A stretch of DNA of 31,461 nucleotides from the IMG/VR virus record IMGVR_UViG_3300025769_000505, positions 1-31,461 of that record, one strand, 5' to 3'. The DNA is from a virus. The notes under the pieces were generated by a model that worked only from the letters and a program-made list of their open reading frames with translations, was not told the DNA's origin and made no database searches. Below, one piece after another: positions 1-31,461 of the stretch (positions are counted from its first letter, which is position 1; each line of letters starts with the position of its first letter). Made by a program: the position numbers and the translations under genes.

Positions 1-59
1 ACATCCAGACAGTCGCCCAGATACAGCGTGCAATCGCCTATGGTCACGGGTTCGGTCAT
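1..59 (-). CDS. DNA methyltransferase, N-terminal fragment (runs off left edge)
   Basis: Only the first 19-20 codons are inside the window. The reading frame opens with MTEPVTIGDCTLYLGDCLDV. The repeated G-D-C pattern is the usual start of phage N6-adenine or N4-cytosine DNA methylases, where it precedes the first conserved motif. The ATG overlaps the stop of the RusA-like gene (ATGA), so it is the next cistron of the left early operon. In temperate phages such solitary methylases usually modify phage DNA against host restriction or affect gene expression. The catalytic DPPY/NPPY motif lies outside the window, so target base and specificity cannot be judged. Confidence 0.65.
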   Translation of the reverse strand, partial: MTEPVTIGDCTLYLGDCLD

Positions 60-481
60 GCGGGCCTCACCGTAACCGTGCAGTGCTTGCGGTCGTTCGC
101 GTGGGTCAGCTTGGAAATGTGCAGCGCAATGATGTGCCGGTCGTCATCAATCAGGCCGTGCAGCACAAGCAGGTCCAGTGCCGCCTTGGCGTAATTGTCC
201 ACGTCCCTGCGGTCGTCACGTGGCACGACAATAGACACGTCCACATCCCCATGGATGGGCGTTGTCTCTTGCGCCTCAATGGCGTTGCCCGCCGCGCGTT
301 GCCATGTGAGATAACGCTGTGTCTTGAAGCGGCCCCGGCCCTTGCCCTTGTTGTTGGCATATAGGGAGTTCGTGGAGGGCGGGATTGGAATGCCCTCAAG
401 GCGAAGGGTGGCGGTGCTGGCAGGGAGGACACCAGCACCGCCTATGCCGCGCTCGACGCCAGGGGAAGCGGAGCGCGTCAT
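56..481 (-). CDS. rusA: RusA-family Holliday junction resolvase
   Basis: Predicted endonuclease that resolves four-way DNA junctions during phage recombination and replication. The 141-residue frame holds the RusA signature: an IPIPPSTNSLY segment near residues 31-41, then R-D-V-D-N-Y-A-K at 92-99 with D93, D95 and K99 matching the family's catalytic Asp-x-Asp and Lys, and a third acidic cluster D112-D114 (GLIDDDR). E. coli RusA is about 120 residues, so roughly 20 residues at the N terminus may be extra. A start near codon 18 (GTG) is possible, and the ATG at 481 has no strong ribosome binding site. It lies between an unassigned gene and the methylase in the left early operon. Confidence 0.85.
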   Translation of the reverse strand: MTRSASPGVERGIGGAGVLPASTATLRLEGIPIPPSTNSLYANNKGKGRGRFKTQRYLTWQRAAGNAIEAQETTPIHGDVDVSIVVPRDDRRDVDNYAKAALDLLVLHGLIDDDRHIIALHISKLTHANDRKHCTVTVRPA

Positions 482-482
482 C

Positions 483-932
483 TCAGGAAACCGCCGTTAA
501 ATGCTGCCGGAGTTCGGCATCGATGGCGTCCAGCACTGCCCTTGCGCGGGCGGTGATCTGGCCGATTTCCATGCGTTCGTGAGCGTCAATCTTGCGGTCC
601 TTCAGGGCCTCATGAACGCTTGCAACAAGGTCGGTTGCGTCCTGGTCCACCTGAATGGCGAGTTCCAGCGGACACACGCCCTTCCCCTTGATGGCGCTGT
701 TGCGGCGATCCCAGACGCTTCTGAATGGCGTCTCGCCGTGCTCCGCACACAGGCGGTCAAGAACCTGCGCCTGCCACAGAACGGGTTGCGCGGGGTTGTC
801 GGGATCGGCCCAATGATAAATCAGACTTGCGGAGCGTTCGATTGCCTCGGCAGCGGCGGTTGCGCCGACAAGTTCAATCACACGGGCCGCGGCCCATGCG
901 TGGGTCGAAGGGTCACGTTCCTTATGAAGCAT
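483..932 (-). CDS. Unassigned phage protein, possible CII-like regulator
   Basis: A 149-residue soluble protein. The ATG at 932 was chosen because an AAGGGG ribosome binding site lies just upstream; the frame also has a TTG eight codons earlier. The first 60 residues are helical and contain a turn-like stretch (GATAAAEAIERSASLIYHWA) that resembles a DNA-binding helix-turn-helix of the kind seen in phage CII-type regulators. The second half is a charged helical segment. I do not recognise a specific family. Its place in the cro-side early operon, before rusA, fits a regulator or replication accessory. The regulator reading is inference only. Confidence 0.6.
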   Translation of the reverse strand: MLHKERDPSTHAWAAARVIELVGATAAAEAIERSASLIYHWADPDNPAQPVLWQAQVLDRLCAEHGETPFRSVWDRRNSAIKGKGVCPLELAIQVDQDATDLVASVHEALKDRKIDAHERMEIGQITARARAVLDAIDAELRQHLTAVS

Positions 933-1036
933 TGTAAAATCCCCTTTTCGTTGCAATGGAATCAGGACGCGCCACGGTCCATGTTCTGGTAATGGACAAC
1001 TGGCGGCATATCTCTGAGGTTTTGGACGGCATGGGA

Positions 1037-1489
1037 CTACGCAGCCACGTCCACATTCCGCTCACGCTGGAACCGCTGGAGTTCCCGAGCATGAGAAAAA
1101 CAGGCGCTGCCCATGGAGCGATAGAGGCTGGCTTTCTGCTCGATTTCCTCATCCGTCATCTGGTGGACGGGGATGCCGATATCGTTGCCGTTACGATTGA
1201 CCACGTAATAGCGGTGGACATGCTCGTATCCAGGCAGGATGAATTGTTCGTCCTTATCGGCGTCGGGCTGGTCCCCCGCCCGCTTGTTGATGGCGCGGCG
1301 GGTCGCGTCACGGACGGTCGCGTAGCCGCACCACGTCCAGAAGTCCTTATGGTCGCCACGGATCAGGCCATCGTCATGGTTGGCGCAAATGGCGTGTGCG
1401 ATAAACTCGGCCTGCCAACCAAGATTGTCGGCGGCGCGGCGGTCAAGTTCGGCGTTGATCTCGGCGTTGATGCGGTTCTGGTAACTCAT
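1037..1489 (-). CDS. Hypothetical phage protein
   Basis: A 150-residue soluble protein with no signal peptide or membrane segment and no family I recognise. It is rich in charged and aromatic residues; the N-terminal 60 residues look helical (NRINAEINAELDRRAADN and following) and the middle holds a tyrosine/histidine cluster (PGYEHVHRYYVVNRNG). The ATG sits 3 bases after the stop of the upstream cistron, with a GGAGA ribosome binding site at the end of that gene, so translation is coupled. It belongs to the left early operon and is followed by 104 bases with no convincing gene. Confidence 0.7.
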   Translation of the reverse strand: MSYQNRINAEINAELDRRAADNLGWQAEFIAHAICANHDDGLIRGDHKDFWTWCGYATVRDATRRAINKRAGDQPDADKDEQFILPGYEHVHRYYVVNRNGNDIGIPVHQMTDEEIEQKASLYRSMGSACFSHARELQRFQRERNVDVAA

Positions 1490-1492
1490 CTG

Positions 1493-2170
1493 TTATTCTC
1501 CAAGATTGACGACGAAGCGGTCGAGCCATGCGTCGATGGTCGCGACATGCTTGCGAAGGTCTGCGGTTTCGTGGGGCATCACCGCGCCTGCGACGGTCGT
1601 TGCGTCGTTCGTGCGGCAGAACTGGGCGAATTGTTCGACGGTCCCCAGAAGTTCGGTTGCCGCACCAAAACCGACGGGCCGAACCTTCGTCATGATTGCT
1701 TCAACGGCGGGGGATACGTCGGGACGTTTCTTCGTGCCGATAGCAGCAAGCGCGGTCACGGTCGGGGGCGCATCACCATCAACAGCATTCTCGAAACGAT
1801 CTTCGGGGACGTTGGCAACGCGCACGGCGGTCTTGATCTGGCGTTCGCCCATGCCCGCATCGCGCCCGACTTCGTAGCGGTTAAAATGGACGCTGCCGTC
1901 CTTTTTAGCGTTTGGCAGGTTTTGCCCCTGCCGCGCGTCATACTGCTTGAGCAGCTCACCACACCGACGAACGGCGCGGGCCTGGATACGGTCGGCCATC
2001 TTGCGGAGCGTGTCGTCATCGGCCTGCTTGGCGTAGGACGCGAGGGCTTCCGCCTTGTTCGCCCACTCTTGACACTCATCAACGCTGGCGCAGTTGGCGA
2101 GCGCATTTTTAGCGTGTTCGTAGGCGGCGGGGAGCCGCGCACCGCTTATGTCAATGCTGGCGGGGATCAT
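1493..2170 (-). CDS. Conserved phage/mobile-element protein with possible helix-turn-helix
   Basis: A 225-residue soluble protein opening with MIPASIDISGARLPAAYEHA. I recall related, functionally unassigned proteins in many alphaproteobacterial prophages, but cannot search to confirm. Residues about 15-75 form a charged helix bundle, ending in an IQARAVRRCGELL-like helix. Residues about 95-125 (YEVGRDAGMGERQIKTAVRV) look like a ParB/KorB-style helix-turn-helix, so DNA binding is likely but not proven. Its ATG overlaps the stop of the Cro-like gene (ATGA). Position directly after cro suggests early expression and a role in DNA metabolism or regulation. Confidence 0.7.
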   Translation of the reverse strand: MIPASIDISGARLPAAYEHAKNALANCASVDECQEWANKAEALASYAKQADDDTLRKMADRIQARAVRRCGELLKQYDARQGQNLPNAKKDGSVHFNRYEVGRDAGMGERQIKTAVRVANVPEDRFENAVDGDAPPTVTALAAIGTKKRPDVSPAVEAIMTKVRPVGFGAATELLGTVEQFAQFCRTNDATTVAGAVMPHETADLRKHVATIDAWLDRFVVNLGE

Positions 2171-2370
2171 GCGGCCTCTCCCGGTAGGTCAAAAAAGTCG
2201 TTGGGCTGCACCTGCCCGCCCGTCTCACGGATGATTGCGCGCATGGTTTTCTGTCCGGGGATGTGCTTCCCGTGGACTATCCGGTGCATGGTGGAAACAT
2301 CGACACCGACGGAACGGGCAAGCGCCGTCACGGTCAGGTCGTTCTCGCGGAGGTAAGTGGTCAGTTTCAT
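2167..2370 (-). CDS. Cro-like helix-turn-helix regulator
   Basis: A 67-residue DNA-binding protein, first gene of the leftward operon and divergent from the CI-type repressor. The sequence MKLTTYLRENDLTVTALARS followed by VGVDVSTMHRIVHGK is a compact XRE/Cro helix-turn-helix: helix 2 at about residues 13-20, recognition helix at about 24-33. There is no second domain. The frame stays open 12 codons upstream to a TTG, but that extension would code through the operator, so the ATG at 2370 is preferred. No good ribosome binding site precedes it. By analogy with lambda it should bind the same operators as CI and favour lytic growth. Confidence 0.78.
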   Translation of the reverse strand: MKLTTYLRENDLTVTALARSVGVDVSTMHRIVHGKHIPGQKTMRAIIRETGGQVQPNDFFDLPGEAA

Positions 2371-2378
2371 GCGCGCAT

Positions 2379-2397
2379 ACTTGCACGAAATACAAGT
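2379..2397. promoter_or_regulatory. Left operator 1 (19-bp imperfect palindrome)
   Basis: ACTTGCACGAAATACAAGT: arms ACTTG/CAAGT match the ends of the near-perfect operator found beyond the repressor gene. It lies 8 bases upstream of the cro start codon, where bound repressor would block leftward transcription. No -10/-35 pair could be assigned with confidence here. Confidence 0.6.
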
Positions 2398-2411
2398 CGT
2401 TGGCAATCAAA

Positions 2412-2430
2412 ACTTGTATCTGATGCCGTT
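2412..2430. promoter_or_regulatory. Left operator 2 (degenerate copy)
   Basis: ACTTGTATCTGATGCCGTT matches the 19-bp consensus ACTTGCATCTGATGCAAGT at 15 of 19 positions; the left half and centre are kept and the right arm has decayed. Its centre is 33 bp from operator 1. An isolated TTGCA half-site follows at 2430-2434. It lies on the repressor side of the divergent gap, so it may serve autoregulation of the repressor. Confidence 0.55.
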
Positions 2431-2466
2431 GCAGTTTTGTGCGCCGACGGGCAAGGTCCGCCCAAC

Positions 2467-3096
2467 ATGAAACTCCGCGCACGACAACTACGGGAACAGG
2501 CCGGATACAATCTGGCCGAAGCCGCTGAACGCCTCGGCATCACCGAGGGGCAATTGTCACGCCTTGAGCGCGGGAAGAGCGATGTAAACCTTGCGCGCCT
2601 GGAATCGCTGGCAAAGCTGTACCACTGCCAGCCAACTGACCTGATTTCCAACAACCCGCCAGTCATGCCCATTCGTGTGGTTGGCTTTGTTCAGGCGGGC
2701 ATTTTCCGTGAAGCCATTGAGTGGCCGCCCGAGGAAATTTATGTTGTGTCCGTGCCTGAAAACCCTGACTACGCCGGCTTGCCGCGCTTTGGATGGGAAG
2801 TTCGCGGCGACTCAATGGATAGGCTCTACAGTGAGGGCGATGTTGTTGTGTGTGTCCGCCCGATTGATGCGGACATGCCCAATTCAGGCGATCACGTAAT
2901 AGTACAACGCATATCCACAGACGGGCTTTACGAAGCCACGCTCAAGGAATTTCGCCAGACTGACGACGGCGAAAAATGGCTGATCCCGCATTCCTCAAAT
3001 CCCCGCTGGACACCATTCCACCTGAATGGCGATGACGGCGAGTTCGAGATTATCGGGATCGTCACCAGCTTCACCAGACACGTCCGCAAGCTCTAG
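2467..3096 (+). CDS. CI-type phage repressor, XRE helix-turn-helix plus S24 self-cleaving domain
   Basis: The lysogeny repressor, 209 residues. Residues 3-55 are an XRE helix-turn-helix (LREQAGYNLAEAAERLGITE, recognition helix near 28-37). Residues about 70-209 are a LexA/CI-like S24 peptidase: the scissile Ala-Gly is A77-G78 in VQAGIF, the nucleophile is S116 in RGDSM, and the general base is K160 in EATLKEF. All parts needed for RecA-stimulated self-cleavage are present, so the phage should be SOS-inducible. The ATG at 2467 gives the correct helix-turn-helix start; a much longer open frame from 2263 is antisense to cro. The ribosome binding site is weak (AAGG, 10 bases away). Operators lie on both sides of the gene and the last one begins two bases after the stop codon. 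Confidence 0.92.
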   Translation: MKLRARQLREQAGYNLAEAAERLGITEGQLSRLERGKSDVNLARLESLAKLYHCQPTDLISNNPPVMPIRVVGFVQAGIFREAIEWPPEEIYVVSVPENPDYAGLPRFGWEVRGDSMDRLYSEGDVVVCVRPIDADMPNSGDHVIVQRISTDGLYEATLKEFRQTDDGEKWLIPHSSNPRWTPFHLNGDDGEFEIIGIVTSFTRHVRKL

Positions 3097-3098
3097 AT

Positions 3099-3117
3099 TT
3101 TTGCGTCAGACGTAAGC
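3099..3117. promoter_or_regulatory. Right operator A
   Basis: TTTTGCGTCAGACGTAAGC is a diverged copy of the 19-bp operator; the inner dyad TTGCGTC-A-GACGTAA is nearly perfect. It starts two bases after the repressor stop codon. First of three sites with centres at 3108, 3128 and 3151. Confidence 0.6.
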
Positions 3118-3118
3118 C

Positions 3119-3137
3119 GCTTGCATTTGCCGCAAGA
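3119..3137. promoter_or_regulatory. Right operator B
   Basis: GCTTGCATTTGCCGCAAGA keeps the CTTGC/GCAAG arms of the consensus with a changed centre. Its centre is 20 bp (about two helical turns) from operator A, a spacing that permits cooperative binding on one face of the DNA. Confidence 0.6.
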
Positions 3138-3141
3138 AAGT

Positions 3142-3160
3142 ACTTGCATCTGATGCAAGT
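3142..3160. promoter_or_regulatory. Right operator C (near-perfect palindrome)
   Basis: ACTTGCATCTGATGCAAGT has 9-bp arms that are exact inverted repeats around one central base. It is the strongest site and serves as consensus for the other four. It covers the -35 element of the proposed rightward promoter, so occupancy should shut off the right early operon. Confidence 0.75.
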
Positions 3161-3172
3161 CCGGATTACGTT
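3144..3172 (+). promoter_or_regulatory. Candidate rightward early promoter
   Basis: TTGCAT at 3144-3149, a 17-base spacer and TACGTT at 3167-3172 form a moderate sigma70-like promoter whose -35 lies inside operator C. It would start a transcript with a leader of about 115 bases before the first gene at 3296. The elements are weak matches; the placement rests mainly on overlap with the operator. Confidence 0.4.
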
Positions 3173-3251
3173 CTCCCTATCGCCACACCAGCGATGGGAC
3201 CGCCCGACCACACAGGGCCACACAAACAGGAGTGAGTTCTGGGTTGGTTAC

Positions 3252-3278
3252 GGGGCGGGGGAACTTGGCTCCCGCCCC
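3252..3278 (+). other. G+C-rich hairpin in the right-operon leader
   Basis: GGGGCGGG at 3252-3259 pairs perfectly with CCCGCCCC at 3271-3278 around an 11-base loop, 7 bases before the AAGGGAC ribosome binding site of the next gene. No T-tract follows, so it is not a standard terminator. It could slow ribosome loading, stabilise the mRNA or act in antitermination. Apart from the operators, the 199 bases between the repressor and the gene at 3296 hold nothing else I can identify. Confidence 0.45.
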
Positions 3279-3295
3279 ATCCAGACAAGGGACAC

Positions 3296-3580
3296 ATGGA
3301 CAGCTTCTATCACGACTTCTGCTTCAGCAGTTTGGCCCACGGCGTCAAGGACGTGGAAGGCCGCATTGAGGTGTCGTTCACGGACCCCGGCGAGTTCAGC
3401 TTAGGCCCGGTCGAAATCATCACGGGATACGAGCGCGACCACCACGGACATTTCGTGTGGCACCACGCGCCCCTCCCTGATGACGCATTCAGCAAGGCGT
3501 TGGAAGCCATGATCCTTGCCGATCTGGACCACGCCGAAATCGCCACGGCGGCGATGGAACGCGCGAGGGACGCGGCATGA
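3296..3580 (+). CDS. Hypothetical early phage protein
   Basis: First gene of the right early operon, 94 residues, acidic and soluble, with no family I recognise. It has a histidine-rich centre (ERDHHGHFVWHHAPLPDD) that could bind a metal ion, and a helical C terminus. The ATG is preceded by AAGGGAC, and its stop overlaps the next start (ATGA), so it is translationally coupled to the 114-residue protein downstream. It should be repressed in the lysogen because it lies directly downstream of the three right operators. Confidence 0.65.
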   Translation: MDSFYHDFCFSSLAHGVKDVEGRIEVSFTDPGEFSLGPVEIITGYERDHHGHFVWHHAPLPDDAFSKALEAMILADLDHAEIATAAMERARDAA

Positions 3581-3921
3581 AAGCCACCTTTGAAGCCGAC
3601 GAGGACGGGACGGTGTTCCTCGAAATGGACGATGGCGGCGTTGATATCCAGCACCCCATCCACGGCAAGATTTACCTCACATGGCGGGAGTTGGCGCGCA
3701 TCAGTAACGCCGCACAGCACGTCCACCACCGCAACGCTGCATTTGGCAGTGAAGATGATCCGAATATCGGATGGCGCGGTGAGTGTGGCGACGACATTGG
3801 TCGCTTCTATTGCGAGTTCTGCGCCGCCCGCCACCACGAATGCACAGAGCAACCCCACGCGGACGATTGCCCAATCACCATCGCCCGCGCCGCTCTGGCC
3901 CTCGCAAAAGGAGAGACGTGA
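3577..3921 (+). CDS. Hypothetical early protein with a Cys/His cluster
   Basis: A 114-residue soluble protein. The N-terminal half looks like mixed strand and helix. Near residues 78-98 it has C-x2-C-x5-H-x-C and a later C (YCEFCAARHHECTEQPHADD then C), a spacing that could hold one zinc ion. No family is recognised. Start and stop overlap both neighbours (ATGA upstream, TGATG downstream), as in the rest of this compact operon. Function unknown; a small zinc-binding accessory protein is a guess from the cysteines alone. Confidence 0.65.
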   Translation: MKATFEADEDGTVFLEMDDGGVDIQHPIHGKIYLTWRELARISNAAQHVHHRNAAFGSEDDPNIGWRGECGDDIGRFYCEFCAARHHECTEQPHADDCPITIARAALALAKGET

Positions 3922-4103
3922 TGAAGGAACTCTACATCCAGGCCCACGAAGAACTCATTGAGGAAATGTTGGAAGAACACCCCGACATGGACGAGGCCGA
4001 AGCCTACGACAAGACGGCTGTCGCGGCGTTTGATCGCATGAGGGACAAATACGCCGACATGATCGACCGCGTGAGCATGGAGCGGAAGGACGGTGTGAGA
4101 TGA
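3921..4103 (+). CDS. Small acidic hypothetical protein
   Basis: A 60-residue, strongly acidic, almost wholly helical protein (EELIEEMLEEHPDMDEAEAY followed by a mixed-charge helix). The ATG directly follows an AAGGAG ribosome binding site inside the end of the previous gene. It overlaps the next gene by ATGA. Its pattern (a short helix, then P-x-M-x-x-x-E-A-Y) recurs in the 49-residue protein at 5156-5305 (DPTMTPEEAYEIVW), so the two may be distant relatives. Function unknown. Confidence 0.6.
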   Translation: MKELYIQAHEELIEEMLEEHPDMDEAEAYDKTAVAAFDRMRDKYADMIDRVSMERKDGVR

Positions 4104-4258
4104 AATTCCTGGCCCGATTGCACCGCCGCCGCATGGCAGAGAAACACTGGGAGGCAGAACGCGCCAAGCTGATGGCCTTCCGCACACCCCTCAACATGCG
4201 CTTGCTGGAGGTCATGCACCTTCGGCACACACGTAAACCAACGGGAGAATGGTCATGA
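4100..4258 (+). CDS. Small basic hypothetical protein
   Basis: A 52-residue basic protein read directly from the sequence: MKFLARLHRRRMAEKHWEAE, then a short helix and a basic tail ending KPTGEWS. Its ATG overlaps the upstream stop (ATGA) and its TGA overlaps the downstream ATG at 4255 (ATGA). This tight coupling on both sides is the main reason to accept it. Arginine-rich helices suggest nucleic acid contact, but no family is recognised. Confidence 0.55.
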   Translation: MKFLARLHRRRMAEKHWEAERAKLMAFRTPLNMRLLEVMHLRHTRKPTGEWS

Positions 4259-4455
4259 CAGACCAGGACGAAGACGACTTCGCCAGATTTGACGGGAACC
4301 ACCTTGCGCGTCATGCGCGGCATCTCGGCAAGTTCTGGCGCAAGAACAACCGCCTTCCATACCCCGCAGGGAATGATGTGCGGGAGGCGTACGAAGTCCT
4401 TGGCGAGATTGTCGCAGGGTTGGACGCGAAGAAGGAGAAAGCCAATGCCGCGTAA
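4255..4455 (+). CDS. Hypothetical early protein
   Basis: A 66-residue soluble protein. The ATG at 4255 is preferred over one two codons upstream because GGGAG lies 7 bases before it and because it overlaps the previous stop. The sequence is an acidic start followed by a basic helix (HLARHARHLGKFWRKNNRLP) and a second helix. Its end overlaps the next gene by 11 bases. No family recognised. Confidence 0.6.
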   Translation: MTDQDEDDFARFDGNHLARHARHLGKFWRKNNRLPYPAGNDVREAYEVLGEIVAGLDAKKEKANAA

Positions 4456-5146
4456 GCTAGACGACAAGATCGCCGCTGTTCTCAAAGAGCATGGGTTTGG
4501 ACCCGATGCGTGTTGGGACTGTCACGGCGTCTGGGTGGTGTACCATCGCGTTCTGGAACAGATCGCGGCACAGGCGGGCATCGCCTATGACGAGCCAAAG
4601 GTGCTGGTTGCTGAACGTGAAGCCGCCGCCATCCTGGTAACAGGCAGGCTTGCCGACAAAACGGAATGGTCTATCGGTGAAGCCGCCATCGGCATGAACT
4701 ACAAGGTGTCGGGAAAACAGGCAGGCTACCCGTTCGCCATGGCTGAGAAACGCGCAAAAGACCGCGTTATTCTCAAGCTGATTGGGCTTCATGGTCTGGC
4801 GTATTCCGAAGAGGAGGCGGACGACTTCAAGAAAAGCCCGGAACCGCGCAACGTGTCCGTGAAGGACGCCGATTGGGTGACGGGTCCGGCTAAAAACCGC
4901 GAAGAATTGCGCACAAAGTTGGAGCGTCTGCGTCACGACATTCTGGGGTGTGACGATCTGGACGAACTGAAGGGCTGGGTTCACGGCCCGGACGCCGACT
5001 TCGCTCCGCTAATCAATCAGATCAAGGGCAACTGGCCCGCCGCATGGGACAGCACAGACGACCCTGTAGGGCTGAAGCAGACCATCGAATCTCGCCGGGA
5101 CGAACTGAAGGCCCGTGAGGCCGACAACATTTCATTCGCAGCATAG
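4445..5146 (+). CDS. Conserved phage protein, possible ssDNA-annealing or replication factor
   Basis: A 233-residue protein, the largest in the right operon besides integrase. The ATG at 4445 follows a strong AAGGAG. Residues about 50-130 hold a compact domain ending in YPFAMAEKRAKDRVILKLIG, then an acidic linker and a second helical domain (residues about 155-225). The 'Y-P-F-A-M-A-E-K-R-A-K-D-R' helix is the kind of segment found in Rad52/Erf-like annealing proteins, but the match is only suggestive. Position two to four genes before a NinB-like protein fits a recombination module. I would label it unknown in a strict annotation. Confidence 0.7.
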   Translation: MPRKLDDKIAAVLKEHGFGPDACWDCHGVWVVYHRVLEQIAAQAGIAYDEPKVLVAEREAAAILVTGRLADKTEWSIGEAAIGMNYKVSGKQAGYPFAMAEKRAKDRVILKLIGLHGLAYSEEEADDFKKSPEPRNVSVKDADWVTGPAKNREELRTKLERLRHDILGCDDLDELKGWVHGPDADFAPLINQIKGNWPAAWDSTDDPVGLKQTIESRRDELKAREADNISFAA

Positions 5147-5155
5147 GAGGCGACA

Positions 5156-5305
5156 ATGGGACGGGTCAAAGACTGGTTCATGGAAATGCAGGACGAAGCC
5201 ATCCAGACGCTTCTGGAATCCGATCCCACCATGACGCCCGAAGAGGCTTACGAAATCGTGTGGGGTGACGCCTACGCTTATGAACCGCAACAGATGGAGT
5301 ACTGA
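5156..5305 (+). CDS. Small acidic phage protein
   Basis: A 49-residue protein read from the sequence, MGRVKDWFMEMQDEAIQTLL then DPTMTPEEAYEIVWGDAY. It has the strongest ribosome binding site in the operon (AGGAGG, 5 bases before the ATG) and starts nine bases after the previous stop, so it is well supported in spite of its size. The 'GRVKDWxMEMQ' opening recalls small unassigned early proteins of other alphaproteobacterial phages. Function unknown. Confidence 0.65.
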   Translation: MGRVKDWFMEMQDEAIQTLLESDPTMTPEEAYEIVWGDAYAYEPQQMEY

Positions 5306-5306
5306 T

Positions 5307-5558
5307 ATGGCTTACGAACAACGCGACAACTCCGGCTCCCTGTTCAAGAACGACAGGAAAGAGAAGCCCGCACATGCCGACTACACCGGCCAGTGCATGG
5401 TTGGCGGCGTGGAATACTGGTTCAAGGCATGGATCAAGAACGCGGACGATCCGAGCAAAAAAACGTTCATGTCGTTCTCGTTCGATCCCAAGGACGAGCG
5501 CCAGGAACAGCGAAGCGAAGGCTACAGCGCCAAAATTGACGACGAAATCCCGTTCTAG
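5307..5558 (+). CDS. Hypothetical early phage protein
   Basis: An 83-residue protein starting MAYEQRDNSGSLFKNDRKEK. The start at 5307 is supported by GGAG upstream and by its place one base after the previous stop; a longer open frame from 5265 would overlap the 49-residue gene. The middle is strand-rich (a Y-T-G-x-C, EYWFKAWIK pattern), and the C-terminal tail is acidic and ends in DDEIPF. An acidic tail ending in a short hydrophobic motif with a beta-rich core is reminiscent of single-stranded DNA-binding proteins, but this is weak evidence. Confidence 0.65.
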   Translation: MAYEQRDNSGSLFKNDRKEKPAHADYTGQCMVGGVEYWFKAWIKNADDPSKKTFMSFSFDPKDERQEQRSEGYSAKIDDEIPF

Positions 5559-5560
5559 GC

Positions 5561-6010
5561 ATGGGCAAGAAAATCACATTCCACGTCTCGCCGTGGTTCC
5601 TGGTCCCCGTGGACGATGAAGGGCAAGCCTACATCGCAAAGCACGTCGGGCAACTGGTGCAGGGCGAATACAAGCAGCCCCGTTCACTGGATCAGAACGC
5701 GCTTTTGTGGGCTGTTGCAACAGAAGTGTTCAAGACCCTGCCCGAACGGTTCCAGCGGTGGCCTTCCGTCTATCACATGGTCAAGGCGTTGCAGCTTCGC
5801 TTGGGCCTGATTGACGAAATCGCGACGTGGGATGACGACGGCTGGAAGGTTACGGCAACCCCTTCATCCATTGCTGAAATGGACAAGGACGAAGCCACAA
5901 AGGCCGTTGACCTGCTTCTGGATGCCATGGCGCGGCTTGTGGGTGTCGATGTTGAGGAACTGAAACGCAACGCCGCTCCTGTGATTGGGGCGGGAAGGAA
6001 AGCGGCATGA
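5561..6010 (+). CDS. NinB/Orf-like recombination protein (tentative)
   Basis: A 149-residue protein. The stretch PRSLDQNALLWAVATEVFKT (about residues 40-59) resembles the R-S-L-D-Q-N-x-x-L-W-A motif of lambda NinB (Orf), a single-stranded DNA-binding recombination mediator of similar size (about 146 residues). The rest is helical, with a conserved-looking LRLGLIDE segment and an acidic C-terminal helix. It lies among recombination-type genes just before excisionase and integrase. The alternative is a DUF1367-like protein of unknown role. No catalytic residues are claimed. Confidence 0.55.
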   Translation: MGKKITFHVSPWFLVPVDDEGQAYIAKHVGQLVQGEYKQPRSLDQNALLWAVATEVFKTLPERFQRWPSVYHMVKALQLRLGLIDEIATWDDDGWKVTATPSSIAEMDKDEATKAVDLLLDAMARLVGVDVEELKRNAAPVIGAGRKAA

Positions 6011-6060
6011 ACACACGTAATGACGCCCTCGACCGCCTCAACGGAGACAGACAATACTGA
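6007..6060 (+). CDS. Possible 17-residue leader peptide
   Basis: MNTRNDALDRLNGDRQY. The ATG overlaps the previous stop (ATGA) and follows an AAGGAA element 9 bases away, so ribosomes ending the NinB-like gene could translate it. It stops 13 bases before the excisionase start. It may be a coupling peptide or simply chance. Confidence 0.3.
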   Translation: MNTRNDALDRLNGDRQY

Positions 6061-6073
6061 GTGAGGCGGGATA

Positions 6074-6307
6074 ATGTCACCACGGCTTCTGTCCACGAAC
6101 GATCTGGCATCGTACCTGTCTGTCTCCACGGCAACGGTGCGGCGCATGTCAGACCGTGGGGAGTTGCCGCGTCCCGTTCGTCTCCCCGGCGTCACGCGCG
6201 TGTTTTGGGACCGACAAGCCGTTGACAGTTTTGTTGACCGTCTTTCCGGCGCTACGGGGTACGATGACCCCGACGAGGCACTGAGCGCGGGAGGGCGTCA
6301 TGCGTAA
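6074..6307 (+). CDS. Excisionase / AlpA-like helix-turn-helix protein
   Basis: A 77-residue DNA-binding protein with the MerR/excisionase-type winged helix: LLSTNDLASYLSVSTATVRR then MSDRGELPRPVRLPG, a helix-turn-helix at residues about 6-25 followed by the wing. This family serves as phage excisionase (recombination directionality factor) or as an activator of integrase (AlpA). It overlaps the integrase start by 8 bases, so both are made from one message, and a GGCGGG sequence precedes its ATG. Excisionase is the most likely role given the direct linkage with integrase. Confidence 0.75.
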   Translation: MSPRLLSTNDLASYLSVSTATVRRMSDRGELPRPVRLPGVTRVFWDRQAVDSFVDRLSGATGYDDPDEALSAGGRHA

Positions 6308-7229
6308 TGTCAAGATTGTAAAACGGCGGATGGCCGATGGAACCGTCAAGGAATACCGCTACCAAAGAAAGCGCGCCATCGTCGGCTCGTTGGGGTGGCT
6401 GATCCAGGAGTACCGCCAGACGCCCGAGTTTAACGCGCTGGCGCGGTCAACAAAAACCACCTATCTCCGTGCCTTCTCGCACATGGCAGACCTCTATGCG
6501 GTGTCCATCACCGACATGCGCCGCCGTCACATCAAGAAGATACGCGACCGACACCAGAACACCCCCGCGATTGCCAACCAGATCGCCGCCGTTTTCTCCA
6601 TCCTGTTCAACTTTGCGATTGAGCAAGAGATTACAGATAGCAACCCCGCCTTCCGCCTAAAGCCGCTTCCAACTGGTGAATACCGCCGCTGGAATGATGA
6701 ACACCTGGACGTGGCGATGACCTTCCCTGAACGGTTCCGCCGCGCGGTGATCCTCGCGTTATACACGGGCCAGAGACAGGGGGATGTTTGCGCCATGCGG
6801 TGGGATGACTACGACGGCGAAGGCGTGGCCGTGGTCCAGCAAAAGACCAAAGTTAAACTGTGGATCCCCGCTCATGCCGACCTGCGGGCCGAACTTCAGG
6901 AATGGCGGGACGAACGATCTTCATTGACGATCCTCACGGACTCCCGTGGGCTTCCGTGGCGCTCCATGAACTTCGCGTCCGTGTTCTCCGCTGAAATGCG
7001 CAAACACCCTGAACTGAACGGGCTTGTGTTTCACGGGTTACGCAAGACAGCAGCCGCCAAGCTGGCAGAGGCCGGATGCTCCCCCCACGAGATAGGCTCA
7101 ATCACCGGACACAAGACGCTGGCGATGCTTCAGAAGTACACCTTGGAAGCGGAACAAAAGAAGCGCGCCGTTGCCGCAATCGACAAACTGGAATCCGTTG
7201 CCAATCACAGATGGAAACCGTGGAAATAA
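6300..7229 (+). CDS. int: Tyrosine-family phage integrase
   Basis: Site-specific recombinase of 309 residues. The N-terminal part (about 25-120) is the SAM-like core-binding domain. The catalytic domain (about 130-300) carries the full set of residues: R159 in TGQRQGD, K182 in QQKTK, H245 and R248 in HGLRK, H271 in GHKT and nucleophile Y280 in QKYT. There is no long arm-binding domain. It is the last large gene of the right early operon, coupled to the excisionase. Because it lies under the repressor-controlled promoter it would be silent in the lysogen unless another promoter exists. Phage genes continue on the other side of it. Confidence 0.95.
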   Translation: MRNVKIVKRRMADGTVKEYRYQRKRAIVGSLGWLIQEYRQTPEFNALARSTKTTYLRAFSHMADLYAVSITDMRRRHIKKIRDRHQNTPAIANQIAAVFSILFNFAIEQEITDSNPAFRLKPLPTGEYRRWNDEHLDVAMTFPERFRRAVILALYTGQRQGDVCAMRWDDYDGEGVAVVQQKTKVKLWIPAHADLRAELQEWRDERSSLTILTDSRGLPWRSMNFASVFSAEMRKHPELNGLVFHGLRKTAAAKLAEAGCSPHEIGSITGHKTLAMLQKYTLEAEQKKRAVAAIDKLESVANHRWKPWK

Positions 7230-7258
7230 TTGGCGCTAAAGCATTGTTTTAATTGAGT

Positions 7259-7283
7259 GTCGTCTGCAAAACTGTTAGACGAC
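7259..7283. other. Candidate attP core (inverted repeat downstream of int)
   Basis: GTCGTCT at 7259-7265 and AGACGAC at 7277-7283 are perfect 7-bp inverted repeats around 11 bases (GCAAAACTGTT), 30 bases after the integrase stop. Paired inverted arms around a short spacer are how tyrosine recombinases recognise a core site, and attP usually lies beside int. No T-tract follows, so a terminator is less likely. No arm-type direct repeats were found. Confidence 0.35.
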
Positions 7284-7307
7284 TCCTAATGAAATCAAGG
7301 GGTTGCA

Positions 7308-7478
7308 ATGACAGCGGAAAGTATGATGTTGCAGGGTGTTCCCGCTATGTCCTCATGGCGGGAGGAGCGTTGTTGGGCGGCTTCAGCCATACTAGGGGTT
7401 GGCGCGGCGGAACCCATCTCGCTCCTTCCTGAGCTGCGCGATTTCGTGCGGGAACTTACAGAGACCTCCGCTTCTTAA
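7308..7478 (+). CDS. Small hypothetical protein after int
   Basis: A 56-residue protein read directly: it opens MTAESMMLQGVPAMSSWREE and ends in LRDFVRELTETSAS. An AAGGGG ribosome binding site lies 7 bases before the ATG. The last 23 bases overlap, in the convergent sense, the minus-strand gene ending at 7456, so this is where the right early and late operons meet. No membrane segment and no recognised family. Confidence 0.5.
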   Translation: MTAESMMLQGVPAMSSWREERCWAASAILGVGAAEPISLLPELRDFVRELTETSAS

Positions 7479-7677
7479 CGCACACCTTGGGTATGGTCAT
7501 TTCGCCGGATATGTGATCCCCGGCAACAGACACCGCCAGGACGATCTTGTGTTTATCCTCATGCACCAGAAACCCCACCGACTGGATTACGGGCAGCTTG
7601 CTCTTGAGGGCGTCACGCGACACCCATTCGCCTGCGGGGTGTTCAGCGTCGATCCACGAGACTTTGACGATTTTCAT
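7456..7677 (-). CDS. Hypothetical phage protein, last gene of the late operon
   Basis: A 73-residue soluble, beta-rich protein: MKIVKVSWIDAEHPAGEWVS ... SVGFLVHEDKHKIVLAVSVA ... EMTIPKVCVKKRR. I recall short proteins of this form (V-x-W-x-D, S-V-G-F-L-V-H-E-D, M-T-I-P) in many phages and prophages, without known function. The ATG at 7677 was preferred over a TTG five codons upstream. The ribosome binding site is poor. It ends the long minus-strand operon and converges with the small gene after int. Confidence 0.65.
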   Translation of the reverse strand: MKIVKVSWIDAEHPAGEWVSRDALKSKLPVIQSVGFLVHEDKHKIVLAVSVAGDHISGEMTIPKVCVKKRRSL

Positions 7678-7731
7678 TGGACGGACACCCAACAGTGAGC
7701 GCGCGTGGCACCCACTGCCGGCATCAGCCGG

Positions 7732-8319
7732 TCATGCCTCTGATCTCTTCGATCTCATGCGGGCACGTTTCTTGGCGGGGTAAACCACGTTCTTGATGTC
7801 GCTTGGCTTGACGCCCAGCATTTCCGCCGCCCTCTTGGGCGAGCCGGTCTGGTTGTAGTAGACAATCGCAAGTCTGCGCTGTTCATCTGACAGAATGGCA
7901 AGTGACGAATTGCGCGCCTGTGTTAATGCCGAAGCCCAGCGGCAGTTGTCGGGTCGGTAGTCGCCATCGTTGTCTATGCGGTCGAGAGACATTCCCTGTG
8001 GTTTTTCGCCCATATCTTCAACAAAGTTCCGCACATCATGCCAACGCTCGCAAACCTCTATGCCGCGCTTGCCGTATCGAGGGTACTTTTCAGACTTTGG
8101 ATTGTAACAACGCGCCATCATCGAATGCCACGTTGGGTAGAGGTCGTGTTTCCACATACCGTGTTTGAATTGCGGCAAATCTGACCCCCGTGGGGCCGTC
8201 GCCTTGCGGTCAACCTTGCGCAGAGGGTCGCCGTTCCGTCTCCAAGTCAGATAGTGCTTGCGGCACCATCCACGTGCCAGGACGGTATTGTTGCAGCCAT
8301 CAATCGAGCATGTTTTCAT
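7732..8319 (-). CDS. HNH-type homing endonuclease-like protein
   Basis: A 195-residue protein. An N-terminal zinc motif C4-x4-C9-x9-C19-x2-H22 is followed by the phage HNH-type core, residues about 60-130: WHSMMARCYNPKSEKYPRYG, KRGIEVCERW, then SLDRIDNDGDYRPDNCRWA. This arrangement is typical of free-standing HNH homing nucleases. The C-terminal 50 residues include a helix-turn-helix-like region (SPKRAAEMLGVKPSDIKNVV) for target recognition. It is coded with fewer G+C-rich codons than its neighbours and sits between the lysis genes and a small gene, as expected of an inserted selfish gene. AAGGAAC precedes the ATG. Confidence 0.85.
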   Translation of the reverse strand: MKTCSIDGCNNTVLARGWCRKHYLTWRRNGDPLRKVDRKATAPRGSDLPQFKHGMWKHDLYPTWHSMMARCYNPKSEKYPRYGKRGIEVCERWHDVRNFVEDMGEKPQGMSLDRIDNDGDYRPDNCRWASALTQARNSSLAILSDEQRRLAIVYYNQTGSPKRAAEMLGVKPSDIKNVVYPAKKRARMRSKRSEA

Positions 8320-8370
8320 ACGTTCCTTATCGCAGAAAACCCCAAGTAAATCAACAGATTATGCGGATTA

Positions 8371-8907
8371 TCACTTGAGCAATTTGGACTGGATCGCAGC
8401 CATGAGACTGTCCTTATCCTTGCTGCCCCGACTGGAACCCAGCCAGAAAGCGAGAACCTGCTGAAAGCCCGCGGCCAGCGCGCCAAGCATCATGAATGCG
8501 ACATCCGATGACGCATCGGGGATGGCGCTTTGCACAATCAGCCAGAGCATCCCGAAGAAACCCAGTGTCACGACAAGACTGATGAGCGGGGCCGACCATG
8601 CCGAAGCGTGGCCCGATGCCGCGAGGTTGGCGGTCAGCCCTCGGGCATCCTGGGTGTCGGCCAGATACGCCTTTTCGAGTTCGACTTCGAGGCTGGCAAG
8701 CTGGGTGCGAAACTCGTGTTGAAGTTCCGGGCTCCCGCGCAACGCAATCAGCGCATCCTCGGGCGTCACCGCACCTGTCAGATCTTCGGCGATGCCGACC
8801 ACCTTGTCAGCCACGTCACCTGCATCTTCACCAGCGAGCGACCGGATGAGGCCCGGCGCAAACTCTGCGATCAGGGGGAGTGCGGCCATAATGAGGGGCG
8901 CGACCAT
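8371..8907 (-). CDS. Holin, three-transmembrane GTA-type
   Basis: A protein of 178 residues resembling the '3TM holin' family of alphaproteobacterial gene transfer agents and phages. An N-terminal hydrophobic segment (APLIMAALPLIAEFAPGLI) is followed by a soluble acidic helix pair and two strong membrane segments near residues 104-125 and 135-158, ending in a charged tail. Holins form lesions in the inner membrane that let the lytic enzyme reach the cell wall at a set time. The start is GTG 8910 or ATG 8907; both overlap the stop of the 43-residue membrane protein (TGATG), so they are coupled. Confidence 0.8.
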   Translation of the reverse strand: MVAPLIMAALPLIAEFAPGLIRSLAGEDAGDVADKVVGIAEDLTGAVTPEDALIALRGSPELQHEFRTQLASLEVELEKAYLADTQDARGLTANLAASGHASAWSAPLISLVVTLGFFGMLWLIVQSAIPDASSDVAFMMLGALAAGFQQVLAFWLGSSRGSKDKDSLMAAIQSKLLK

Positions 8908-9038
8908 CACAGCACCGCCAGGATGCCGGCGATAACCAGAAGCACCAGAAGCAGCGCATTAAGGGCAACGCTCCAGCGTGTGCGGTCCACCTGATCCAAA
9001 GCAAGCCAACGGGCTTCCCAACGGTCAAATAGTTTCAT
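8907..9038 (-). CDS. Small single-span membrane protein in the lysis cassette
   Basis: A 43-residue protein with a charged N terminus (MKLFDRWEARWLALDQVDRT) and one transmembrane helix (LNALLLVLLVIAGILAVL) at the C terminus. The ATG at 9038 has an AAGGA ribosome binding site 8 bases upstream, while the open frame before it reads as non-coding. It is coupled to the holin. It may be a second holin, an antiholin or a spanin-like helper; the sequence does not decide. The 236 bases between it and the lytic enzyme gene carry only a hairpin and a repeated CTTTTCCACT. Confidence 0.6.
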   Translation of the reverse strand: MKLFDRWEARWLALDQVDRTRWSVALNALLLVLLVIAGILAVL

Positions 9039-9172
9039 GGTCTTGTTCCTTCGTTGCGGGCTTTTCCACTCTTCGCACGATCTCTTGCCGTGACGGTGGA
9101 AAATGTCATCACGACAGGCGGTTAGGTTGGTCAGTTGTGTTAGTGTCAGTTGCCTGCGCTTACTTGAACGAG

Positions 9173-9203
9173 GTGGCCCGCGTGTTCGTAAAATGCGGGC
9201 CAC
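9173..9203. other. Inverted repeat upstream of the holin genes
   Basis: GTGGCCCGC at 9173-9181 and GCGGGCCAC at 9195-9203 form a perfect 9-bp stem with a 13-base loop between the lytic enzyme and the holin genes. There is no adjoining T-tract on either strand, so it is more likely an mRNA processing or stabilising structure, or a protein binding site, than a terminator. Confidence 0.45.
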
Positions 9204-9274
9204 GTTTCGGGGCGCTTTTCCACTTTCAGAGAGGAATCGGCCCAAATGGTGGAAAGAGGTTCAAATACATGCGC

Positions 9275-9742
9275 CTATGCAGCGCATAAGGCCGAAGCCT
9301 GCGCATAGAACGCGGGCCATGTCTCCGCTTTCGGCTTACCCGGTCGCCATGCGTCGATGTACTGCGCCCAACCCTCTTCTGAGGTCGTAGGAAGGGGGCT
9401 GGGTAGCGTCCAGAGCAACAGACGGGCGAACACACACGCCAACGTGTCGTTGTGCTCTATGGCCCTGTAAACGGTGTCTGTGTCGGCGCTGTAGCGCAGT
9501 GCTTCACAGACCCGCAGCGCGTGGGCTTCGGTCGAGGGGTGACGCAAAACACCGCGAACGCCGCCGCCCCATTCGAATTGGAAAAATCCGCGAGCAGGCC
9601 CGCCGAGTTGCGCCCGATGCTTGAACCGGGATTCCTGCAAGCCAATGGCAAGCAACATCACCCGCGCTTCTGGTGTGTCCATCTTCGCCGGCAGCAATGA
9701 GAGCGCGGCGGGGAACACATAGTCGTTGATGTGGTCAATCAT
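9275..9742 (-). CDS. Lysozyme-like lytic enzyme (endolysin)
   Basis: A 155-residue enzyme of the lysozyme/transglycosylase fold that probably cuts the glycan strands of peptidoglycan. Catalytic Glu is E37 in LLAIGLQESRFKHR, followed by QLGGPARGFFQFE, a family-typical block in which G-P-A-R-G-F-x-Q-F-E lines the active site. No signal peptide, so export depends on the holin. The ATG at 9742 overlaps the end of the upstream gene by 8 bases and has a GGGGGCGAG sequence before it; a longer frame to 9778 is less likely. It lies just before the membrane lysis genes. Confidence 0.8.
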   Translation of the reverse strand: MIDHINDYVFPAALSLLPAKMDTPEARVMLLAIGLQESRFKHRAQLGGPARGFFQFEWGGGVRGVLRHPSTEAHALRVCEALRYSADTDTVYRAIEHNDTLACVFARLLLWTLPSPLPTTSEEGWAQYIDAWRPGKPKAETWPAFYAQASALCAA

Positions 9743-9989
9743 GCTCGCCCCCAAGTGCGGCGTATCCGGCAAGATCAACGTAGGAGTCTTGATGGGGGCC
9801 GCGTTTAAGCCGCACCAGCTTCAGCGCCGCCATGCACAGCGTCACGTCGCGGGGCTGGATTTCCGTTCCCAAGATCACCGACCACATGGCCGCGATGTCT
9901 CGGGAGTTGTCCGCCCAGGAACCGTATTCTTTGTCCCTGTCACCCTCTGTCAGATCGGCGGCGCGGTTCAGGATGTCGCGGCGGTTCAT
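9735..9989 (-). CDS. DUF6378-like small protein (possible MazG-fold)
   Basis: An 84-residue protein with the pattern R-x-x-I-L-N-x-A-A-D-L-T-x-G-D-R-D-K-E-Y-G near the N terminus, a central IAAMWSVILG, and a final KLVRLKRGPHQDSYVDLAGY. This fits the DUF6378 family, widespread in phages, whose helical fold recalls MazG-type nucleotide pyrophosphohydrolases. The acidic residues expected for metal binding (the E/D of the GDRDKEYG block and the D-x-x-x-D in DSYVDLAGY) are present. A role in nucleotide pool control is plausible but unproven. Its ATG lies after a small palindrome and has a weak ribosome binding site. Confidence 0.7.
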   Translation of the reverse strand: MNRRDILNRAADLTEGDRDKEYGSWADNSRDIAAMWSVILGTEIQPRDVTLCMAALKLVRLKRGPHQDSYVDLAGYAALGGEHD

Positions 9990-9997
9990 AAATGATG

Positions 9998-10014
9998 CCT
10001 ATACGCGGCATAGG
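9998..10014. other. Short palindrome before the DUF6378-like gene
   Basis: CCTATACGCGGCATAGG has 5-bp inverted arms and lies 9 bases upstream of the ATG at 9989. A related sequence, CCTATGCAGCGCATAAGG, occurs at 9274-9291 across the stop codon of the lytic enzyme gene. The pair could be a regulatory element or processing site; evidence is thin. Confidence 0.25.
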
Positions 10015-10038
10015 TGCGGTTTATGTAGCGTGTAGCGG

Positions 10039-11187
10039 TCATGCGGCGTCCCTCAGCATGTCAATGGAACAGGTCGTACGGCCCACCTCGCCGTGCTCCG
10101 AGTGCATGACGATTAGCTTCATATCCCTGCCGGACAGATACCCACCGCCTGCGGCATAGGCATCATTCGCGGCGAGTGTTCTCACCTGCTCCACGATGCA
10201 ACCGTTAAACTCAACCCGTGAGTCGTGGTGGTGGTGGCCACGGAAGAAATACCGATGCCGGGTCTTGCCCCAGTCTTCAGGTTTCTCTGTCGCCATGATG
10301 CTAGGAAGGTTCGCATCCTTCGTTTTGTCGCCATGCACGAAGCCAAGCAGGGTCTTTCCGTGCCTGATGTAATGTCGAAGGGTTGGGGCATCGTGGACAA
10401 TCACCCGTGGTTCGTTTTCATAGACGTTCGCCAAAAGCACACCCATCGCCATTCCCAGCACCGGGTCGTGGTTGCCCACCACCGGCACAAAATGCACCGT
10501 CTCATGGCGTTCCAAGGCCGTGTGGATGCACTGGCGGACGGCAGACACACCAATCCGCATAACACGCTGCAAACGGGAGTCCACGTCCAGCACGTTGCCG
10601 TGGCCGGGGGTCATTCCTGCGTGGTTGTCTGCATGGAAAAAATCGCCGAGATTCGCGATGACGCATTGTTTTGAACGCGGGCCTTGAGACACCAGATAGT
10701 CAACGGCTGCGCACAGGTCGCGCTTGGCAATGTCCGTGTCGAAATCTTCGCCGCCCGTTTCTTCGCCCCACGCATAGCAGCCGAAATGCGGATCACCCCA
10801 TGGGATCACCGTCATCAGTTCGTCGTTGTAGGCTTTGTCTTTAATAGGTCGCGGCCTTAATTTAGGCAAAGCCTTGGCGCTTTCCTTAACCGCCTCCATG
10901 GCGATTTCCAGCAGCCGTTCCCGGTCCGCCGTGGTCTTGACCCATTCGGCCTTAATTTCACCATCCGGCCCGTACAGAGTCGAACGGCCCTTGACCATGT
11001 AACCATCGGGCGCGGAACCATCGACCCCCGCCCTGCCTGCAAAGCGGGTGTTACCGCTGGCAAGCCTGCTGCGGAATGTCTCGTAGGGAAGCCCAAGAAC
11101 CTTCGCGGCCTCGGCCTTGGTGCCGTGCATGGCAAGGGCGCTTGTGCAGTCCTGCCATTGTTCGTAAGTCACACCGGGATTGGCCAC
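10039..11187 (-). CDS. Helix-turn-helix plus calcineurin-like metallophosphoesterase
   Basis: A 382-residue two-part protein. Residues 7-42 form a resolvase-like helix-turn-helix (TKAEAAKVLGLPYETFRSRL). Residues about 125-330 are a metallophosphoesterase with all blocks present: D132 and H134 in GDPHFG, D182 in NLGDFFH, N239-H240-D241 in GNHD, H285 in VHGD, and H318-H321 in RGHHHH. Such enzymes cut phosphodiesters, for example in DNA, RNA or cyclic nucleotides, using two metal ions. Joining to a DNA-binding domain suggests action on DNA. It starts with GTG at 11187 (AAAGG upstream). Its place among lysis genes in the late operon is unusual for a DNA enzyme. Confidence 0.8.
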   Translation of the reverse strand: MANPGVTYEQWQDCTSALAMHGTKAEAAKVLGLPYETFRSRLASGNTRFAGRAGVDGSAPDGYMVKGRSTLYGPDGEIKAEWVKTTADRERLLEIAMEAVKESAKALPKLRPRPIKDKAYNDELMTVIPWGDPHFGCYAWGEETGGEDFDTDIAKRDLCAAVDYLVSQGPRSKQCVIANLGDFFHADNHAGMTPGHGNVLDVDSRLQRVMRIGVSAVRQCIHTALERHETVHFVPVVGNHDPVLGMAMGVLLANVYENEPRVIVHDAPTLRHYIRHGKTLLGFVHGDKTKDANLPSIMATEKPEDWGKTRHRYFFRGHHHHDSRVEFNGCIVEQVRTLAANDAYAAGGGYLSGRDMKLIVMHSEHGEVGRTTCSIDMLRDAA

Positions 11188-11199
11188 ATCAGGGCCTTT

Positions 11200-11439
11200 C
11201 TATTGTGTCTTGTCAACAAGCCATGTAATCGCAGCGAACTGCGCAACGATGACGCCGCCCACAAGCCACCACAGGCGGTTGCGGAACGAATCAAGTGAGT
11301 CTCGGATGCCCTTCATTTCTGTGCGGGCTTCCTTCCACCGTTCGCCGCAGCGATCCTCATGGGAGTCAATTTTTTGCTCCGCACGGCGCGCAATCTCCCG
11401 CGCCTCGTGGTCAACAGATTCGTTGGAGATCATGGTCAT
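11200..11439 (-). CDS. Small coiled-coil membrane protein
   Basis: A 79-residue protein: a charged helix of about 50 residues (EAREIARRAEQKIDSHEDRC onward) followed by one transmembrane helix (LWWLVGGVIVAQFAAITWLV) and a short tail. This layout resembles XhlA-type haemolysin/holin helpers, which anchor a lysis complex at the membrane, but the match is by shape rather than motif. The ATG overlaps the protease stop (ATGA). Its neighbours support a role in lysis or in the cell envelope. Confidence 0.6.
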   Translation of the reverse strand: MTMISNESVDHEAREIARRAEQKIDSHEDRCGERWKEARTEMKGIRDSLDSFRNRLWWLVGGVIVAQFAAITWLVDKTQ

Positions 11440-12152
11440 TTGCCCAGAAACTCGCAGATCGTCTTGGGTGACTGGATGATCGCCAGAGAGGTCGGAACGG
11501 CGATGGTTGCAAAGCCCATGGACTGCGGAGCGTTCAGAAGCGCCGTGGCAATCCCGACAAGGTTCCCGTCAATGTCGAACACCGGGCCACCGCTTGAGCC
11601 TGGGGCCACCGGAATCTGGGCAATGTAATAACTCCCCTCATCCCCGATGGACTGGCGGTCGGAATCCTCCAACAAGTCGGTGGCGGCGACGTTCCCCCAC
11701 ATCACCACCCAACGGCTAACTACGGGGTGTCCGGCGATGAACAGGGGTTCGCCTACCTCAACCGGCGTACAACGCACAGAGACGTGTTCTCTGTCGCCTG
11801 TAGGGGCATTCACAAGGGCAAGGTCGGGGGCTGGCATCTTCGGTGCATTGGAGGCGTCGATTTCCTCGCCCCATTCACTTGTGCCGTCGCGGAAGGTGAT
11901 GAACGTGTCGCGCCCGTTGGTGACGTGTGCCGCCGTCAGGATCATGTCCTGACCGATGACAACGCCCGAACCGTGGGCCGAGCCTTCCTCGTTCGCGTAA
12001 ACGATGACGACGGACTCAAGCGCAACCACAGCACGGGTTGCATCCGTGGTGCAGGCAAAAAGAAAGCCCGCCACAAGGGCGAGCATTGCAAAACGTCCGA
12101 AACTTTGTAACGGACCCACGCGGACAGATGCGCTATGTACTACCTCAGCCAT
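11436..12152 (-). CDS. Secreted trypsin-like serine protease, probable lipoprotein
   Basis: A 238-residue protease of the trypsin-2/HtrA-like fold without a PDZ domain. The catalytic triad is visible: H76 in LTAAHV, D110 in APDLALV and S187 in PGSSGGP. Residues 22-34 form a hydrophobic signal ending in LFAC, a usable lipobox, so the mature protein could be a lipoprotein starting at C34; the sequence before the hydrophobic core is unusually long. The ATG at 12152 has a GAGG element 7 bases upstream; an ATG at 12164 is the alternative. It is coupled to the small membrane protein. A phage-encoded envelope protease of this sort is uncommon. Possible roles are cleaving a host surface protein, superinfection exclusion, or lysis. 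Confidence 0.8.
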   Translation of the reverse strand: MAEVVHSASVRVGPLQSFGRFAMLALVAGFLFACTTDATRAVVALESVVIVYANEEGSAHGSGVVIGQDMILTAAHVTNGRDTFITFRDGTSEWGEEIDASNAPKMPAPDLALVNAPTGDREHVSVRCTPVEVGEPLFIAGHPVVSRWVVMWGNVAATDLLEDSDRQSIGDEGSYYIAQIPVAPGSSGGPVFDIDGNLVGIATALLNAPQSMGFATIAVPTSLAIIQSPKTICEFLGK

Positions 12153-12183
12153 GACACGCCTCATTGACAGGCGGTTGTGGTCA

Positions 12184-12218
12184 GGCTGGGGAGGGTGTTA
12201 CCAGCACCCTTCTCAGCC
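12184..12218 (+). other. Long imperfect hairpin between tail fibre and protease genes
   Basis: GGCTGGGGAGGGTG at 12184-12197 and CACCCTTCTCAGCC at 12205-12218 form a 14-bp stem with a 7-base loop in plus-strand RNA (two G-U pairs); in the minus-strand late mRNA two A-C mismatches remain but an 8-bp-plus stem is still possible. No T-tract follows on either strand. It lies in a 109-base gap and may mark an mRNA end or processing point separating the fibre and protease genes. Confidence 0.4.
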
Positions 12219-12261
12219 GCCAGATATTGTAGGTTAACGCGCATCAAAACACAACCCTTAG

Positions 12262-13374
12262 TTACGCGACCAGATAAGGCGTGATGGTCATTTTCCAGTT
12301 GCCGGGCGTCAGCGTGCTGCTCGCACGGGTTGTCTTGTTGACGATCGTGAAGCTGGAGTTTGCGATGTAGGCAACGACGTTCGTGCTATCGAGGGCAATA
12401 TCCACCTGTCCTGAAACACTGCTGCCACCGGGGCCAACCGCTCCAAGCACGATCTTGTTGCCCACCGACCAGTTGTGTTGCGCGGTGAGGCACTCGAACT
12501 CGATCTTGAAGAAGGTCGGGACCGCACCAAGCCCATGCGCCTGGGTAACAGAGGTGTTTATTGCAAACGGGTTCTGCACCAGCGGCGTTCCCGCCGTGAT
12601 GGTTGTTAGCGCCGCGATCTGTGCGGCAACATACGCCTTGATGGACTGCTGGCTTGCCACCCGCAGGGCGCTATCGGAGATCATGTCGTCTTCATCGAGG
12701 AACCATGTGGCGGCACTGATGTTGCCGAAACCCATGAGTCCCTGGGGTGTCACCGCGCGGCCCGTATCCGTACCGGCCTGCACCTCTGCCGCCGTGGCAA
12801 GTTCCACGATGCCGGGCGTCGTGGTGGACGCGGTAGCCGCCGCCACCGCCGCAGGGTTCAGAAGTTCCCACTGCGTCCCAGCGAGATTGTAGCGCAGGAT
12901 CAGTTCATGACCATCGCCCGCAATATCACCCGCCACCAGCGCGGAGCCGCCATCTTTCACGATGGTTCTTGCGGTCAATCCATTCGGGGAAAATGTCGGG
13001 GTGGTTGTCGCGTTCGCGGCGGTCGCACGGACAAAGCAAATCTGCCCATCAACAAGCCCCGTGATAGCCGGGGAATAGGTTGCGGTGATGGCATCAGCCG
13101 CACCGCCCCCATCTACCCAATTTACGGTGCCGTCCTGGGTCTGACCCATTGCCGTGTAGTCTGTGCGGGCCGAACCATTCCCAACTCCCGTATGCCGGTA
13201 AGTTCCCATCGGCAGGTTCGCGGTGGGCGTGGTCTGCCCGTCCTTGGCGATGGACGCGGTTAACGCCGTAGCGATGTCGTCCATTTCTGTGTTAACATCG
13301 GTCTCACTGATAACCGTGTCATACTGGTAGTCAGCTACAGGACGGCTGTAGGTTCCTGATCCGTTGCGGGCCAT
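12262..13374 (-). CDS. Tail fibre protein
   Basis: A 370-residue virion protein. It opens with MARNGSGTYSRPVADYQYDT, then a conserved block (ASIAKDGQTTPTANLPMGTY, RHTGVGNGSARTDY) seen at the start of many phage tail fibres, which attaches the fibre to the tail. The middle has a GIVELATAAEVQAGTDTGRA element, a known tail-fibre repeat. The C-terminal 100 residues are Ser/Thr-rich and beta-like, suited to receptor binding. AAGGAAC lies 7 bases before the ATG. It is the last clear structural gene of the late operon and begins after a 310-base gap that is mostly filled by a plus-strand gene. Confidence 0.85.
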   Translation of the reverse strand: MARNGSGTYSRPVADYQYDTVISETDVNTEMDDIATALTASIAKDGQTTPTANLPMGTYRHTGVGNGSARTDYTAMGQTQDGTVNWVDGGGAADAITATYSPAITGLVDGQICFVRATAANATTTPTFSPNGLTARTIVKDGGSALVAGDIAGDGHELILRYNLAGTQWELLNPAAVAAATASTTTPGIVELATAAEVQAGTDTGRAVTPQGLMGFGNISAATWFLDEDDMISDSALRVASQQSIKAYVAAQIAALTTITAGTPLVQNPFAINTSVTQAHGLGAVPTFFKIEFECLTAQHNWSVGNKIVLGAVGPGGSSVSGQVDIALDSTNVVAYIANSSFTIVNKTTRASSTLTPGNWKMTITPYLVA

Positions 13375-13496
13375 GTTTGTTCCTTCTCAGGGAATGCGCC
13401 GCTTCACAGCGGGGCGCTCCAAAATGGGGCGCGAATTGTAATGGTAAGGGTGGGGTTCAATCCCTACGTTTAGGCAACCAACCGGAGACGTAGTAA

Positions 13497-13688
13497 TTGG
13501 ACAGCGAACTAAGCCAAATCATTGCCATCACGCTGGCGATCATGGCCGCAAACGCACTCACAGCATCGTTTGCCTACGGCCTATGGCGAATGGGCCGAAG
13601 CGGCAACCGGATTGACCGCATTGTAATCCTCTGTCTCTTTGTCCCCGGTCTATTCTGGACAATGGGCTTTTGGGCTTTCCTGAATTAG
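13497..13688 (+). CDS. Small two-span membrane protein on the opposite strand
   Basis: A 63-residue protein read against the late operon. It has two hydrophobic helices, IIAITLAIMAANALTASFAY and IVILCLFVPGLFWTMGFWAF, joined by a basic loop (RMGRSGNRIDR), which places the loop in the cytoplasm. The start is TTG at 13497, with GGAGAC 8 bases upstream. It converges with the 695-residue ejection protein gene, the two stop codons overlapping by 4 bases. An opposite-strand membrane gene set into a late operon is the pattern of a 'moron', expressed in the lysogen, often for superinfection exclusion. The promoter could not be located. Confidence 0.55.
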   Translation: MDSELSQIIAITLAIMAANALTASFAYGLWRMGRSGNRIDRIVILCLFVPGLFWTMGFWAFLN

Positions 13689-15772
13689 CGAATGAGGCTT
13701 TCGAGGTTCACCCCGGCAGACGGGGCAAAGGGCCGCAACAGTTGCTGCGTGAGTCTACCATGCGCGTTCGCCGCCGCAGGGATGCCCTGCCCCGCCGCCT
13801 GAAGCTGGAGAAGCGTTGTTAGTGCGTCCTGACCACGCGGGCCAGTCAGCATATTGACAAGACTGCTGTATGTCTCATCCGCAATGCGGGCCTTGTCGTC
13901 CGCAGTCCTGCCCATAACGGTCTGAACAAACCGCTGCGTTGCATTGAGAGGCTGTCCGCTACGAAGGGCATTGATAACCCCGTCGTCGGTTTGGGCCGCC
14001 ACCGCATCATCAATTGAGGTGCGCGCGAACGTCTTGGAGTTGGTCGCCACAGCGGACCTCAGATCAAGGCCCATGGTGGCGCGGTCGATGGTCGAAAACA
14101 GTTCGTTGGCAGCGTCCTCACCAATGACCATAGCAATCTTTTCACGGGCGGCGCGGCTGGACAGTGCGCGCAAAGCGGCAACAGCCTCCCTCGCGTCCAT
14201 GTTGCTATCGGTCATCGCCCTGCGAACATTGGCAAGGGCCTCGTCAAGCTGTGAGCGAATACCCTGCGCAACGAAGGTGAGTTCCGCGTCTGTCATACCA
14301 GCCAACTGTTCGGCCAATTCGTCGCGGGTGATGCGAGTGCTTAGTGCGTCCGCACCCAAACGAAGGGCGTTGCGCGCCTCAATGGCGTGGGCGGCGGTGG
14401 AGAGGGCGTCAGAATATTCAGGCACCAGCGTTTTCGTCAGGTCGCGGATTTCGCGCGCAAGGTTGGATGTCGCCAAGCCAAGGGGGGTGGTTCCTCCTAG
14501 TTGGCCCTGACCGTTCGCAGCATCGGCCACCTGATTGAGTCCCCGCGTGATGTAATCAAGCTGGCGAACATCGGGGATGGTTTCAAACAGGACTGATCCA
14601 TCGTCAGCAATCTTGATGAGTATTTGCGAGGACTGGTTGCCCTCCAGGCGCATCAGTTCATTGGCGGCGCGGATGGCGGATTCGGGGACACGGGTTCGGA
14701 CGATCTGTTCAAGCGCCATGCCCTCGGGCGTGGAATAGTCGATGATCTGCGAATAAGCCAAATCGTATGCGTCGACGCGGGCGGGGGCCGATCCTGTGCG
14801 GATGGCGTTTTCTGTAGACCGGATGCCTGCGGGCTGCCCGAAGGCGCTATCAAATGCGTTTGTGAGAACCGTGTTGGCATCGGACGCGCGAGACTCAACC
14901 GCGTCACGGCCAATAACCGTTGCTGGCCCACCACGCTGGATTGCAACATCAAGCAAGGCAGATGCGCTTGGTCCGGCATCGGCAATCATGGCATCATCAC
15001 CAGCCGCAACCAACCTTGTGGCACCGGGGCCGGTCAGCGCACCGTCTGCGCCCATGACGCGGGTTGCAATGTCGTATGCAGGCTTGGTCAGCCCCGCAGC
15101 CGCAGCGGCAGGGCGCGTGAGTAGGCGTTCTGTCAGGTTCCGCACACCATGCCCCAACATCGGCGCGGCAACACCCAGGGGCGCGGAAAGAGCGCCTGTC
15201 AAAAGGCCATCCTCAAGCCTTTCACCCGCACCACCTTCACCGGCATTAAACCCGTAGACAAACCCCTGCCCGCCAGCCTCAAGCCCGCCCAGAAGCATCT
15301 TTGCCCGCAGGGAATTTGCGCCCAAACCTGCGCCGCCAGTCCCTACTGCCGTTGGGATTGCGCCCACAATCTCCGAGCCATAGGCCAAGATGGGTTCCTG
15401 GTCGCGGAAGTCGTCAAGGCGTGTGCGCTCGTTTTCGAGTGAGGCATCGTAAACCTCGCCCATGGGCCTATCGACACTGCTAAATACGCCGGGGAGGCCG
15501 AGAGATTCGCCAATGTCGGCGAATGTTTCGGGGGCCAATTGCAGAAGTTCGTTCTTTAGCGCAACGCCACCGGCAACGATTTCATCGCCAGCGCCAAACG
15601 TGCCGCCCTGCACAAACGAACGGCCCATGCCCTCAAGTGTGTCAACCTCGGGGCGAGCGGGCGGTGACGACTGCATGGAACGGGCGATTTCGGCAAGCCT
15701 TTTTGCCGCCTCGGCATCGCCTGCGGCGTCGGCATTCCGCAACGCAGCGAGAACTTCATCAAGCGTCGCCAT
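13685..15772 (-). CDS. Large internal virion / DNA ejection protein (probable)
   Basis: A 695-residue Ala-rich, mostly helical protein. It starts MATLDEVLAALRNADAAGDA at an ATG overlapping the previous stop (TAATG). A glycine-rich hydrophobic stretch (residues about 130-200: EIVGAIPTAVGTGGAGLG, then GALSAPLGVAAPMLGHG) could insert in a membrane, and long amphipathic helices follow. Size, composition and place after the tail accessory genes match the P22 gp7/gp20/gp16 ejection proteins, which enter the host with the DNA. There is no clear enzyme motif. Family assignment is by context and composition only. Confidence 0.65.
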   Translation of the reverse strand: MATLDEVLAALRNADAAGDAEAAKRLAEIARSMQSSPPARPEVDTLEGMGRSFVQGGTFGAGDEIVAGGVALKNELLQLAPETFADIGESLGLPGVFSSVDRPMGEVYDASLENERTRLDDFRDQEPILAYGSEIVGAIPTAVGTGGAGLGANSLRAKMLLGGLEAGGQGFVYGFNAGEGGAGERLEDGLLTGALSAPLGVAAPMLGHGVRNLTERLLTRPAAAAAGLTKPAYDIATRVMGADGALTGPGATRLVAAGDDAMIADAGPSASALLDVAIQRGGPATVIGRDAVESRASDANTVLTNAFDSAFGQPAGIRSTENAIRTGSAPARVDAYDLAYSQIIDYSTPEGMALEQIVRTRVPESAIRAANELMRLEGNQSSQILIKIADDGSVLFETIPDVRQLDYITRGLNQVADAANGQGQLGGTTPLGLATSNLAREIRDLTKTLVPEYSDALSTAAHAIEARNALRLGADALSTRITRDELAEQLAGMTDAELTFVAQGIRSQLDEALANVRRAMTDSNMDAREAVAALRALSSRAAREKIAMVIGEDAANELFSTIDRATMGLDLRSAVATNSKTFARTSIDDAVAAQTDDGVINALRSGQPLNATQRFVQTVMGRTADDKARIADETYSSLVNMLTGPRGQDALTTLLQLQAAGQGIPAAANAHGRLTQQLLRPFAPSAGVNLESLIR

Positions 15773-17139
15773 TACTGCACCGCCCATTTATTGATTAGCG
15801 CCTCATCCTCGGGCGTAATTCCGCCACCGGATGCGGTTGGCGCGGCGTTAGTGCCGTGGATGACCTCGTTGTAGGTTTCGAGTAGCCTCTCCATGTTGAA
15901 AAGGAACTGCGGACGGCTCTGCGACTGCTTGAGGCTACCCAGCACCGCCGTCAAACGGTCCAGTTCGCCTTGGCTAACATCGCCAAGCGCGCCGCCCGTG
16001 GGCGATGCCTGCCGCATCTCATTGATATAACCAAACCCAATGTTGGCTTCGAGGCCAAGAATAATTTGTGCCAGATCGTGCTGCGGGGTGCCGGGGACAA
16101 ACGAACCAAGCTCGCCGGTTATGCCGGTCAGGGGGATAAACCATCCTGCGTTAACCAGGTCAATGGCGCGGTTGATATCCTGCACCATGAAGTCTGCGGT
16201 TTCGCGTTCGGACTCCGCTGCGTTGGCCTCGGTTTCTGCCGCTTCTTGCAACTCACGGTCAGCTTCAGAGCCTGGGGTGACAACCTGCTTCCACCCAAAC
16301 TGACTGCCAGGATCAGGCTCCCAATGATAGCCCTTATCTGGATCAATGGGATCGCCAGAAGGATCAATCGGCCCGTCAGTGCGAACGCCGAGGTCAGCAC
16401 CAGACGGCGCGGTGATGCTCGCCTCGTAATAACCCGCCTGCGCCAGTTCATTTGCGCGGGCGCGGCCTTCGGGGGTCGACAGATCGACCGCCACAATATC
16501 GCCGAGGCCGTTCGTGAAGTTAGAGAAGTTCGCTGCGGCGGGCGCGGCGGGCTGCCAACGGGGGGCCGTAGCAAGTGGCGTCCATGTCTGTGAGGCCGCA
16601 TCCCACTGCTTGGTCACGATTGACCCGCCTTCATTGAACTCCCTCACCAGAGGCTCGCCGGGGGCCGGGGGCGCTTCCGCAACCGCGCCCAAGGCGTCAC
16701 CCTGTCGGATGTATTCGTAAGCGCCAGTTTCGGGATTCCACGCCTGCACCAGATTGTTGTTCTGTGCGTCAAGCTGGCGCTGGTAATCCAGTTCCGAGTT
16801 CGCCATGTCAAACGCCATCGGCGCAAGGTTCGGATCACCCGCCATAATCTGCATGGCAAGCGAGCGGTTCGGCTCCTGACCGGGAATCAACGTGGTGGGA
16901 TCACCCGTGCCGTCAGGGCGCGTCGGCTGGTTCCATGTGATGGTGTTGTCCGGCGTTCCCGTCATGGCTGTCAGGGCTTCCGTGAGACGCTGGCGCGTGG
17001 CCTCTTCCTCACGCTGATCCTTGCCCATGGAGTGGCCCAACATGCCCTGCTGCAAGACGTGCGCAAGCCCGCCCCACATCGTGCCGTTGTTGACGTTGGG
17101 CTGGTTCTGGAGCAGTTGGGTGTACTTGCCGCCGATCAT
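15772..17139 (-). CDS. Internal virion protein (probable ejection protein)
   Basis: A 455-residue protein. The start MIGGKYTQLLQNQPNVNNGT contains a hydrophobic-glycine segment (GGLAHVLQQGMLGHSMG) like the N terminus of phage ejection proteins. The middle is Pro/Asp/Gln-rich with low complexity, and residues about 300-420 are helical. The ATG overlaps the upstream stop (ATGA), and its stop overlaps the next start (TAATG). Three consecutive large, non-enzymatic, helix- and Ala-rich proteins here parallel the ejection gene cluster of P22. No specific family recognised. Confidence 0.65.
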   Translation of the reverse strand: MIGGKYTQLLQNQPNVNNGTMWGGLAHVLQQGMLGHSMGKDQREEEATRQRLTEALTAMTGTPDNTITWNQPTRPDGTGDPTTLIPGQEPNRSLAMQIMAGDPNLAPMAFDMANSELDYQRQLDAQNNNLVQAWNPETGAYEYIRQGDALGAVAEAPPAPGEPLVREFNEGGSIVTKQWDAASQTWTPLATAPRWQPAAPAAANFSNFTNGLGDIVAVDLSTPEGRARANELAQAGYYEASITAPSGADLGVRTDGPIDPSGDPIDPDKGYHWEPDPGSQFGWKQVVTPGSEADRELQEAAETEANAAESERETADFMVQDINRAIDLVNAGWFIPLTGITGELGSFVPGTPQHDLAQIILGLEANIGFGYINEMRQASPTGGALGDVSQGELDRLTAVLGSLKQSQSRPQFLFNMERLLETYNEVIHGTNAAPTASGGGITPEDEALINKWAVQ

Positions 17140-18173
17140 CGAATGGCCTCCGCGTAGTTCACCGCGTCAAAGTCACCGATGCGATGCACGGCCCACGGCT
17201 TCACCTCTCTCACTTCATCGGCCATGAACCCGACACCCGGAGCGCCCCAGATGTAGCGCCAGACGTACAGGGGAAGGTTGGCAAAGGTGCCAATGCGAAC
17301 GATGTCACCCTTGAGGCGACGGTCTGACCACGCAAGCGGATTGTAGGCGTAAGCCTGCGCACCAGCACCAAGAAGCCCTGCCAAACCCTGCATGTTTGAG
17401 GCGTCGTTTGCCTGATTCGCATTGTAGGCGTTCATCTGGCCGTTATAGCTGCCATAGGTCGCGCCCATGATGTCGGCGGGATTCATCATGTACTGCCCCG
17501 TTGCGATCTGCGGGGGTGCCTGCACCTGTGTGCCGGACATAAGGGCCGCGAGTTCGTTGAGCGGTGCCTGACGTTCCATAAGCTGACTGCGGATGGCCTG
17601 GTCATAAGCGGACGCATCCATGCCGTAGGCCGTCGCCTGCTGTCCCAACGCCGCGTTCTGTGCCGCAAGGCTAAAGTCGTTCTGGCCCCGGTTGTAATCA
17701 TCCATGGCCGAACCATACGCCGCCGAACCGATGTCAATGCCCTGATTCGCCAGCCGGGTTTCCAGCATCTCGCGCTGGCGGGATGCCTGGGGCTGGTTGC
17801 GGTTGATAATCGCGTCATAGGAACGCTGCCACGCTTCGGGATCAGCCGTGGGAGGCGCACCGGCAAATTCCACCGGGGACGAGAACCGTTCCGCCACGGC
17901 TCCAAGCTGGTTGTTGGCAATCTCGCCGTACTGCAACCCCGCCTGATTGTTCTGCTCCAGCATCTGCTGCTGTGCGGGGGCAAGGGTCTGTGTCACGGTC
18001 CTGTCAGGACTGCCCAACTCGCCAGTGTACGACAAGGAACCCCACGGGGTTACTTGCGTGATCTGGTTCATCAGCGCGCTCTCGCGCACGGCCTCCTTGT
18101 TCGCGGCGGCCTGTGCGGCGGCGGTCTGTGCGGGATCGGGAGGTGTGGGGGCCGAGGGTGAACTTTTACCCAT
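17136..18173 (-). CDS. Virion protein with C-terminal S74 intramolecular chaperone domain
   Basis: A 345-residue protein. Residues 1-270 are Ala/Gln/Asn-rich and helical, with a signal for neither export nor membrane. Residues 282-345 match the S74 chaperone of endosialidase-type tail spikes: SDRRLKGDI at 283-291, PLYVWRYIWG, GVGFMADEV and a final DAVNYAE. In that family the domain helps trimer folding and then cuts itself off just before the conserved serine (here S283), with the following Lys/Asp taking part. The ATG at 18173 has GGAG 7 bases upstream; earlier in-frame ATGs lack one. It overlaps the acetyltransferase gene by 8 bases. Confidence 0.75.
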   Translation of the reverse strand: MGKSSPSAPTPPDPAQTAAAQAAANKEAVRESALMNQITQVTPWGSLSYTGELGSPDRTVTQTLAPAQQQMLEQNNQAGLQYGEIANNQLGAVAERFSSPVEFAGAPPTADPEAWQRSYDAIINRNQPQASRQREMLETRLANQGIDIGSAAYGSAMDDYNRGQNDFSLAAQNAALGQQATAYGMDASAYDQAIRSQLMERQAPLNELAALMSGTQVQAPPQIATGQYMMNPADIMGATYGSYNGQMNAYNANQANDASNMQGLAGLLGAGAQAYAYNPLAWSDRRLKGDIVRIGTFANLPLYVWRYIWGAPGVGFMADEVREVKPWAVHRIGDFDAVNYAEAIR

Positions 18174-18603
18174 GTGCGTCTCCATATAGGCGGTCAAAGT
18201 CGGGGCGCAGCATTCTCATAATGACCGCGTGTCGTTTCTTGCCGAACTGGTGCGCAAGGATGGCCTCGCGCTTGAACCCGGCGTGTTCGTTAACCTTCAG
18301 TGCGCGCTCATTGCTCTGGGCCGTCGTGGTCCAGACTTTGAAACACCCAAGCTGAAGGAAGGGATAGGCCAGCAATTCACGTATGACCTCGCGCCGCGCC
18401 CAAATGGGGGTGACGGCGGCCATGCTCAGTTGCATCGTTCCAAACTGTTCCTGGTAGTCGTGATAAACCATCCCGGCAATCAGCCGGTCGGTCGCAACCC
18501 CTATCGCGGCAGAAGGCCCGTGAAAGCCTCTTTCGCCAACGTCGGGGATGTTCTCAGCCACCCATGCCGCAACCTCTGCGTCATGGCCGTAAATCAGTCT
18601 CAC
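18166..18603 (-). CDS. GNAT-family N-acetyltransferase-like phage protein
   Basis: A 145-residue protein with the GNAT fold: an N-terminal helix pair (GHDAEVAAWVAENIP), a strand pair around IGVATDRLIAGMVYHDYQ, the acetyl-CoA-binding region followed by a helix (REVIRELLAYPFLQLG), then the classic VWTTTAQSNERALKVNEHAG FKREA segment, in which N-x-x-A-x-x-x-x-x-x-A-G-F is the motif B part of the family. The GTG start at 18603 overlaps the upstream stop (GTGA). Such acetyltransferases lie among structural genes of many alphaproteobacterial podoviruses. Substrate unknown; a virion protein or host factor is possible. Confidence 0.75.
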   Translation of the reverse strand: MRLIYGHDAEVAAWVAENIPDVGERGFHGPSAAIGVATDRLIAGMVYHDYQEQFGTMQLSMAAVTPIWARREVIRELLAYPFLQLGCFKVWTTTAQSNERALKVNEHAGFKREAILAHQFGKKRHAVIMRMLRPDFDRLYGDAHG

Positions 18604-19988
18604 AGCGGCCCGCCCGGCACATACAACCAGTTTGTGACCAACCATGAAGGCTGATTGACACTCGTGGAAATCCGAATGCGCAACGACGCGGCCCGTCCGA
18701 TGCCACGGATGCCACGCCAGCCTCTATAGGTCTGCGAAGCCGAACCCCATTTACCGATGCCCCATTTGGCGATGCCCCATTTGGAAGCCGTTACAGGCGA
18801 GGTCGAGGCAACGGCGGTAGGGCGGCGGATCTGATAGTCTAGGTTCACATCAAGCGCGGCCGATGGTGCGCCGTTACTCTGGAAGATTGGCTCAACCAGC
18901 GTGAATCGCTTGTTTGCTCCAGGTGAGCGGAAGTCGTTGAACGCCTGCAAGGCATCAGCGTTGATGTTCGAGCCGTTATCGTCGTTGCCGTCGTCAAATT
19001 TATAAACCGTGCCGTCATCCTGCCCGCCAAAGTAGGCAGAATCATTCAACAGACCCCAACACGCCGCGTTGATTCCCGTAAACCGGCATGGCGCGCGTGT
19101 GATGGTGTTGAACACGTATTGGTGAGCTTCAACGGCACTCTGAGGCACGTTGAACATCAGCATCGCACCCTTTGGGTAGATGAAGGGTTGCCACCCAAAC
19201 AAGGATGATCCGGCCTGTACGGCGTCGTTCACCGCCTTGTTGATCTGCTGGGAGATGGACACAGCGTCCGCCTGGGACCTGTCCGCGATAAGGATTTGCG
19301 ATGCAGCCACAAAACCATCCTGTGTGACCATAATCAGGTCAGCGCCAGCCTTAATCATGCACCTGCGCCCGATAGGCTTGCCAATGCGAAACACACCCAC
19401 CAGCGACCATGTAGACGCACTGGACGGGTCGGTTCCCGCGTACACGATGGCCTCGCCTTCTGACGTCAGGAACACCGCCACGTCATCGGCCCCCGCTCCG
19501 CCGTCACGGGACCACGTGCCCATCGCCATAATGTAGCCGCCAAGTTTCGCCACACCACCAAGGGGAAATTCCGCTGCAACCCCGGTGATGGAGTTGACGG
19601 CAAGATACCATGCCGACATGGAGTCCTTTTCGCCAAACCACAACCGTCTCTGGTGGTTGTTGCACCACACAAGATTTGCCATTGTCGGGCCGGTTGCGGT
19701 GGAGTTCGCCCATGCGGAACCGTTGTAGGTCCGGGGAGTGTCGGCACCGTTCACGGCAAAGAGGAAATGCCCTCCAGATGTGGAAATCTGTGTGTGCTGA
19801 AACCTGACATTCGTGAGTCCGGTCACAACCCCTGCCCCAACGGCACCAGCACTCGATACGTCAAAGAGCGACGTGCCGTTGCCCGCGAACAGTTCGCCCG
19901 TTCCCGTGGTCGGGGTGTATTCAAGCAGGCTTTCAACCGCGCCGGACATGCCTGTTGCGTGGGACGTGTGGCCTTTGCGCACCGTCAC
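18600..19988 (-). CDS. gp10-like tail accessory protein, main part (frame-shifted from its N terminus)
   Basis: The 462-residue body of a P22 gp10-like tail accessory (DNA stabilisation) protein, which plugs the neck and carries the tail needle in P22 (gp10 is 472 residues). It is rich in strand repeats and ends with KWGIAKWGIGKWGSASQTYR and SWLVTNWLYVPGGPL. The true N terminus is encoded upstream in another frame (see 19990-20163); an exact 46-bp tandem duplication separates them. As it stands, this frame could only begin at the GTG at 19988 inside the first copy, preceded by an AAGG ribosome binding site that overlaps the upstream stop, so re-initiation is conceivable. The product would lack about 43 N-terminal residues. 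Confidence 0.8.
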   Translation of the reverse strand: MTVRKGHTSHATGMSGAVESLLEYTPTTGTGELFAGNGTSLFDVSSAGAVGAGVVTGLTNVRFQHTQISTSGGHFLFAVNGADTPRTYNGSAWANSTATGPTMANLVWCNNHQRRLWFGEKDSMSAWYLAVNSITGVAAEFPLGGVAKLGGYIMAMGTWSRDGGAGADDVAVFLTSEGEAIVYAGTDPSSASTWSLVGVFRIGKPIGRRCMIKAGADLIMVTQDGFVAASQILIADRSQADAVSISQQINKAVNDAVQAGSSLFGWQPFIYPKGAMLMFNVPQSAVEAHQYVFNTITRAPCRFTGINAACWGLLNDSAYFGGQDDGTVYKFDDGNDDNGSNINADALQAFNDFRSPGANKRFTLVEPIFQSNGAPSAALDVNLDYQIRRPTAVASTSPVTASKWGIAKWGIGKWGSASQTYRGWRGIRGIGRAASLRIRISTSVNQPSWLVTNWLYVPGGPL

Positions 19989-20042
19989 CTTATCCGCCTG
20001 TTGCGTGGGACGTGTGGCCTTTGCGCACCGTCACCTTATCCG
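19951..20042. repeat. 46-bp exact tandem duplication
   Basis: Positions 19951-19996 and 19997-20042 are identical, 46 of 46. Both copies lie inside the gp10-like gene and each encodes the same peptide, V-T-V-R-K-G-H-T-S-H-A-T-G, but in different frames, because 46 is not a multiple of three. Removing either copy would restore one continuous frame. The lack of any divergence shows that the event is recent or is an assembly artefact. Confidence 0.97.
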
Positions 20043-20163
20043 TCGAAGGGAACCAATTATCGAGAATGACCGCGTTCTCTACCGGCATGTCGGCAAGTGC
20101 GTTTCTGGTGTCCCATCCACCCACGGGCGGCGGGACTGAAGCTGTGCGGGATGGGCGCTTCAT
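19990..20163 (-). pseudogene. N-terminal fragment of the gp10-like tail accessory protein
   Basis: A 57-codon frame beginning at an ATG that overlaps the stop of the tail adaptor gene (ATGA). It reads PPPVGGWDTRNALADMPVEN, then AVILDNWFPSTDKVTVRKGH and TSHATGG before a TAA at 19990-19992. The block 'VGGWDTRNALADMP...AVILDNWFP' is the expected N terminus of this tail protein family, and the final 13 residues before the stop are repeated at the start of the downstream frame. It is therefore the 5' end of the same gene, cut off by the duplication. Single-copy repair gives a protein of about 505 residues. Confidence 0.85.
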
Positions 20164-20873
20164 CAGATCACGTTGATATTGGTGCCGGACGTGGCCGGAA
20201 CGCCCGTGAAGTGGCGACCGCCGCCGAAGATGTCAGCCGAAACCATGATATTCGCGGCGGGCTGGTCGTTCTCAATCATCGTGTCCATGTAATCGCGCAT
20301 CTCCTGGAACGCGACGTCATTTGGCAGTCCTTCATCCGTCAAATATGTGAACTTCAACGCGCGCAGGATCAGCTCTTCATCCAGCACACCCACGTCCGTA
20401 TCAGCGGCCCATGCGGACTGTCCCGTGCCACCGGAAGATTGGCACCACTGGTTGGATACGTATTCAAACGCCAGCGACTTTCCAGCACCAGGTGCCGGAA
20501 TCAGCAGAACAGCGTCACCGCGATAAGCGAACTTCGTGTCGCCCTGATAGTCGTAGGCTTTCAATCCCTGCCATTCCGTCGCAGTCACAGGCCCGCTGAT
20601 AAGGATGTAATCGGTGCGATTCCAAAACGTCTCCTTCACGAACCTGTCAAAGTCCGAAGGGAGGATGCTGGTCTGCGTCTCACCAGCGACGGAGGTAAAC
20701 GTGCCTTCCTTGCGGAGAGCCTGCCAGACAACCGACCTCATCAGCCAATTACCGGCCTTGTTCGCATAGCGAAGGAGTTTCTGCGCGGACGGGTCGGAAC
20801 TGCCGATGACGGATGACGGGCGGTCAATGCCCACTTCATCAGCGGCGTTGTTGCAGATGGTCAACAGGGTCAT
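20163..20873 (-). CDS. Head-tail adaptor, gp4-like (probable)
   Basis: A 236-residue virion protein. The opening MTLLTICNNAADEVGIDRPS followed by SDPSAQKLLRYANKAGNWLM and VWQALRKEGTF is a well-known pattern in podovirus neck proteins, and P22 gp4, the first tail accessory factor below the portal, holds the corresponding place in the gene order. The C terminus is glycine-rich (ADIFGGGRHFTGVPATSGTN). It is coupled to both neighbours by ATGA overlaps. Structural role is inferred from pattern and position; P22 gp4 is shorter (166 residues) and also has muramidase activity, which I cannot assess here. Confidence 0.7.
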   Translation of the reverse strand: MTLLTICNNAADEVGIDRPSSVIGSSDPSAQKLLRYANKAGNWLMRSVVWQALRKEGTFTSVAGETQTSILPSDFDRFVKETFWNRTDYILISGPVTATEWQGLKAYDYQGDTKFAYRGDAVLLIPAPGAGKSLAFEYVSNQWCQSSGGTGQSAWAADTDVGVLDEELILRALKFTYLTDEGLPNDVAFQEMRDYMDTMIENDQPAANIMVSADIFGGGRHFTGVPATSGTNINVI

Positions 20874-21598
20874 GGCATCCTCTCCCAGACACCGCCAGTG
20901 CGGAGCATGGACTGTGCAAGGTGTTCACCCACAAGGCGCGTTTTTACGCATCCCATGGCGGGAATTAGTTCGGCGAGGTATTCGGCCTGACACACAAGCC
21001 CGAGGCATGTGTCCCACCCCTTGCCCTCGCAAATAACGCCCATCTCGTCGTAGTCCCTGACGTTGGAATAAGCGTGGGTGATACCCCCGGAATAGGAACT
21101 GTCAGCCCCGTATAAGGTGATGCCGCGATAACCCAGAATTGCAGCCAGCATCGGCGCACGGGTCATCATGGTTGGCCCACCGGGGACACTTAACGGCGGC
21201 GTGTTATCTTCCCCCTGCGGGGCGTAAAATGTGGTCACGTTGCTGTCTGCCAGAAGGTCGAACACCTCCGGTGCACACATCGTGGCAACGTAGTAGTCAA
21301 CCCCTTTATGGGGTGTGATGAGGTCCGCAAGCTGCGGCTCGGGATCAAGCAGGGCGACACAATCGGGAACGCGGCCCTGACTGATAAGCCAGTCCTGCGC
21401 GCCGTTGATCGCCATAATGTGACCGTCGAAGTTCAACAGGTCGTCAACGTGATCTGCCGACGATTGCCCACCCCCAACAATGGCTAGGGATTCGTCTTTA
21501 GCGGGGGCAGCGACCAGCCCAGGTCTCCCCAGGCTGGCCGCGTATTCCCGATTGCGCCGCAAGCCATCAGGCCCAACGACGCAAACTGACCTAATCAA
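20870..21598 (-). CDS. DUF115/MptE-like protein in the head module
   Basis: A 242-residue protein of the DUF115 type, related to 6-hydroxymethylpterin diphosphokinase MptE and to flagellin-glycosylating Maf proteins. Evidence: a glycine-rich loop VGGGQSSADHVDD (about residues 41-53), IMAINGAQDWLISQGRVPDC followed by VALLDPEPQ, and a late GITLYGADSSYSGG block, the order seen in this family, whose fold binds a nucleotide or sugar nucleotide. The start is TTG at 21598, overlapping the upstream stop (TTGA). Being between the coat and neck genes, it may modify virion glycans or host surface, but its activity is unknown. Confidence 0.65.
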   Translation of the reverse strand: MIRSVCVVGPDGLRRNREYAASLGRPGLVAAPAKDESLAIVGGGQSSADHVDDLLNFDGHIMAINGAQDWLISQGRVPDCVALLDPEPQLADLITPHKGVDYYVATMCAPEVFDLLADSNVTTFYAPQGEDNTPPLSVPGGPTMMTRAPMLAAILGYRGITLYGADSSYSGGITHAYSNVRDYDEMGVICEGKGWDTCLGLVCQAEYLAELIPAMGCVKTRLVGEHLAQSMLRTGGVWERMP

Positions 21599-21798
21599 GT
21601 TTCGATCAGGCCCAGTTCACGCAGAGCGGTGAGCACCGAGTTCACGGTGTCCATCGCGCTGGTGGCAGTCGCGGTTGCCGAAGCAATCGCGGCGGGCTGG
21701 TCAACGGGGGTGTCCCCGAAGAAAGCCACGAGGTCAGTGGCCGACTGACCCAGACGGGTGCCGTCCGGGTTGCCGTCAGAAAGTTCTTTCACAGCCAT
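21595..21798 (-). CDS. Small virion-associated protein (head-fibre type)
   Basis: A 67-residue protein: MAVKELSDGNPDGTRLGQSA, TDLVAFFGDTPVDQPAAIAS, then a helical tail with heptad-like hydrophobics (MDTVNSVLTALRELGLI). The 'D-G-T-x-L-G-Q-S-x-x-D-x-x-x-F-F-G-x-T-P-V-x-Q' pattern is found in small proteins of many phages next to the coat gene, annotated as head fibre or decoration proteins. The helical tail could trimerise. A strong AAGGAG precedes the ATG, and it lies 13 bases after the coat gene. Structural role inferred. Confidence 0.65.
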   Translation of the reverse strand: MAVKELSDGNPDGTRLGQSATDLVAFFGDTPVDQPAAIASATATATSAMDTVNSVLTALRELGLIET

Positions 21799-21811
21799 GG
21801 TTCATCACTCC

Positions 21812-23032
21812 TTAGTGAAGGCCAAGACGACATGCCAGTTCAGGACGGACAGCTTTGTACCCGTACAGAACGTCGATGCGGCAAGGCAGGTTGTCGTTGT
21901 TGATGTCGTAGTCGCGGATGATGCGCATGGAGATGCCGTCCATGACCTCACGGGCCGAGAAATCGACGCCCTTGGGCATGACAAGATCAGCCGTTGCAAA
22001 GGCGAAGGCATCCTTGTGGTAGCCCATACCGATGGAGTAATCGGCGGCGTTGCCAATGGCAGTCGAGGAGTCCGACTCGCGCTTGTAGATGGCAGAACCA
22101 TCGGCAATGGCATCCACGTTCTGACGAGCGCCAGACGTGACAATGTTCGGGCTAATCGACAAGTCGCCTTCACCACCGGCGTAATCGGCGGTCACAACGA
22201 ACTGCTGGAGAACACCCGTCGAAGCCTTGGTTTCGGGATGCACCCGATACGTACCGGCAATCTCGATGATGTCGCCCTGCTTGAACGTGCCCGCACCCGT
22301 GTCGATGTGGAGCGAACCAGCCGAGCCGTCAGCCTCGCCAGCGCCGATGTCGGTCAGGTAATCGCCCGTGCCGTCATCGGTGCCCGTGGTGTGGATCGGC
22401 CACAGCGTGTTCTGGTACACGTCCATGAAGCCCAGGAAGTTCGGCGCAACCATACCTTCGCGGTAGTTCTTGCTGATCTTGCCTGCGTCGTTGAACTGAC
22501 CCTTGACCGCTTCCAGAAGGTCGAGGTTGTACTGTGTGGGGAAGTTCAGGCAACGCGGCGAAATCGGCGCAAGGCTGTCGGTCAGCTTCTTCTGCACCTG
22601 GAGAGCCAGGTTGGTCGTGGCCGAAGCACCAACGTCACTGACCTCGTTGTAAACGCTCTTGTACATCGACATGGCGTCGGATTCGATGTTCGCCGCCAGA
22701 ACCGACATGGCCGGGTCCAGAATGCGGCTCGAAAAGTCGTCCAGGTTCATGGTCAGGTCAACCGACGTGAACGCCATATCAACGCCCTTCTGGGTGGCAA
22801 CCTGGAGCGTAACGCTGGTCTCGCTGGTGTCCTGCACGTCGATGACACGGCCCGTGCGGACGGTGTATTCGTTGGGCAGGCGGATCTTCAGACTGTCGCC
22901 AATCTTGGCTCCGGTCTTGGCAAACTGATCGTCGTACTGGCGATCAATCGTGCCGACAAAGTTGAGCTTCTGATGCAGAATCCGAAGCGCCTCACGGGTT
23001 ACAGCCGTGGGGGTAAGAATGCTATTGGACAT
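21812..23032 (-). CDS. Major capsid protein, P22 coat type
   Basis: The coat protein, 406 residues, of the P22 gene 5 family (P22: 430). Diagnostic parts are the N-terminal MSNSILTPTAVTREALRILH, the early block DDQFAKTGAKIGDSLKIRLP with VRTGRVIDVQDTSETSVTLQ, and KGVDMAFTSVDLTMNLDDFS, the order expected of the HK97-fold N arm and P domain. A variable inserted region lies near residues 220-290 and a Gly-rich part near 240-260. It follows the scaffold gene by 57 bases, with GGAA ahead of its ATG, and is expected to be the most abundant product of the late operon. Confidence 0.92.
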   Translation of the reverse strand: MSNSILTPTAVTREALRILHQKLNFVGTIDRQYDDQFAKTGAKIGDSLKIRLPNEYTVRTGRVIDVQDTSETSVTLQVATQKGVDMAFTSVDLTMNLDDFSSRILDPAMSVLAANIESDAMSMYKSVYNEVSDVGASATTNLALQVQKKLTDSLAPISPRCLNFPTQYNLDLLEAVKGQFNDAGKISKNYREGMVAPNFLGFMDVYQNTLWPIHTTGTDDGTGDYLTDIGAGEADGSAGSLHIDTGAGTFKQGDIIEIAGTYRVHPETKASTGVLQQFVVTADYAGGEGDLSISPNIVTSGARQNVDAIADGSAIYKRESDSSTAIGNAADYSIGMGYHKDAFAFATADLVMPKGVDFSAREVMDGISMRIIRDYDINNDNLPCRIDVLYGYKAVRPELACRLGLH

Positions 23033-23089
23033 GATGAAAGTTCCATCTATGGGAGGGTGGGCGTCTCACGACGCTCAAGGGGATGGGCG

Positions 23090-24028
23090 TTAAGCCCTAT
23101 TTGAGAGTTGAAGGTTGCGGCGGCGCGCCCATTCATCGGCAGACATTTTGTCGGCGTCCTGAACAAGATCGAGTTTGGGCTTTCCGCCCTTACCCTTGCT
23201 CGGTCGAATGGGTGTTGCTCCCGCAGGTTTCGGTTTGACGGCCTGTGCCGTCCGCGTTTTCGCAGCGTCGTACTGCATCGCCTTCCACGCCATTTCCGTA
23301 ACGATGGGGTTGCGCGTCCACTTTCCGGCTTCCGCCTCGGGAATGCCTTGACTGATCGCGTACTTCACCAGTTCCGGTGCGTGTTTCTCGGCAAAGCCGG
23401 GGATGCGCTTCTCAACCTCGCGGCGACCCTCTTCCTCGCGTCGGGCCAGTTCGGCCTCCTGCGCCTTGGATCGTTCGCCTTCCAGTCGGGAAACTTCGTT
23501 GACGACGGCATTGAATTCGGCCTGCTTCTTCGCAATCGTATCCGAAATGCGCCGTGCCTGGTCCGGGTTGGACTGCCACAACGCCTGCGTATTGACATTC
23601 TGAAGCTGCGCGATTTCCTGCTTGAGTGCGTTTCCGCGTGAAAACTTGTCCAGCGCCTCGCCGTCCAGGGTCGCAAGACGCTCAACGGCCTGCTCTCGGG
23701 CCGCTACGCTCTCACGCTGTTCAGCAAGTGTCTGGAATTTCTTGGTGTAGCCAGATTCAAGGTTGCGGGAGAAATCCGTGATCTTCGCAACAACGTCCTC
23801 CGGGATCGCCGATTTCGGCACCCGCAGCTTGTCGCCGCCAAAGTTCAGTTCAATCTCTTCCTCTACCTCTTCTTCGTCACCTTCATCTTGCCCGTCACCG
23901 TCTTCCGTGTCCTCGGTTTCAACGGCATCATCGCCCTCGTCAGTTTCGGTTGTCACTTCTTCTTCTGTGATTTCCTCAACAATCTCGGGTGCGGCTTCCT
24001 CGGCAGGATTGCCCGCTTCTTCGTTCAT
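23090..24028 (-). CDS. Scaffolding protein (probable)
   Basis: A 312-residue protein. Start at 24028 (AAGGAG 7 bases upstream). Residues 1-65 are extremely acidic (runs such as EEVTTETDEGDDAVETEDTE), then a folded segment (LRVPKSAIPEDVVAKITDFS), a long charged coiled coil (about residues 95-200) and a basic C terminus (PKPAGATPIRPSKGKGGKPK, KLD). Acidic start, coiled coil and basic tail are the architecture of podovirus scaffolds, where the basic tail binds coat protein. It lies directly before the coat gene as in P22. Function inferred from architecture and context. Confidence 0.75.
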   Translation of the reverse strand: MNEEAGNPAEEAAPEIVEEITEEEVTTETDEGDDAVETEDTEDGDGQDEGDEEEVEEEIELNFGGDKLRVPKSAIPEDVVAKITDFSRNLESGYTKKFQTLAEQRESVAAREQAVERLATLDGEALDKFSRGNALKQEIAQLQNVNTQALWQSNPDQARRISDTIAKKQAEFNAVVNEVSRLEGERSKAQEAELARREEEGRREVEKRIPGFAEKHAPELVKYAISQGIPEAEAGKWTRNPIVTEMAWKAMQYDAAKTRTAQAVKPKPAGATPIRPSKGKGGKPKLDLVQDADKMSADEWARRRNLQLSNRA

Positions 24029-24042
24029 AATCACTCCTTGGG

Positions 24043-24333
24043 TTAGCAAAGAAGCAAGATTGCCTCTTCGTCGTCACGCTCCATCAAGGAGCGATACATG
24101 CGCAAAAGGCTTTCGACCGCCTCACGGGCTTGAGCCATCTTGCGAAACGCTATGTCGTTAACGGGTGGCAGGCTGTCAGCGAATGCGTACAGGTCCGCAA
24201 ACGGCGAAACGACCGGGGCCACTGCCTCGTAGGACTTGGGTTCCTCGCGCAGCCGCAGATAGATGCGGCGCAGCGTCTTGACCTTGATGCACGGCTTGTT
24301 GGCCGGTCGTTCCTACCGGCCTTCTGTGCTCAT
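24043..24333 (-). pseudogene. 97-codon phage gene interrupted by an amber codon at position 7
   Basis: The frame starts at an ATG overlapping the portal stop (ATGA) and reads MSTEGR, then TAG at 24315-24313, then stays open for 90 codons to TAA at 24043-24045: CIKVKTLRRIYLRLREEPKS, YEAVAPVVSPFADLYAFADS, LPPVNDIAFRKMAQAREAVE and SLLRMYRSLMERDDEEAILL. The codon use is like that of the surrounding genes, and the protein would be a helical 96-residue product between portal and scaffold. No ATG follows soon after the TAG. Either it is a nonsense mutant, or the amber is read through, or an unusual start is used. Function unknown. Confidence 0.6.
24301..24321 (-). other. 7-bp hairpin around the amber codon
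   Basis: GGCCGGT at 24301-24307 and ACCGGCC at 24315-24321 are exact inverted repeats with a 7-base loop. In the late mRNA the TAG begins at the last base pair of the 5' arm and enters the loop. It lies 9 bases after the portal stop. It could be a weak transcription or processing signal, or an element affecting decoding of the amber. Confidence 0.5.
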
Positions 24334-26477
24334 GCCAGTTCCACGCCGGTAATCCGGCCTTCGGCGTCACGCACAACCCTCTTTGGCGCGCTGATAAGCC
24401 TTGCAGCTTCGCCCATGGGATCGGGGGCCTCCTGCTTCGCCAGGATCACCTTGGCTAGTTCCATCTCGCGATCCAGCGCAGCCTGTCGGGCGTCCTCTTT
24501 GGCCTCCCATTCCTTCAATCCTAATTCACGCTCTTTAAGGGCGAGTTCGCGGCTTTTGATTTCGAGTTCGGCCCGCTTGGCTTCCATGTCTGAGGCGATC
24601 TTCTTGGCCTCAATCTCGGCCTTGGCGGCGGCTTCGGCCTGTTTGGCCTGCATCTCGCCCTGCTTGGATTCCAGTTCGGCCTGCATACCCTGCATGGCCT
24701 GCATACCCTGTTGCATCTGCGCCTGAAGCTGCTTCAGTTCCTGGTCCTTGGCCGCAATCATGGCCTGCGCCTCGGGGGGAATGTCGGCCTCGCTTTCCTC
24801 CATCTTCCGCACTTCGGGGGGAAGCGTCATCTTGAGGCGCTTAGCAACTCTGTCAGCACCAACGAAGTCCATGTGTTCCATCAGAACGTCGCCCAGGATC
24901 GGCGCGGCTCCGGGGATGGCGCGGATGATCTCAATCAGCACCTCACGGGTTTCTTCGCGCTGTGTGCCGTAAGACGGGCCGGACTTCACGTCCACGTCAT
25001 AGATGCCGGTGGCAAGGTCATACATGGGGCCGTCGCTCTGCCCGCCCAACTGAACGACCTTCTCGGCATTATCCTCGCCCAAGATGCGGATGGCCTGACG
25101 GTCCTTGTAGACAGCCGGGATGATCTCAACCAACACCCGCCCCGCGTACCGGATGGCGCGGTTAAGGTTGTCGATGAAGTGGAAGTTGCTCACGTCGGCT
25201 TCACGCTGTCTTGCCATGATTGCACGGCCCGACGTTTCGTTGCTGCGAGCGCCCAAGGATGCGTCATAGATGCCCATGACGGACTTCATGTCGTCTGAAG
25301 CGTTCAGTGCCTCCTGCAACGCACCGGCAGGCACTCCAGCGAAGGGCTGGCGCTGGGGCAAGTTCGTGCCCTTGGAATACATCAGGTAGGGATGCGAGCG
25401 GGTGTTGGCCGTCTGCCACGTTGCCTCATGCCCCTTGGGAATGCCGCCCTCTTCCATCAGGAATGGCGCACGGGGGGCAAGGGCCACCAGTTCCGTTGTG
25501 GCGCTACGCCAGAAGTTGAACATCGTCTGGGGGTCTTTTGCGTCCCGCACCATCGACCGGAAGTGACGCCTGCCGTCCAACACAATCTCCTCACCCCACA
25601 CGGGGCAAATCGGGATTGTGGAACCGGGCCACTTCTCTTCTTCAAGAACCTCAGCGCCGTTGATCTTGCGGCGAACCACGTTAAAGGCGTCAACCTCACG
25701 CTCTCGGGTCGGTACAACGCCCGTCATCTCAAGGTCGGCCTTCGCCTGGTCAATGTATTCTTCCTCGCGGATCGTCATGCCGTTGGAGAGAAGCAGAATC
25801 TTCCGCTTGATAGGCTCCCTCAACCAGTAGTCGGCAACCCTGATCTTTTCATCCTGTGACCACAAAGCGGCCTGGTCGCGGGTGTCACCCTCCCAACTGA
25901 TTTTCGCCTTGCCGGGATACGCAGCCTCAAATTCCTCTTCTGACATGAAGTCGGAGACGAAGGCATAATCCCAATCAGAGGCATCAAATTCCGTGGACGA
26001 AGGATCCCAATGAACCATCAGGGGATTGGCAATACGCTCAATCCGGGCCTCAAGGTCGAAGCTGTCGGCGTGGGTGTAGTCAATGCCGATCTGGAAGAAC
26101 CCAAACCCGCCAGAGGCCGCCTGGTCGATTGCCGTGTCGTAGGCAACATCGGCGTTGGAACGCCGCTCAATCGAGCGCACCAGCCCGTTGATGACCCCCG
26201 CCGTGTCTTCGTCAGCGCCATTGTCCACGGGATGAACCGTAATGGCTGGTTTGTTCTGGCGCGCGTCGTTGACCACCTGCCGAATGAAGGCGGGCAGTTT
26301 GTTGATGGTCAGACACGGGCGGCCCTCTTCCTCGCGGGCCTTGCGGATGGCCTCGGGCCACTGGTCTGCCAGACGCGAGAACGTCATGTCCTCATGCGCA
26401 GCCTGGCGGGAGAAGTCCGTGGCGTCGTCAGACTCCTTGAACCGCTCAAGCGCCTCTTTGATGATCGGTTCAGACAT
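24330..26477 (-). CDS. Portal protein, P22 type
   Basis: The 715-residue dodecameric ring through which DNA enters and leaves the capsid, close to P22 gp1 in length (725). Residues about 1-60 (EDM TFSRLADQWPEAIRKARE, then RPCLTINKLPAFIRQVVNDA) and RQNKPAITVHPVDNGADEDT, with the W-D-P-x-S block (PLMVHWDPSSTEFDASDWDY), are typical of P22-like portals. A long Gln/Glu/Lys-rich helix at about 569-677 corresponds to the portal barrel extending into the capsid. The ATG overlaps the previous stop (TAATG). The stop overlaps the ATG of the amber-interrupted gene. Confidence 0.9.
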   Translation of the reverse strand: MSEPIIKEALERFKESDDATDFSRQAAHEDMTFSRLADQWPEAIRKAREEEGRPCLTINKLPAFIRQVVNDARQNKPAITVHPVDNGADEDTAGVINGLVRSIERRSNADVAYDTAIDQAASGGFGFFQIGIDYTHADSFDLEARIERIANPLMVHWDPSSTEFDASDWDYAFVSDFMSEEEFEAAYPGKAKISWEGDTRDQAALWSQDEKIRVADYWLREPIKRKILLLSNGMTIREEEYIDQAKADLEMTGVVPTREREVDAFNVVRRKINGAEVLEEEKWPGSTIPICPVWGEEIVLDGRRHFRSMVRDAKDPQTMFNFWRSATTELVALAPRAPFLMEEGGIPKGHEATWQTANTRSHPYLMYSKGTNLPQRQPFAGVPAGALQEALNASDDMKSVMGIYDASLGARSNETSGRAIMARQREADVSNFHFIDNLNRAIRYAGRVLVEIIPAVYKDRQAIRILGEDNAEKVVQLGGQSDGPMYDLATGIYDVDVKSGPSYGTQREETREVLIEIIRAIPGAAPILGDVLMEHMDFVGADRVAKRLKMTLPPEVRKMEESEADIPPEAQAMIAAKDQELKQLQAQMQQGMQAMQGMQAELESKQGEMQAKQAEAAAKAEIEAKKIASDMEAKRAELEIKSRELALKERELGLKEWEAKEDARQAALDREMELAKVILAKQEAPDPMGEAARLISAPKRVVRDAEGRITGVELA

Positions 26478-26893
26478 TATCCAACTCCTGCAACGACGTA
26501 AGCCGGTGCTGTGTTTTCGGGGATCGTGACGATGTAATCAGCCAGGGCGCCCAGCAGATCACCGCCCCAGATCGGGTTCTCGTCTTCGTCGTATCCCGTG
26601 ACTTCAATCAGATTGCCCGTCAGGTAGGCGTCAATGTGCCATTCCCTGCCCTTGCGGGATCGCATGACCGCGCCGGGGTTCATGATGGGCAGCCCGTCCT
26701 CGTCCACCTCACCCGAAGGCGTGGGGCGTCCGAAGATTTGGGCGCGGAGCATCAGGAACGAACCATTTGGATGGCGCACGGTTTTCAGTTCAAACGGATT
26801 GCCGTTCTCGTCCGTGGTGTCGAACACAAAGCCGTGGGCCTCGAAGACTTGCTTGGCCGTGTTCCGGTTGGGAAAGGCGAGGTCTACTCTCAT
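26477..26893 (-). CDS. Hypothetical virion-module protein
   Basis: A 138-residue soluble protein of mixed strand and acidic loops (TTDENGNPFELKTVRHPNGS, VDEDGLPIMNPGAVMRSRKG). The alternating D/E-rich turns and hydrophobic strands suggest a beta-rich structural protein, but I recognise no family. It lies between the head-spike-like gene and portal and is coupled to both (ATGA and TAATG overlaps), so it is expressed at similar levels. A possible assembly or decoration protein. Confidence 0.6.
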   Translation of the reverse strand: MRVDLAFPNRNTAKQVFEAHGFVFDTTDENGNPFELKTVRHPNGSFLMLRAQIFGRPTPSGEVDEDGLPIMNPGAVMRSRKGREWHIDAYLTGNLIEVTGYDEDENPIWGGDLLGALADYIVTIPENTAPAYVVAGVG

Positions 26894-28737
26894 GACGACA
26901 ACCCCACGAGTGCGTCATCAGGGAGCGGTGAGGTAAACTCAGTGATGGACAAAATAGAGCCGCCCCAAGGGCGGGAAAGGTTGCTGTTGCCTAAATACAT
27001 TGTTGTGATGCCAGTAGGGAGCGCACAGGATGTGTCCGTTACCACCGCTCCACCGTCATATGAAAAAGCGACATTGTTGGCTTCCAAGCGAATGGCGACT
27101 GCAAAATCAACGTCGTTCCCGATGGATGCCTTCATTTCTTCCGTTACGACAGTTGCAGCGCCCGACCTCATGCCTAAATCAAGAGCGCCATCTGTTCCTG
27201 CCCGGTTGACCGCCACGCGGTCGTCGTTCGTCCCATCACCGATCTCAAGGATGGTCTGGTTTTCGCTTGATCCGATTGATGGAGCAGTGCGGCCCTTGAG
27301 CAGAATTGTGCCAGGAAGGCTTGTCGTTGCCCGTGTCACATCATCCACCGTCCGCGTCACCGCGCTGGCGACGGTTTCTATGGGGGTTGTGGGGGTGGAG
27401 GTGTTGAGTTCAATCGTGGCATAGTCCATCGCAGTCGATCCTGTCGCTGCGTTATCCAATGTCGTGCCGTTGGTAGACCCAGCAGGGTTCAAAAGCATAC
27501 GCGCGGTGGTGTTGCCCGTGGAATTATTCAACACTGTTGACCACCACAGCCAGTGATCGTCAAAGTCTTCAGCCTGAGAGGTGACTGTGCCTGTCTCTGT
27601 AATGGCGGTGACTACACCTGTATCCGTGTCGAGAATGGCTACCACCTGCTGTGCGGTCCCCCCCGTGAGTAGCGTCTGCATCATCGGGAAGTGGCTCGCA
27701 CCAGAGGTCTTTGGGACCCTTATCGAAAACAGGTTCACGTTGCTGTCGTTAGGGCAGGATGTATTTATGTATTTGTTAAGCCGCACCGCACCGCTGTCGT
27801 CAGTCAGAACAATGTTTCTTGTGGCACCATCAACGACACTGACGCCGGAAGACACTGACGCCTCGGCTGTATGCAGCCACGCCGCGTTAGAAAAGTCCCG
27901 GCTATACGTCAGGCTGTTGGCACTCTCCCCCTCCACCAGCAGGCCCTTGTCTTCCCAGTTTGTGCCGTTGTAGACGACGTTCTTGCGGGGGCCGAAGTAG
28001 GCGCTTGAGGTGGTGGGGTTGTAGGCGCGGGGTGTGGTCTGGCCGGGGTCGAGGTATTCGACCTGCAGGCCGCCGACGTGCATACCCTTTGCCAAGTCTC
28101 CCGCGTAGCTTGGGCGGGATGAAGGGGATGCGGTGTCTGAAGCACTGACAATAACGCGGGTGGTCGCACTTGAAGCCGTGAAGGCAATAAACCACTCGTA
28201 TAGCCCGTCACCCAGATCAACCACGTCGCTGTCTATGATTACACCGCCCGCGCCCGTTGAGGGGGTGAAGGAGCCGTCCGTCAAATTGATCGAAAGATAC
28301 TGTCCGCCCGTGCCGCCGGAGGAATAAACCTCCACGAAACTCCAGTCGCGCCCAAGACCGCCTTTGACGACACCGCTAACAACCTGCCGTGTACCCGAAA
28401 CAACAGTTACGTCCTTGAGAACGTAGTGCGCGCCGGTGTTTGCAAATTCCTTGCTCTGGTCGAGCGTCACCGTACCTGCACGGCCAACGGTCTGATTTGT
28501 CGTGATCGCCACGTTGGCCTTTGTCCACGACGCATTGCTCAGGTCATCGGAATACGTCACCAGATTATGCGGCGCGAACCGCAGCACACCCGACGTGTCG
28601 AAGTTCATACCGAGGGAGGCGGTGGTGACGGTCAGCGTGTCACCAAGCGCGTCCGCGTCGAAGCGGCTGAAGTCAAGCGGATTTACCGCCGTGGGCAAAA
28701 CCCCAAGACCAAGGTTCACGCCCGACGAAACCCTCAT
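26890..28737 (-). CDS. Head spike / fibre-like protein with repeated carbohydrate-binding-like domains
   Basis: A 615-residue, Ser/Thr/Gly/Val-rich beta protein with no signal peptide. Two copies of a jelly-roll-like unit begin at about residue 58 (NLVTYSDDLSNASWTKANV) and at about 273 (ANSLTYSRDFSNAAWLHTAE); both then carry a beta region with a W-x-x-V or W-L-W-W segment and end in an R-x-Y-N-like strand. This is the pattern of phage head spike/appendage domains. The C-terminal 150 residues resemble a LamG-type lectin sheet (ending SILSITEFTSPLPDDALVGL). Its place between terminase and portal is unusual; receptor binding or decoration of the capsid is likely. Confidence 0.65.
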   Translation of the reverse strand: MRVSSGVNLGLGVLPTAVNPLDFSRFDADALGDTLTVTTASLGMNFDTSGVLRFAPHNLVTYSDDLSNASWTKANVAITTNQTVGRAGTVTLDQSKEFANTGAHYVLKDVTVVSGTRQVVSGVVKGGLGRDWSFVEVYSSGGTGGQYLSINLTDGSFTPSTGAGGVIIDSDVVDLGDGLYEWFIAFTASSATTRVIVSASDTASPSSRPSYAGDLAKGMHVGGLQVEYLDPGQTTPRAYNPTTSSAYFGPRKNVVYNGTNWEDKGLLVEGESANSLTYSRDFSNAAWLHTAEASVSSGVSVVDGATRNIVLTDDSGAVRLNKYINTSCPNDSNVNLFSIRVPKTSGASHFPMMQTLLTGGTAQQVVAILDTDTGVVTAITETGTVTSQAEDFDDHWLWWSTVLNNSTGNTTARMLLNPAGSTNGTTLDNAATGSTAMDYATIELNTSTPTTPIETVASAVTRTVDDVTRATTSLPGTILLKGRTAPSIGSSENQTILEIGDGTNDDRVAVNRAGTDGALDLGMRSGAATVVTEEMKASIGNDVDFAVAIRLEANNVAFSYDGGAVVTDTSCALPTGITTMYLGNSNLSRPWGGSILSITEFTSPLPDDALVGLSS

Positions 28738-28985
28738 CAGTACAGCGCCACAATCGCGGTGGCCGTCGTGCTGGTACTCATGACCAGGCGCGGGCGGATC
28801 GGCAGAACAGTCCCCGAAGGAACGGCGGTGAACAACACGCTGGTATCGTCACCAAAGCGGACGTTCAGGTTGCCGCCCGTGCCAACGTAAATCGCCCGTG
28901 GGGGCTGGCCGTTCAGCAGTAGGCTGGTGCTGTCCGATGCCGTGACGGCTACCGCCTTCTGGGTCGGATCACTCATTTCGCTCAT
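28737..28985 (-). CDS. Small virion-associated protein
   Basis: An 82-residue beta protein, MSEMSDPTQKAVAVTASDST then PRAIYVGTGGNLNVRFGDD and RPRLVMSTSTTATAIVALY. The 'V-T-x-S-D-S-T, P-R-A-x-Y-V-G-T-G-G, T-T-A-T' pattern is typical of a small protein widespread in phages, usually beside fibre or head genes, of unassigned function. Start ATG at 28985 with AAGGA 8 bases upstream. It is coupled to the spike-like gene (TGATG), suggesting that the two work together, for example as base and shaft. Confidence 0.6.
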   Translation of the reverse strand: MSEMSDPTQKAVAVTASDSTSLLLNGQPPRAIYVGTGGNLNVRFGDDTSVLFTAVPSGTVLPIRPRLVMSTSTTATAIVALY

Positions 28986-29062
28986 AGTTGGATTCCTTCA
29001 ACCTGTGGTATGTCTTGGGACGGTCCCAGACGGCATTTGTCGGCAATCACCGCAACCTGCGG

Positions 29063-30316
29063 TTATGCCATCCATCCGCCAGTGCCCAGAGAGGGGACGT
29101 GGACCGTGCGTGTTTTGGTCTGCACCATCTGGGGGAATAATTCGGTCATGCCCCACACCATGGCGTCCAGGCGGTCGGGGCTTCCGTTGCCCTCGTATCC
29201 CGCCGCCGTCATCTGGCACATCTGATCTTCCAGCCGGTCAAACGTGCCGACATGGTGAATGCGCCCCAATGAGTACAAGGCCGCGATAGGCTCGGCCCTT
29301 ACGTGCTTGCCCCGCGTTGCCCTGACCTGGATAACCGGAACGTCGGGACGGATGCTCTTGATGGTTTGTTCGACCATATCCCCGCCGTAATTGACCTCTG
29401 CGGCCACACAATCAGCGTCATAGCGGTCGTAGGTGGCAATCACCCGCTCGCCCCACTGACGGGGTGTTCCCTTCATGCTGGCATCGTCCAGGACGTAACC
29501 GTGGTTGTCCTCGTCGCCCTTACCCACCGCAACAATGCCGTGTTCGTCGCTTCCCGGCTCACTGGAACCAGCGGGATCGACCGCAACAACAATCCGCCCC
29601 ATCGTCGGGGCCGTTTCCCTGCGTCCGTTGTGGATCATCAGGCGGTCCCAGATGGCACCCACCGCCATCGGTTCGTATTCGCCCAACCAGACATGGCCGT
29701 AGCGGTCCCTGTTGTTCTTGGCGTCGTGCTGGCGTTCCGCCTCCAGTTCGGCGGGGAAGAACATATTCTGGTCGTAATTGATGCGCCGGATGATGGCATC
29801 TTCAGGCGGCGTCGGCCCCCGAAAGAACGCATCCACCGGGTCGTCTGCACTGCGCGGATTCCATGAAAACCACAGTTCCGACTTGGGCGCGCGGATCGTG
29901 GGGCGTAGCATCTCCAGCGACCGGGCCGATAGGGTCTGCGCCTCTTCCACCCAAGCGACGTTAAAGCCCTCTAGGGACTTGATGCTTTCCGCCGTGTGGT
30001 CCTGCATACCCTGGAAGGTGATAACCCCACCACCGGGCGTCTTGATGCTGTCATTCAGCACCTCGAAACCATCAACCCCCGTGACGGCAATCTTGTCCTC
30101 AATCAGCCGCTTGGCCGATTCCTTCAGGCTCTTCTGGACCTCACGGACACAAACCGCCCGAAACCCCTTGTTGCCGTGCGCGTTGGCAACCATCGCCTCG
30201 GCAAAGAAATGGGACTTGGCGGAACCTCGCCCACCGTACAGCGCCTTGTAGCGGCTTGGCCGCAGAAGGTCGTTGAACACATGGGAGGCCCCGCCTACTC
30301 TGGGCCGGTTCCCCAT
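29063..30316 (-). CDS. terL: Terminase large subunit (packaging ATPase/nuclease)
   Basis: The motor that cuts and pumps DNA into the prohead, 417 residues. Walker A is GGRGSAKS at 28-35; Walker B is NVAWVEEAQ at 119-127, with the catalytic Glu in the E-E pair; the coupling motif follows in WFSWNP (149-154). The nuclease domain has D247 in VAVDPAG, E307 in AAEVNYGGD, and D381/D384 in SPDRLDAMVWG as metal ligands. The small first domain resembles terminase_3/PBSX types. It overlaps the small subunit gene by 22 bases. The short length (P22 gp2 is 499) fits this family. Headful packaging is likely but not proven. Confidence 0.94.
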   Translation of the reverse strand: MGNRPRVGGASHVFNDLLRPSRYKALYGGRGSAKSHFFAEAMVANAHGNKGFRAVCVREVQKSLKESAKRLIEDKIAVTGVDGFEVLNDSIKTPGGGVITFQGMQDHTAESIKSLEGFNVAWVEEAQTLSARSLEMLRPTIRAPKSELWFSWNPRSADDPVDAFFRGPTPPEDAIIRRINYDQNMFFPAELEAERQHDAKNNRDRYGHVWLGEYEPMAVGAIWDRLMIHNGRRETAPTMGRIVVAVDPAGSSEPGSDEHGIVAVGKGDEDNHGYVLDDASMKGTPRQWGERVIATYDRYDADCVAAEVNYGGDMVEQTIKSIRPDVPVIQVRATRGKHVRAEPIAALYSLGRIHHVGTFDRLEDQMCQMTAAGYEGNGSPDRLDAMVWGMTELFPQMVQTKTRTVHVPSLGTGGWMA

Positions 30317-30687
30317 AGAAACACCGGACCACCGCCAGAACCAACCAGCTCCGTGGTGCTCTTATCGCCGTAGCGTTGGGGCTTTTCCTTGCCAGCTTGC
30401 CACTTGATGGCATCGATCATCACGCGGGCCTGATCCGGCCTTAGTTGCTCAGTGCCGACCTTCTCAATGATGTCGTCAATCTGGTCGGCGCGGCTGTCGG
30501 CGCGTAGTTCTCTCGCGCGCGCGTAATCGTCCGAAAATGCGTCAATCTCCTGCAACCACTTGTAGACCGTGGAGCGCGAGGGCATGTCATCGTCGCGTCC
30601 GATCTTGTCGAGGTTGCTGCCCTGGGCGATGCGTTCGCATATCTCCTTTGCGAGTTCTGCGCTGTACAGGGTTGGTCTGCCGGCCAT
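30295..30687 (-). CDS. terS: Terminase small subunit
   Basis: A 130-residue DNA-recognition subunit resembling the Sf6-type family. It opens MAGRPTLYSAELAKEICERI, has a helix-turn-helix built from IAQGSNLDKIGRDDDMPSRS and TVYKWLQE (about residues 18-47), then a central oligomerisation helix pair (ARARELRADSRADQIDDIIE, IDAIKWQAGKEKPQRYGDKS), and a C-terminal tail rich in glycine. It binds the packaging start site and feeds DNA to TerL, with which it overlaps by 22 bases. Its ATG overlaps the preceding stop (TAATG). Confidence 0.88.
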   Translation of the reverse strand: MAGRPTLYSAELAKEICERIAQGSNLDKIGRDDDMPSRSTVYKWLQEIDAFSDDYARARELRADSRADQIDDIIEKVGTEQLRPDQARVMIDAIKWQAGKEKPQRYGDKSTTELVGSGGGPVFLWGTGPE

Positions 30688-30899
30688 TAGATTGGTGCAA
30701 TCCCATTCACGATGTCGGACCGGATGATCCAGTGTTTGACCTTCGGGCCGATCATCTCTTCCTGGACACAGGCGTTGGCGTTGCGTCCCCGCGCAGCCCA
30801 GAATGCGTTGATCCTGTCGGCCTGCTCGTATGCGGTTTTGCGGCGCGGTTCCTTTTCAGGTTCGCGCGTGGCACCTGCGGGGATCGATCCAAAGTCCAT
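30687..30899 (-). CDS. Hypothetical small protein before terminase
   Basis: A 70-residue basic protein, MDFGSIPAGATREPEKEPRR then AYEQADRINAFWAARGRNAN and KVKHWIIRSDIVNGIAPI. The ATG at 30899 was chosen because of the excellent AGGAGG 5 bases before it; the frame is open about 30 codons upstream but is not convincing there. I recall similar small early-late boundary proteins ('A-F-W-A-x-R-G-x-x-A-x-A') in other phages. Coupled to terS (TAATG). Function unknown. Confidence 0.65.
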   Translation of the reverse strand: MDFGSIPAGATREPEKEPRRKTAYEQADRINAFWAARGRNANACVQEEMIGPKVKHWIIRSDIVNGIAPI

Positions 30900-30907
30900 G
30901 TCGCCTC

Positions 30908-31114
30908 CTAGATCGCTGATTTCCACCGCTTGGTCCACGTGGGGGTTTCCCACGCCTCGCTGACCTGACGGCTGAACTCGGCCCAATCCTCATCGGAACA
31001 GTCCGCCGCGAAGTCCAGGTACTCAATAGCCATATCAATCGCGTCACAACCAGACGCGCCCGACTGCACCGCAAGGTCCAGCGCCCACATCTTCACGGGG
31101 TCGTATGCCTGCAT
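30908..31114 (-). CDS. Hypothetical small acidic protein, first gene of the late operon
   Basis: A 68-residue acidic protein with helices around CDAIDMAIEYLDFAADCSDE and DWAEFSRQVSEAWETPTWTK, ending in TKRWKSAI. AAGGAG lies 7 bases before the ATG. It is the first open frame after the proposed late promoter and terminator, 9 bases before the next ATG. No family recognised. High Asp/Glu content and small size recall DNA-mimic proteins, but the protein is too small and undetermined for that to be claimed. Confidence 0.65.
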   Translation of the reverse strand: MQAYDPVKMWALDLAVQSGASGCDAIDMAIEYLDFAADCSDEDWAEFSRQVSEAWETPTWTKRWKSAI

Positions 31115-31205
31115 GAGCGTCTCCTTGTGTTATCCCCGGCGTCAAGCCTCATCGCCCTTGATGATGGCGTGTGGCGGTGCGCTTGAATGCCGGGAAACTG
31201 AATGC

Positions 31206-31235
31206 AAAACGCCCCGCTCCGGGAGGAACGAGGCG
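31206..31235 (-). terminator. Factor-independent terminator before the late operon
   Basis: In minus-strand RNA, CGCCTCGTTCC at 31235-31225 pairs with GGAGCGGGGCG at 31220-31210 around a 4-base loop (TCCC), an 11-bp stem with two G-U pairs, followed at once by TTTT (31209-31206). This is a good intrinsic terminator. It lies between the proposed late promoter and the first late gene. Confidence 0.7.
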
Positions 31236-31317
31236 CTTGGTGCTTTGTAGTGCTGTGCCAGTTCGTTGGCTTCTCAGCCTATCCGATATTCAGTGTCGGG
31301 CGCAAAAACCCAACTTC
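31206..31317 (-). ncRNA. Candidate short late-leader RNA (lambda 6S-like)
   Basis: A transcript from the promoter at 31324-31352 to the terminator at 31206-31235 would be about 110 nt. It could fold into three stem-loops: GUUGGG/CCCGAC (31314-31309 with 31300-31295, one G-U), GGCU-GAGA-AGCC (31279-31268), and the terminator itself. In lambda, P_R' makes a similar 194-nt 6S RNA that ends at t_R' unless Q is present. The RNA itself is predicted, not observed. Confidence 0.4.
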
Positions 31318-31323
31318 CACATT

Positions 31324-31352
31324 TCTATAGCACACAGCGGCTGGGCCGTCAA
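31324..31352 (-). promoter_or_regulatory. Candidate late promoter (sigma70-like)
   Basis: On the minus strand, TTGACG at 31352-31347, a 17-base spacer, and TATAGA at 31329-31324, that is 5 of 6 matches in each hexamer at the optimal spacing. It is the strongest promoter I see in the window and faces the whole late operon. Start of transcription is expected near 31317. Confidence 0.65.
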
Positions 31353-31393
31353 TAACTTTCTGGGTTTGTTTTTCTGTGTGTTCATGGAACGTC

Positions 31394-31461
31394 TCAGACA
31401 CCGTAAAACTCATCCAGAACGTCCAGGGCTTCCCGCAACCGCCCCATGCCGTATTCCTTGC
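31394..31461 (-). CDS. Partial gene upstream of the late promoter (C terminus only)
   Basis: The last 21 residues (KEYGMGRLREALDVLDEFYG then V and a TGA at 31396-31394) of a gene running off the right edge. The ending is helical and acidic. Its place just upstream of the promoter and terminator is where lambda-type phages encode the late antiterminator Q, so this may be a functional counterpart, but 21 residues do not allow a family assignment. Confidence 0.5.
   Translation of the reverse strand, partial: KEYGMGRLREALDVLDEFYGV

Follow-up and report, generated by a model that had tools for sequence, protein, structure and literature searches.

A 46-bp tandem duplication that splits a predicted tail nozzle gene in a metagenomic phage contig is probably an assembly artefact

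Introduction

In the 31,461-bp metagenomic contig analysed here, a virus record of IMG/VR (the window, meaning this whole stretch of DNA), the reading frame of a minus-strand gene resembling the tail nozzle gene of phage P22 is broken into two open reading frames by a 46-bp tandem duplication. Does the phage itself carry the extra copy, and with it a disrupted virion-assembly gene, or was the copy introduced when the contig was assembled? The initial annotation of the locus offered three readings: an assembly error, a very recent mutation and a phase-variation-like switch. We have examined these by comparing the window with related viral contigs and by modelling the product of an intact homologue.

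Results

An exact duplication breaks the reading frame

The sequences at 19950-19995 and 19996-20041 of the window are 100% identical and form exact tandem copies of a 46-bp unit. In the direction of the minus-strand gene, the first copy of the unit (GGATAAGGTGACGGTGCGCAAAGGCCACACGTCCCACGCAACAGGC) is located at 19996-20041 and the second, adjoining copy at 19950-19995. One further base matches at the repeat, which makes 19951-20042 an equally valid reading; the duplication initially annotated at these latter coordinates is thus the same one. TRF assigned the repeat a score of 186, and the next tandem repeat in the window scored 66. A 46/46 match at period 46 is expected by chance about 3e-23 times in the window, so a chance origin is out of the question. 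As the extra identity at the junction of the copies is limited to one base, there is no obvious seed for slippage.

The 5′ fragment of the gene (19990-20163, minus strand) comprises 57 codons, from an ATG at 20163 to a TAA at 19992-19990 that sits just inside the second copy of the unit. The peptide read before this TAA is MKRPSRTASVPPPVGGWDTRNALADMPVENAVILDNWFPSTDKVTVRKGHTSHATGG, and homologues continue without a stop. The 3′ fragment (18600-19988, minus strand) comprises 462 codons and begins with a GTG at 19988-19986, one base past the TAA. The frames and peptides initially given for the two halves are correct. Directly upstream of the nozzle gene is a gene for a tail protein of PHROG 6013 (20163-20873, minus strand), which occupies the position of P22 gp4 / T7 tubular tail A and whose stop overlaps the ATG at 20163. 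The nozzle protein also has KWGIAKWGIGKWG close to its C-terminus, encoded by an in-frame 15-bp repeat at 18745-18784; the tryptophans are invariant in relatives.

The close spacing of the TAA and the GTG has a geometry that could permit restart, and the 57- and 462-codon parts might both be made, via the GTG or via frameshifting, so that the split gene is functional. We find this scarcely credible. The geometry follows automatically from the sequence of the unit, all relatives encode one chain, and the model of an intact homologue (see below) has a strand at residues 6-10, in the segment that the split would remove.

The gene is a predicted P22 gp10-like tail nozzle gene

The 462-codon part matches PHROG 5107, which is labelled "amidase", with an E-value of 4.6e-108. 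This was the only PHROG hit; PHROG 578, the P22 gp10 family, was not matched, and neither was any Pfam or NCBIfam family, PF11134 included. Profile comparison with P22 gp10 using hhalign returned a probability of 0.3%, and sequence searches of the PDB matched no phage protein, whether the query was the single protein or the profile. The initial description of the gene as gp10-like is therefore not borne out by direct sequence tests, but it is upheld by the fold of a modelled homologue and by gene order.

The intact homologue (505 residues) encoded by the contig L002, described below, was modelled with AlphaFold from a 19-row alignment of relatives, giving a pLDDT of 75.8 and a pTM of 0.79. Compared with P22 gp10 (8eap, 8u10), the model reached Z-scores of 24.3-24.4 over 416-420 residues, and other podophage tail nozzle proteins were also among its top structural matches. 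The model thus has its fold in common with P22 gp10, the head closure Hc3 / tail nozzle protein, at a Z of about 24, whereas sequence identity to P22 gp10 is about 11-12%.

In the window, genes for a P22-type portal and coat (both identified by Pfam) and for the PHROG 6013 tail protein precede the nozzle gene, and downstream of it are two genes, one acyl-CoA N-acyltransferase-like and one with an S74 domain. The order portal, coat, adaptor, nozzle also holds in P22 and in Sulfitobacter phage phiGT1, where gp10 and its counterpart likewise follow a gene of the gp4 / tubular tail A type. The annotated gene order in phiGT1 is as in the window, and the corresponding gene is noted there as matching Phage_stabilise and P22 gp10; the gene order in Myxococcus phage Mx9 is similar. 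The assignment of the window gene as a P22 gp10-like tail nozzle gene is supported by the modelled fold together with this gene order.

In the RefSeq records NC_020856, NC_020858, NC_027299 and NC_003085, the nozzle protein family is called "amidase" (lysis). This label looks wrong, on PHROG 5107 as well as in the RefSeq entries, given that the modelled fold is that of a P22 gp10-like tail nozzle.

Relatives have an open frame at the site

A search for single-copy homologues, as suggested in the initial annotation, showed that all 22 homologous IMG/VR contigs, namely L002, which has one copy, and 21 others, keep an open frame across the site. In an alignment of 14 sequences, the duplicated segment is present once in each, and for the majority of phage isolates the match is unbroken and begins at residues 1-9. 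A gene split as a fixed feature is ruled out by these open frames and by the alignment. Of the other viral contigs searched, L002 alone carries the exact single-copy junction, and none carries the exact two-copy one. At these junctions, the copy-number states seen are one copy in L002 and two in the window. Among phage records, no direct nucleotide relatives of the window were found.

Related contigs amounting to 1.80 Mb hold six other exact tandem duplications with a period of at least 18. In all six the period is a multiple of three, with a maximum of 33 bp. By this comparison of sequences the frame-breaking 46-bp duplication is an outlier, as would be expected for an artefact or for a mutation that selection has yet to remove.

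A frame-shifting tandem copy is reversible in principle, and duplication-based phase variation of the capsule is known from pneumococcus. In the same manner, the nozzle gene could be turned off when the 46-bp copy is gained and on again when it is lost. We consider such a switch extremely unlikely, as none of the 22 homologous contigs has two copies or a tandem repeat at the site, no inverted repeat was detected in the 2-kb region searched, and the phage has no obvious gain from switching off a virion-assembly gene. In the collection of papers searched, we found no reports on duplication-driven phase variation.

The twin contig L002 holds a single copy

L002 (IMG/VR contig 3300025759_001282; 16,690 bp) aligns with 10833-26921 of the window, about 16 kb, with zero substitutions, and the sole difference is the 46 bp. 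It has one copy of the unit and an intact 505-codon gene, in agreement with the initial proposal that the gene would be continuous with one copy. L002 is thus a second assembly of the identical sequence without the extra copy, as expected of an assembly artefact. Because it is single-copy and has no substitutions over about 16 kb, assembly error is the favoured one of the three initial readings; a very recent mutation is less likely, and the switch is unsupported.

Near-identical contigs from the datasets 3300007234, 3300006916 and 3300007236 carry 25 SNPs in 26.4 kb. Had the window and L002 come from different population members, this pooled rate would predict about 15 SNPs between them; zero were observed. 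The Poisson probability of observing none is about 2e-7 at the pooled rate and 0.035 at the lowest single-contig rate, figures that serve as a guide only since the SNPs are clustered. As the contigs of the other datasets carry SNPs and L002 carries none, we infer from the sequences that the window and L002 probably derive from one common sample, perhaps from the same reads. No paper in the collection searched named the datasets 3300025759 or 3300006916.

Past 26921, L002 diverges from the window over about 420 bp (26922-27343 of the window), within a large open reading frame (26890-28737), and it matches again at 98% from 27344. This divergence may reflect local variability, or one of the assemblies may have switched strains here. 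In another contig, L016, 11 of the 19 SNPs relative to the window fall in 19314-19518, a cluster about 430 bp from the duplication, and the contig breaks off at 19536.

Discussion

Taken together, the evidence indicates that the second copy is probably an assembly artefact in the metagenomic contig. The assembler would have linked two pieces originating from a phage population of mixed strains, and a 46-base stretch common to the ends of both pieces would have been written twice; the joining step itself is one that we infer. The phage would then probably have one copy and an intact 505-codon P22 gp10-like nozzle gene. The dense strain variation near the site may mark a spot of the kind where assemblers tend to misjoin. 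We could confirm no assembler setting that matches the unit length of 46.

In the cases that we draw on from Kelley and Salzberg (2010; PMC2864568), polymorphic sequence that was assembled twice gave rise to a false duplication. Those cases resemble the one proposed here in that two copies result from mis-assembly, but they concern segmental duplications in diploid vertebrate genomes, whereas the present duplication is 46 bp long and located in a metagenomic phage contig. For false tandem duplications of short length in metagenome assemblies, a literature search returned nothing specific.

We also considered that the contig might be circular, rotated and left with an untrimmed overlap of its ends, and rejected this, as the window ends form no continuous gene and no end repeat was found. 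The ends of the window, at 1-58 (a methylase-like start) and about 31430-31461 (the end of another gene), seem to cut genes, which are named here from a reading of their translations. Since the ends seem to cut genes and do not join, the contig is a fragment.

Spontaneous short tandem duplications, as in slippage mutants, are a known cause of frameshifts. The window resembles such mutants in its exact copies, clean boundary and lost frame, which is what fresh slippage leaves, and a real, very recent duplication by replication slippage or template switching, carried by some members of the population or by a decaying prophage, would be indistinguishable from an artefact in a single assembly. It would truncate the nozzle protein and leave a defective genome unless one copy was lost. 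An S24-type repressor (2263-3096) and a tyrosine integrase (6300-7229) suggest that the phage is temperate, in which case a defective prophage could persist. We nevertheless regard a real duplication as unlikely. In contrast to slippage mutants, the duplication is known from one contig, the sole near-identical contig across the site (L002) has one copy, and the junction offers slippage no obvious seed. If real, the duplication would represent at best a rare defective mutant. That it is both real and reversible, with the nozzle gene off in part of the population, e.g., in a decaying or helper-dependent prophage, is very unlikely.

The probable mislabelling of the nozzle family touches the annotation of phages such as Sulfitobacter phages pCB2047-A/-C and Myxococcus phage Mx8. 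The locus also calls for caution, as a frame-breaking duplication that is short and exact can stand in one contig of an uncultivated virus and be missing from another assembly of the same sequence. Claims of gene disruption or phase variation made from such contigs therefore need support from reads or from a second assembly.
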